Under the pieces are notes generated by a model, which saw only the letters and a list, made by a program, of their open reading frames with translations, was not told the origin of the DNA and made no database searches. A stretch of DNA of 64,000 nucleotides. It comes from Manihot esculenta (lineage: Eukaryota > Streptophyta > Magnoliopsida > Malpighiales > Euphorbiaceae). The position numbers and the translations under genes are program-made. Location of the stretch: NCBI RefSeq assembly GCF_001659605.2, contig NC_035164.2, positions 24,896,665 to 24,960,664 of the forward strand, read 5' to 3'. Positions 1 to 64,000 of the stretch are shown in pieces. Numbering within the stretch: position 1 is the first letter of the stretch; each line of letters starts with the position of its first letter.

Positions 1-370
1 AAATTATTACAATTTAATTAATATTAAATATTTATTTATTAATATTTAATTTCATATAAAATAAATGAATAATAACATTGCAAAATTTTAATATTTCGTC
101 GGTCTCATTTTTTTTATTTATTTTTTTTATCATTTCAAAATTATTATTATTTTTAAATATAATAATATATAAATTGGATATTATAATTTTATTTTTAAAA
201 ATCTATCAAAATATATCTTAATATTTAATAAAATCTAATATATTTAAGATGATATAATTGAAAAATTAATAAAAAATTATATTAAATATGTGTAAAAAAG
301 TAAAAGGGATAAAAATTATAAAATGGATGGAGTAATATTTAAGAAATAAAAATTTATATTTAATAATAAA
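1..370. other. AT-rich intergenic DNA, nothing recognised
   Basis: Very AT-rich sequence with short A/T runs. I see no open frame with protein-like composition, no RNA gene and no clean repeat boundary. Confidence 0.6.
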
Positions 371-2036
371 ATAAAAAGGAATTTATATCCAAAGGCAATG
401 AAGGTTGAGCGGGTGAGGATCCCGAGCCTAACTGGAGTTGGCTCTGTCTAGATAAAATGACACTCCTCACTGTCTCGTTGATGTTTATCTTTTGGGACGT
501 AGCCATCGTCTGAAGAAAGTCCAAAGCTTCTTCCTCGCTCTTCTATGGCTGGACCTTATCCTTTATCAACTCCACATATACATTCTAACTCGTTACAAGG
601 GCCGAAACCCCAGACACCAGGTGGTAGAGAATGAAAAATTTATTTTTTCAGCATTTCAAAGATGAATGGATCCGGTTGAAGAGCATCTAACATTTTCTTC
701 AGCTAAAGAACCAGAACTCCTCATTTTTTCGAGTATCCAAATGGTACAATTGGGAGAAAAACATGACGCTCAGCTCTATATTATTCTTAAAAAAAACAAA
801 CCGGAAGGCTACTAAAATCCTCAAGTTGTTGGGGTGCAGCTGGGTGACCGACAACTTATGAAATCGAAGGACCTTAGTAAAAATTGGGTGTATGGGGAAC
901 CGAAGACTCGCCTTCGATTGCTCTTCGTAGACCATGATAGTATCCTCTGTAGGGATTTGGTCATCTACACAAACGCTCGGAGATAGAGCGAAGACACAGA
1001 AGATTTTTCGATAGATGTGGTATTTGTCGTGAAAGCATTCTATATCTTTCTCTGTTAGTATGGAAGGGATGCTGCTGATGAGGCTGCCTTCACTTTCATG
1101 GACCATTCTCAGTGGAATAATAGGAGCTGGAGCGTGGATGGAGTCATCTTTGAAGGAGCTTGAGCAGAACTTTCACCGGAAGAAAAAGAAGAAGATAAAG
1201 TATTCCTATTAATTTTAAAAGGGAAAGAAAACAAGAATTACCTTGAAGTAAGAAAGTGTGAACGAAATAGAGAAATGACCGAGCCTTTTCTAAAGCAAAG
1301 ATATCGGTTGTGAGCAAAAGTGATATTTAAAGGAGAAGAATGGCTCTTAAATGGCAGTTTCGACGACATGATTTAAATGCAGCTTGAGGAATCAGACAAT
1401 CATCATTGAAGAACTAGCGCAGGCAAAGCGACACAAGTGGGGGAGACCAATTTAGATATGCCACGTGTCTAAGATCATGAAGACAACTATCATATTCAAA
1501 TATGAAGAATCAAATACTAGCAGAGGACCTTTGATGTATCACAAAAATTGCCCAAGGTAAATCATGAGCTGTCACCATAAGACAGGACTACGTGGCAAAG
1601 GTCTGATAAGCTGATATGCGATCTCACCCGTGGAAAGGAAGACCTGGATACCAAAACACCCGGTTCTTCATTAAGACTCGCCCTCTCCTGAATAGATTGA
1701 GTTTTCACATAAAGTTATCATTAGCAGATACACCTTAGCAGATTCTCATTACGCCTATAATCGCGGAATCTCTTAGCAATTAGCCGATACTAGCCGAATT
1801 TTTAAGAGATGTAATAATTAACTCAATCTTTTTACTGTACAAAAACTAATGATCGTAGAGATAAAAATATACAATTTTTACACAACTATTCTGAATTTCT
1901 AAATAATTCTTTACATTTGACATTTTTTTCGATTTATTGATTTAAGTGTCAGAGTGGTTGCAATAAGCGTCAACTACCTCACTATCTCTTTTTTGCAGAT
2001 TAATCAATCGTAGTACAACTCCATTCCAGCCACATC

Positions 2037-2037
<1 letters not shown>
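371..2037 (+). mobile_element. Decayed 3' end of a Tat-type Ty3 retrotransposon
   Basis: Base composition becomes balanced at about 371. The block contains an antisense ORF remnant (699-1106, minus strand) followed by a purine tract (AAGTGGGGGAGA, about 1435) and an LTR-like stretch ending in CATCA at 2037. An antisense ORF between pol and the 3' LTR is a known trait of the Tat lineage (Ogre, Grande, RIRE2-like elements), so the fragment is read as the 3' end of a plus-strand element. The sequence near 1941 (GTGTCAGAGTGG followed by a CACTACCTCA-like segment) resembles the U5 end of such LTRs. No gag or pol lies upstream, so the element is truncated, and its 5' limit is only a composition change. 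The LTR start and the target duplication were not found. Confidence 0.5.
699..1106 (-). pseudogene. Antisense ORF remnant of a Tat retrotransposon (putative plant transposon protein)
   Basis: A 135-codon open frame, antisense to the element that carries it. It has the layout of the antisense proteins found in Tat retrotransposons: an N-terminal part rich in acidic and aromatic residues, a central 'RFPIHPIF..VLRFHKLS' segment (about residues 68-84), a 'LHPN..RILVAFRFV' segment (about 90-103), and an aromatic C-terminal 'KNEEFWFFS'. The ORF at 25769-26137 shows the same order of segments (F.FSPFF.EV.RYFDI, TPNAILFMSSFESV, KFYYFAPRGG), which supports a shared family. The biochemical function of these proteins is unknown. 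The frame stops at residue 135, where family members would be expected to continue, so I treat it as a broken fragment. Confidence 0.5.

Positions 2038-2102
<65 letters not shown>
2038..2102. repeat. (AAT)n microsatellite
   Basis: About 21 uninterrupted copies of the trinucleotide ATA/AAT, directly after the LTR-like end of the Tat remnant. Confidence 0.95.
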
Positions 2103-2103
<1 letters not shown>

Positions 2104-5100
2104 TATTATATACAATTTTCAAAAGGAATATTAATTTTTTTATTATATATAGTTATTAATTACATAATTTTTAATTAAAAAATGCATGTGTAACTAATAT
2201 ATAAAAATATATTATATTATTAATATATAATTTACTCATATAATTAACAACTATATAATAGTTAATATTATTAATAATTATTTAATAGTTAAGAGAGAGA
2301 AATATATTTAAATTATATGAATATTTTAATTTATAAAAATAGTTAAATAATATTAAATGTAAAAATAATAATAAAGTGAGCGTGTATATATACACAATAA
2401 ATTAAACTTCTATTAAGTTAAATTTTCAATAACTTATAAATAATTATTTTGGTTATACATTTATTTATGGTGTTTTATTTTGTATTATTTAATAATTTAT
2501 AAAATTAAAATTTAAAAATACTTTAAATAGAATATAGTTTAAAAAATTATATTAAAATTATATGAGATATAAAATATATTATTGAAATTATATAGTAAAA
2601 ATATAATATCACTAAAATTATTAAATATATATATATATAATTATTTTTTTAATATAGTTCCAATTCTATATGATGAGATATAATTTTTAATAAAAAAAAT
2701 AAAGTAGAATTAAAATTAAAATTAAATAATTAAATAAATTTAATTTAATATAATTCGGTTTTTATAACATTAATTTCTTTTCAATTTCAATATAATTTTT
2801 TAATTCGATGAAATCAGAAGAGAATGATATGTATGCAGATATGTTTAATTTTTCATTATAGACCAAAAAAGCTAAATTTTAATTTTTTTTTATCATATAA
2901 GCCCGTCTTTTTACACTAAAATAAGTTCAAACATATTAAAAGATTAATTATTTTAATAATACAATATTATTTTTATAGTTTTTAATAATAAAATACATTA
3001 TTTCTAATATTTCTTTAATTTTTTAGAAAAATTAAATATTAAATTTATAAAAATAATATTTTATTATTAAAAAATTAATAATTTAGTATATTAGAACTTA
3101 TTTAGCCTTTAATGCAAAAATGTAGATTTATTTAAGTAAAATTAGAATTAGAATTATTGTAGGGACGGGTTTGAACTTATTCTATGTTCTGAAAAAGAGA
3201 AAATGGAAATAGGTTCAAATTACCCATATATTCAATGTTATAAAATTCTAAATAAATTCAATTTATTTTTTTTTTCAGCCATATAAAATTTTAATCTTTA
3301 TATTTCAGTTTAAATAAATTAAAATAAACTAAATTATTATTTTTAATAGAATAAATTATACTTTTATCTCAACATTATTTTAGTATAATTAATGAATCGA
3401 TTTCTTTATTTTTAAAATCAAAAAACTCCAACACATACAATCAAAAAACTCCAGAAAAAAAGTTGGTAAAACCCATTTCAGAGCAAGAGTTCACGATCAA
3501 GAATAAATTTTAAGTCGAAAAATCTTGTTTGATTTATTTTTACGCCATATTTAATTTATTTTTAAAATTTAAAAATCTTATATAATCTAATTTAATAGTT
3601 GAAAGGATTTATTTGAAATTAAAAAAATTAAAAAATTCATACAATTTTTTACTTATAATTTAAGAACCAAAATAAAATGTGAATTTTTTTTTCTAAGATA
3701 AAAGAAATTAAAAATGTTAAATTCAGAATCTTTTAGTTCAGTGCAATTATCATAGTACCTATGATGGTGGATATCATGAATTGAAAAATAACATGGAATA
3801 TAGTTGTAGCAAGTAATTCTAGAGTTTTGATTTTCTTGACGTTGGCAAAGAAGGTTGTTATTAAATCTTATGGCAATTAACTTTAAAAATCAAATATTTA
3901 TATATTTTTAAGATTTTATCTAAATATTTTATTTTTAATAATTTAGTTTAAAATTAAAAAATTTGATATACATATTATCTTAATTTGAAATTAGGATTAA
4001 GAAATTTTAAATCATATTTAAAGAAATTATGGTTTTGTGTCTACATGTCACATATAAACAAATCTTCCCAACATATAAATATTAACTAAAAATATTTTAA
4101 TTAATTAAAAAATATATGTAATTTGTTTCTTTTAATTTGTCTCCCCCATATGTCACTCTTTTGTCGGATCTCTTGATTTCCTTCTATTTCAATATATTTT
4201 AAAATTTTAAATATAAAAGCGATTATTTTAGTGAAGGGAGGATAAAAATAATTCGGTTTCAATTACTCATGCCTTTGAAGAAGAGGATCTGCAAAATATG
4301 TGAAGACGGTGAGAAGTTTTTTCGGATGTTTCAGTGGAGATTCTATCTAGCATTTTTTTAGAAAAATTATTAAGGCAAAGAGAAAATAAAAATAGAGGAA
4401 AAATAGGGCATTTTAGAGAGTGTGCATAAGAGTACGAATTGAGAGATTCCCTTTTTGGATTGGTTCTAGAATATATATATACGTTGATCATTTTATCGAT
4501 CTCTAGCTTCAAGTTTCATCAGATCATACGTGGTCACCCCTTTAGCAGGCGGCTTATAAATGCGGTGTTGTTTAATCTATACCCCATCATTTCGTCTGTG
4601 TCACATTAATCTAGCCTGTGATACGCACATTTATGTGCTCGACAAAGTGTCAATGATGTCAAACATTTTTACTGAAAGTTTGTATTTATACTGAGGTCAG
4701 TTTTCTTGGATTGCCAAGACCCGATCGAATTGTGGACGCGTATTCCAATCGTTAAAGACTTATATCTAATATGTTATTACTAGTAAACGGACTCATTGAA
4801 ATTGAACTCAATAGAGAATTGAGCTCAACTCTAACATCGAACCGAGTTTGAGCTCAAGCAAAAACTGAACCTTATGAAGCTAACTTTGCTCATTTCGATT
4901 AGAGCTTGTAAATATTATTTCATTAAGATTTGAAATATTTACTAACAAGTTTGCAAGCTGATCCTTATATATGGGGTTAAATTATTTTATTTTTAAATTT
5001 ATTAACTTTAAATTAAAATTTATTAGAATTGTAAATAAATTAAACCATTTATAAAATATTTAAAATTAAATTTAATAAAAACTCAATTCATTTTGTCTCA

Positions 5101-5909
5101 TTTACTAAACAAATCAAGCCTAAATTTATTGATAGTTCAAATTTAAAATGAATAAAATTTTACTTTCATCACAAATTTTAAAAAGTATTGATAAATTATA
5201 TTAAATTTTTTTAAAAATATGTTAAATGATAAACCTTTCAATACTCTTTTTGTTTGAATTTAATATAAAGAAACATAAATGGGAAAAGTTGATATAAATA
5301 AATATAATAATTTTATAATATGCATATCTTTTTTAAGGATGGAAATCGTTAATAATGCGATATATATTCACGTTTAACATGCAACTATTCATGTACTATT
5401 GTTACAAAATGGTATTTAGGTTCTATACATTAAAATAATATTTTTTTACGATGGATTTTAAATTTGAATTCCGGTACAGAACACCTTTAAAATTGTCCCG
5501 ACAATTAAAAACTATTTTTATTTACATATAGAAATTTATTAATTGTTATCTCCATTTTAAAAAATATCATTATATATATATTTTTAAGATTTTAAAAAAT
5601 TTATTAATTAATCTCTCTGTTAATTTTAATTATTATGTATTGCGAAAAAATATAAAATATTCTCAATAACGAGATTAATTAGTGAATATCTTTATAGACT
5701 TGAGGAATAAATTAATGAATTTTTTCATATCATTAAAAATAAATAGTAAGATATTTAATGAGTAAAATTAATGAAAATAATAATTAGTAAATTTTTAAAA
5801 TTTTAAAATATTTTAATCTATTTTTTAAAATCAAGATATCAAATAATAAATTTTTTCAGGTAATAGAGATTAAATAGTAAATTTAAAAAAGAAATCAGTT
5901 AAGAGCTAC
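2103..5909. other. AT-rich intergenic DNA without recognisable genes
   Basis: Long AT-rich stretch. Short open frames such as 4267-4512 (minus) have no recognisable motif and no exon structure. A short patch near 4795-4930 with repeated GAGCTCAA and GAACCGAG words looks like a decayed relative of the hAT-type element at 5918-6637. Confidence 0.6.
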
Positions 5910-5917
5910 CATCTAAG

Positions 5918-6637
5918 TAGGGTTGTAAACGAACCGAGCCGAGCTTTGAAGAGTTCAAGCTTGGTTCGTTAAAATTTTTTCGAGCTCGAGCCGAATTCGA
6001 GCTTTACTCATATCGAACTCGAGCCGAGTATTAGGAAGCTCAAGTTTGACTCGTTTAGCAAACGAGCTTAGACGAGTCGAGCTTTTATCGAGCTGAGTCG
6101 AGCTTTAATCGAGCTGAATCTCGAATAGTTCACGAGTAATTTAATTTATTTACATGTATAATAAGTTTTAATTTAAAACTAATAAGTTTAAAACTAAAAT
6201 AATTTTAGTTAAATAAGTATATCTACAAATTAGCATGTAAACTTATAAAGATGAGTTTTTAAATCTCAATGATCCAAATATATACAAGTTTAAGAGTGTA
6301 ACTAAACTATATAGAGCTGAATTTTAAAAAATTTAGATTTGGCTCATTAAAGTATATGCAGGATTTGAGTTTATTTCTCTTATGATAGTAATTTCAGTTT
6401 GCTTAACGAGACTGTTCACGAGCCTATTCGCGAGCTTGCTCATGAACTCAGAAACGAGCCGAGCTCACGAGCCTTAATGAGCCGAATACTATGGAGCTCA
6501 AGTTTGGCTCGTTTACCAAACGAGCCTAAAAATTAAGCTCGAGCTTGGCTCGTTTAGAAATCGAGTCGAGCTCGATCGAGTTTTTATCGAATCAAACCTC
6601 GAATAGCTCACGAACGGTTTGATTCATTTACCCCCTA
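5918..6637. mobile_element. Non-autonomous hAT-type element with 8-bp target duplication
   Basis: A 720-bp element flanked by an exact 8-bp duplication, CATCTAAG, at 5910-5917 and 6638-6645. The ends form imperfect terminal inverted repeats: the left end reads TAGGGTTGTAAACGAACCGA and the right end, reverse-complemented, reads TAGGGGGTAAATGAATCAAA. Many internal GAGCTCGAGC and CGAGCCGAG words are arranged in inverted fashion, giving high foldback potential. An 8-bp duplication is typical of the hAT superfamily. No transposase frame is present, so mobility would have depended on a relative elsewhere. Confidence 0.85.
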
Positions 6638-6859
6638 CATCTAAGCAAGCCAATGGAAAACAAAGCCTAAAGGAAGGGTGTATAATAAAATGCTGATTAA
6701 GACAAGATGGTGAGAAGTCATGATTTAATGAAACAATAGGAGCTATTTATCTTGCCAAAGAATAACTCACTTCATATTTCAATATAACTCTTATATGTTG
6801 ACTCTTAATGAATACTCGACTGGCCCTTCAATATGACTCTTAATGAACGAGCTTCAATG

Positions 6860-7520
6860 AGATCTCCTTTTGGATTCAAGTTTTTGACCTGCCTCCCAAC
6901 AATCAACCTCTAGAATGCTTAAGACAATAGGAAATTTTCTCGAAGTGGACTTTGATCTTCTGGATCAATCATCTTTCGATGATTAATGAGGAAAAACCCT
7001 TTGTTATGGAATTCCATAGTGAGAAGCAAGAAGGGGATATTCAATGGGTCTCTCCAAACTACGAAAGACTCCCAGACTTATGCTTCAACTGTAGTACAGT
7101 GGGACATTTCAACAATTTTTGTCCTAATCCTAGAGTTCAATCAAACTTGAGAATAGGGAGAAGAATAGCCTACTGGTCCTCGATAAAAGTTTTGTCACCC
7201 AGATCAAGAATGGTCAGCCAGTCAAACAACCAAGCTCCTGAACAGCCTATGTCTGCTTGTAATAAAGTCTTAACTCTCCCTTTAGAGACCACTCAATGCC
7301 CTCTTCCGATTCTTTCACTCTTACCTCCTTCTGAGCCATAATCATCTTTTACAGAATCTCAACGTTCCTATGGGCCTCTCGCTCTCCTCTCTTATGACAC
7401 ACAAGAAAGAAAAATTCTGGGAATAAATATCTAGGATTCGATGGCTTAAAGCAGGGGACAAGAATACTTTCCTTTTTCATACCAAAGTTTATGAATGTGT
7501 GAAACGGAGCTTCTTGTAAT
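6860..7520 (+). pseudogene. LINE (L1-type) remnant: ORF1 zinc-knuckle piece joined to an ORF2 piece
   Basis: The open frame at 6952-7341 carries a CCHC knuckle (CFNCSTVGHFNNFC, about residues 44-57) preceded by 'YERLPDL'. This arrangement is typical of the DUF4283/zf-CCHC_4 ORF1 proteins of plant L1 elements. Upstream, about 6880-6960, other frames encode 'FDLPPNNQPLECL', like the end of DUF4283. Downstream, about 7434-7516, another frame reads 'RIRWLKAGDKNT' and 'FHTKVYECVKR', which matches the segment between endonuclease and reverse transcriptase in L1 ORF2. The endonuclease is missing between the two pieces and the frames are broken, so this is a dead, internally deleted copy. No poly-A tail or target duplication was identified. 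Confidence 0.7.
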
Positions 7521-7849
7521 AGACGATACGCCACACGTTGAAGAGAATTGCTTATGACGGACAGTCAATGGCATGTAGGCAATGGATTTCATATTTTTTG
7601 TAAAGAGGAATAGTAGGTATTGGATCTTTTTCCTAACAGACCATCATTGATTCCTAACCATCACAGGGAAATTGTTAAGAGTTAGTCAGCTTTTAAATTC
7701 GGTTACCAAGAGTTAAGACATACCGACTCTACGAGCTAAATTTGCATCTAAAGATATTGAGCATATTTTAGCAATCCCTTTAAGCTTAGAGACCTCTGGC
7801 AGATCCTATAATTTAGCACCTTGATACACGGAGAGTATACTAAGTTAAA

Positions 7850-8560
7850 AAGGTGATTAATACTTATTTAAATTGAAAAAATTAATCGAATCAAATTAAA
7901 TCGATTAAATTTAAAAATTCAGTCTGTTTGTTTTTAAAAAAAATTAATTTGATTCAATTTAAAATATATGATAAATTACTTTTTTTTTGGTTCAATTTAA
8001 TTTTAGAAGTGATAATTTGATAAAATCAAACCGATATTAATATTAATAACAATAAATATTACAAGAATTCTTACTCATCTTAATAGTTAGTTTTTACCTA
8101 GTTCTCTTAGCCATCATTCGTTTCTTGCATTTAATCTCAACCATCCATTGTAGCAGTACCTTTGCTCGTTGCAGCATGCGTGATAGAACCTCGCTCACTG
8201 GAGTAGTCTAGAAGCACCTTAGGTGAGCGATTTTTTTTTTTTTTCTTTTAATTTTTATATAATATTGTTTTATTTCAATGACTGATTTTATATTAATTGA
8301 TTGTGATTTTGCATTAGTGGAGTTTGTTTATAAATTTTTTATTAATAGACATTTGTCTATACAGTTGTACTTTTAATTGAAATTTGATGGTGAATATTTT
8401 TTTTATCATTGTAATTTGCAGTGTATACGACTCTTATCATTTGAAGAAATTTTCAGATTTGAAGTAAATTGAATTTTTGAACCGAATTAAACTGATTTAT
8501 TACAGTTCGATTCATTTTGATTGTATTAATTATTCGTTGGGTTCTGTTTTTCTATTTCTT
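7850..8560. repeat. Possible decayed MITE-like repeat
   Basis: Words such as AATCGAATCAAATTAAATCG near 7890 and GAACCGAATTAAACTGATTT near 8480 occur near the two ends, in partly inverted arrangement, as in many plant foldback elements. No exact terminal repeat or target duplication was found. The segment contains no coding frame. Confidence 0.25.
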
Positions 8561-8949
8561 TTTTTTTTTTTTTTTCTGAATGATGCTGATTAATTGTCAA
8601 AGCATTATATCTGATTCCTGGGCATTTGCATCATATCGGATTCTTTTCTTAAATTGAATAACGTCACTGTAAACACTTAATTTTTAAAAGTCGATAATTT
8701 CATTTACGACTCTCTTTAAGTTCACACTAAAATTGCCACAGTATTGAACAAAAATATTTCCCGTAAAATACCATCTCCCCATCTAGGATTTATGCTTCCA
8801 CAAGAGAACTCGAGCAATTGATAAAGAAAATGACTGCAGGATTCCTAGAAAAGGAATGAAAGAGCATGAAACATAAGTCTGAAGAAAGTGATGTGAAAAG
8901 AGTGAATACAGCATCAATATTTTATCAAGCAACAAGAAATAATAAAGAC

Positions 8950-9034
8950 TTGTTTGGCAATATTAACTATTTTAATGGCTATTAACTGTTTTAACAGCTA
9001 ATAGCTATTAGTTTTAAAATTACTGCCGAACAAA
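8950..9034. mobile_element. Possible short MITE
   Basis: A short foldback unit. The left end reads TTGTTTGGCAAT and the right end, reverse-complemented, reads TTGTTCGGCAGT (10 of 12 match). An inner inverted pair (GGCTATTAACTG with AGCTAATAGCTA) supports a hairpin. The flanking duplication is not clean. Confidence 0.35.
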
Positions 9035-9296
9035 ATTAAAGAACAAACAGCAAGAGTGAAGGAACGAACGCAAATTTCATATTATTTCATCATGTCATCT
9101 AACCAAATGAGAGAAACTCCACAACTTGACATCATTTGGCTTCTATGAAGGAAATTATCTTTAATTTTCATCAATATGAAAAATTATGACTATAACTAAT
9201 ATGCTGTCCATGAAAAGGTTTCCAAGCAAATGTATATAATTTGCAATAGCCATTGTCTCCACATGATGCTCTTAAATATACAGCCACATACATGCA

Positions 9297-12200
9297 TTAA
9301 TAAATAAATGGAATAATTGCAAACCGGTTGCTTGGATAATTATCAAATTTATGAAGATACCACCTGTGTGTTTCTGCTGCCGCAAATACTAGATTTGCCA
9401 CCTGCCATCACACAAAACATAAATATTTAGGCCTTCTAATGACTGAAAGAAAGAACAATTTACAAGTATTTTAAGTGTAAGGATTCAGGAACAAGAAATA
9501 ATACCACAAATGCAAAAAGGAGCCAAATGGTAAGATCTGCTCCTTCACTAGCAAACACCATACCAGCATATATAACCTGTGCACCATTTCCATAACGCAG
9601 GAAAGGCATAATGAGTGAGACTTGGCTTTTTACCACTCACATTCATGGAGAGCAAGTTATCAAATGTCCTTGCATAAGAGACAAAGACTTACAATCTCAG
9701 CCAGATAGTGGGGAGATGAAACAATGTCGAACCAATCACCACAAGGGATCACATATTCATCATTTCTTCTTCCATGTTTCCGTAGTGAGCCCTGATCAAC
9801 AGTGAGATAGTGAATGCGAGGATTTTTCAGTAGGCATTTTGCATCAGTTTCATCTCCATCGTTTTACACATGAGATTAACACAGATAAATGAACAAGTAT
9901 GACATGGCTCACAGAATGATTTCACCCCGTTTTGTTTTGATACAAATTCATTCTTAATATATGGAGATCATTAAGAGAAAAGAGAATAAAGAAATGTTAA
10001 GTGCCTATATCATACATCTATGCGTGCATATGTGCATCTTCTCCAATCTCTTCCGGCTTACCCATTATGGCTATCCAGTTGAAGCATCGAAGACAATTGA
10101 AAAATGGAAAGGCTGAGAAAAACTAGTGCCACAATTCATCAAGAGTAATAAATTGTACTATTTTCAAGATGCAACTACATTTCATCTTAAAGCTGAAAAA
10201 ATTTACTGAATATGATATCAATGACTAAGGTACACATCCATGTGATCATTAAGATACCCATTCATTCATAGGTAATCTTAGATCACCATAAGTATAAACA
10301 AGATGTAATAACTTCAGAGAAAGTTGATTTTCCATCTAAAATAATTTTCACCTTGACGCTTGACTTCATTTTATTGAAAAATCAATCATTGTGCAAAATC
10401 TTTTGCGTCAACCATTCTATTGGAAATATATTTCTATATTTCAACATTTATCATCTATAAGATGATTTTCCTCAAAGATTTAAATTAAAACCACTTGGCT
10501 TAATATCATCTATATTTACTAAACTTGTTATAAATATATTCACTAAACTTCCATTTGTATTGAAAAATTCCCATAACTTTAATTTTATTTCAATAAGGTT
10601 GCAGCTACAAAATTTTTGTAGTTAGCAAGTTTGTTTTGTGTTGATCAAGTAAGGGAGAATAATCCCTATGGCCTAGTTTCAATCATAAAACTAGGTGAAA
10701 AAGACTTGGTTCTCTTATCAAAATCTTGCTAAAATGATACCAAAATCTAGCGATAGTAACCTTACTGAAACAGAAATAAGTGATTTTGCACATATGGATT
10801 AGTTTAATAATTGTGCTGAATTAGTTAACAACTGTAGGTGAAAGTAAACCTATTGTTTTCTATGGATAAGCAGAAGAATGAAGACAACAACAGCCTTTTC
10901 TAATTCACAATTAACTCATGGCAAGAAAATTCTTACTCATATTACATGTATACACATCCTCGGCCACAAGATAGAGCCCTGTCTATATGAGTGGTTGTGT
11001 GTATAAAACAGTATATGCAAGAAAAATCCACAAAGTCTAGAATCTAGAATCTCACCGAGGTTATAGAAGAATAACAAGATATTTAGTTAGAAAAGAAAAA
11101 ACTGAGAACTTTTTATGAGAAGCAATTAAACATTGTCAATCCAAAAATTTGCATTCAATGGGGAGGTATCGTGAAATTGTGATACTCACAAGAATTGCAT
11201 GGCAACGAAGCTGATGAATCCAACCAAAAAAGAATATAGCAGCACCAAACCACTGGCACCAGCCAAGCTTCATAAGAGGATTCACAAAGTCCCACCAATC
11301 AAATTCAGTGGCTCGCATTGAGCCCTTGCCTTTAAAAATGAACCGAGTAACTTCATTCGCACTAAATATAAATGCATCAGCTACACAAGCACTACTAAGC
11401 GACAAAGGTGCTGCTACGTAGAAGCTGAAATCAAGAAGAAGTCTAAGAATTAGTGGAATGTCTGACATGTTCCCACGGACAACAAATTCATGATAAAGAG
11501 ACAATTTGCACAAGTTCTTCAATATCAAACAGAAAAATGGTTTATAATGTTCATTAATGGAGGTGTGTAGCATATGTAAGAGGTTGACATGAATATAGTT
11601 ATTAAAGCTCCAAAGAGCACCAATGCGCTTGCCCTTGAGCGAGCTGAGGCACAAAAAAGAATCATAAAATAAAAAGTATATGCACTATAAATTTAAGTAA
11701 TATAATATTTATTACATACAGAAATATAGGTAAAATATTATTTATTCATTACTTATTTTTATTTTATTGCACTACTACTATAACCAATATAGGTAAAATA
11801 TTATTTATGCATTACTTATTTTATTTTATTGCACTACTACTATAACCATTGTTAATTAAATTACATATACGAGTGAAAATTATTTATTGAAGTGAATTAT
11901 AATGTTATTTTTTATCAAATATTATATTAAACTAACAATTTTAATTTTCTATTGTTCAATCTACTATATATTTTAATTTATCAATACTGAAAATAATTTA
12001 ATATTAGATATATTAGAATATTATTAATAAGATAAAACAAAAAACCTACACAGCAGAAAAAGAAAAAGAAAATAGCACACAGTAAAGCTACTCAACAGGA
12101 AAAACAAAAGAACAAAAACTGCCACGAAAAGAAGCAAGATCACGTCTTCAGTAAGATTCAGAAAAAACCCAACCATATCACGTCTTCAAGAAGCAGAAAG

Positions 12201-15200
12201 ACAAGAAGAAAGAGAGAAGGGAAAAAATAATTTAGAGATTTTCTTCTGCCAGAGTTAGAGGCTAGATCAACAGAAAAGCGATGCATGCCTTACATTCTTC
12301 TTCTTCTGCTTCATGATGAGCTTGCTGCTAGTTGCAGTAGGTTAGAGAGACCTAAGTGCAGAAAAATCAAAACCAATGCATGGATCATAAACCATGTTTA
12401 TACATAATCTCTTATGACCATCATTTGCATTACTAGTCTCTAATTTAATCGCATATATTTAACATGAATTATATTAATGGTTTCACAGTCTAAATGTGCA
12501 TCTTATTTGCAGAACCATAATGTTCCACAGACTTGATTGAATAAGATTCTTCAAATACCAACAACAAAGTCCTTTTTCACTTCTTTCGATTATCTCTTTT
12601 TCCATTTGAAATTGCATGATTGAAATACTTCAAAAACTTTTTTCCACTCATATAAGTGAGACTCGTAGATTTGGCATTTAACACATATATATAATTTACT
12701 AAGGTTACGTTGAAGGTTGTTACTCTTCATATATATAGCCAAAGGATATGTCCCTTAGCAAGGACATGTTGGACATGTTTTTTGATGGAATGAAATCAGG
12801 TTGAACTACATGGATGATCCCCTCCAATTTCCATCATCTACCACTTACACATAATAGGTTAACCTCATTTCAAACTATGCAATTTTCATACTTCACAACT
12901 AAACACTGAGACAATGTATACTTTGAGAGCTCAATTGCTATTTATTTGTTATAATAATATCGTATCTCAGATGATAAAGCTTAGAGTAGATTCAATATGC
13001 AGTGCATCACAATCACATCTCTCAATCTTTTTTCAATAATTTTATGTTCATAATTGTGTTTATATCTAAAAAATAATAATAATTGGTCAACCAACACATA
13101 CATATTAATGTGATATACAAATAACTACCTCTTCTCATGATTATCTTTATCTTAATTTAATTTGTTTTTTAAAAATGTCCCTCCAGGTCAAATCATTCAT
13201 AATCCATTGACAACAAGTTTAAGGTAACAAAAATTAAATAAATTATAAAGAAACTTATTAGAGTTGTGAGGGTACAGTGAGACGAAGATTACTTATAACT
13301 TTTAGAGTTTCTATTACAGTCTCAAGTAGTGGATCGCATCAGAGGATGATAGATGGGAAAGGAGCTTATTAAAGGGAGCTCTTAACACCTCAATCCATCA
13401 TTGTTTACATCTTTAACAATAAATAATAATGTACATAACAGAGAGTGAAGAACAATCCTTCATACTCTAAATTTGACAAAAAGAATTTGGTATCCAATGT
13501 CATTTTCTTTAACAAATAAGTTCAAAAAGAAAAAGGATAAATAACTCAAAATTTACAAAGTATAAATGTGCAGAATTAGAAAGATAGTTGATGATCTTAG
13601 CTTAAGAGAAAAGAAGTGAGACATTTGTAGATAGATAGTTAACTTTTGATGAAAATTGAGCAAAGACAAATATAACAGCATAAAACTTCTGAATCTAAGA
13701 AAAAGAAAATGACTTATTGCTCCCATATGGTTAAAAAAAAAGGTAATGGATTGTTACCATTACTTAATGATAAATAACATCCACAACGGCCGTTACTATA
13801 ATAATTTTTCCTTGCCGTTTAAATAAACGGGTGTAATGACAACAGGAGAATCAAAAACCTATAAATAAACATAACAGCCTTTATTTAAAACCATGCATAT
13901 GAGGACCAAACAACACATGTTTTCTTTTTGGTTGAATTTATACCTCTTTTTGATTGGAATAACACGTCTTTTCGATGGAAATAATATGTTACTTCAGCTG
14001 AACCGACATGCCACTTCTAATGAAACGACACATCATTTCAATTGAAATAACATATTTTAATTGAAAAGACACTTTTCTTTATGAAATAATAGGATGTGTC
14101 ATGTTTGTCCTTGATGTGCGACTTCCGTGCAGCCTTTTTATCATCAAATGATTTTTGAGAAAATTTTAGTGAGGAATTTTCCAATGAGCTTTCTTTAAGG
14201 GTATAATTTTACATTATTTTTCAAAATTTGAGTCGTTTCTCTCTCATTTCTCAACGAAATTAAGCATATAATACATCATTAGAAAACTTGACATCTTTCC
14301 TTTCTAACAATATCAATTATGCATCAAGAAACTAATCACAAAGAGAGATAAACCTTAAGCAGAACATATGATCATAGTATTAAATTTCAGAAATTTCACT
14401 AAAAACTTTATGAAATCAATTTAATTCAATTTAATACTATGTTAAACACATAAAGAAGGCTAGAAAACAAATATTAGAACTCAGATATCAATGAAGAAAC
14501 TCATAAACGAATACATGGATTGTAATCCATGTTTTTGTATTATATCCTAGGACTATCATTAACATCACTAATCTCTAATATAATCATATGTATTTAACGT
14601 GGATTACATTAAGGGTTTCATAGTTTAAATGTGTAGCTTATTTGCAGAACCAAAATATTCGACACACTTGATTAAATGAGCCTTCAAATACTAAGACCCA
14701 AAGCCTTTTTCAAACTTCCCTTTATTACCACTTTCCCATTTAGAATTGGTGTGGTGGCACTACCTTAGTAACTTTTGTGCATTCATATATGTGAGATTAA
14801 TAGATTTGGCTTTGAACACATATATGAAGTTTCCTAAGATTTTGATGAAGGGTTATAATCCTTCAAGTATATTGCCACATAGCATATCCCTTACTAAAAA
14901 CATGTCTTTTGATGGAATGAAATTGGTTTGATCCACATGGGAGACCACTCCATTTTTCTTCCCTAAGAAAAGGTTTTTGAGCCTGGTCTAGCTGGGCATG
15001 CCTTGTGCCTCAGCTGCCTAGGCTTGCCAGAAGAAATTTGCTCACCTAGAGAGCTTCAAGGCATTATGCTCATAAGCCTAGGCTCATTGTGCACTTGAAC
15101 TATGGACATAAATTTTCATTTTACAAGTAAAATTCCCCCCCTCCATTTTTGCATGAGTATGTGTACAAATGTGCATTAGGAGACAGACTGCAACAACATA

Positions 15201-18200
15201 TCTAGATTAGAGGGTCTTCAATAAACTCACAACAAGCCAGCAAGATAACCGAATATGTGCATCCGAGCTGAGGGATTGTAGTTAAATACATATATTGTCT
15301 CCAAAAGGCGTCTCAAGACTTGAACTTCCATTAACAACAGCAAAAACATAGAAAGCCAACTATCACAGCTACGCTCCGTAGAAATGAAATGCAATTTAAG
15401 AAATGGAAAGATGTTAGAACCCCCTGGCAAGTGGCTAGATACATTAGAGTAGAAGTATGGCTCAGACACCAATGAGGCATATATCCACATGGTAAGGAGA
15501 AGGAAGGTTGTCCAAATCACAGCCACCACATAGAAATGAGAGAAGAATCTTTGAGGAACAGTGAATTTCTACAGTTGAAAATAGAGCAAATTAGGAAGCC
15601 TAGAGATATCAAAGTCAAAATATAATCACCATTATACACTGAAACCCGCTAGAAATGCATAAAAAAGATCTAGAAGTTATCATAGTGACAGTTTTTGTAT
15701 CACTACATTAGAAAATGGTAGGATGTTTGATAAAAAAGAAAGCTTGATTTCAAATTTCCAGCAGCAAATATCTCTCTGATTTAACAAATTTTAGGTAACT
15801 AATAGGTTGACGAAACTTTAAAACTAATTTCAATGACACATAAGAGAAGAGAATATGACCAACTTTTAACCGTATCTCAAAGTGGTAAAAATTGAACATA
15901 AATGACAAGCATATAAACACAATAATCTACAAAATATCACCAAATTACATTGATCTTAAATTGGTGTTCATTTGAATGTTGTGTCTCTTTATTTGAATCC
16001 TACTAAGAAATTAAAACCAACAAAATCAAGGTAATATTCAATACTTCTTCATGTGGATCTTCATAAATGATAGGGTAAATTACAAAGAACCTACAATGTA
16101 GTTTAGTATCTTTTCTAAACATCGTCCTATGATTTAAATTTTTGACATAAAAGCTCGTGCAGTTTCATATTGTTAGCAAAGTGTGGCTTTTCCCTCTAAC
16201 ACCATTAAATTTTACTAATACATTATATTATAATCCTTGAGATTTAATAAGATCTACAATTTAGTAGCCATATTTTTAAATTTAGTCCTTGAAGTGTTAT
16301 TGTATTAATGAAATAGTCCCTTGATTTACACTTGTGCTTTTAGTTACAATTCATCCATTTTTTATAAATTGATCCCAAAATATCATAATTATTTAATTTT
16401 CAATGTCTTCTATTTGAAAAAAAAAAAAAAAGAGAGAGAGAATAATAAAATAAAAATCAAATTAAAATCTTGAGATTCCTTTTTGCCCAAATTAAATCAA
16501 TGGAGAGGAGAAAGTTGTACAAAAAGGGGATTCTTTTTAAGCTTGATTTTCTTTTTATTTTATTATTTTCTCTTTTTTTTTCAAGTATAAGAATTTAAAG
16601 TTTAATACACATCGGAGATTAATTTGTAAAATTATTATGGCTTATTTGTAAATAATTTTAATACTTGGAAATTAATTTGTGAAGACGTAGGGATTAATTG
16701 CAACTAAAGAGATTGTTTTGTTAATAAATCAACTATGGACTAAATTTGAAAATATAAGAATTACATTGTAGGTTTTACTGAACTTCAAAGATTAAATTGT
16801 AAACTATCCTAATTAAAACTTATTTTTAATTGCGCATTTATTAAATGCTACATCAGCATTACTTTAACAATGACAGAGAAAGAAGCCACTTTGCTATCGG
16901 CATCACATGCAATGTGATTAAAGGTGGACCCAAAGTGCAAGCAAGGTGTCAAGCGATCTAGGCTCATGGAAAAATGCCTCAATCCTCTCCAAGTGGGCAA
17001 TGTTGTGAGGTGAGCCTAGGGAGTCGAGGAGCAGCCAGGTGCACCCTAGGCCCCTAGGTACCCAGGCAAAAAAAAACAATTTTTAGGCCTCGAGTGAAGA
17101 AAAAGAGAAAAAAAAAAATCACCTGCATCTCTAGTAGAGAGAAAATCTAGGTTCTTTTATTTTATTCTTCTTCTACATTTTCTCTCTTTCTTCTAGCTTT
17201 GGTACCTTTTCCTAAAGACATGCTCAAGTCCTTTTTATTCTTCTTCTTCTCTCTTTCTCTCGAACATTTTGCTTCCTCTTGAGGCTGTCTTTTCGCCTTT
17301 CTGCTCTCCTTTCTTCTTCTTCTTCTCTCTTTCTTTCTACTTCTCTACTTCTTGAGGCTAGTTTTGTCTTTTTCTTTGCTTCTTGAAGACCTGTCTACAA
17401 GTTCTATATCTGTAGTTCAAGGTTCTACTACACTCTACTTTTATTATTATGCTTTTGTTGACGAGCATAGGAGCCACATGTATAAAAAAGTTAAAAACTT
17501 TTCTTTCCTTACCAATCAACATTTGCATTACAGACATTTCTCGGGGCAAAACCTTGTTATAACAAAGAACACAAATCTGCGAACTGATATTGCTACCAAT
17601 CTGGGGGTAGTAAGTCTCTTAGGCAAAACTTAGCTAACATGTCTGCAACAGTATTCACCTAACAGGGAATCAATTGAAACAAAAACATCTAAAATGCGAG
17701 AGCAAATATAAAAGAGAGAACCATAATCAAAGCCTTAATTTTCCACGGTATCACAAATGACATACTTCAAAGAACATTATACACTATGGTAGAAACAATT
17801 TCACATTTGAATGACTGAAAGCCCACATCCTCACAAAGTAAAACATTAGAATTTACCATCCCAAGGCTAGTAGATTATAATGAACTGTTGTTTATTGATT
17901 TTTTTAAAGTATTTTTAATTCTTTTTTTATAAATTAAATATTAATATAAATTATTTTTATATTATATAATTATTCATAATGAATTTAGAAATTTTGAGTT
18001 AAAATAATTTATAGTTATGCTTAGTAAGATATTATTAAATTAATATATAATGGAAAAAATAAAATTTTAAAACATTAAAAATTATAGTTGTCATTTTAAT
18101 ATTATATTTGATAAAAAATAAATTAATATAATGCATATTAAGAATAATTTTCACTTGTAAGATAAGGGTGTGCAATTAATCGTTTTGGTTCCGTATTGAC

Positions 18201-20593
18201 CCGAACCAAAATAACCAAAAATCAAATTTTAAAAATAATGAGAATCCAATCGAATCGATACTTAAAGAAAACTGAATCAAACCAAATCCAAAAAATACAT
18301 TTTGGTTTAGTTTTTCTTAGTCAGTTAACTGAAGCAATTATTCTCAGTCCATTCCTCCCATTATAGAAAGAAGCCACGAATCCGAGAAAAAGATTGCATA
18401 ATGCAATTGCAGGGAAAAAAACATAAAACTCAAACAATCAAAAGGAATAACAGATATAAAATAGAATTCATAATAACATAAACAATCACAAAATGAATTC
18501 AATGAATACAAACTGAGAAAGAATGAGGCAGCATCAGCTATATCTTCTCGAAACCCAAAAGGCAAGAACCATGAACCAAAGCCGAGATAAACCCTTAATG
18601 AAATCCTCAATCCATAATCCACAATCACCCCAAAAAAGATTTCAAATAAATTGAACAACAAAATCAACAAATTTCAACAACAAATTGAACCCAGAAATAA
18701 CATAAACCTTAAATTGCAAGAGCAAAATTAATCCTCAAAGCTCAAATCAAATTAAATACCCAAAAGAACCTAACAAGTTCAAGAGTTGAAGACCAAAGCC
18801 AAATCAAATACAATATCTCACTATCTTAGAAGCGCAATACTGTGCAGCTATCAAGACTCCCACTTCCCATCATGCAGCGTTTGGTGCCTTCATGTCCATT
18901 TCCCAAATTTTCTTCTCTATTTCTCATAAGCATTGTATAGTTAAAACAAGGCGTCGTCTGAGATTGACTCGCAACCCACATGGACAACGCCGGAAGGAGG
19001 CAAAGAATAAGATGATGACAATGAAGGGAACAAGAAGAAGACGATCAAGGAGGGGAAGAAGGAGATGACAAGTAAAATGACGTAGTATAATAACTTCGGT
19101 TCGATTCAGTAAGTTTTTGAAGAAAATAACCAAACCAAACCAAATAATTGAGATATTTCTAAAACACTATCCGAACCACTTAGACCAAAAATATCAAATT
19201 AAATCGGTTCGATTTGATTTCTCAATTAAAACCGAATTTTGTTCACCTCTATACAAGATAGAAACAAGTAATGAAATAAATAATAAATTATATATATTTT
19301 TATATGAAACTATTATTATATTAATTACATATAGTTTTTTCTTTTTTTGCACCTCACTTCACTTAGGCGTCTTGTGCCTAGGCTCTAACATCCTTAGCAC
19401 CTTGGTGTGCCTTGAGCCTTTGATCATAATCACAATACCCTATTTAAAATGCTTGAACCTTAGGAAATTTTTAGTAAGCTCCCCTAAATAATAAATCTGA
19501 TATCCTACATTAATATCTATCCAAATATCAAGGACTTGAAACAAACCAAAAAGCTTAATTATCAATGATATTTTAACAGAACAATAATATCTTTTTCCAC
19601 GTAACATTTCAAAGTGAAACTACCTCTTATAGGAAACAATGTCATTCTTTCTTAAGTTAGACAAATTAATAGTCGATTAATGGAATGTTATTTATGACAT
19701 TTCAAAACCGGATGCCAGAGTAAAAAAGAAATCCATCCACTTATTAAGTTTTAGCCAAATAGACACATTTCATGCATCCATAATTTGTTGATTTGCAAAT
19801 ACACTAATCAAACCTAAAGAATCAAGCTCATAAAGTAGGCTACTCACTATCTTATACTATTCTTATCCTAGTTTGAGAGAACTTAGATGATGAGCTTCTC
19901 AGATTGAAAAATGTGTGTATAAAGCTTCAGAAAACAATAAGTAGGGCATATAAACAGTTTTCACCTCAAATTTCCATAGCCCAACATTGTAGCATCAATT
20001 GAATGGAAGAAAAACTCAAGGGAAAATTATTATTTAGTCCTTGTGGTATGAAAGAACTAATTAGTTAGCCTCTGTATTTTCAGAAATACACTAAACAGTC
20101 CCTATGGTTTTGAAGATTCAACTAAAAGGTCCTACCATTAAGTTTTAGTACTATTAGTCTATACAGTAAAAGGTGAAGCTAACGGTAACAGCGTTACCGA
20201 TAAATCAAAACCATAAAAACTATTTAATATATTTTTAAAAACACAGTCAGTTTTACCATATCACAAGAGTTCTGCCATACCACAAGGACTAAACAGAAAT
20301 TTTCCCAAAACTTAAATGGTCCATCAAACAAGTATCCAGAACAATTTTTTGTTTATTCTTCATTTCAATAGTAAGGTGTTACTCCAATAAATATAAATAT
20401 AAATAAATAAATAAAAAAGAAAATCAGAACTTACATAGTGAGAAGATGATTGCTTGATCTTTCCTCTCTTTGCAAACTCCAAAACAACTCCATGAAATAA
20501 ACCTAGCCTTGAATAAGGCAAAGAAGCTATAACTATAGGCATAATTCCTGCCATCCAAGCAGCCCTTAACATACCCACAAGCCCAATCTCCAT
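9297..20593 (-). CDS. PPRD2: Polyprenol reductase (steroid 5-alpha-reductase family), six coding exons
   Basis: Polyprenol reductase uses NADPH to saturate the alpha-isoprene unit of polyprenols, giving dolichol, the lipid carrier for N-glycosylation at the ER. The call rests on the steroid 5-alpha-reductase C-terminal domain and on plant PPRD hallmarks: '[13 protein letters not shown]' at the start, '[19 protein letters not shown]', '[19 protein letters not shown]', '[16 protein letters not shown]', and the C-terminal '[14 protein letters not shown]'. Coding exons: 20593-20435, 15568-15231, 11424-11190, 9791-9693, 9576-9505 and 9401-9297. They sum to 1008 bp (335 codons plus TAA), near the length of Arabidopsis PPRD2. 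All five introns are GT-AG and phases match at every junction. Several hydrophobic helices are visible, as expected of an ER membrane enzyme. The ATG is preceded by a good acceptor (TTTGTTTCAG, ending at 20596), implying a 5'-UTR intron. The three introns nearest the 5' end (about 4.9, 3.8 and 1.4 kb) hold repeats. PPRD2 rather than PPRD1 is a guess. Confidence 0.93.
12380..12835. repeat. Diverged direct repeat, copy 1 (PPRD intron)
   Basis: This segment in the second coding-sequence intron of the polyprenol reductase gene is clearly related, along its whole length and in the same orientation, to 14510-14960. Shared stretches include 'CATTACTAGTCTCTAAT', 'TTATTTGCAGAACCA', 'GTAGATTTGGC' and 'TTTTGATGGAATGAAAT'. 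Many substitutions and small indels separate the copies, so the duplication is old. The pair could be degenerate LTRs or a segmental tandem duplication. I found no coding sequence between them. Confidence 0.75.
13915..14100. repeat. Degenerate short tandem repeat array
   Basis: Several imperfect copies of a unit of about 20-30 bp with the pattern TTnnATTGGAATAACACnT or TTCnATGAAACGACACAT follow each other. The copies vary in length and sequence but keep the A-A-C/T-A-A/G-CACAT core. It lies between the two copies of the 450-bp repeat in the same intron. Confidence 0.5.
14510..14960. repeat. Diverged direct repeat, copy 2 (PPRD intron)
   Basis: Partner of the repeat at 12380-12835, about 2.1 kb downstream in the same orientation. 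A 61-codon open frame inside it (14746-14931) is not shared intact with copy 1 and is treated as chance. Confidence 0.75.
14985..15090. repeat. Fragment of a dispersed repeat rich in CCTAGGC words
   Basis: Contains repeated CCTAGGCT, CTTGTGCCT and GCTTCAAGGC words. Similar wording recurs at 16910-17075 and 19335-19430 within the same gene, so the three patches probably come from one repeat family. Boundaries are not defined. Confidence 0.4.
16215..16815. mobile_element. Old MITE with long terminal inverted repeats
   Basis: The left arm (about 16215-16400) aligns with the reverse complement of the right arm (about 16610-16815). Matching pieces include CTACAATTTAG with CTACAATGTAA, AAATTTAGTCC with AAATTTAGTCC, and TTTAGTTACAATTCATCC with TTTAGTTGCAATTAATCC. 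Arms near 200 bp around a short AT-rich centre recall Mutator-like MITEs. The arms are heavily diverged and no target duplication could be fixed. Confidence 0.55.
16910..17075. repeat. Fragment of the CCTAGGC-rich dispersed repeat
   Basis: Contains AAGCGATCTAGGCTCATGG, GAGCCTAGGGAG and CACCCTAGGCCCCTAGGTAC. Related wording is found at 14985-15090 and 19335-19430. A pyrimidine-rich stretch (CTTCTTCTTCTCTC runs) follows at about 17160-17350. Confidence 0.4.
18165..19250. mobile_element. Probable non-autonomous hAT-like element in the first coding intron
   Basis: The left end (AGGGTGTGCAATTAATCG, then GGTTCCG and GAACCAAA words) and the right end (ACCGAATTTTGTTCACCTCT, with GGTTCGATTT just before) form an imperfect inverted pair of the 'aggggtgtnnaaaaccgaaccg' kind common in plant foldback elements. 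Flanks GTAAGATA and ACAAGATA may be a worn 8-bp duplication (6 of 8 match). The centre (about 18310-19080) has more balanced composition and may be captured or filler DNA. Its open frames (18344-18670 and 18924-19133, minus; 19117-19491, plus) have no family motif. Confidence 0.5.
19335..19430. repeat. Fragment of the CCTAGGC-rich dispersed repeat
   Basis: Contains GCACCTCACTTCACTTAGGC, CTTGTGCCTAGGCTC and CCTTGAGCC. It lies just to the right of the hAT-like element at 18165-19250 and may be the other half of the patch at 16910-17075. Confidence 0.4.
20020..20306. mobile_element. Mutator-type MITE with 9-bp target duplication
   Basis: A 287-bp element with terminal inverted repeats of about 30 bp. 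The left end starts GGGAAAATTATTATTTAGTC and continues CTTGTGGTATG; the right end, reverse-complemented, starts GGGAAAATTTCTGTTTAGTC and continues CTTGTGGTATG. Flanks AAAACTCAA (20011-20019) and AAAACTTAA (20307-20315) are a 9-bp duplication with one mismatch, typical of Mutator-like elements. No transposase frame. It lies 129 bp from the end of the first coding exon of the polyprenol reductase gene, inside the intron. Confidence 0.85.
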
Positions 20594-22060
20594 TTCTGAA
20601 ACAAAGCCAAATCAAAGCAGAGTTTTACAAGCAGTCCTAGAGAACCATTCTTCTATCAAAACAGAAAATGGATTGAACTGGGCCTTAAAGAAACAAGGTT
20701 GCTGCAGAGAACTAGTGTGTGAATGACAGTGGACACTGTGTACCTTTATGAGTTAAATAACCTTCCACCCATACTGGTTCCAATTCTTACAAAAAATTAC
20801 TGGGAAAAAAAAAATCAAAATACAGTTTTTTTCCCCAGGTTAAAACTTAGTTATTTGAGGGAGTGGAGAGAACAGAAGGAGTGGAAGGGGTGAAAAAGCT
20901 TAGACATAGGTGAGATTATCAAGCAGCAACTCTTATCAGGACTAAACGAATCAATATAAGCACAAACACGAATGGCAATCAGATTCTGCCCAACATGGAC
21001 TTTACAAGGTTGCATTAAATCAACTACCCAGTAACAGAGATGAGAAGTTCCACCATAAGCCATTGATTTGTCATCAATATTTCTCAGAATCAAGAACACA
21101 GAATCATAGCAAGAGGTATTTTTACATATATTCAAAAAATAACATAAATAAAACGCAAACTAAAGATGAGAGACAACCTTTGAAGATCAATTTCCGGAGT
21201 TGCTGGAATGAAGGAGCTGATTCTCTGCCCCAATACGAATGAAAACTGGAACAGTAGTGGCGTTGTTCCGATTTAGCTGTATAGGAGGGGAATCAGCCTG
21301 AATTGAGAGCAGCGTTATCGAGGGAAGCTGGGGCTGCTATGTCGATGGAGATGGCGTTGTATTGGTGCTGCTGCTAGGTCCTTCGATTAGAGATCTCACC
21401 TGTCGCAGGGTGGACCGAAACACTGAGATGGAGTTGAGTTTTCTACTTTCCGAAAGGTGAGGCGTTAGGAGGGGGTAAAGCGAGAAGTTTCGGGACTCTA
21501 TCAGCGTCTGGTTCGGTGGGTATCAAGAGAGGGAGCTCAGGGGTGGTTTCGATGGCTCTATTTGGCAGAAAGGAAAAAAAAATAGGGTTGGGTAGTGGTG
21601 TTTTGGAGTAGGCGTTGATGTTGCTCCTGGTTGCGCCTGGTTTAGGAGGAACGGTGGATGAGCTGTGTGGGCTAAGGACGGAGATAGGGAGCGCGGACTG
21701 AGGTGGCTACCGCGGGTCTCTCAGTCGAAAATGGAAGTGTGGGTGAAGATGGAAATGGGTCTCTGAATGAGTAAAAGGTGGTCCATCCCTCTGGTTGAAG
21801 GCGGAGGGAGGTGATGGTGGAGGAGAAGGAGGAGGAGGAGAAGGAGGCTGTTTTCGGGACTGTCGGGGCTGTGACAGATGGTGAAGGAGATGGAGGTCGA
21901 GAGAGAGCCCCTTTGGGCGTGAACTGAGGCTGTCGATTTTTTGGAGAATCGATGGGGCGTCCGTCGTTTTGGTCAGGGTGGGTGAAACGGCAGGGACTAG
22001 GAGCGTTTTGGGGAGCTGGTTTTCTTTGGAAATTTTCAGAATGTTTAGAAGAAATTGAGG
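20594..22060 (-). promoter_or_regulatory. Putative 5' leader, leader intron and promoter of the polyprenol reductase gene
   Basis: The stretch upstream of the start codon is less AT-rich than its surroundings (about 21180-22050), with pyrimidine-rich sense-strand segments, as in plant 5' UTRs. A good splice donor on the minus strand (CAG then GTGAGATC, intron starting at 21399) and the acceptor ending at 20596 suggest a leader intron of about 0.8 kb, with the ATG two bases into the next exon. A weaker alternative donor (AAAG then GTTGTC) lies near 21180. No convincing TATA box was located, so the transcription start is unknown. The frame at 20851-21135 (minus) falls in the inferred leader intron and has no motif. 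Confidence 0.45.
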
Positions 22061-23600
22061 GTGGAAATTTAATTGTACACTTTTATTTTATTTTTTTATG
22101 ATCTACTAGCCCTAAATTAGTCTTATAAAAATTAATGATTGAAATTTAAATAGTACAAATTTCTCCAACTAATTTTAATCTAATGGCCAAAGAATGAAAA
22201 ATACTAAAAAAAAATCCAAGGATTAGGATTAAAAGGTACTAAAAATTAAATTAAAATCATTTTTTCTTTTCTTTACTTTTTTCTTTTTAAAAATTAAAGT
22301 TAAAATTAATAACACTAATTTAATTAAATTAAGATAAAAGAAATTATTAAAGTTGAATTAAAAATAAATTAAAATTTAATTGAAATAAAAAAAATTATGA
22401 CAAATTTAATTAAAATCTATCAAAGAAAATATTAAAAGACAGTTTAACTTTTTTAACCTTTGATATTTTTTATTTTTTAAAATTTTTAGTTTTTCATTTT
22501 TTTGTTAAATTGCCTTGACAAAATATAATGTATGCATAACTTACTCCATGAAATTAGACCGAAACCAATTAAATTCTAAATCTAATTAAAATGATAAAAA
22601 TAATAGTTTTATTTTATTAGAATTGCACCGAGCACAAAAATACTTAAATTCTCTTTTATTATAAACTAAAAGTTTTAAACTTAGAAGATTTTTTGTCTTA
22701 TTTTTGAATTTTATGACTTATTATTAGATAATAATGACTGTTGTAGTAGCAAAATGGATATATCTCTTTCAAAAATTTTATAGCTATAGTTTCCATAAGC
22801 TTTAGATTGTAGGATATTTTTGGTCCAATTATGTAAAGGAGAGCATTGCAGATAGTATTAAATAAATATAAACGAAACTCTAATTGATAGAAGCCAAATA
22901 CATAAAAAGCTGATCGAAATAGAAACCTAAATATATCTAACAAATTATTTTGGAAACTAAAAATAAAAAACTGATGAATATCGAAAAAATGAAAAATGAC
23001 AATAGATTTGCTCTGCAACAGAAAAATTAGAGTTACTCACTGTAATGCGATGTTGTCCTCGTGTCGTGTGCTTACTAAATGCTATTGCGAGCGTCACAGT
23101 TTAACCGCGAGGGTATCGATAATTGACAATGGCAATGAGAAGCCGAGAGGCTTAAGAAAAAAAAAGATATAGTAAATGTTTTTTGGGTGATAGCTGCCGC
23201 ACAGAAGGATCTATACATTCAAAATAAACGTATTATTATGGTTATTCTATTTAATAAAAATGTAATAAATTAATAGATTAAAATTTATAATTTGTTTTAT
23301 GTTTAGAAATAATTATTTTTTAAATATATTCATATTTAATATTATTTTTATTAATAAATATATAATTAATAAATTATAAATAGAGTAATTATTAAGAATC
23401 ATATAATATTAGCTTTTCATAAAGAAAACTGAATGAAAAATAAAAGGTAATTTTACGAGTTTTTTATTTAAATAATATAATTTTAATAACAATTTATAAA
23501 TATAATTGAAGTTAAGAAAAATGTACAAATTTAATGTTCTCTTAAGAAAACAACATTTCAATCGTATGTTTCGTGATAATTTGTACTCTACAAAACGTCA
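22061..23600. other. AT-rich intergenic DNA, nothing recognised
   Basis: A/T-dominated sequence with poly-T and poly-A runs. The 106-codon frame at 22698-23018 (minus) is low-complexity Phe/Ile/Tyr-rich sequence, as expected by chance in AT-rich DNA. Confidence 0.55.
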
Positions 23601-24105
23601 TTTAAAATGGTATTTTTCCGAGATGATGTGATGTGATGGAGTTTTTATGCTTCTGAAAATGCTAATTTAATTGGCGTTTTTAGAAGCATGCTTCTCGTTG
23701 TTAAAATAACTAGTCAAATTGGCTTTTCAAATGTAAAAAACAAACATTAATGAATTTGCTATATTCATAAACAACATTGCCTATAAATAGAAATGTGTAA
23801 AATAAGCATTTTGGCATAAATCACCTTTGTATCACTTGTAAATTTTATTTTTTATTCTATTCATTTGTTTCTTTCAAATTATTTATGCATTATATTTTAT
23901 TGTTTGCACAAAGTTGAATAACTATTACTTATTTATTTGATAATTGAAGATAAAATACAACACATTATAGGTATGTTAAATTCTAAATTATTTTAATTTT
24001 ATATTATATTATTAGAAATAACTTTTAAAACAAATAATTCATTGTTTAGTAATTAATATTCTGTTATAAAGTAGTATAATTTATAATTATTATTGTTGAG
24101 ATGTA

Positions 24106-24193
24106 ACACTTAGTCTGGTGGTATGCATTTGAGTAAATCTGAGAATTCTCAGGTTCTACTCTCCCAACCTCCGATCCCTATTTCAAAAAAAAA
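24106..24193 (+). mobile_element. tRNA-derived SINE inside the Athila-like 5' LTR
   Basis: An 88-bp unit ending in an A run (TTTC then A10) and flanked by a perfect 17-bp duplication, ATTATTGTTGAGATGTA, at 24089-24105 and 24194-24210. The body holds an A-box-like TAGTCTGGTGGTA and a B-box-like GGTTCTACTCT at a tRNA-like spacing of about 35-40 bp, as in RNA polymerase III-transcribed plant SINEs. Long perfect duplications plus a poly-A end indicate LINE-driven retroposition. It is short for a plant SINE, so it may be a minimal or 5'-truncated member. Confidence 0.85.
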
Positions 24194-24325
24194 ATTATTG
24201 TTGAGATGTAGAATATAGGTTGAATTAATAAAATTTTACTATGTGTTTGCCCTATCTACAAGTTCTTATCAATCAAGAAAAGGGAAATAAATTTTAAATT
24301 GACAGATTCGACACCCGTCAAATTT

Positions 24326-24343
24326 TGGCGCAGTTGCCGGGGA
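24326..24343 (+). other. Primer-binding site of the Athila-like element
   Basis: TGGCGCAGTTGCCGGGGA lies five bases after the LTR end (ACCCGTCA). One base (CAG in place of CCG) differs from the canonical TGGCGCCGTTGCCGGGGA site of Athila/Tat elements. Confidence 0.8.
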
Positions 24344-24368
24344 CCTCTAACAATTTGTTTTTGTTTTT

Positions 24369-25016
24369 ATGACCAGATATGAGAATAGCAGGATTCAGTT
24401 TGATCCAGAAATTGAGAAGACTACAAAAAGGTTGAGAAAAGCAACCAAGTTGCAAAAACAAGCCAATTCGAGAGCCTCTCAACCATCTGCCCGATTCCCT
24501 TTGCGCACCGAAGAGACATCATCTTCAACACCAATTGAGCCTCCAATTGACACAAACCAAAGAGACAATATGGCTGCAACTGCTGCCGCTGAAGAGCAAC
24601 CCCTTTGCACCATATACCCAATACTAAATGCACCCTTGGAATTACGAACATGTATGATTCATATGTTACCAAAATTCCAAGGCTTGGAGAATGAAGACCT
24701 TCATCGTCATCTAAAGGAGTTTTATGTGGTTTGTTCAAGTATGAGACCACAAGGTATAACTGACGAACAAATAAGGTTGGTAGCTTTCCCTTGCACTTTA
24801 ATTGAATCTGCTAAGGATTGGCTCTACTATTTGCCCCCAGGTTCAATCACCACTTGGGTGCAAATTATAGACTTATTCTTAGAAAGATTTTTCCCAGCGA
24901 CCAAAGCATCATCAATAAGAAAGGAATAAGTGGAATTAAAAAAAGAAAAAAAATGAAACTTTACATGAATATTGGGAACAATATAAGAAATTAATTGCAA
25001 GTTGTCCAAAACATGG
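24369..25016 (+). pseudogene. Athila-like gag, N-terminal part
   Basis: Capsid-type gag of a Ty3 element. The frame opens at 24369 with a basic, Ser/Gln-rich N-terminus (to about residue 70). A retrotrans_gag core follows, with 'LPKFQGLENEDLHRHLKEF', 'QIRLVAFPCTLIESAKDWLY' and 'PPGSITTW....FLERFFP' (about residues 98-177), the typical Athila order. A TAA stop occurs at 24927-24929, and a frameshift in the following A-rich tract (24940-24953) moves the frame before 'LHEYWEQYKKLIASCP'. The Tat element at 25017 then interrupts it, and coding resumes after the second CATGG copy at 45525. Two independent lesions plus the insertion make it a dead copy. Confidence 0.85.
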
Positions 25017-25513
25017 TGATGATCTGAGATCCAGAAAATAGGATTTTACAATGGGTTCTGTAAAACTGGAAAAGCTTAGACCTAGAGGACTGTATTTCTC
25101 CTTTTATCTGTTTCCTTTTGTCCGCTAGTGACGTGTAACAGAATGTATGTCATTGGGCCACCTGTCTCTGTCTCGTTGATATGGACGTACGAGGAAATCA
25201 TATCGCTGCCCCATGCGTAACGGCCTCTAGTTCTTTCCGGGCGCCCATGCGGGTGGTCCCCTGTGACGGATTGGTAGGCCTCCCTCCTGATCCTGAGCTG
25301 GGCCGAAAGGTAGAATTAAGACTGAACCCAGAGAGGATCTGTTCGTTGGGCCGACAATGATGGGCCGGCCTGGTTGAAGAGACTAACTGGAGTCTAGTCT
25401 CAAGGCTGAGCGGATCGGACCTGGTGCATGTGTGAGGCTTGAGGGCCTCTAAATAATGGGCTGGTATCGTGGGCCTGGCCCCAGACCGGGGTGGAGAAAT
25501 CTAGCGGTCATCA
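25017..25513 (-). repeat. 3' LTR of the Tat element
   Basis: 497 bp, with a terminal inverted motif TGATGA...TCATCA. It aligns end to end with 45028-45524. The flanking base pairs 25012-25016 (CATGG) are the target duplication. A purine-rich tract on the minus strand (AAGGTAAAGGGGTAAT, 25514-25529) abuts it, as expected of a polypurine tract. Confidence 0.93.
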
Positions 25514-25768
25514 ATTACCCCTTTACCTTCTCGTCAGTTATTGCCCGACTAACGAGGGAGTAAATACCAAGAATCATTATGACCGCGTCATTTAAGTACA
25601 GTTTGCCTCAGAACACCCTTTCACCTTATTGTCATTTTGAATTTTGAATTCTCTCTGTCTTCTCCAAGTTCTAGCTTTTCTTTGTTCTTCGTGCGCACTG
25701 CCATCGTCATTTCCCTGTCTTTTCTTCAAGGTACGCTTCTCTTTTTCCATGGATAGTTCTAAGCTCCC

Positions 25769-26137
25769 ATGGAATACCTAGATATCGCTCTTTTTCACCT
25801 CCGGCCCCCTTACCGGAATGAGAGGATCGTTCTTCCCAATCCTCATCCCTCTAGTCTAATCGACCCTCAGAAAGACGTGAGCTTAGTTTTCTTTGTTAAA
25901 CAGAAGGAATATGGCTTATCCTTTCCCTTCTCTCCCTTCTTTAACGAGGTTTTCCGGTATTTCGATATTACTCCCCGAACACTGACTCCTAATGCCATTC
26001 TCTTTATGTCTTCTTTCGAATCTGTTTATCTGAGCCGAGATTTCGCGCCCATAGTGCGTCTGTTCATTTCCTTCTTCAGGCTGGTCAAGGCGAGCAAAAA
26101 ATTTTATTATTTTGCCCCTCGTGGAGGCCTGTTCTAA
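25769..26137 (+). CDS. Antisense ORF of the Tat element, first part (putative plant transposon protein family)
   Basis: A 122-codon frame on the strand opposite to the retrotransposon, just inside its 3' LTR. Segments 'SFPFSPFFNEVFRYFDI', 'PRTLTPNAILFMSSFESVYL' and 'SKKFYYFAPRGGLF' follow the same order as in the remnant at 699-1106, which points to a real protein family. The biochemical role is unknown. The stop at 26135-26137 lies just before what looks like an intron: a possible GTTCTAATC donor at about 26131 and a TTTTTTTGCAG acceptor at about 26201. The downstream frame (26158-26583) would then supply the second exon. The region 25514-25768 reads like a promoter and pyrimidine-rich leader for this antisense gene. 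Whether it is transcribed cannot be told from sequence. Confidence 0.55.
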   Translation: MEYLDIALFHLRPPYRNERIVLPNPHPSSLIDPQKDVSLVFFVKQKEYGLSFPFSPFFNEVFRYFDITPRTLTPNAILFMSSFESVYLSRDFAPIVRLFISFFRLVKASKKFYYFAPRGGLF

Positions 26138-26157
26138 TCTTGCTTTTGTGATTTTTA

Positions 26158-26583
26158 TTGAGAATTGCTCTGACTTCCCCTGATTTTGGATTTTTTGCAG
26201 CTTCTAAAGTGAAGATGGATCAGATTAAGCCCCTTAAGAATTTCACGCCGTCCAGGGAGAACATGAACACTGCCTTGGACGCCTTCCTAGCGGGGCGATC
26301 GGTGGAGGAGGATACTCAACAAGTAGCCGAAGTCATATCGTCCAGGTCGTCTGGCCGGCCTCCTCCCCCGGCTCCTGCCCAAGCTCCGAAGCCGAGCTCT
26401 CGAGGTGCCAAATCTTTAAGGCCGCCAAGCTACTGCAGGTCGGGCTCGACCACTCAAGCTGTTCAAGCCCCCAGGTCCCCACGAACTTCAAGGCCTAGCA
26501 AGGACTCCGGGTTGACGGGGTCGAAGCATGCCCCAACCTCTGGCGATGCTTCTGGAGAGAGGCTTGAGGCCTCCATAATGTAA
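26158..26583 (+). pseudogene. Antisense ORF of the Tat element, second part, cut by the Tekay insertion
   Basis: Continues the antisense gene after the presumed acceptor near 26201. It encodes 'SKVKMDQIKPLKNFTPSRE' and 'ALDAFLAGRSVEE', then a low-complexity Pro/Ser/Arg/Ala-rich stretch, typical of a disordered linker. The native sequence ends at 26578, where the Tekay LTR begins; the last few bases of the open frame belong to the LTR. The continuing antisense frame is on the other side of the insertion at 38384, but the reading phase across the two flanks does not match. Confidence 0.5.
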
Positions 26584-27419
26584 CACCCGGCTAGACTCCG
26601 GTATCGGAATTCCTACCGTCCGGTGGAATTTGGATGTCGGAAATCTCTAGAAGGGTAAAAGCATGTTTTTATAAAATGTTTTCATGTTTTTAATGTTTTA
26701 AGTATGAAATTTAATGAGTTTTTACATGAAAAACCTTTGGAGGAAAACCCAGGTTCGGCCGCCGAAAGTTAAGTTCGGCCGCCGAACATTGCATGGATGC
26801 GGAGGCACATTCGGCCCCCGAACATGGCCTGGCCAGCCACTATAAAAGGGTCCCTTAGCCGAAAACGGGCGAGCTTTTTCTCCCCATTTCGGCCAAGGTG
26901 AGCTCTCCGCCATCTTTGCTCAATCTTGAGATTTTCCTTCCTTTTTCCATGATTTTTACAAGTTTATAACATTTGTTTTGAAGATTTACAAGTTTTAAGC
27001 ACGTTTTGGAACTTTGAGGTTCAAGGAGCTCAATCCTCCCATCTTCGAGTCAAGGTCGTTTCCTCTCGTTTCTTCAAGAGGTAAGGGTCGATCTTGAACT
27101 CTTTTTATGTTTTAAACAAGCTTTGAGTAAGATCTATGGGGTAGAATGCATGTTTAGTTCATGGTTAGGTTTATGGGTATATGTTGTGATTTTGAACAAT
27201 GTAGCTTGATTGTGTGTGATTGAAGTGTTGTAGATGGGGTATATGCATGTTTGAGGCCCCTAGGAACTTGTATGCATGCTTTGGTTGAAAAATATGCATG
27301 TTTGGAAGGTTTGGAGGCGAAATGTGCAAAGGGAGCCAAGTTTCTGCCCTTTGGCAGAAACCAGGTTCGGCAGCCGAAGGTACTTTCGGCTGCCGAACAT
27401 GGCTGGGGAGGCAGGCCTT

Positions 27420-29673
27420 TGTAATACCCGGCTAGACTCCGGTATCGGAATTCCTACCGTCCGGTGGAATTTCGGATGTCGGGAACCTCTAGAAGGGTAA
27501 AAACATGTTTTATAAAATGTTTTCATGAATTTTAATGGTTTTAAGTATGAAATTAAATGAGTTTTTGCATGAAAAAGTCTTTGGAGGAAAACCCAGGTTC
27601 GGCCGCCGAAAGTCAAGTTCGGCCGCCGAACATGCATGCGTTTTGGAGGCACGTTAGGCCCCCGAAAGCATGAGTTTGGGAAGTCCAGTTTCGGCCGCCG
27701 AAAGTCAAGTTCGGCCGCCGAACATTTGCATGGATGCGGAGGCACATTCGGCCCCCGAACGTGGCCTGGCCAGCCACTATAAAAGGGTCCCTTAGCCGAA
27801 AATGGGCGAGCTTTTTCTCCCCATTTCGGCCAAGGTGAGCATTCCGCCATCCTTCCCCAATCTTGAGTTTTTCCTTCCTTTTTCCATGATCTTTACAAGT
27901 TTATAACTTTGGTTTTGAAGATCTTTGAGCTTAGAACGAGTTTTGGAGCTTGGAGACCAAAAGTTTGAAACTTCTCCCATCTCCAAGTTTAGATCTCCTC
28001 AACTCTCGATCTTCAAGAGGTAAGAGTCGATCTTAAGCTCCTCATGTGTTTTTAGTAAGTTTTATGCAAGATCTATGGGTAGAAATGCATGTTAGGGCAT
28101 ATGTTGAGTTATGAGTATATATTGATGTTTTGAGCAATGTGTGTTATTTGAGTATGTTTGAAGTGTTGTAGGTGGGGTATATGCATGTCTGAGGCCCCTA
28201 GGAACTTGTATGCATGACTTGGTTGGAGTATATGCTTGATTTGTGGTTTTGGGAGGCAGGAGGTTCAAGTGAACCAAGTTTCTGCCCGTTTGGCAGAAAC
28301 CAGGTTCGGCAGCCGAAGGGAGTTTCGGCCGCCGAACCCCTCTTGTGGAGGCAGCTTTCGGCTGCCGAAGGTGCCCCCGAAAAGAGACTTTCGTCTCTGT
28401 CTGGGACTTTCGGCCGCCGAAGGTGCCGCCGAACCTGCCTGAGTTTCGTCTCTGTCCAGGACTTTCGGCCGCCGAAGGTGCCGCCGAAAGTGTCCTGTTC
28501 AGCCACTTCATGCATATTTCTATGTGATATTTTCAGGATGTTTTAGGGGGTTTTTGGGGAATACTTTAGAGTTATGTTCAAGTATGTTTGGTCTCTCATT
28601 TGAGTCCACCTGTGTAGGTTCAGACCCGAGGAACCGAGGACCCCAGCAGTGAGTTCAGCTGCTTCGGTATTGTCAGAGTCAGCCAGAGGTGAGTGGAACT
28701 AAACTCAATCTTTTAAATTAAATGTTTTATCATGTTTCATGCATCATGATTATGCAATAGGATGATTGCATTAGTTATCACGAATATGCCGCATTGCATA
28801 AATTGTTGTTGTTGAGGGTGAATGTCGGATGACCCAATTAGTCCAAGACAGGAAGACCAGGCCCCATGCTACAGGCCTGGCACAGAGTAAGAAAGACCAG
28901 GCCCCAGTCTACAGGCCTGGCACAGAGTAAGGATCCCATCCTATGGTCTAGCACGATTGTGGGACTTGAAGACCAGGAGCCAGAGGAGGCCCTGGAAAAA
29001 TGGTAAGTAATGTATGTTCTGACAGGAAAGACCAGGACCCCATTCTACAGGCCTGGCACAGAGTTAACTTGGACTAATTGGTGACGAGTTCACCCAACCC
29101 TTATGTGAATTGTTTGTGTTATGATGCATTTCATAGAGCATAGTGTTAATGTGTTTTACTAGCTCTACTCACTGGGCTTTTAGCTCACCCCTCTCCCTTT
29201 ACCCCAGGCTTGCAGGTACAATATAGAGCGGGAGTCCGGATAGAGTAAAGAAGTCATGTTATGTAATAGCTAGTAATGGACATGATCAAATTGTAATGTA
29301 AAAGTACAGTATAGTTATGTAATGAGTTTTATGGATGTTAGTGTGTGCTTGACCATAGAATGTTGTATCCCTTTTTATACATGATCGTAGAGCTTTTGAT
29401 GATGTTTATGTAAACCAGCTCAACACAGGTTATGTTACCCTTTGAGGGCACAGATGAGATCCCACAGAGGGATCAAAGTTATGTTCATATTTATGCAGGT
29501 TGAGTTTGGTTGATGTTTATGAAAAGAAAAGTTTTAATTTTTATGCATGTTGTTGATCATGTATGGGATTATACAGGTTCACAGGTTTTATGTCAGGCTT
29601 GCTACGGGTCCCGGCGGCCTTAAGTCGACCCGGATCCTAGCGCCGGTAGCGGTCCGATTTTCGGGTCGTTACA
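27420..29673 (+). mobile_element. Solo LTR of a second Tekay-type family, nested in the 5' LTR
   Basis: A 2254-bp LTR beginning TGTAATACCC and ending GTCGTTACA, flanked by a perfect 5-bp duplication GCCTT (27415-27419 and 29674-29678). It shares the overall plan and many blocks with its host LTR (the opening region, the TATAAAAG box at 27778-27784, the GGCTTGCAGGT block) but has different tandem repeats and a different 3' end (CGATTTTCGGGTCGTTACA). No internal domain is present, so the element was lost by recombination between its two LTRs. Frames on either strand (for example 27260-27850 and 28092-28511, minus) are by-products of the repeated GGCCGCCGAA motif. Confidence 0.93.
28851..29062. 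repeat. Minisatellite in the nested solo LTR
   Basis: Four related units carrying AAGACCAGGCCCCA, CTACAGGCCTGGCACAGAGT and variants. It lies in the same LTR position as unrelated tandem units in the other Tekay-type LTRs of this window. Confidence 0.8.
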
Positions 29674-30171
29674 GCCTTTCGGCTGCCGAAGTTGCCCCTG
29701 AACAGAGACTTTCGTCTCTGTCTGGCACTTTCGGCCGCCGAAGGTGCCGCCGAACCTACCAGAGTTTCGTCTCTGTCTGGAACTTTCGGCCGCCGAAGGT
29801 GCCGCCGAAAGTGCCCTGTTCAGCCATTTCATGCATATTTTCATGTGATGTTTTCATGATATTTTAGGGGGGTTTTGGGGGATATATTAGAGTTATGTTT
29901 ATGTATGTTTGGTCCCTCATTGGAGTCCACCTGTGTAGGTTCGGACCCGAGGAACCAAGGACCCCAGCAGTGAGCCAGCTGCTACAGAGTTTGTCAGAGT
30001 CAGCCAGAGGTGAGTGGAACTAAACTTAATCTTTTAAATTAAGAAATTAAATGTTTTTATCATGCTTCATGCATCATGATTATACTATAGGATGTTTGCA
30101 TTAGAATTCACGAATATGCCGCATTGCATTGTTGTGATAGATGATAGTGGATGGACATTAGGATGATTCAT

Positions 30172-30305
30172 TAGCCTCTGAATACGAATTCCTGTGGTGC
30201 CCATAATAGGGCCGGGCAATAGCTCCGAGATACGAAGTCCTGTGGTGCCCATAATAGGGCCGGGCAATACGAAGTCCTGTGGTGCCCATAATAGGGCCGG
30301 GCATG
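30172..30305. repeat. Minisatellite in the 5' Tekay LTR (three units)
   Basis: Three copies of a unit with ATACGAAGTCCTGTGGTGCC and CATAATAGGGCCGGGCA. The same array is in the 3' LTR at 37635-37757. The core GTGCCCATAATAGGGCCGGGC is an imperfect palindrome. Confidence 0.9.
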
Positions 30306-30932
30306 GAGCTGAGGATTTTTGAATCAGTCCATCCGTGGTGTGATCTGTTTGTGCAGTGACGCATTTCATAACAGCATGTTTTAAATATTTTTTTTTTTGT
30401 TCTACTCACTGGGCATCTAGCTCACCCCTCTCCCCTAACCCCCAGGCTTGCAGGTGCGGGATAGATAGAGAAGACAAGAAGAGAAAAAGTCATATGTATG
30501 TAATAGTTAGATTGTGGACATGACAATTGTATTATGATGAAATGTAAAAATATTCAGTATGTTATGTAATGAGGTTATTGAGGATAGAGTTGTGCTTGAC
30601 CACAGTATATTGTTAATCCCTTTTGTATGTACATGATCTTATGTTATGATGTTTATGTAAACTAACTCAACACAGGTTGTTTTGCCTTTGAGGCTTGATG
30701 AGATCCCACAGAGGGACTATGTTATGTATATGATCAGAGTATGCACAGGTTGAGTTAGTTGATGACAGTATGTATGAAGAAAAGTTTTATCTTTTTTTTG
30801 TGTATATGGTTGATCATGTATGGGATTAAACATGTTTACAGGTTATGTTAGGCTTGCTACGGGTCCCGGCGGCCTTATGCCGATCTGGATCCTAGCGCCG
30901 GTAGCGGTCCGGATTTCCGGGCTGTTACAGAG

Positions 30933-30950
30933 TGGTATCAGAGCCCTAGG
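30933..30950 (+). other. Primer-binding site, plus-strand Tekay
   Basis: TGGTATCAGAGCCCTAGG begins three bases after the LTR end at 30929. TGGTATCAGAGC is complementary to the 3' end of initiator methionine tRNA, the usual primer of Tekay elements. Confidence 0.95.
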
Positions 30951-31202
30951 TTCATATGGTCGGACCTAGCGTGTCGGGCTCATAGATGTTATAGAAGGTC
31001 AAGCACAATAGGAAAGGTCATGTCCACTAGGATAGGATGTAGAGTCCTGTCTTGATGATGATGTGATATGCCATGACTACATGCATGTGCATAAATGATA
31101 TGCTATGTTTGCTATATATGTGATGAGGGTTCATGTGTGCCCACATGAACCATGTGATGCTAATGCTTGTGGGTTATGTGCTGGTTTTTCAGAGAAAACA
31201 GG

Positions 31203-34200
31203 ATGAGAGGAACTCGTCGATCTGCACGATTGACAGGAGTCCCACCAGAGGATGAGGGCACGAGCGCCCGTCCTCCCACATTGCCTAGGGCAATGTCATG
31301 CAGAGTAAACAGAGAAAGAGTGTCAAGGGACCCTAGAAGGTCTTTTGATACTAGCAGAAGGGGGACAGATAGAGGAGGAAGTTCTTCAGATGTGAGGGAG
31401 GTTATGGAAGAAGATCAGAGAAGGGATGGGAATCTGGATGTTAGCATGTCAGAAGAAGGGACAGGGGAGTCACAAGGAGGCACTCAGGCCTCGGGGTATG
31501 GCTTTCCACCCTATTATCCACCCTATGCACAGAGTCCCGGGTATCCGATGGGAAGTACATCGGATTACTCCAGCTTTAACCCCTACCCTACTCACATGCC
31601 TTATCCACATTTCTATCCACCTTACCCACAGTACCCAGCCTATCCACCCTCATCCTTCCATCCTCACCCAGCAAACCCCACCTCGGGGAATGCTGCACCC
31701 CCACCTCCATCACCTACAGAACCAGTAGCCCCAGTTGCTCAACCTCCTAGACCTAGCTCAGCCAGTGGGAGTAAGGTGAAAATGACAGCTTACCTTAAGC
31801 TGGATGCTCCCAAGTACAAGTCAGGGGATGATCCCTTTGAATACCTGAGAGCAGTGAAGATGATCACTGACGAGCTAGGGGCAGATGACAGAAGAGCCAT
31901 TGAGATGGCAGGGTTCACCTTAAAGTGCAAGAAAGCACGGGAATGGTTCAAGTGTTATGTGGACCCAAGATTAGACAGTATGACATGGGAGGAATTTGCC
32001 AATGAGTTTGCTGGATGGGCCTTTCCAGATAGTTCCAGAGAGCTAAAGATGATCGAGTTTGAGCAACTGAGACAGACAGAAGACATGAGCATAGAGGAGT
32101 ACACAGATAAATTTCTGGAGCTATTACCCTTCTCAGGGCAAGCTCTAGATACAGATGCAAAGAAGGCCAGGAGATATGTCATGAAATTACAGTCCAGGTA
32201 CTCCTCATTGATTCAATCAGTTGAGAGGGAAAGTTTTCACACTGTGGTAGATATGGCGCGAAGAATGGAGGCCAGTGCTATAATTGAGGGGTCAGTGAAG
32301 CAGTCGGTGACCCAGTCTTCAGGGGTTAAGACCCCAGGCAGAGGAGGGCCAGGACCCTCTACTCAGAGTTCAGGTAGTAAGAGATGGAGTAACACCAAGA
32401 AGCCCAAGAAGAACAAGTTATGGAATAAGCTGAAATCCGGTCTGGGATTTGGCGGTGGCTCGAGCTCAGGCTCAGATGGTACAGAATGCCAGAGATGTGG
32501 AAGACCACACAAAGGAGGGTGTCGATTAGGGACCAATGCGTGTTTCAGATGTGGCCAGGAGGGACACATGGCTCGGGATTGTCCTAGAGCGCCTTTCATG
32601 GGCCAGCCCCAACAGACAGCTTCGGGTAGTGTGGCACAGCCAGCAGCTCCAGCCACAACACAGGGCAGTGGCAGAGGTAGAGGGAGAGGAGCAGCCTCAT
32701 CCTCTGGTTCCCGAGGTGAAGGTCCATCAGCTCCAGCCAGGATCTTCACCATGACTCAGCAGGAGGCGAACACATCCAACACCGTGGTGTCAGGTAATCT
32801 CATCATTGGGTGTTCTGATGTGTATGCATTAATGGACCCGGGTGCATCTCATTCCTTTATTGCTCCGAGGGCAGTTGAGAGACTAGGGTTGATGGTCTCT
32901 GGGTTAGAGTGTCCCCTATGGGTCAGTGGACCCAAATGTGACCCGTCAGTGGCAGAGTCAGTCTGCCGGTACAGTCCAGTTTTTGTTGAGGGAAGATGCC
33001 TCTCCGCCGACCTTGTGGTTCTAGACTTGACAGATTTTGATGTCATTCTAGGGATGGATTGGCTGTCTACCTATGGTGCTACCTTGGACTGCAGGGACAA
33101 GGTAGTCAGGTTCAGAGATCAGAACGGGTCAGAGGTTGTCTTCAGAGGAGACAAGAGGGGTACGCCTAGAGGTCTGATATCGGCCCTACAGGCTCGAAGG
33201 CTGCTTAGGAAGGGATGTCAGGGGTATGTAGCTCATGTGAGAGAGCTAGATAGACAAGTCAGGGAGCCAGCCTCAGTGCCAGTTGTCAGAGAATTTCTGG
33301 ATGTCTTTCCAGAAGAGCTTCCAGGACTACCACCTACTAGGGAGACAGAGTTCGAGATTGAACTAATGCCTGGAACTAGACCGATCTCTATCCCTCCCTA
33401 CAGGATGGCACCAGCGGAATTGAAAGAATTGAAAGAGCAGTTGCAAGATCTGGTAGATAAGGGCTTCATCCGGCCGAGTACCTCACCTTGGGGTGCTCCA
33501 GTACTATTTGTGAAAAAGAAGGATGGATCCCTCAGACTTTGTATCGACTACAGGCAGTTGAACAAAGTCACTACCAAGAACAAGTACCCATTGCCAAGGA
33601 TCGACGATCTATTCGACCAGCTAGCAGGAGCGGGTTGTTTCTCCAAGATAGATCTGAGATCAGGGTACCATCAGCTGAGGATAAGAGAAGAAGACATACC
33701 GAAGACAGCTTTCAGGACCAGATATGGGCACTATGAGTTCCTTGTGATGCCGTTCGGGTTAACTAACGCCCCTGCAGCATTCATGGATCTCATGAACAGA
33801 GTGTTTAGACCATACCTGGATCACTTCGTTATTGTCTTCATAGACGATATCTTAGTGTATTCCAGGAATGCAGAGGAGCATGCCCATCATCTGAGGATAG
33901 TTCTGCAGACCTTGAGGGAACATGGCTTGTATGCCAAGTTCTCCAAGTGTGAGTTCTGGTTAAGGAGCATATCATTCTTGGGGCATATAGTGTCAGAGAA
34001 TGGGATAGAGGTGGACCCCAAGAAGGTTGAAGCTGTGACTAACTGGCCAAGACCCACCTCCGTGACAGAGATCAGAAGTTTCTTGGGTTTGGCTGGTTAC
34101 TACAGGAGGTTCGTTCAGGACTTCTCCAAAATTGCAGCTCCTCTAACCAGATTAACCAGAAAGAATCAGAGGTTCGAGTGGACCGATCAGTGTGAGGAGA

Positions 34201-36179
34201 GCTTTGAGGAGCTCAAGAAGAGGTTAACTACAGCACCAGTGTTAGCTCTGCCAACCAGCAATGAGGACTTCGCAGTGTTCTGTGATGCATCCAGAGTAGG
34301 CTTGGGTTGTGTGCTAATGCAGAATGGAAGGGTGATAGCTTATGCTTCTAGACAGCTGAAGAGGCATGAGTTGAATTACCCCACACACGACCTGGAGATG
34401 GCAGCAGTTATCTTTGCACTCAAGATGTGGAGGCATTACCTCTATGGGGTAAAGTGTGAGATCTTCACCGATCATAAGAGCCTTCAGCACATCTTGAGCC
34501 AGAGAGAGCTGAATTTGAGACAGCGGAGATGGGTAGAGCTGCTCAGTGACTATGATTGCAAGATTCAGTACCATCCGGGTAAGGCTAATGTAGTTGCAGA
34601 TGCCTTAAGCCGGAAATCACTTGGCAGTCTCTCCCACATCACAGCAGAGAGAAGACCGGTGGTGAAGGAGTTTTATAAGCTCATTGATGAAGGTCTACAG
34701 ATGGAGTTGTCTGGTACAGGTGCTTTGATAGCCCAGATGAAAGTGACACCAGTGTTTCTGGAGCAGGTGGCTCAGAAACAGCATGAGGACCCAGAGCTAG
34801 TGAAGATTGCCAGGACTGTTCAGTCAGGCAAGGACAGTGAGTTCAGATTTGACAGCAAAGGGATCCTCCGTTATGGGAATAGACTATGTGTACCAGATGA
34901 CATCGGGCTAAAAGGAGACATTATGAGAGAGGCTCATAATGCAAGATACAGTGTTCACCCTGGAGCCACCAAGATGTATCAAGATCTGAAAAGAGTGTAT
35001 TGGTGGCCAGCTATGAAGAGGGAAGTGGCACAGTTCGTGTCAGCCTGCGAAGTGTGTCAGAGGGTGAAGCTGGAACATCAAAAGCCGGCTGGAATGCTTA
35101 ACCCGCTACCTATTCCGGAATGGAAATGGGAAAATATAGCAATGGACTTCGTAGTGGGATTACCGGCAACATCCAACAGATTAGACTCCATATGGGTGAT
35201 TGTGGACAGACTCACTAAATCTGCTCACTTCATTCCTGTTAGGAGCAACTACTCTGTGGATAAGTTAGCACAAGTGTATGTTGATGAGATCGTCAGGCTG
35301 CACGGGGTCCCAGTGTCTATAGTGTCTGATAGAGGGCCCCAGTTCACTTCCAGGTTTTGGCGGAGTCTGCAGAGTGCTATGGGTACCAGGTTAGACTTCA
35401 GTACTGCCTTCCATCCCCAGACTGATGGACAGTCAGAGAGGACCATCCAGACAATAGAAGATATGCTCAGAATGTGTGTGCTAGATTTTGGCGGTTCTTG
35501 GAGGCAACATCTACCCTTAGTGGAGTTCGCCTACAATAACAGCTATCATGCTAGCATAGGGATGGCTCCATATGAAGCTTTGTATGGGAGGAAGTGCAGG
35601 TCACCCATCTGTTGGGAAGAAGTAGGAGAGAAGGCCTTGGCAGGGCCTGAAATAGTAGAGATCACCAGCAGGGTGGTGCCCATTATCAGAGAGAGAATCA
35701 AGACTGCTTCCAGCAGACAAAAGAGTTATGCAGACATCCGCAGGAAACAGGTAGAGTTTCAGGAGGGGGATCTTGTTTTGCTCAAGGTGTCTCCAATAAA
35801 AGAGGTGGTTCGGTTTGGGAAGAAAGGTAAGCTAGCTCCACGGTACATTGGACCCTTTGAGGTCCTGCGAAAGGTTGGGAATGTGTCGTACAAGCTGGAC
35901 TTGCCTGCTTCTATGGAGAGAATCCATCCGGTTTTCCATGTTTCCATGTTGAGAAAGTTCGTGTCAGATCCGGGCAAGGTTCTTAGTGAGCCTGATGTAG
36001 AGATCCAAGAGGATCTCACTTATGTTGAGCAGCCAGTGCGGATCATAGACACCCAGATCAGGAAGTTGAGGAACAAGGAAATCCCGATGGTGAAAGTCCT
36101 TTGGAACCACCACAATATGGAAGAATGCACTTGGGAGACACGAGAGTCTATGCTCCAGCAATATCCCCATCTCTTTTAG
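31203..36179 (+). CDS. Gag-pol polyprotein of a Tekay chromovirus, intact frame
   Basis: One open frame of about 1658 codons from the ATG at 31203 (the frame is open from 31167, but the minus-strand copy also has its conserved start at '[12 protein letters not shown]'). Residues below count from 31167. A Pro/Tyr-rich N-terminus; gag core about 203-385; CCHC knuckle '[14 protein letters not shown]' about 458; aspartic protease with '[11 protein letters not shown]' about 553; reverse transcriptase about 742-920 with 'FIDD' at the catalytic site; RNase H about 1036-1150 ('[10 protein letters not shown]', 'TDHKSLQ'); integrase with an HHCC finger (about 1256-1300) and D, D, E residues near 1326, 1388 and 1422 (35 apart for the last two); then the C-terminal chromodomain about 1615-1665 ('[15 protein letters not shown]'). 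No stop or frameshift was seen. DPGAS instead of DSGAS/DTGAS at the protease site is also present in the second Tekay copy, so it is a family trait rather than damage. Confidence 0.96.
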
Positions 36180-36278
36180 AGGTTAGTGTATATGTGAATC
36201 TTGTGGTGCATATGTATGCTATATGATTGTTGTGATATGCATGTACTAGTTGAGGAACATTCGGGGACGAATGTTCTT

Positions 36279-36291
36279 AAGGGGGGGAGAA
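36279..36291 (+). other. Polypurine tract, plus-strand Tekay
   Basis: AAGGGGGGGAGAA directly abuts the TGTAACACC start of the 3' LTR, where plus-strand DNA synthesis is primed. Confidence 0.9.
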
Positions 36292-38383
36292 TGTAACACC
36301 CGGCTAGACTCCGGTATCGGAATTCCTACCGTCCGGTGGAATTTGGATGTCGGAAATCTCTAGAAGGGTAAAAGCATGTTTTTATAAAATGTTTTCATGT
36401 TTTTAATGTTTTAAGTATGAAATTTAATGAGTTTTTACATGAAAAACCTTTGGAGGAAAACCCAGGTTCGGCCGCCGAAAGTTAAGTTCGGCCGCCGAAC
36501 ATTGCATGGATGCGGAGGCACATTCGGCCCCCGAACGTGGCCTGGCCAGCCACTATAAAAGGGTCCCTTAGCCGAAAACGGGCGAGCTTTTTCTCCCCAT
36601 TTCGGCCAAGGTGAGCTCTCCGCCATCTTTGCTCAATCTTGAGATTTTCCTTCCTTTTTCCATGATTTTTACAAGTTTATAACATTTGTTTTGAAGATTT
36701 ACAAGTTTTAAGCACGTTTTGGAACTTTGAGGTTCAAGGAGCTCAATCCTCCCATCTACGAGTCAAGGTCGTTTCCTCTCGTTTCTTCAAGAGGTAAGGG
36801 TCGATCTTGAACTCTTTTTATGTTTTAAACAAGCTTTGAGTAAGATCTATGGGGTAGAATGCATGTTTAGTTCATGGTTAGGTTTATGGGTATATGTTGT
36901 GATTTTGAACAATGTAGCTTGATTGTGTGTGATTGAAGTGTTGTAGATGGGGTATATGCATGTTTGAGGCCCCTAGGAACTTGTATGCATGCTTTGGTTG
37001 AAAAATATGCATGTTTGGAAGGTTTGGAGGTGAAATGTGCAAAGGGAGCCAAGTTTCTGCCCTTTGGCAGAAACCAGGTTCGGCAGCCGAAGGTACTTTC
37101 GGCCGCCGAACATGGCTGGGGAGGCAGGCCTTTCGGCTGCCGAAGTTGCCCCCGAACAGAGACTTTCGTCTCTGTCTGGCACTTTCGGCCGCCGAAGGTG
37201 CCGCCGAACCTACCAGAGTTTCGTCTCTGTCTGGGACTTTCGGCCGCCGAAGGTGCCGCCGAAAGTGCCCTGTTCAGCCATTTCATGCATATTTTCATGT
37301 GATATTTTCATGATATTTTAGGGGGGTTTTGGGGGATATATTAGAGTTATGTTTATGTATGTTTGGTCCCTCATTGGAGTCCACCTGTGTAGGTTCGGAC
37401 CCGAGGAACCAAGGACCCCAGCAGTGAGCCAGCTGCTACAGAGTTTGTCAGAGTCAGCCAGAGGTGAGTGGAACTAAACTTAATCTTTTAAATTAAGAAA
37501 TTAAATGTTTTTATCATGCTTCATGCATCATGATTATACTATAGGATGTTTGCATTAGAATTCTCGAATATGCCGCATTGCATTGTTGTGATAGATGATA
37601 GTGGATGGACATTAGGATGATTCATTAGCCTCTGAATACGAAGTCCTGTGGTGCCCATAATAGGGCCGGGCAATAGCTCCGAGATACGAAGTCCTGTGGT
37701 GCCCATAATAGGGCCGGGCAATACGAAGTCCTGTGGTGCCCATAATAGGGCCGGGCATGGAGCTGAGGATTTTTGAATCAGTCCATCCGTGGTGTGATAT
37801 GTTTGTGCAGTGACGCATTTCATAACAACATGTTTTAAATTTTTTTTTTTTTTGTTCTACTCACTGGGCATCTAGCTCACCCCTCTCCCCTAACCCCCAG
37901 GCATGCAGGTGCGGGATAGATAGAGAAGACAAGAAGAGAAAAAGTCATATGTATGTAATAGTTAGATTGTGGACATGACAATTGTATTATGATGAAATGT
38001 AAAAATATTCAGTATGTTATGTAATGAGGTTATTGAGGATAGAGTTGTGCTTGACCACAGTATATTGTTAATCCCTTTTGTATGTACATGATCTTATGTT
38101 ATGATGTTTATGTAAACTAACTCAACACAGGTTGTTTTGCCTTTGAGGCTTGATGAGATCCCACAGAGGGACTATGTTATGTATATGATCAGAGTATGCA
38201 CAGGTTGAGTTAGTTGATGACAGTATGTATGAAGAAAAGTTTTATCTTTTTTTGTGTATATGGTTGATCATGTATGGGATTAAACATGTTTACAGGTTAT
38301 GTTAGGCTTGCTACGGGTCCCAGCGGCCTTATGCCGATCTGGATCCTAGCGCCGATAGCGGTCCGGATTTCCGGGCTGTTACA
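36292..38383 (+). repeat. 3' LTR of the plus-strand Tekay element
   Basis: 2092 bp, uninterrupted. TATA box at 36554-36560 within CACTATAAAAGGG. Palindromic TTCGGCCGCCGAA clusters lie at about 36468-36500 and 37078-37263, and a three-unit minisatellite at 37635-37757. It ends CTGTTACA at 38383. Confidence 0.93.
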
Positions 38384-38386
38384 GGG

Positions 38387-39091
38387 GTGATGGTCCCTGT
38401 AAGCAGGACTGAGATCGCCTTTGTGGAGAATGTTCAGAGAGCCCTTGCCGAGGTTGGCCCAGTTACTGAGGAGAGGGAACTCAGTTCTGCAGATGGTGGG
38501 GGTGTAGCGGAGAAGGTCGGGGACAAGCGTCCTACCTCCACCGAAGTGCCTGCCCCGGTTCTCATTTCAGAGAAGTTCCGGGTTTCTAGAAGACCGGCTC
38601 TTATTCTCCTTCCTCTCGAGAAGAAGAAGGATGTTCCCGTGGTGCCCCTGATGTCTGCTCCTGACTCAAACTCATGGAATAACACGATTTCTGAAGTTTA
38701 TTGTGGAATACAAGACGCAGTTTACACATGTAACATAAAGCAGTTCATGGTGGATTCGTATCAGGATTTCCTTGTTGGAAATGGTGAAGATGATCAACTT
38801 GCCATCGATTTAGATATAGGGCACTTGTGCTATGAGAAACAAAGATCTGCTGCACTCAGTCAAGCTTCTATTGATGCTTTCAAGCGTGTGTTCCGTGATA
38901 TTCAAAGTTTAGCTTACAAGTATGCAAGTAAGGACAATGCATTGATGGCTATGTTTAAATCAGGAAGCAAGGGTAATCTGCTAAAATTAGTCCAGCATAG
39001 TATGTGTATAGGTGATAGTGATGTAAATAATGCCCCTAGGCATGTAAGTCCTTTGAGGACTGTTTTCCCTCCAGCCCGTGTAGATAATTAG
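38387..39091 (+). CDS. Antisense ORF of the Tat element with an RNA polymerase largest-subunit (Pol IV/V-like) segment
   Basis: An open frame of 234 codons on the strand opposite to the Tat element. Residues 1-95 are acidic, Pro/Val-rich and like the linker of the antisense ORF at 26158-26578. From about residue 97 the character changes: 'SWNNTISEVYCGIQDAVYT', 'QLAIDLDIGHLCYEKQRSAA', 'VFRDIQSLAYKYASKDNAL' and 'SGSKGNLLKLVQHSMCIG'. The last is the funnel/bridge-side motif of multisubunit RNA polymerase largest subunits (SGSKGS.INISQ in Pol II); the LLKLVQHSMC form recalls plant Pol IV/V subunits. After about residue 208 the frame returns to element-like sequence ('HVSPLRTVFPPARVDN') and stops. 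A possible polyadenylation region follows (39100-39140). Only about 110 codons are present and the catalytic NADFDGD region is absent, so no polymerase activity is expected. The first codon listed is GTG; an ATG follows at once. Confidence 0.7.
   Translation: MMVPVSRTEIAFVENVQRALAEVGPVTEERELSSADGGGVAEKVGDKRPTSTEVPAPVLISEKFRVSRRPALILLPLEKKKDVPVVPLMSAPDSNSWNNTISEVYCGIQDAVYTCNIKQFMVDSYQDFLVGNGEDDQLAIDLDIGHLCYEKQRSAALSQASIDAFKRVFRDIQSLAYKYASKDNALMAMFKSGSKGNLLKLVQHSMCIGDSDVNNAPRHVSPLRTVFPPARVDN
38675..39010 (+). other. NRPD1-like: Apparent captured host-gene fragment (Pol IV/V largest subunit-like)
   Basis: About 336 bp in one uninterrupted frame, embedded in Tat sequence. The left junction is judged from the change from Pro/Val/Lys-rich sequence to globular sequence at 'NSWNN'; the right junction is after 'HSMCIG'. 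Both are approximate. No intron is visible, so the fragment either comes from one exon or passed through an RNA intermediate. I prefer NRPD1 to NRPE1 from the general wording, without an alignment. Confidence 0.6.
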
Positions 39092-39880
39092 CATAGGCTG
39101 TACTGTACTTTCCTTTTAATGAAATTTTATTTTCATTTACTTTACTTGTTTTTCCTTTTTGCCTTTAAGCTCATCAGGACTAAAATTTTATCAATTGGTT
39201 GAACCTTTAACTTATATATTTCTCCATTTCACTAAGGCATTTTCTCATCTGTAAGCTCTTTCCGAGCTGGACTAGCCTTAACCGTGAACTCAGTTTTTAA
39301 TAGTGGGCTGAACTTTGAGTTTTTATGATTTCTGCAAGGATGTCCTCATTTTTTCTCATTACTTTATTAATATGAGCTCGAGCACATAGCCTTTACATAA
39401 TGACAATAAGTCAGATCTTGTACCTTTTAAGGTGGTGAGCAGGGCTGGCCTTTTATTTTTAATTCTGATAAGAATTGAGGTTGGGTTCCTATCTGCTCAT
39501 GCCATTGGATTTCCTCTTGGACCATTTGAGATTTGTTCCCTTCGGTTTGCCTTTGAGCTTTCTGAGCTCGGCTCTCTTTTTGCTTGGTTTTCCAAGTTTA
39601 CATTTGCGTGTCTTAGATCGGCGTTCTCGCTTGTAATCCGAGTTCGGATTTAGCCCTTTGGTTTCAGTTTTATCATCTTCTTGAGGTCGGCACGGTGCCT
39701 TTCCTCTGGCCATCATTGAGAGATCAAATTCTCTTCCTCTTAGGTCCCGCGCTTCTTTGGGAGGTCGGAGTCAAGTTTCTCATTGGTGAGTCAGGGCCCC
39801 ATCTTTCGTGTGAGATCGGAGCTATGTTTTCATGAGTTGTTTTTGTGTGTTGTCCCTGCACACCGTTGTTTGCTATGAGC
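39092..39880. other. Tat internal DNA between antisense gene and minisatellite, no gene
   Basis: Starts with T-rich sequence resembling a 3' UTR of the antisense gene (TTTTAATGAAATTTTATTTTC). It continues with sequence containing GAGCTCGG, GAGGTCGG and GAGATCGG words that anticipate the minisatellite. Short frames such as 39432-39653 have no motif. Confidence 0.5.
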
Positions 39881-40525
39881 ATGTGACGCCGGGAGATCTT
39901 GGGAATCCCAGCCGTTTTTGCTCCGGGAGATCTTCGAGATCCCGGCTATTTTTGCTCAGGGAGGTCTTTTGGATCCCCCCGGCCGTTTGGTACCAGGAGA
40001 TCTTGGGTATCCTGGACTTGTTGTGCCAGGAGATCTTGGAGATCCTGGTCTTCTATCTTCCTGAGGTCTCTATGTCTCAGTGAGGTCTTCTGACGCCAGG
40101 AGATCTTGGGGATCCTGGTCTTCTACCTCCCTGAGGTCTCTATGTCTCAGTGAGGTCTTCTACCTCCCTAAGGTCTCTATGTCTCAGTGAGGTCTTCTAC
40201 CTCCCTGAGGTCTCTATGTCTCAGTGAGGTCTTTTACCTCCCTGAGGTCTCTATGCCTCAGTGAGGTCTTCTATCTCCCTAAGGTCTCTATGTCTCAGTG
40301 AGGTCTTCTGATGCCAGGAGATCTTGGGGATTCTGGTCTTCTACCTCCCTGAGGTCTCTATGTCTCAGTGAGGTCTTCACCTCCCTGAGGTCTCTATGTC
40401 TCAGTGAGGTCTTCTGATGCCAGGAGATCTTGGGGATCTTGGTCTTCTACCTCCCTGAGGTCTCTATGTCTCAGTGAGGTCTTCTACCTCCCTAAGGTCT
40501 CTATGTCTCAGTGAGGTCTTATGAG
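39880..40525. repeat. Minisatellite in the 3' region of the Tat element
   Basis: Two interleaved unit types. One is about 37 bp (CTTCTACCTCCCTGAGGTCT then CTATGTCTCAGTGAGGT), repeated about eight times; the other carries CCAGGAGATCTTGGGGATCC and similar. Higher-order combinations of about 68 bp recur. The first units (39890-40040) are diverged, the later ones nearly identical. Tandem repeats between pol and the 3' LTR are a known feature of Tat/Ogre elements. Confidence 0.92.
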
Positions 40526-40660
40526 ATCTGTTCTTTCTTTTTCAAAGAGAATTAATACTCACAGTAATAAAGATAACGTTGCTTTGCAAAAATGGTGTTA
40601 TTTTATTCTTTCATGTTTTCAGAGCACAAGAATTTTCTTTACAAATGTTGTAAGGGAAGT

Positions 40661-42843
40661 TGTAACGACCCGAAAATCGGACCGCTACCGGCGCTAGGAT
40701 CCGGGTCGACTTAAGGCCGCCGGGACCCGTAGCAAGCCAAACATACATCCTGGAAACCTGTTTAATCCCATACATGATCAAGAAAATACATAAAAATTTA
40801 AAACCTTTCTTTCAAACATCCAACTCAACCTGAACATATACTGTACATAGTCATAATCATAATTATGATCCCTCTGTGGGACCTCAACAATGCCTCAATG
40901 GGCAAATACATCATGAGATGAGTTGGCTTCCATAACATTATAAAAAATTTTGATCATGTAATAAAAGGGATACCTCAATACAAAATGTCAAGCACAATAT
41001 CTAATCCTCAATATCATTACACATAACATAACTATAATATACTGAAATCTCTTACATTACATCATAATACAACTGTCATGTCCACAAACTAACTATTACA
41101 TACACACTTCATATCTCTGGCTAACCTCCTGGTCTACCCTGTACCTGCACATCTGGGGTTAAGGGAGAGGGGTGAGCTACAAAGCCCAGTGAGCAGAATA
41201 GAGAAAACATGTATTAAAATTTCATGCCATTATGTAATGAAACACATCACAACAAATCACATCTCGGATGGTATTGTCACCAATAATCCTCTACATAGTC
41301 CAACTGTGCCGGGACGTAGAATGGGTACAACCGGTCTTTCCCTTAACATAACATATCATACAGTCCAACTGTGCCAGGGACGTAGAATGGGTACAACCTG
41401 GACTTCCTCTTACATCGTGCCAGGGACGTAGAATGGGTACAACCTGGACTTCCATACCATATCATGCCATAACATCATCATATCATATGAGGACTAAAGG
41501 ATCATCCAATGACCAATCCACATCAACATCATAAATGCAATGCAACATATTCGTGAATACTAATGCAAGCAACCTACTATATCTCATGGCATTCATGATG
41601 CATGCGTCATGCTCGAAATTCATATTTCATTTATTTTAAAACTTAAAGTTTATTCCACTCACCTCTGGCTAGCTCTGACAAACTCTGTAGCAGCTGGCTC
41701 ACTGCTGGGGTCCTCGGTTCCTCGGGTCCGAACCTACACAGGTGGACTCCAATGAGGGACCAAACATACGTAAACATAACTCTAACATACTCCCCAAATA
41801 CCCCCTAAAACATCATGAAAACATCACATAAAATCATGCAAGAAATGGCTGGACAGGGCACTTTCGGCGGCAGGTTCGGCGGCCGAAAGTCCCTCCAGAG
41901 CCGAAAGTCAGGCAGGTTCGGCGGCACCTTCGGCGGCCGAAACTCCCAGACAGATCCGAAAGTCTTCTTTCGGGGGCAAGCTTCGGCAGCCGAATGCTGC
42001 CTCCACAAGGGGGTTCGGCGGCCGAAACTCCCTTCGGCGGCCGAACCTGGTTTCTGCCAGAAGGGCAGAAACTTGGTTCACATGAACCCCTTGCCTCCCA
42101 AAACCTCAAATCATGCATAAACTTGTTCTAAAACATGCATAAACACCATATATCACACCTAGGGGTCTCAAACTATCAAATACCCCAACTACAACACTTC
42201 AAACACACACAAACAACATACATTGCTCAAATCATCATCAAAACCCATAAACTCAACTTAAAGCCTAACATGCATTTCTACCCCATAAAACAACTTAAAA
42301 CTTACTTAAAACATATAAGGAGCTTAAGATCGGCTCTTACCTCTTGAAGATCGAGAGGGAGACGACCTAAACTTGGAGATCCACGAAAATGAGCTCCTGA
42401 GTTCCCAAAGCTCCAAAACTTGTTTCAAAAGTTCAAAACCTTCAATGCAAGCTTAAAACTCAAGAAAATGGTGGGGATTTGAAGGAAGAACACTAGATTT
42501 GGGGAGAGGGAGGTCGGAAGCTAGCTGTGGCCGAAAATGGGAGAAAGCTCTCCCATTTCGGCTAAGTGCCCCTTTTATAGTGGCTGGCCAGACCACGTTC
42601 GGGGGCCGAACTTGCCTCCGCATGCATGCCATGTTCGGCGGCCGAACTTGACTTTCGGCGGCCGAACCTGGGTTTTCCTCCAAGGACTTTTCATGCAAAA
42701 ACTCATTTAAAAACATACTTAAAATTATTAAAAACATGAAAACATATCATAAAAACATACTTTTACCCTTCTAGAGGTTTCCGACATCCGGGATTCCACC
42801 GGACGGTAGGAATTCCGATACCGGAGTCTAGCCGGGTATTACA
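40661..42843 (-). mobile_element. Solo LTR of a Tekay-type element, inverse orientation, inside Tat
   Basis: 2183 bp, starting TGTAACGACC and ending GGGTATTACA on the plus strand, flanked by a perfect GAAGT duplication (40656-40660 and 42844-42848). Minus-strand reading starts TGTAATACCCGGCTAGACTC, as in the other Tekay LTRs. TATAAAAG (minus) is at 42572-42579. It has its own tandem units (41285-41455: GTGCCAGGGACGTAGAATGG and GTACAACCTGGACTTCC). No internal domain remains. Confidence 0.93.
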
Positions 42844-42848
42844 GAAGT

Positions 42849-43268
42849 ACCTCTTTAGGTGCTGGATATTCCAGGCGCGAGGCTCAGGCTTTCCCTGCAC
42901 GTTTTCAATCTGATGGACTCTCGGTCCGACCACTTTCGGGGTTTTTTCGGCTCGAGAAACATGGCCTTATAGCAGTAGGTCCCATCTTCTGTTATGAATG
43001 AGGTCTTCTCCTTATCTGACCTATCCATTGGGATTTGGTGATCACTATACATTGTGTCTAAGGACGACATGTACTCAAAGCCGGCCGTGGAGTCAACCAT
43101 TTTATTAATATCAGAGAGGGGGTAACAATCTTTGGGGTATGCTTGATTGAGGTCAATGAAGTCTATACACATCCTATATTTGCCATTGGCCTTTTTGACT
43201 AATACAAGATTTGCTAGCCACTGTGGGTACATAACCTCTCTAATAAATCCAACCTCTTCCGTTCCCAT
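42849..43268 (-). pseudogene. Tat pol scrap: reverse-transcriptase piece joined to the integrase end
   Basis: The minus-strand frame 43268-42855 starts inside reverse transcriptase: 'GFIREVMYPQWLANLVLVKK', 'MCIDFIDLNQAYPKDCYPL', 'DSTAGFEYMSSLDTM' and 'EKTSFITEDGTYCYKAM', the fingers/palm order of Tat-type RT. It stops matching RT just before the FADD-type catalytic box. From about 42920, another minus-strand frame reads 'ENVQGKPEPRAWNIQHLKRY', the last part of a Tat integrase. Thus two deletions removed protease plus the RT start, and the rest of RT, RNase H and most of integrase. The piece cannot make an active enzyme. Confidence 0.85.
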
Positions 43269-43274
43269 TCCCAG

Positions 43275-44948
43275 CTAAACAATCATGTTGATGGTCCCAC
43301 TGGACCCATCATTCACCGGTCCGGCTCCCGTTCTCCTCGGTGCTTGGGCTGCCGGGTTAGGCTGAGGCCTCTGTCCCTTCGGTTTCTTCATGAAATTCTT
43401 GAGGTGTCCTCTCTTTATCAGCCTCTCGATCTCAGCAATCAATTGGTAGCAGTTGTTGGTGTCATGACCATGTGTACGATGATACTGACAGTATTTGTCA
43501 GGACTTCGCTGATCTACTTCAGTTCTCATAGGTTTAGGCCATTGTAGGAACTCCTTGTCCTGGATGGCCATGAGCACTTCGGCTCTAGAGGCATTGAGTG
43601 GGGTCGGCTTCTCTGGAACCCACGGGGGGAGTGGATTCTGTTTTGAGACCCGAGGAGGGAGGGGTCTTTGGTTCCTTCGGTCCCAGGGCTGTCTGTAGGG
43701 CTCAGGCCTTCTGCCTTGTTTTTTCTCCTGCCTTTCCAGCCTCATTTCTTCCGGGGCTTTTCCCTTATCTGTCGTTCCTTTGGTGAACCTGCTCGTCACC
43801 AAGGCATCATCCTGCCTTATATACTTTTTCGCCCTCTTCATTAGCTCCGCTAGCGAGGTAGGAGGCTTCCTGCTCAACGAGCCGAAGAACTCGGGCGAGG
43901 TTGTCCCTTTCTGCATTGCCTCCACCGCTCTGCCCTCATCCAGCTCGGGAATCTGCAAGGCCTCCGTATTGAAACGGGCAACGTATTCCCTGAGCGATTC
44001 ATCCCTTCTCTGCCTAACTGTCTCCAGATAGCTCGTCTTTCTGTCTGTAGGCACCCCGGCAATGAATCGGCTGATGAAGCGAGTGGCCAAATCTCCAAAG
44101 CTTCTGATACTTCCGGTCTCAAGGCTGTTAAACCACGCCCGTGCTGGTCCTGAGAGCGTCGTAGGGAATACCTTGCACATCAAGGCATCCGATAGAGTTT
44201 GCAGCTCCATGAAGGTTTTATAGTTCAGGACGTGCTCTCTGGGATTTCCAGCTCCATCGTACGCCGCCATCGGTGGCATCATAAACTTTTTGGGGACAAT
44301 CTCCTACTGTACCCCTTTTGAAAAAGGCAAAGAGGTAGGCAGGAGAGTTTGGCTGGGGTCCTTCGCCCCCAGCTCGGCCAAGAGCTGTTCTCTCATCTTT
44401 TGCAGCTTTTGGTCTACAATCTCCTCCTTCTGTTTGGGTTTCTTCACCAGACAATACTCCTCCTCCCACGTTTCACTTCCTGTTCTTTTTATTGTTCCGG
44501 CAGAATAACTGTCGGCCTCATCATTCTCAATCATTTCCCTCACCCTCCGTCCATGAACCCGAGCTTCCGGTTCTTCCACTTCTCCGGCTCTTCTCCCCCC
44601 TTCTCCGGTTTCTCGGCTGACGGTTTGGGGATGGTTGAAGGTAGGTTGAGGTTCAGTGGTCCGGGGCTCTTCTACCACCGGCAACACATTTATTGGGGTA
44701 CTGAGGCCCCGCTGTTGCATCATCTGCCCCAGCCAGTGGGCGGTGTTTTGTAACTGAAGGGCGATGGTTTGGAGGTCCTGGTTGGACAAGGTAGCAGCGG
44801 ACACATTCCCTGCCAAGCTTGGCAAGGGGTTGAGAGGAATGGGTGGTTGATTGTTTGGAGTAGTAGGGCTGGAGAAAGAGAACTGCTGCCCCTCTTGGAC
44901 AGAGTTCAGGTCGTTGGGAGTGACGTTGTTTTCATTGTGGTTAGCCAT
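43275..44948 (-). pseudogene. Gag of the Tat element, interrupted by one in-frame stop
   Basis: The frame starts at an ATG at 44948 (the same frame stays open to 45026, next to the primer site). The N-terminal part is Asn/Pro/Gln-rich ('MANHNENNVTPN'), then has a basic/acidic stretch with 'QKLQKMREQLLAELG'. A TAG stop at 44304-44306 separates this from the capsid core in the same frame: 'MPPMAAYDGAGNPREHVLNY', 'ARAWFNSLETGSIRSFGDLA', 'RRDESLREYVARFN' and a C-terminal 'YCQYHRTHGHDTNNCYQL' with the unusual C/H pattern common in Tat gag. Nucleocapsid and capsid would act in particle assembly. With the single stop, only the N-terminal part or an internal-start product could be made. Gag ends ('GTINMIV') a few codons before the RT scrap, in the same frame. 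Confidence 0.85.
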
Positions 44949-45010
44949 CGTGGATCTCAGTGGGTATTGTAAGAGTGGAACTCCGGTGATAAAAAGATCT
45001 CTTTCGTTTT

Positions 45011-45025
45011 TCACAGACGGCGCCA
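45011..45025 (-). other. Primer-binding site of the Tat element
   Basis: Minus-strand TGGCGCCGTCTGTGA, two bases inside the 5' LTR boundary at 45028. TGGCGCCG is the usual start of Tat/Athila primer sites. Confidence 0.85.
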
Positions 45026-45027
45026 CT

Positions 45028-45524
45028 TGATGATCTGAGATTCAGAAAATAGGGTTTTACAATGGGTTCTGTAAAACTGGAAAAGCTTAGACCTAGAGGA
45101 CTGTATTTCTCCTTTTATCTGTTTCCTTTTGTCCGCTAGTGACGTGTAACAGAATGTATGTCATTGGGCCACCTGTCTCTGTCTCATTGATATGGACGTA
45201 CGAGGAAATCAGATCGCTGCCCCATGCGTAACGGCCTCTGGTTCTTCCCGGGCGCACATGCGGGTGGTCCCCTGTGACGGATGGGTAGGCCTCCCTCCTG
45301 ATCCTGAGCTGGGCCGAAAGGTAGAATTAAGACTGAACCCAGAGAGGATCTGTTCGTTGGGCCGACAATGCTGGGCCGGCTTGGTTGAAGAGACTAACTG
45401 GAGTCTGGTCTCAAGGCTGAGCGGATCGGACCTGGTGCATGTGTGAGGCTTGAGGGCCTCTAAATAATGGGCTGGTATCGTGGGCCTGGCCCCAGACCGA
45501 GGTGGAGAAATCCAGCGGTCATCA
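45028..45524 (-). repeat. 5' LTR of the Tat element
   Basis: 497 bp, paired with 25017-25513 and followed by the second CATGG target copy (45525-45529). Confidence 0.93.
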
Positions 45525-46157
45525 CATGGAATCACTCCAAAACAGCTTAACCTTCATTTCTACGAAGGACTTTTGCCATTAGAACGAAGAATGATTGATG
45601 CTGCTAGTGGAGGTGCCATTTCAGAAATGGAACCTGAAGAAGGCAAAACCTTAATCTCAAAAATGGCCGCCAATTCTAGACAATATGGCCAAGAAGAGGA
45701 CATTCCAAGGAATGCTAATGAAGTAAGTATTGCATGTTTAGATTCTAAAATTGCACAACTAACAGCTGCAATTCAACAATTGGCTGCAGGGAATAATGTA
45801 CGAACTTGTGGCATTTGCAAACAAGCCAACCATCCCACAGATATGTGTCCTATTCTTCAGGAAGGAGAGCAACAGGTAAACGCTATTGGAGGGTTCAATG
45901 GACAACAATTCAACGGACAACAAAGGAAGAATGACCCATTTTCAAGCACTTACAATCCAGGGTGGAGAGATCATCCAAACCTTAGCTATGGGAATAGACA
46001 GAACTTCCAGCCTAGAGCAAACTATCAAGCTACAAATTCAGGTATGTCTCTAGAAGATATTGTTCAATCCCTTGCTAATAGCACTCTTGCTTTTCAACAG
46101 GAAACGAAGTCAAGCATCCATAATTTGGAGAATCAAATAAGCCAACTTGCTACATGA
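45525..46157 (+). pseudogene. Athila-like gag, C-terminal part with zinc knuckle
   Basis: Gag coding resumes after the Tat insertion in the phase of the interrupted N-terminal part: 'ITPKQLNLHFYEGLLPLERR' and 'IDAASGGAISEMEP', the standard Athila sequence after the capsid core. A CCHC knuckle follows (CGICKQANHPTDMC) for nucleic-acid binding, then a Gln/Asn-rich tail ('GQQFNGQQRKNDPF') and 'NLENQISQLAT'. A frameshift just before 46157 moves the continuation into the overlapping frame that begins at 46154. Confidence 0.85.
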
Positions 46158-46561
46158 GCAAGCTAGAATCTCAAGGGAAACTGCCCTCCCAAACTATACC
46201 AAATCCAAAACAGAACGTAAGTGCAATTATGCTGCAAAGTGGGAAGGAGTTAGAATCTGCCAGCCCGAAGAAGCTTGCCCAAGGCAGTAAGGCAGACCAG
46301 AAGACAGAAGCAGAAATAGAGATTTTAGAAGAGAAACAACCCCAGAAATCTGAGGAAGAACAATCCCCAATGCAGGTAATACGTCCACCTTTTCCCGAAA
46401 GATTTGCTCAATCAAAAAGAGAAAAGGAAGAGAAAGAGATCTTAGAGATTTTTCGCAAAGTCCAAGTATACATACCCCTTCTTGAAACCATAAAGCAAAT
46501 ACCCAGGTATGCGAAATTTTTAAAAGACCTTTGCACTAATAAAAGAAAATTGTATGGATAA
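46154..46561 (+). pseudogene. Athila-like gag-protease linker
   Basis: Frame with 'SKLESQGKLPSQTIPNPKQN', 'AIMLQSGKEL', a Lys/Glu-rich middle, then 'RPPFPERFAQSKREKEE' and 'IPLLETIKQIPRYAKFLKDL', the order seen in Athila elements between the knuckle and the protease. It ends at a stop (46559-46561). The same frame continues to the protease after 25 codons that still match element sequence. Confidence 0.8.
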
Positions 46562-46636
46562 GAAAAGATTAAAGTAGGGGAGAATGTCTCAGCTGTACTC
46601 CAAGGAAAAATTGCACAAAAATGTAAAGACAAAGGC

Positions 46637-47239
46637 ATGTTTGCGATATCATGTAAAGTTGGAAATCTTGAAATCAAGAAAGCAATGTGTGATTTAGGAG
46701 CTTCCATAAATGTTATGCCTCTGTCAGTTTATTTGTCTTTGGATGCAGGTCCGTTGAAACAAACAGGAGTTACACTCCAACTCGCCGATAAATCAATAGT
46801 TTATCCTAAGAGCGTGTTGGAAGATATTTTGGTCCAAGTAGGAAGATTAATTTTTCCAACTGACTTTTTTGTCTTGGATATGGAAGATAACAATTCATCA
46901 AACTCTATATATTTATTGCTAGGAAGACCATTCCTCAGCACAGCTAGAACGAAGATTGACGTGCATGAAGGCACGCTTTCAATGGAGTTTGATGGAGAAG
47001 AGGTAAAGTTTAATGTCTATGATGCAATGAAGTATTCTAATGATAATTTTTCTCTTTGCAGCATAGATATAGTTGACCCTCTCGCTCAAGAAGCCTTTGA
47101 ACTAAGCAAGGAAAACAAGTTGGGGGTAATTCCAACTGAGAACTTGATATTGGACTGCCTTGACAATAGTACATCTAAACTCAATGTAGAAATTGAAAAA
47201 TATTCCGCTCATTGGGCGCTTCAAGCCATAAGGCATTGA
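46637..47239 (+). pseudogene. Athila-like aspartic protease piece
   Basis: Contains the retroviral-type protease core: 'KKAMCDLGASINVMPLSVY' (DLGAS, with the catalytic Asp near residue 18), 'QLADKSIVYPKSVLEDILV', 'FPTDFFVLDM' and 'LLGRPFLSTARTKIDV'. The enzyme would cleave the gag-pol polyprotein. Directly after its stop, another frame (about 47230-47395) reads 'LQTLPVHLKYVFLGNKNTLP', the start of Athila reverse transcriptase, which ends abruptly near 47395. The rest of pol is missing. Confidence 0.85.
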
Positions 47240-47637
47240 AAATTGAGTTGCAAACACTTCCTGTGCATTTGAAATATGTATTCCTAGGAAATAAGAACAC
47301 ACTTCCAATCATAATTTTCTCCAAGTTGAATCATTTAAAAGCAATGAAGTTAATTTGGGTGTTGAATGAATATGAAGAGGGAAGTGGATGAAACATAACA
47401 TGCCACTGTCCAGCCTAGGACAATAAACAAGGGCGCTGCTTGGGAGGCAACCCAAGGTTACAGACTTGCCCAAGCCTGTAGAGTCACAAGTAAGTTTTAA
47501 TTTATTTATTATTTTTGGAGCAGATTGGATTTTCTAGGCAATTCGGGACTTTAGGGAACTTTTTTGAAGGTAAGTTATTATTTTTAAAATTGCTCCCAAA
47601 GGAAGGTAAGTTCTGTTCTACTTAATCTTATTTTCTA

Positions 47638-47697
47638 CTAAAATAAAATAAAATAAAATAAAATAAAATAAAATAAAATAAAATAAAATAAAATAAA
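47638..47697. repeat. (AAAAT)n microsatellite
   Basis: About 11 consecutive AAAAT/AAATA units, followed by less regular A-rich sequence to about 47740. Confidence 0.95.
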
Positions 47698-48531
47698 GCA
47701 AAAAAAATAAAAAATAAAAAAAATAAAAAATAAAAGAAAAAAACTAATTCTTTCTCTCTCCTGTCATCTTCATCTTCTATCTTTTTCTTTTTCTTCTTTT
47801 CTTTTCTTTACTGCAGATGGCTCGCGCCGCCTCTTCCCATGCCGTTTCCTCCGCCGCTGAGAGCTTCGCCGCCAGCGCTTCGACCGGTAGCCGCCGCCAG
47901 TAGACCACGATCCCATAGAATGTGGCGACCCAGCCTCGCGCGCGACCGAACCAGCGGACGCTCCATCATCGCCGGTCACGTGTCGCTCCGCCGGGCGAAG
48001 CCTGCGCAACCTTCATCGCCGGATGCAACCACACGCTAGCGTTTGCAGATGAGATGAGTTATGAGGATGAGAGGTGAAACATGAGATCCTAAAGCAACTC
48101 CAAGACTGAGAAATACAACCCAACCACCACCAGCTTGAGTTCTATGCGACTTACTCGTCAGGAAGTTCTCTTTTAACTTACTTCTATTTTATTTTATGGA
48201 TCTCCCTCGTTTGATTGAATTTTTTTCATATTGAGGACAATGTAAGGAGTAAGTGTGGGGGAGATGTGGTATGATATGTAAATTGAAGTGTTTTTTTTTT
48301 TTGTGATTGATGGGATTGATTGATGATTGATGAACATTCTGAAATTTTTAGAAATTTTTATTTTTTTCTGCCATTTTTCTTAGAATTTTTGGTGTTTGAG
48401 TTAGAGGCTTGCCCAAGCCTATAAACAGTTGATTTATTTTGATGATTCTCAACAGTTTCTCAGCACTTCATTTTAAATTATTTCTCATATTTAATTTTTA
48501 TAATTTCTAGTATTGACATCATTTTGTTCTA

Positions 48532-48637
48532 AAAAAAATAAAATAAAAAATAAAAAAATAAAAAAATAAAAAAAAATAAAAAATAAAAAATAAAAAAATA
48601 AAAAATAAAATAAAAAATAAAAAATAAAAAATAAAAA
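48532..48637. repeat. Imperfect A(4-9)T microsatellite
   Basis: A run of A-rich units separated by single T residues, irregular in length. Confidence 0.9.
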
Positions 48638-49400
48638 TTTTTACAGCTCCTTACTTGCCATAAGAAATTGATATGTCATTTATTGTAGAGTACAAATTAT
48701 TATGTCATTTGTATGCTAGCTTAAATAAAATAAATTTATCATTGTTTATTTTGTTAGTTTTATTTTTAAGCTTTGTTTTGAAAGCTCATGGAGTATGATC
48801 CTTATTTAAATAGTTGGGTAATGAATGCATGTTCTTTTAAATGAGTTGCTGCCCTTTATTGAGAATGAATGAAAGGATATTTTTTAGACTATATGTTTAT
48901 GTGGAAATTAAGGGGTGTCATCAAAGAAAAATAAGAAAAAAAAATAAAAATAAAAATCAGAAATAAATGCACTCCTATATCCCACCCCTCTAGTTGCTTG
49001 ATCAATTGGTTACCAACCCGATAGTCTAAGTAGTGCGATACTTGGTGTCCTCTTAATAGTAATACTAATACTCTGTTTAATTCTCCATTAGCTAGAACTT
49101 TTCTAATCTTATGTATTGTTTCTATCATAGTTAGCATAATCTTAATATGATTATTCTCTTCTATAATTATGGAAGAGTGTTGTGTAGCTTATCTTATTAT
49201 TATGTGGCATATATATTGACTTCAAATGCAGAGTTTGAACACTTAATTCAAGAGCATTATCTTGTAAAATCAATGCTTGTTGTTCTCTATAGTTCTACTC
49301 TTCTTGCATTAATTAGAACACATGATCATCATAATGTCATCTAAGGCTAAGAGGATATCAAAATTTATCTTCTAATACCTAAAATTAACCCAGAGCTTGA

Positions 49401-51139
49401 AAAATATCTCCCTACATATAAGAAAGAGATATGATTATAAATTTATTAAATCAATTAGTTTTTTAAATGAGAAATAAATACGCTAACCAATTAGAAAAAA
49501 GTTACAATATTACTCTCATGATAAGAATATTCTACAAAACTTAAAAATTCATGAAACAAAACATACTAATTAATATATTATAGTATAAAGGGCGGTTAGC
49601 TCATGAACAATGTAATGAACAGTGGTCGGCAATTGATTTTGCCTTGCTTCAATCATGCTTTTGCCCTCTTAAATGACATCCTTCTGTTTTCTTCCTTGGT
49701 TTTGAAGTCTTTCCATAGCCTCCCTTGCTCGATACTGATTAACCAAACGGTGTCGTTTCAAATCCTTCCTTCCCTTATCAAAATGATATTGTTCTTTGTC
49801 TTCCTTAGCTTCATCGTCTCTTTTCTTTCTTCCTATTTACTTCTACAGTAAGAGCTTATTAAAAGGCAATGGTAGGAGAAAAAAATAGTGGGGAGTCATT
49901 AAACACAGTTGTTGTGTACATGCAATGTTTTCAATTTATACATCAATATATAATAAATCATTTTCAAGTCTATATTAATGTCAATATACAATAAATCATT
50001 TGCAGTTAAAGAAATTTTAATTCTTAAACCTTAGAAGCTTGAACTCAATGGTAGGGTCTTGATACAGAGATACTGAAATAGTGTAAACATATGATTTTAA
50101 GTCATGATCTTGACAGTTCAATGTTCATTAGCAGTTAAAAGAGCTTTTCCTTGTAAGCATTAGAAGCTTCGATTCATTAAATGAAGCCCAAACAAAAAAG
50201 TTACAAATATATGAGTTCTTAATAGGAGTTTCTGGATACAAATACATTAAAATGCTGTTAAAAGATAATCACAACCCATGATCTGAATAGTATACTGTTA
50301 TAAATAGTGCATGGCCTTTCCATTTGTGAACAGGCCCCCTAGATATTTTGAGCATTTAATGCAGCATGCTCCTTCACACCTTTAACAAGGTGTAATTATC
50401 TCTTTTTGCTTGCCTTTGTTCAGCTTTTATATATCATAACATTCTTCAATCTTTCTGTTCCCAATGAGATTACTCCACCCGAACTAGTGTCGCTTTATTG
50501 TCAGTATTTCCATTTTTTTTACCCTTCTATTAGAGAAAATGATTAGAATGGATGTGAAGATGAATAACCTCTTCCCTTCCCTAATCACACTTGTGATCTT
50601 ATTTATATATTCACTTCAGTTTTCCCATTTTCATTCAGTCCACTCTTCTCTCAAGCTCTCTCCTTTGTTTTATTTTTTTTTACTGAGCTTCTCCTTTACT
50701 TTATTGTAGCCCTCTTTAATGCATTTTTCCTTTTCTTTTTGTAGTTGGCTATCCTTTCATAGAGGTTCTAAGGCTTTGCATTAATTGGTATCATATTTAT
50801 TCCATGGCTCATTAATTTATTTCATTTAATCCTCTCATAATTTTTTTGTGCTTAAAAGAGGATTAAATTTTATTCAGTGAGTATGCATAAATTGGATGTT
50901 AATTTGCATAGCAAACAACAACAGTCATTTACTAAGAATAATTCATGTATGCTACTAAGTATATTTTCTTATATACTTTAAATTTTCTTTTAGATGACAA
51001 ATATCATAATAAGCACAGTCATTAAAAATATGTTAAGAGGGGAAAGATATAACATTAATAGTATACAAGGTTCAGCCAAGCATGTAGTTTTAGTAATGTG
51101 CAAAGGTAAAGCGAGGTAGAAAAAAAATAGAATGTTGCT
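49401..51139. other. AT-rich intergenic DNA, no recognisable gene
   Basis: The short frame at 49603-49851 (plus) is hydrophobic and has no motif. Nothing else supports a gene. Confidence 0.5.
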
Positions 51140-51640
51140 TATCTTTCAGATAGCCGAGCAAGCGAGATCGAATTTGGAAATTTGGAAAGACTGGAGCACC
51201 TTCTCAATTTTTCGTATGACGTGGGGCAACTAGCCTTGGACTTTACGGTGAATTTAGACCGAACCTAACTTTTGTTGCTGACGTCCGATAGAGACCCACG
51301 ATAGTTTTTCAGAAATAGAATTTCGAGACGCACGACTTTTAAAAGAGTGACGAGGGCCGCAGGCCTGTCATAAAGTTCGATATGGAAATTTCATCGTTTA
51401 GGGGGTCAATTTTACATTTTAATTATTTTTTTAGATATTTTGGGTATTTTTATAATTTTGTATATTAAGGTTTTGTTCTATTATAAATAACCCCCTTGAC
51501 TATTAGAAACTCACTTTTTAATCTTGAGAATTTTCAATAAGACTTTTCGTCTTCTAGCCTATCTTTTTTCTTATTTCGTTTTAACCAAACGATATTGGTT
51601 AAAACTTCTGGCGGAGTCTAAATAGTCTTTTATCAAGCAA
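51140..51640 (+). repeat. LTR-like sequence with a TATA box
   Basis: More balanced composition than its flanks, with TTTCGAGACGCACGACTTTT and GTGACGAGGGCCGC, then a TATA-like TTATAAATAACCCC at about 51480 and a pyrimidine-rich leader. The layout is that of an LTR U3-R-U5. No second copy, boundary or target duplication was found, so this is tentative. Confidence 0.35.
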
Positions 51641-51650
51641 TATAGAGAAA

Positions 51651-51990
51651 AATGTTAGGGCTGAATGTGTTAGATCTAGAGAACTGGGAGAGGCATTTTT
51701 ACTTGAACCCGCACAATCGTAGAGAAGATCCATGCCTTTGTCGCGATGAGGATATGAGGGTTTGCTGTATTAAATTAAGGAAATTGGAAAAAGCAATGGG
51801 GACGTTGGATCTGCGAGAGTTGTTGTATGGGTGATTAGGAATCGAGATGGTTAACTGAGAGATGCCGTAGATAAGAGACGCGCCATCACAGAGAAGTCTG
51901 GTTTATTTGTCGTGGTGGCGGCATGGAGAAGAAAGTTAGGGCTGAATGTGTTAGGCTTAGAAAACTGGAAGAGACATTTTTACTTGGAAT
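51651..51990 (+). repeat. Short diverged tandem duplication
   Basis: GTTAGGGCTGAATGTGTTAG followed by a CTAGAGAACTGGGAGAGGCA-type block occurs at 51654 and again at about 51930. A weaker intermediate copy, around 51750-51800, shares 'ATTAAGGAAATTGGAAAAAG'. The frames 51652-51834 and 51923-52114 are translations of these copies and show no known domain. Confidence 0.6.
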
Positions 51991-52042
51991 TTTAAGATCT
52001 AGAAAATATAAATGCACTTCTCTTAGAAATTCTGAAGCACTA

Positions 52043-52045
<3 letters not shown>

Positions 52046-52081
<36 letters not shown>
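52046..52081. repeat. (AT)n microsatellite
   Basis: About 18 uninterrupted AT dinucleotides. Confidence 0.95.
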
Positions 52082-52082
<1 letters not shown>

Positions 52083-53461
52083 CAACTAAAATTTGTTACA
52101 AAGAATTATATTAAATTCGTGATAATTTCAGCTTATTTAAAAAACAGAATCTAAAATTAGTTATATTTTTATTTTTGAAATTATTGATGTGTTTAAACAT
52201 GAAATAAATATTTTATTTATAAATACCTTCAATTAAATTGCTGATAAAAGATCAATTAGGTTTAACACTTATTTTATTTTACTCTAAAAAATAGATTTTA
52301 ATGCATTAAATTAAAAAGTAATTTTATTTTCTAATGAAACAGCTCCTAACATATGTAGATACTTGTTGAATATATAATTACATTTACTTTTATTTAGTTC
52401 AAATTTTCTTTAATGTGGGTATAAATTAAATAATAATTTTACAAAAAAAAAAAAATTAGACAATTACTCTTTTCACTTTAAAAATTATTCTTTTTTTTTT
52501 TTTTGCATTGGAAACATGTTGCAGTAATAGATATTATTATATTAAATTAAATATTGATTCCATTTGTTATGAAATAAATTCTAACATATGTGAATATTTA
52601 TTGAATATATTATTTGTGTTAGTCTTCTTTTCCCTTATTATTCTTACCATTTTTAATTTTATCGTATCTTACTATTTTAATATATAATTACATTACTTTT
52701 AACAGTTTATTATTTTTTTTTGCTTTCAGTTATTAACTAGAAACTCATTTTTTTGCTAGCCTCCCCTTTAATTATTGTTATAGGTTATTTGATCTAATTG
52801 CAATATAATCATACATATTGTTTATCTTTATTTTTAAATTTAAATCTTTAATTGTCGTCACTTTATATGCTTAATGTTTAATCTTATCATGTAGATACAA
52901 GTCGATGTTTACACAAACTAGTCGATCATGCTCTGACTTCTTTCTTATTTTTATCAATTTTTTTTAGAATGAATAAAAAGAGAAAGAAAAAATGAGTAAT
53001 AATATATTTATAAATTTTTATTCAGTGTATTACACAAATAAACATTATGTGTAAATTTTCTCTTGCTGCAATGTGCGGGTAACTTCCTAATATAGTTATA
53101 AACACATAAAAACATACCAAGTATAAAATATTAGCAATCATGATCTTTTAACAATAGGTGGCAGACATGAGGGTAAATCAGTATCTTCTTTAATGAATTG
53201 AGATTATTGTTCAAATATCACTTGTGGAACGGATATATGATGATATTTGCAATAAGTTTTAGCTCATTTTTAATTTTCCAAAACTTGATACATTCAAGTT
53301 TGTCAAAAATTTTTGCTCGACTGAAATCACCCAAAGACGTGATATACTTTCTATAAAAAATATGTCATGCATTATTAGGTAATACAATTACATTTGAGGG
53401 TGTAAGCAACCGTATTTTCACAGCAGTTATAAAGTTATGGCTTTAATACTAATGAAACAAC
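52082..53461. other. AT-rich intergenic DNA, nothing recognised
   Basis: Long A and T runs, no motif-bearing frame. It ends at the target duplication of the minus-strand Tekay element. Confidence 0.6.
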
Positions 53462-53466
53462 AATTT

Positions 53467-55649
53467 TGTAACGACCCCAAAATGGACCGTCACCGGCGCT
53501 AGGATTCAGGTCGGCTTAAGGCCGCCAGAACCCGTAGCAAGCCTGCTATACTCTCTGTGTACCTGTAAACCTCATACATGATCATACATTTTCTGTGAAA
53601 ATAAAACTCTTTTCTGAACCAAGGCTTAACCTGTGCATGCACTATCTCTGTACTCTGTACTCATGTACTCTGTACTCTGTCCCTGACTAGAGCTTGCTCT
53701 AGATGGGTTAACTCATACCTGTTAAGCCTGGTTTTCACATACAGGAAAACATATAGCCATATACAGATCATGTACAAAACATACATCACTAGGTCAAGCA
53801 ACAACTATTACATCTCTTTAAGATTACATGTCCACTCTAAGCTATTACAGATCTCTTTACTTTTCCTCTCTGCTGGACTGTCCCTGTACACTGTACACTG
53901 AACCTGCAAAACTGGGGTTAAGGGAGTGGGATGAGCTCTATAGCCCAGTGAGTAGAACAGTAAAACATCTCAGTAAAATATGATCTCATGGAATGCACCA
54001 TATCACAGACAAGCCACATCAAGAGTAAACCTGTCACCACATAGTCCCAGTAACTCTGTGCCAGGGCGTAGAATCGAGCACCTGGTCTTCCTGTCATATA
54101 TGTATATGTGTATATAACACCTGTGTACTTACCATTGCCAGGGCGTAGTCAAAGGCTCCTGGACTTTGCTATACCTGCCAGGGCGTAGTCAAAGGCTCCT
54201 GGACTTCTCTATACCTGCCAGGGCGTAGTCAAAGGCTCCTGGACTTCCTGTCTGAGCCTATTGGATCATTCAGCATTCACTCACATCACCAAATAACGAT
54301 GCAATGCAACATATTCGTGAATACTAATGTAATCAACCTATGGCATAAACATGATGCATGAGATATGCTAAAAGCAGTTTGTGGTTCAATTAAAAGTCAT
54401 AAGTTTAGTTCCACTCACCTCTGGCTATCTGGACTGACTGACTCTGCAGGCTCTGAACCTCTGGAGCAGTACTCACTGCTGCTCTCTCTGGTTCCTCTGG
54501 TCTGTACCTATACAGATAGACTCAAATGAGGGACCAAAACTAGCTTACTAACAACTCTATTAACTGCCCCAAGAATCCCCTTAATCTCACTCTAAAACTC
54601 ATGCAAAGCATGCAAAATAAAGCTGGACAGGACACTTTCGGCGGCAGGTTCAGCGGCCGAATGTCCTCTCCAGAGACGAAACTCAAGCACCTTCGGCGGC
54701 ACCTTCGGCGGCCGAATCCCTCAAACAGAGCCGAACATGCAAAAACACTCGGGGCAAGCTGTGGCAACCAAGCCACCATGCAGGAGGTTCGGCGGCCGAA
54801 TGACCCTTCGGCTGCCGAACCTGAGTTCATCCAGAACTCAGCTTCAACGGCAAACCATCTTCTCCTTCCCTTCACCCACTCCACATACATACACCAACTC
54901 CTTAACACACATATACTCACGTATATGATCACAGGGGTCCAAAACTATCTAATAACCCCTAACAACAAATCAAACATAACACAGAAACATGTATACATGC
55001 ATAACTCAGCAAAACTATCATTCCGAACCTAAGCATACATCTCCTTCCACAAATCCCCCTAAAACCTTCAGAAAACATAAAAAACATATTCAAGAACATC
55101 ACTTACCTCCTGGAACAAGAAGATGAGTGAGCTAAACAAAGGAAAACGGATCACCTCTTCTTCACCCTCACTAACTTTCCAAAGCTCACTTTTTGCTTAA
55201 AACCTTCAAAACATGGTAAACGAGCAAACTCCTGCATGAGCTGCTCAAACTAAGCAAATAAAGCATAGGAGACGTGGCCAAGCTTCTGGACATGATCTGG
55301 TGATAACACCTGTCCAAAATGCTGACTAAGGCACACAAACCTGCTGGCTACGCAACTCAGCTTCGGCTGCCGAATCGCATGCAAAACCATGCAACATTCG
55401 GGGGCCGAACCTGAATTCGGAAGCCGAACATTGGGCACTTTCGGCGGCCGAACTTATCTTCGGCGGCCGAACTTGGCTAAAGTCTCCATGACCCATTTCT
55501 CTTCAAAACTCATAACTATAGACTTGTAACACCATAAAACACATCATAACACTGAGAAAACATAACTCCTACCCGTATATAGAATCCCAACACCCCGGAT
55601 TCCACCAGACAACAGGAATTCCGGTGCCGGATTCTAGCCGGGTATTACA
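53467..55649 (-). repeat. 3' LTR of the minus-strand Tekay element
   Basis: Starts TGTAACGACCCC and ends GGGTATTACA on the plus strand. Holds TTCGGCGGCCGAA palindromes (about 54640-54820 and 55360-55475) and a tandem array (54128-54250, three copies of TGCCAGGGCGTAGTCAAAGG plus CTCCTGGACTT). Confidence 0.95.
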
Positions 55650-55725
55650 TTCTCCCCTCCTTAAGAACATTCGTCCTCGGATGTTCCTCAAACAACAAAA
55701 ACAAAACACAAGGAGGAAATTAACC

Positions 55726-57123
55726 TCAAAATAGATGTGGATACTGCTGGAGCATAGACTCCCGCGTCTCCCAGGTGCACTCTTCGAGATTATGGTGGTT
55801 CCATAGAACTTTCACCATCGGAATCTCCTTGTTCCTTAGCTGTCTGATCTGCGTGTCCAGAATCCGCACTGGCTGCTCTATATAGGTGAGATCCGTATGA
55901 ATCTCCACCTCAAGCTCACTCAGAACCTGATTCGGATCTGACACAAACTGTCGTAGCATAGAAACATGAAATACCGGGTGAATGCGCTCCATAGAAGCAG
56001 GTAAATCCAGCTTATACGACACATTTCCGATCCTCTGCAACACCTCAAAGGGTCCAATGTACCGTGGAGCTAATTTACCTTTCTTTCCAAAACGAACCAC
56101 TCCTTTCATGGGAGACACTTTCAGCAATACCCAATTACCCTCGTGAAACTCTAACTGCTTCCTGCGAACGTCTGCATAACTTTTCTGTCTACTCTGAGCT
56201 GTTCTGATTCTCTCTCTGATCATGGGCACCATTCTACTGGTAATGTCTACTAACTCTGGCCCTGCAAGAGCCTTCTCTCCTACCTCTTCCCAGCAAACAG
56301 GGGATCTGCACTTCCTCCCATACAAAGCTTCATAAGGAGCCATCCCAATGCTAGCATGATGACTGTTATTGTAGGCAAACTCCACCAAAGGTAGATGCTG
56401 CCGCCAAGAACCGCCAAAGTCTAACACACATAAACGAAGCATATCCTCTATGGTCTGGATGGTCCTTTCTGACTGTCCATCAGTCTGTGGGTGGAAAGCA
56501 GTACTAAAATCCAATCTCGTGCCCATCGCACTTTGCAGACTCCGCCAAAAGCGAGAGGTAAACTGAGGTCCTCTGTCTGAAACTATAGACACTGGAACTC
56601 CATGTAATCTCACTATCTCATCCATATAGACCTGTGCCAACTTATCCACAGAATAGTTACTCCATACTGGAAGAAAATGAGCAGATTTCGTGAGTCTGTC
56701 CACAATTACCCATATCGAGTCTATTCTGTTGGACGCTACTGGTAAACCCACTACAAAATCCATGGCTATGTTCTCCCATTTCCACTCTGGAATCGGTAAT
56801 GGGTTAAGCATTCCGGCTGGTTTCTGATGCTCTAATTTCACCCTCTGACAAACCTCACAGGCTGTCACAAACTGCGCTACTTCTTTCTTCATGGCTGGCC
56901 ACCAATAGACCCTTTTCAGATCCTGATACATCTTGGTGGCTCCTGGGTGAACACTATACCTCGCATTATGAGCTTCCCTCATAATGTCTTCCTTCACACT
57001 GCCCCTATCTGGTACACAAAGTCGACTCCCATAGCGAAGGATCCCTTTGCTGTCAAATCTGAACTCTGCACTATTGCCTGACTGAACAGTCCTGGCAATT
57101 TTCATCAATTCAGGGTCCTCATG
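55726..57123 (-). pseudogene. Tekay pol, segment downstream of the amber codon (integrase and chromodomain)
   Basis: Same frame as the upstream segment and open from 57123 to the stop at 55726. It encodes the integrase zinc finger ('[20 protein letters not shown]' then 'CEVCQRVK'), the D,D(35)E core ('AMDFVVGLP', '[12 protein letters not shown]', 'DGQSERTIQ'), the 'GPFEVLQRIGNVSYKL' and '[12 protein letters not shown]' region, and a C-terminal chromodomain ('[17 protein letters not shown]'). Chromodomains of this clade are thought to guide integration to heterochromatin. Because the stop lies between RNase H and integrase, integrase is not made as part of the polyprotein unless the stop is read through. 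Confidence 0.9.
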
Positions 57124-60100
57124 CTATCTCTGAGCTATCTGCTCCAGAAACACAGGTGTCACTCTCATCTGTGCTATCAACGCACCTGTACTAGACAACT
57201 CTAGCTGTAATCCCTCGTCAAAGAGCTTCATAAGCTCCATCACAACTGGTCTCCGCTCTGCTACTATATGGGATAAACTGCCTAGTGACTTCCGACTTAG
57301 GGCGTCTGCGACAACATTCGCCTTACCCGGATGATACTGGATTTTACAATCATAATCACTGAGCAATTCAACCCACCTTCTCTGCCGCAAATTCAGCTCT
57401 CTCTGACTTAAGATGTACTGTAAACTCTTGTGATCGGTGAAGATCTCGCATTTAACCCCGTAGAGGTAATGCCGCCACATCTTAAGTGCAAAGATAACTG
57501 CTGCCATCTCTAGGTCATGGGTAGGGTAATTCAACTCGTGCTTTTTCAACTGTCTAGAAGCATAAGCTATTACTCTATCACTCTGCATCAATACACAACC
57601 CAATCCCATTCGAGATGCATCACAGAACACTGTGAACTCTTCATTACTGACAGGCAGAGCTAACACTGGTGCTGTTGTCAATCTCCTCTTGAGCTCCTCA
57701 AAGCTCTCTTCACACTGGTCTGACCAGATAAACTTCTGGTTCTTCTGAGTCAATTTGGTCATAGGAGCTGCTATCTTTGAGAAGTTCTGAACGAACCTCC
57801 TGTAGTACCCTGCCAGTCCCAGAAAGCTTTTAATCTCAGTCACTGTCGTGGGTCTGGGCCAGTTAGCTACAGCCTCTATCTTCTTGGGGTCTACCTCAAT
57901 ACCCTCGGCTGATACCACATGTCCCAAGAAGGCAATGCTCCGTAACCAAAACTCACACTTCGAGAACTTGGCATATAAACCATGCTCTCTCAGTGTCTGC
58001 AGAACGATCCTCAGATGCTGGGCATGCTCCTCTGCATCTCTGGAATACACTAAGATATCATCGATAAACACAATGACAAAGTGATCCAGAAACTCACTGA
58101 ATACCCTGTTCATGAGATCCATAAATGCTGCAGGGGCGTTAGTCAACCCGAACGGCATCACTAAGAACTCATAATGCCCATATCTGGTCCGGAAAGCTGT
58201 CTTAGGCACATCTGCCTCTCTGACTCTCAACTGATGATACCCAGATCTCAGATCTATTTTCGAGAAACAACCTGCTCCAGCTAGCTGGTCAAATAGATCA
58301 TCAATCCGCGGTAAGGGATACCTATTCTTGATAGTGACCTTGTTCAACTGTCTGTAGTCGATACAAAGTCTGAGGGATCCATCCTTCTTTCTGACAAAGA
58401 GCACTGGAGCACCCCAAGGTGAGGTACTAGGGCGGATGAAACCCTTATCTACCAAGTCCTGCAACTGTTCTTTTAACTCCTTTAACTCAGCTGGCGCCAT
58501 CCTGTAGGGAGGAATAGAGATAGGTCTAGTACCTGGCAGTAAGTCAATTTCAAACCCTATCTCCCTATCAGGTGGTAGTCCTGGCAAATCGTCTGGGAAC
58601 ACATCGAGAAACTCTCGGACTACTGGTACTGTGGCTGGTTCCCTCACCTGACTGTCTAGCTCTCTCACATGAGCTAGAAACCCCTGACAACCCCTCCTAA
58701 GCAAACGACGAGCCTGAAGGGCTGAAATCATACCTCTGGGTGTACCTCTCCTGTCTCCTCTGAAGACACACTCTGACCCATCCTGGTCTCTAAGACTCAC
58801 TAGCTTCTCTCGACAGTCCAACGTAGCACTATATGTAGATAACCAATCCATCCCTAGAATGACATCAAAATCCGTCAACTCGAGAACCACAAGGTCAGCT
58901 GGAAGGTATCTACCCTCTATGAATACTGGACTGAAACGACAGACTGACACTGCCACTGATGGGTCACATCTAGGTCCACTGACCCAGAGAGGATACTCTA
59001 ACTCAGAACTGATCAAACCCAATCTCTCTATGGCTCTCGAAGCAATAAAGGAATGAGAAGCACCGGGGTCCATCAAAGCATACACATCTGAACACCCAAT
59101 GATGAGATTACCTGACACCACTGTGTTCGACGTGTTAGCCTCCTCCTGTGTCACTGTGAAAATCCGTGCTGGGGCTACCGGATTTCCACCTCGGGAACCT
59201 GCTGCTGAAGTAGAGGCTACCCCTCTCCCTCTACCTCTGCCACTAATCTGAGGCATGACTGGAGCTGCTGGCCGTACAACTGGCTGTACCACACTGCCTG
59301 AACTCATCTGCTGGGATGGTGCAAAAGTCATCTGCGGACAATCCCGAGCAATATGCCCTTCCTGTCCACATCGAAAACAAGCTGTAGATCCCAACCGACA
59401 AACTCCGCCATGTGGTTTTCCGCATCGTCTGCAGACTGGAGCTGTGCCAGAGCTTGAGCCACTACCTATTCCCAAACCGGACTTAACTTTACTCCAGAAC
59501 TTACTCTTTGTTCCTTTTGCTCTATCCCATCTTTTACTGCTTGGTGTGGGGGCTTTAGAACCCGAAGCCTGTGCCTTTGACTGTTTCTGAATATTGGCAC
59601 TAGCTTCCATTTTCCTGGCTGCGTCTACTATGGTATGGAAACTCTCCTTTTCTGCTGGAAGAATCAAGGAAGCATACCTGGGATGCAGTCTCATCGTATA
59701 TCTCCTTGCTTTCTTCTGATCAGTATCATAGGCTTGACCCACGTACTGAAGCAGATCCAGGAACTTATCTGTGAATTCATCAACACTCATCTCCTCTGTC
59801 TGTCTCAACTGTTCAAATTCAATGACTTTCATCTCCCTCGAACTGTCAGGAAAAGCCCACCTTGCAAATTCATTGGCGAACTCTCCCCATGACATGCTGT
59901 CCATTCTAGGCTCCACATAGTTTTTAAACCATTCTCTGGCTTTCTTGCATTTTAATGTGAAACCTGCCATCTCAATGGCTCTCCTATCATCTGCTCCCAA
60001 TTCACTGGTTATCATCCTAACTGCTCTGAGGTAATCAAATGGATCATCTCCCGTGTTGTATTTAGGAGCATCCAATTTCAAGTACTCCGTCATTTGGACT

Positions 60101-60624
60101 TTACCTCCAGATGAGCTAGGTTCATGTCTATCAACAACAGGGGCTACTGGTTCTGGTGGTGGTACTGGTTCATTTGGCTCTAGGTGTGCTGCACTTGGAT
60201 GGGTAGGGGAAGAGGGATACATAGGATATGGTGGATAGTAAGGATAAGGCATATAAGGCATATAAGGAGGATATGGCACAAAACTCGAGTACTCCGACAT
60301 ACCTCCCATCGGATACTCTGGATAGCCAAAACCTGAGGTCTGAGCACCTCCCTGCGACTCTCCCATACCTTCCTCAAAACTGCCTATACCCATGCTGTCA
60401 TCTCTAGACTGATCAATCTCCATAGCTTCCCTCCTTTCCTCTGATCTTCCTCCCCTAGCTGTTCCTCTTCTGCTCTCGTCAACAGACCTTCTAGGGTCTA
60501 CTGACGTACCTTCCCTGCTAGATCTCTGAGACCTTGCCCTTGGCAATGCAGGAGGACGAGCAGCTGGTCTCTCATTCTCTGGTGGGACTCCAGTCAATCG
60601 AGCTGATCGACGAGTTCCTCGCAT
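57124..60624 (-). pseudogene. Tekay gag-pol, segment upstream of the amber codon (gag, protease, RT, RNase H)
   Basis: Starts at the ATG at 60624 ('[12 protein letters not shown]', the same conserved start as the plus-strand copy) and is open to a TAG at 57126-57124. Contains the Pro/Tyr-rich N-terminus, gag core ('[20 protein letters not shown]'), CCHC knuckle '[14 protein letters not shown]', protease '[11 protein letters not shown]', reverse transcriptase with 'FIDD', and RNase H ('[10 protein letters not shown]', 'TDHKSLQ'). The amber sits where the sister copy has a glutamine codon, one base different. No frameshift was seen. All upstream products could still be made, so the copy might be complemented in trans for integrase. 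Confidence 0.93.
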
Positions 60625-60830
60625 CTTTACTCTGGAAACATAACAGAGAACATACCACTTTAGCATATAACCATCACATAGCAATCATACACATACAACA
60701 CTCATGGCATATCATAACAGATAGGACTCAAGACCCTATCCTAGTGGACATGATTTCCTATTGGGCTTGACCACTTCTACCCTGTCTGAGCCCAACACTG
60801 TCTCTATAGGTCCGACCATGTGAACCTAGG

Positions 60831-60842
60831 GCTCTGATACCA
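60831..60842 (-). other. Primer-binding site, minus-strand Tekay
   Basis: TGGTATCAGAGC on the minus strand, three bases inside the 5' LTR boundary at 60846, complementary to initiator methionine tRNA. Confidence 0.95.
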
Positions 60843-60845
60843 ATC

Positions 60846-63017
60846 TGTAACGACCCCAAAATGGACCGTCACCGGCGCTAGGATTCAGGTCGGCTTAAGG
60901 CCGCCAGAACCCGTAGCAAGCCTGCTATACTCTCTGTGTACCTGTAAACCTCATACATGATCATACATTTTCTGTGAAAATAAAACTCTTTTCTGAACCA
61001 AGGCTTAACCTGTGCATGCACTATCTCTGTACTCTGTACTCATGTACTCTGTACTCTGTCCCTGACTAGAGCTTGCTCTAGATGGGTTAACTCATACCTG
61101 TTAAGCCTGGTTTTCACATACAGGAAAACATATAGCCATATACAGATCATGTACAAAACATACATCACTAGGTCAAGCAACAACTATTACATCTCTTTAA
61201 TATTACATGTCCACTCTAAGCTATTACAGATCTCTTTACTTTTCCTCTCTGCTGGACTGTCCCTGTACACTGTACACTGAACCTGCAAAACTGGGGTTAA
61301 GGGAGTGGGATGAGCTCTATAGCCCAGTGAGTAGAACAGTAAAACATCTCAGTAAAATATGATCTCATGGAATGCACCATATCACAGACAAGCCACATCA
61401 AGAGTAAACCTGTCACCACATAGTCCCAGTAACTCTGTGCCAGGGCGTAGAATCGAGCACCTGGTCTTCCTGTCATATATGTATATGTGTATATAACACC
61501 TGTGTACTTACCATTGCCAGGGCGTAGTCAAAGGCTCCTGGACTTTGCTATACCTGCCAGGGCGTAGTCAAAGGCTCCTGGACTTCTCTATACCTGCCAG
61601 GGCGTAGTCAAAGGCTCCTGGACTTCCTGTCTGAGACTATTGGATCATTCAGCATTCACTCACATCACCAAATAACGATGCAATGCAACATATTCGTGAA
61701 TACTAATGTAATCAACCTATGGCATAAACATGATGCATGAGATATGCTAAAAGCAGTTTGTGGTTCAATTAAAAGTCATAAGTTTAGTTCCACTCACCTC
61801 TGGCTATCTGGACTGACTGACTCTGCAGGCTCTGAACCTCTGGAGCAGTACTCACTGCTGCTCTCTCTGGTTCCTCTGGTCTGTACCTATACAGATAGAC
61901 TCAAATGAGGGACCAAAACTAGCTTACTAACAACTCTATTAACTGCCCCAAGAATCCCCTTAATCTCACTCTAAAACTCATGCAAAGCATGCAAAAGAAA
62001 GCTGGACAGGACACTTTCGGCGGCAGGTTCGGCGGCCGAATGTCCTCTCCAGAGACGAAACTCAAGCACCTTCGGCGGCCGAATCCCTCAAACAGAGCCG
62101 AACATGCAAAAACACTCGGGGCAAGCTGTGGCAACCAAGCCACCATGCAGGAGGTTCGGCGGCCGAATGACCCTTCGGCTGCCGAACCTGAGTTCATCCA
62201 GAACTCAGCTTCAACGGCAAACCATCTTCTCCTTCCCTTCACCCACTCCACATACATACACCAACTCCTTAACACACATATACTCACGTATATGATCACA
62301 GGGGTCCAAAACTATCTAATAACCCCTAACAACAAATCAAACATAACACAGAAACATGTATACATGCATAACTCAGCAAAACTATCATTCCGAACCTAAG
62401 CATACATCTCCTTCCACAAATCCCCCTAAAACCTTCAGAAAACATAAAAAACATATTCAAGAACATCACTTACCTCCTGGAACAAGAAGATGAGTGAGCT
62501 AAACAAAGGAAAACGGATCACCTCTTCTTCACCCTCACTAACTTTCCAAAGCTCACTTTTTGCTTCAAAACCTTCAAAACATGGTAAACGAGCAAACTCC
62601 TGCATGAGCTGCTCAAACTAAGCAAATAAAGCATAGGAGACGTGGCCAAGCTTCTGGACATGATCTGGTGATAACACCTGTCCAAAATGCTGACTAAGGC
62701 ACACAAACCTGCTGGCTAAGCAACTCAGCTTCGGCTGCCGAATCGCATGCAAAACCATGCAACATTCGGGGGCCGAACCTGAATTCGGAAGCCGAACATT
62801 GGGCACTCTCGGCGGCCGAACTTATCTTCGGCGGCCGAACTTGGCTAAAGTCTCCATGACCCATTTCTCTTCAAAACTCATAACTATAGACCTGTAACAC
62901 CATAAAACACATCATAACACTGAGAAAACATAACTCCTACCCGTATATAGAATCCCAACACTCCGGATTCCACCAGACAATAGGAATTCCGGTGCCGGAT
63001 TCTAGCCGGGTATTACA
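60846..63017 (-). repeat. 5' LTR of the minus-strand Tekay element
   Basis: 2172 bp, nearly identical to 53467-55649. It lacks one 12-bp CTTCGGCGGCAC-type unit in the palindrome cluster. Tandem array at about 61508-61625. Confidence 0.95.
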
Positions 63018-64000
63018 AATTTGGCAGCAGTTTAAAATTGTTACGAAGAAAATTCATTTTTTACTATATATAATAATATATTCTAACAAAAATTTTATTT
63101 TAATTCAATAGAATTATAATTTTTTCTGTCTTTGATTTGCTACAAAAAAAATAATTAAACTGCTTGTTAAACTTAGTAGTAGAGACAAATACAATGATTT
63201 TCAAATCGTTGCTATTAACTTTATGACTAAGTTAAAATATATAAAGTAACAATTTATACTAGCTGTCTTAGACCCTTCGTAGTGCAATATTCATGAGTAA
63301 TTTTTAATATTATTAAATGCTCTTTTCCTACCACACTAATATACACCATGAAATCTAAATATTTCTTATTTCTCCATTTCTTCTAATGCTAAAGCTATGT
63401 ACTATCAAGTGCCATAAAAAATAGTTTAAGATGAATAAAAATTCCTATTTGAAAAAAAACTCATATTGCTAAAACAATATACTAATTTGAATAAAAAATA
63501 ATTAATAAAATTAAAATATTTTATTAAATCATATCACATATAAAACATAATAAAAAATGAAGAGTAATATATAAATATATTTATAATAAAATATGATATA
63601 TGGTAATTATATATGTCTCAAACTAGAATATCTATTCGAACAATTTTTTTTATTATAACTTAGATACTTACAAATACTACAATACAATTCGCGGGGATTT
63701 TGGCCTTCCTATTTTTCTTATCATTGTCATACTTAGAATAATTGTTGAACTAAAATACTATGTCTAGTAAGATTCATGTGCTAATGGATGTAAATAAGTT
63801 TTGCAATATTTTAATATTTCCTCAAGTGTATAACATATTACCAAAAATCAAAATCGAAATATTGACATGTAACAACAACAAGTAAACAAAGCTTTTTTGT
63901 TCATTGAAATTTTCCACACTGACATTTCCTTTTGTTGTAAATATAGCGATTTAAATGCTGTCCTATTTTTTTTATACTGGATCATAAGCTGACAGTACCA
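63018..64000. other. AT-rich intergenic DNA, nothing recognised
   Basis: Continuation of the AT-rich DNA interrupted by the Tekay insertion. It starts with the second AATTT target copy (63018-63022). No motif-bearing frame. Confidence 0.6.

What the first reader, a model, noticed from the sequence alone, without database searches (positions are those of the whole stretch)
38387..39091. Tat retrotransposon carrying a captured piece of an RNA polymerase IV/V-like largest subunit in its antisense ORF
An open 234-codon frame, antisense to the Tat element, contains about 110 residues (38675-39010) with the multisubunit RNA polymerase largest-subunit signature 'SGSKGNLLKLVQHSMC' and flanking 'VFRDIQSLAYKYASKDNAL'. 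The flanks on both sides look like element sequence. Pol IV drives the siRNA pathway that silences transposons, so a transposon carrying a fragment of it could make antisense RNA or siRNAs against the host gene, or a decoy protein. Seen: the motif and the open frame. Known: the funnel motif of RNA polymerases and the role of Pol IV. Inferred: Pol IV origin, capture, and any effect.
Basis: partly seen in the sequence, partly recalled or inferred. Interest (0 to 1): 0.88.

Follow-up and report, generated by a model that had tools for sequence, protein, structure and literature searches.

The report
Jumping gene carrying a Pol IV fragment
A family of cassava jumping genes long ago swallowed a piece of the gene for RNA polymerase IV, part of the machinery plants use to silence jumping genes, and has since spread that piece widely through the genome, probably as a passenger.

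Summary
Window 38661-39012 (+) encodes codons about 638-755 of NRPD1, the largest subunit of RNA polymerase IV (PDB Pol IV chain E 7e-32; cassava NRPD1 81% identical over 127 aa). It lies in the antisense ORF of a Tat/Retand-type LTR element on the minus strand. The host genome (cassava-like) was searchable. The chimera is not unique: one search lists 150 matches on 18 contigs, and all 66 other copies fetched carry NRPD1 sequence. All 67 copies examined share the left breakpoint and 33 of 67 the right one, so one ~694-bp piece of one NRPD1 exon was captured once. Three of three fetched relatives without NRPD1 show that it replaced the native middle of the antisense ORF. Against the closest of them, both junctions carry 5-6 nt of microhomology. 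Shared cassava-type residues put the capture after the Hevea split. Selection on the piece is weak or absent. The element's genomic RNA carries NRPD1 antisense, and 309 of 671 host 24-mers recur exactly among 67 copies, so RNA cross-talk is possible but untested. Best reading: a multiplied passenger fragment.

The parts
25017..25513 (-). LTR of element X (3' LTR in its own orientation), TG...CA, 5-bp target-site duplication CATGG at 25012-25016
   Evidence: 13 of 497 sites differ from the other LTR
45028..45524 (-). LTR of element X (5' LTR), target-site duplication CATGG at 45525-45529
43275..45026 (-). gag region of X in two ORFs (44304-45026, 43275-44282)
   Evidence: PF03732 E 4.6e-16 in 43275-44282; no Pfam match in 44304-45026
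42855..43268 (-). start of the reverse transcriptase only; the rest of pol is not found in the window copy
   Evidence: PF00078 E 3e-5, just under the curated cut-off, profile positions 1-107; same gag and RT-fragment layout in one other copy, L069
25769..26134 (+). antisense ORF, Transposase_28 (TRP28) part
   Evidence: PF04195 E 3.1e-12
26215..26574 (+). antisense ORF, linker part, shared with P0002, P0003 and P0007
   Evidence: tblastn
26579..38383 (+). chromovirus inserted in the antisense ORF (gag-pol 31167-36179; its 5' LTR holds a nested solo LTR 27420-29673)
   Evidence: LTR pairs 99-99.5%; Pfam domains, with a Chromo match just under its cut-off; no matching target-site duplication seen
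38387..39091 (+). antisense ORF, 3' part: linker 38387-38660, NRPD1 piece, native C-terminal tail
38661..39012 (+). captured NRPD1 piece, host codons ~638-755, 91.8% DNA identity to the host exon
39014..39088 (+). native C-terminal tail of the antisense ORF, also present in relatives without NRPD1
39987..40524 (.). tandem-repeat array between pol and 3' LTR
   Evidence: family D1
40661..42843 (-). solo LTR of a related chromovirus inserted in X, target-site duplication GAAGT

Best explanation
Once, after the split of the cassava lineage from Hevea, about 694 bp of one NRPD1 exon (codons ~638-869) replaced the native middle of the antisense ORF of a Retand/Tat-type retrotransposon, with short microhomology at both edges (edges and replacement shown; the switching mechanism inferred). 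Retrotransposition multiplied it: 67 copies verified and about 147 places listed; later deletions made subfamilies (shown). The window copy is of a pol-deleted form, seen in two copies, whose NRPD1 piece was cut back to codon 755 and rejoined in frame to the native C-terminus (shown). I infer that the piece is mainly a passenger without a strongly selected protein function. Its most plausible effect is RNA cross-talk with the host NRPD1 gene, because the element's genomic RNA carries it in antisense; this is inferred and untested.
For: Pol IV identity. Host gene found: cassava NRPD1 codons 256-927 match one block of L009 at 3556-5679, open for 703 codons over the captured part. Single capture: 67 of 67 copies start at host nt 27-32; 33 of 67 end at 719-722 and one at 710 (host stretch of 729 nt); with the whole NRPD1 protein as query the matches end at codon 873 at the latest. 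Element context: TRP28 found upstream in 61 of 66 fetched copies; integrase 2.9 kb beyond one copy, in L070. Native state without NRPD1: 3 of 3 fetched. Microhomology CTGAC and GACAGA against L072. Timing: of 7 sites derived in cassava, most copies carry the derived residue at 4, the ancestral one at 2 and another at 1. Near-neutrality: ML omega 0.83 for the Pol IV part (47 copies); internal 0.75 and terminal 0.86, neither different from 1.
Against: Between subfamilies the Pol IV part is somewhat more constrained than the neighbouring linker. Five chosen representatives gave omega 0.55, with 2dL about 6.8 against omega 1. Random draws of four gave median 0.67, with 8 of 24 significantly below 1, against 1.03 and 0 of 24 for the linker. 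53 of 67 copies have no stop in the aligned Pol IV part. A weak protein-level function is therefore not excluded. On the dating: P0009, a chimera from an unnamed source, is only about 50% identical to the best fetched copies, so an older or wider spread is not excluded.
Confidence: 0.78

Rival explanations
1. Counter-silencing by RNA: antisense NRPD1 in the element's genomic RNA, or siRNAs from its copies, lowers NRPD1 and weakens RNA-directed DNA methylation, which helps the element spread.
For: The piece is antisense to gag. 361 of 674 host 21-mers and 309 of 671 24-mers of the captured stretch occur exactly in at least one of 67 copies, against 0 of 1207 and 0 of 1204 in the same exon upstream. 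A review reports maize captured sequences acting as siRNA reservoirs on donor genes (PMC13317346, section 11).
Against: No RNA or methylation data. The window copy and the subfamily L063-L068 have each lost about half of the captured stretch. 24-nt siRNAs themselves need Pol IV (recalled), so the effect would limit itself.
Confidence: 0.12
2. Chimeric protein: TRP28 plus linker plus the NRPD1 funnel-region piece acts as a decoy or adaptor in the nucleus.
For: The left junction is in frame. Six other listed copies match the whole ORF, residues 1-234; four of them have a 378-codon open frame. Omega in random sets of representatives is 0.50-0.83.
Against: The right junction is out of frame in the long copies looked at. 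One subfamily has a 104-nt frameshifting deletion (worked out). 14 of 67 copies have stops in the aligned Pol IV part. Tree-wide omega is not different from 1. The piece lacks the DFDGD motif, which lies upstream of codon 629 in P0012 (its catalytic role is recalled).
Confidence: 0.06
3. Several independent captures or repeated gene conversion from NRPD1.
For: The NRPD1 block is less diverged between subfamilies than the upstream antisense ORF.
Against: The left breakpoint is the same in 67 of 67 copies. Transversion divergence falls through the linker and is already low in the linker next to the junction, which fits recombination among elements; the GC-rich linker has more transitions.
Confidence: 0.03

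Closest known systems
Retand/Tat-lineage elements with antisense TRP28 ORFs (PMC11963269)
   Same: gag on one strand, antisense ORF with Transposase_28 between pol and 3' LTR, tandem repeats, LTR length (497 bp) in the reported range
   Different: Middle of the antisense ORF is replaced by a host NRPD1 fragment. Table 1 of that paper (section 11 part 1 read) lists no RNA polymerase domain, and 'RNA polymerase', 'Manihot' and 'cassava' do not occur in its main text.
Gene capture by plant LTR elements (maize Bs1, Sirevirus and others; PMC7264820, PMC13317346)
   Same: Fragment of a host gene carried and multiplied by an LTR element
   Different: [quoted passage not shown] here the fragment is antisense and high-copy, and the donor encodes the largest subunit of Pol IV.
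KIU Vandal elements with a captured Ulp1 domain in VANC (PMC13317346)
   Same: A host-derived domain fused to an accessory protein of a plant transposon
   Different: Ulp1 in KIU is described as strongly conserved in eudicots and its carriers as anti-silencing; the NRPD1 piece looks young and near-neutral.

Membership tests
Fragment of NRPD1 (Pol IV largest subunit) | Best match to NRPD1 rather than another RNA polymerase | tested here: met
   Only Pol IV chains significant in the PDB; top named protein hits are Pol IV subunit 1 of Manihot and Hevea. No separate comparison with plant NRPE1 or NRPB1 was made
Functional NRPD1 | Full-length subunit with catalytic aspartates | tested here: not met
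   Only codons ~638-755 here and ~638-869 at most in the 67 copies examined
Retand/Tat lineage | Antisense TRP28 ORF between pol and 3' LTR | tested here: met
   PF04195 E 3.1e-12 on the strand opposite to gag
Retand/Tat lineage | Placement by reverse-transcriptase phylogeny | not tested
   Only an RT start fragment is present; no tree was made
Autonomous LTR retrotransposon | Complete gag and pol | tested here: not met
   Gag plus a truncated RT only; beyond a different copy, L070 holds an integrase domain
Transposon gene capture (transduplication) | Host fragment inside the element with an intact donor elsewhere in the genome | tested here: met
   Donor exon in L009 (C2); copies with a shared breakpoint
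Transposon gene capture (transduplication) | Capture through spliced RNA (intron loss) | tested here: inconclusive
   The whole captured stretch lies in one host exon, so introns cannot tell
siRNA source acting on the donor gene | Small RNAs from the fragment and changed methylation or expression of the donor | not testable with these tools
   No small-RNA, methylation or expression data; only shared 21-/24-mers

The most novel reading that the evidence does not exclude
The antisense NRPD1 fragment works as a counter-defence: RNAs from its many copies dampen the host's Pol IV gene, the enzyme that starts the silencing of transposons, and this helped the family to spread in Manihot.
Probability: 0.1. 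Interest if true: 0.92.

Novelty: new variant of a known kind. Interest (0 to 1): 0.62.

Why it matters
Gene capture by plant transposons is known, and captured fragments can feed siRNAs back on the donor gene (PMC13317346). Here the donor is the largest subunit of the polymerase that makes silencing siRNAs, the fragment is carried in antisense in the element's RNA, and it exists in about 147 listed places, 67 of them examined, with native relatives lacking it. That makes the question 'can a transposon's stolen fragment act on the silencing machinery itself?' directly testable with cassava small-RNA and methylome data. It also suggests that two proteins annotated in cassava (LOC122722383 and a 'podocalyxin-like' protein) are transposon antisense ORFs, not ordinary host genes.

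Tried and rejected
Chance similarity: rejected. Element protein family misread as polymerase: rejected, since the three native antisense ORFs fetched have an unrelated middle. NRPD1 segment universal in Tat antisense ORFs: rejected. Purifying selection from simple counting: NG86 ratios of 0.31-0.49 between the three large subfamilies looked like constraint, but neutral simulation gives medians of 0.56-0.71 and the fitted kappa is about 15, so I relied on ML codon models. In one search my optimiser stopped near its start point; one search replaces it. Lower divergence of the Pol IV block than the linker first looked like selection; transversions alone are already low in the linker next to the block, and the GC-rich linker has excess transitions. 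Intron test for RNA-mediated capture was uninformative. Searches for a report of this capture: the listings (titles and abstract starts seen) showed none; most subscription papers are not in that library.

Limits: one search scored 150 of 2080 candidates and 150 of 3370, so counts are lower bounds. The 66 fetched copies were taken mostly from the top of the list plus six of the shorter matches, not at random. Selection sets exclude copies with stops in the region or with under 60% of the codons (47, 62, 39 and 25 sequences). The microhomology reading rests on L072; in L071 and L073 the native letters at the edges differ more.

Full report
Check of the observation. The ORF at 38387-39091 (+) exists with 234 codons. 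Its residues 155-214 match Pfam PF05000 (E 3.1e-8), and residues 83-210 match Pol IV subunit 1 chains in the PDB (8xmb_A, 7eu0_A; E 7e-32); the two other chains listed at E up to 10 are not polymerases. The closest named full-length protein is cassava NRPD1, P0012 (a padded query). Over the whole piece the window is 81.1% identical to it over 127 aa, Hevea 80.3%, Jatropha 73.2%, Ricinus 68.5%.

What surrounds it. The window holds a nest of LTR elements. The one that matters, X, is on the minus strand: LTRs at 45028-45524 and 25017-25513 with target duplication CATGG, differing at 13 of 497 sites. At a recalled rate of 1.3e-8 per site per year that is about one million years. X has gag (PF03732), only the start of reverse transcriptase (PF00078), a tandem-repeat array, and on the opposite strand an ORF with Transposase_28 (PF04195). 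These are traits reported for the Retand lineage (PMC11963269; abstract, section 11 part 1 and search passages seen). The antisense ORF is interrupted by a chromovirus, 26579-38383.

The chimera is a family. The genome of the window is held as G000 (640 Mb). A search with the ORF lists 150 matches on 18 contigs (152 found; 150 of 2080 candidates scored). One listed row is the host NRPD1 exon on C2 and two are second pieces of copies already listed, leaving about 147 places, the window included. I fetched 66 besides the window; all 66 carry NRPD1 sequence, and 61 of 66 show Transposase_28 within the short upstream stretch fetched. The contig lengths given for P0002 (LOC122722383) and P0003 ('podocalyxin-like') equal those of C18 and C9, so these look like annotated members. 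Four further chimeric proteins (P0001, P0004, P0007, P0009) come from unnamed sources.

One capture, shown by its edges. Against host DNA, 67 of 67 copies begin at nt 27-32 of the segment starting at codon 629, that is at codon about 638. Where the right end survives it is nt 719-722 (33 of 67; one more at 710). That host stretch ended at nt 729; with the whole NRPD1 protein the matches end at codon 873 at the latest, and the letters leave the host at nt 722. The donor stretch lies in one continuous coding block, P0012 256-927 at L009 3556-5679. Relatives lacking NRPD1 were found through the native C-terminal tail. All three fetched, L071-L073, have TRP28 (a partial stretch in L073), linker, a coiled-coil-like middle and the tail, and no significant NRPD1 match. 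Comparison with L072 gives the junctions: CTGAC is shared by native element and host at the left, GACAGA at the right. In L072 the replaced native stretch is about 0.85 kb. Left entry is in frame. Right exit is out of frame in the long copies looked at. In the window's group the piece ends at codon 755 and continues in frame into the native tail. One other copy (L005 with its neighbour stretch L069) has the same gag and truncated-RT layout; beyond a copy of another subfamily (L025), L070 holds an integrase domain.

How it got there. Short microhomology at both edges and a clean replacement suggest template switching during reverse transcription, or microhomology-driven repair of a resident copy. 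The capture lies in one exon, so introns cannot tell RNA from DNA as the source. This step is inferred.

When. At 7 protein sites where cassava differs from Hevea and the outgroups, most copies carry the cassava state at 4 (647, 754, 776, 787), the ancestral state at 2 (744, 846) and another residue at 1 (867); at the one site derived in Hevea (696) they do not carry the Hevea state. So the capture came after the Hevea split and before the last changes in the cassava gene. Other Manihot genomes were not available. P0009, from an unnamed source, has the same left junction but is only about 50% identical to the best fetched copies, so an older branch of the family exists somewhere.

Selection. 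Simple dN/dS counts are misleading here because transitions dominate. With ML codon models the Pol IV part has omega 0.83 (47 copies, kappa 15), the linkers 0.99 and 0.88, TRP28 0.97. Splitting branches gives 0.75 internal and 0.86 terminal for the Pol IV part; neither differs from 1 (2dL 2.14 and 1.21). Against this, a set of five representatives gave 0.55 with 2dL about 6.8, and 8 of 24 random sets were significantly below 1 against 0 of 24 for the linker. I read this as weak or no constraint. Transversion divergence between the three large subfamilies drops from TRP28 (0.065-0.112) through the linker to the Pol IV block (0.007-0.028), with the adjoining linker already low (0.013-0.024). This fits recombination that spread a younger block among older element backgrounds.

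What it may do. The NRPD1 piece is antisense to gag, so the genomic RNA of the element would contain antisense NRPD1 sequence, while an antisense-ORF transcript would contain sense NRPD1. Of the donor stretch, 361 of 674 21-mers and 309 of 671 24-mers occur exactly in at least one of 67 copies; in the same exon outside the capture the counts are 0 of 1207 (21-mers) and 0 of 1204 (24-mers) upstream and 0 of 149 and 0 of 146 downstream. Cross-talk by RNA is therefore possible in principle. Nothing here shows that it happens.

Relation to known systems. Capture of host fragments by plant LTR elements is known. A review of additional ORFs states that captured genes are usually in the gag-pol sense and that ORFs gained by transduction occur in one or a few copies (PMC7264820, parts 1 and 2 of 3 read). 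A 2026 review describes siRNA feedback on donor genes in maize and the KIU elements with captured Ulp1, and the words 'RNA polymerase' and 'Manihot' do not occur in its main text (PMC13317346, passages and section 11 read). Literature listings showed no report of this NRPD1 capture. I therefore file it as a new variant of a known kind: high-copy, antisense, inside a TRP28 antisense ORF, from the largest subunit of Pol IV.

Noticed in passing
window 53467-63017 (-): A second related chromovirus, minus strand, LTRs 99% identical, gag-pol split over ORFs 57124-60684 and 55726-57108.
   Followed up: partly
window 24369-24929 and 45525-47239 (+): An older gag/protease-bearing element appears to have been split by the insertion of X (target duplication CATGG).
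   Followed up: partly
window 26579 / 38383: The chromovirus in the antisense ORF lacks matching target-site duplications, and a few codons seen in P0002 and P0003 appear to be missing there; its 5' LTR holds a nested solo LTR (27420-29673, duplication GCCTT).
   Followed up: partly
L069: One other copy shares the window element's gag plus truncated-RT layout (95.7% over 2.7 kb), so the pol-deleted form itself has multiplied; a further, more distant RT match lies at 5177-5463 (+), beyond its LTR.
   Followed up: partly
P0002 and P0003: Annotated cassava proteins LOC122722383 and 'podocalyxin-like' match the antisense ORF of this retrotransposon family over linker and Pol IV piece.
   Followed up: partly
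P0009: A chimera of linker and NRPD1 pieces from an unnamed source, with the same left junction but only about 50% identical to the best fetched copies; its species is unknown.
   Followed up: partly
G000 C8:6547536-6552769 and C8:6610639-6615872: Two pairs of oppositely oriented copies with the same spacing about 63 kb apart, suggesting a segmental duplication.
   Followed up: no
L063-L068: A subfamily with a 228-nt in-frame deletion has lost much of the part of the piece that matches PF05000, yet keeps open frames of 229-313 codons in the six copies fetched.
   Followed up: partly
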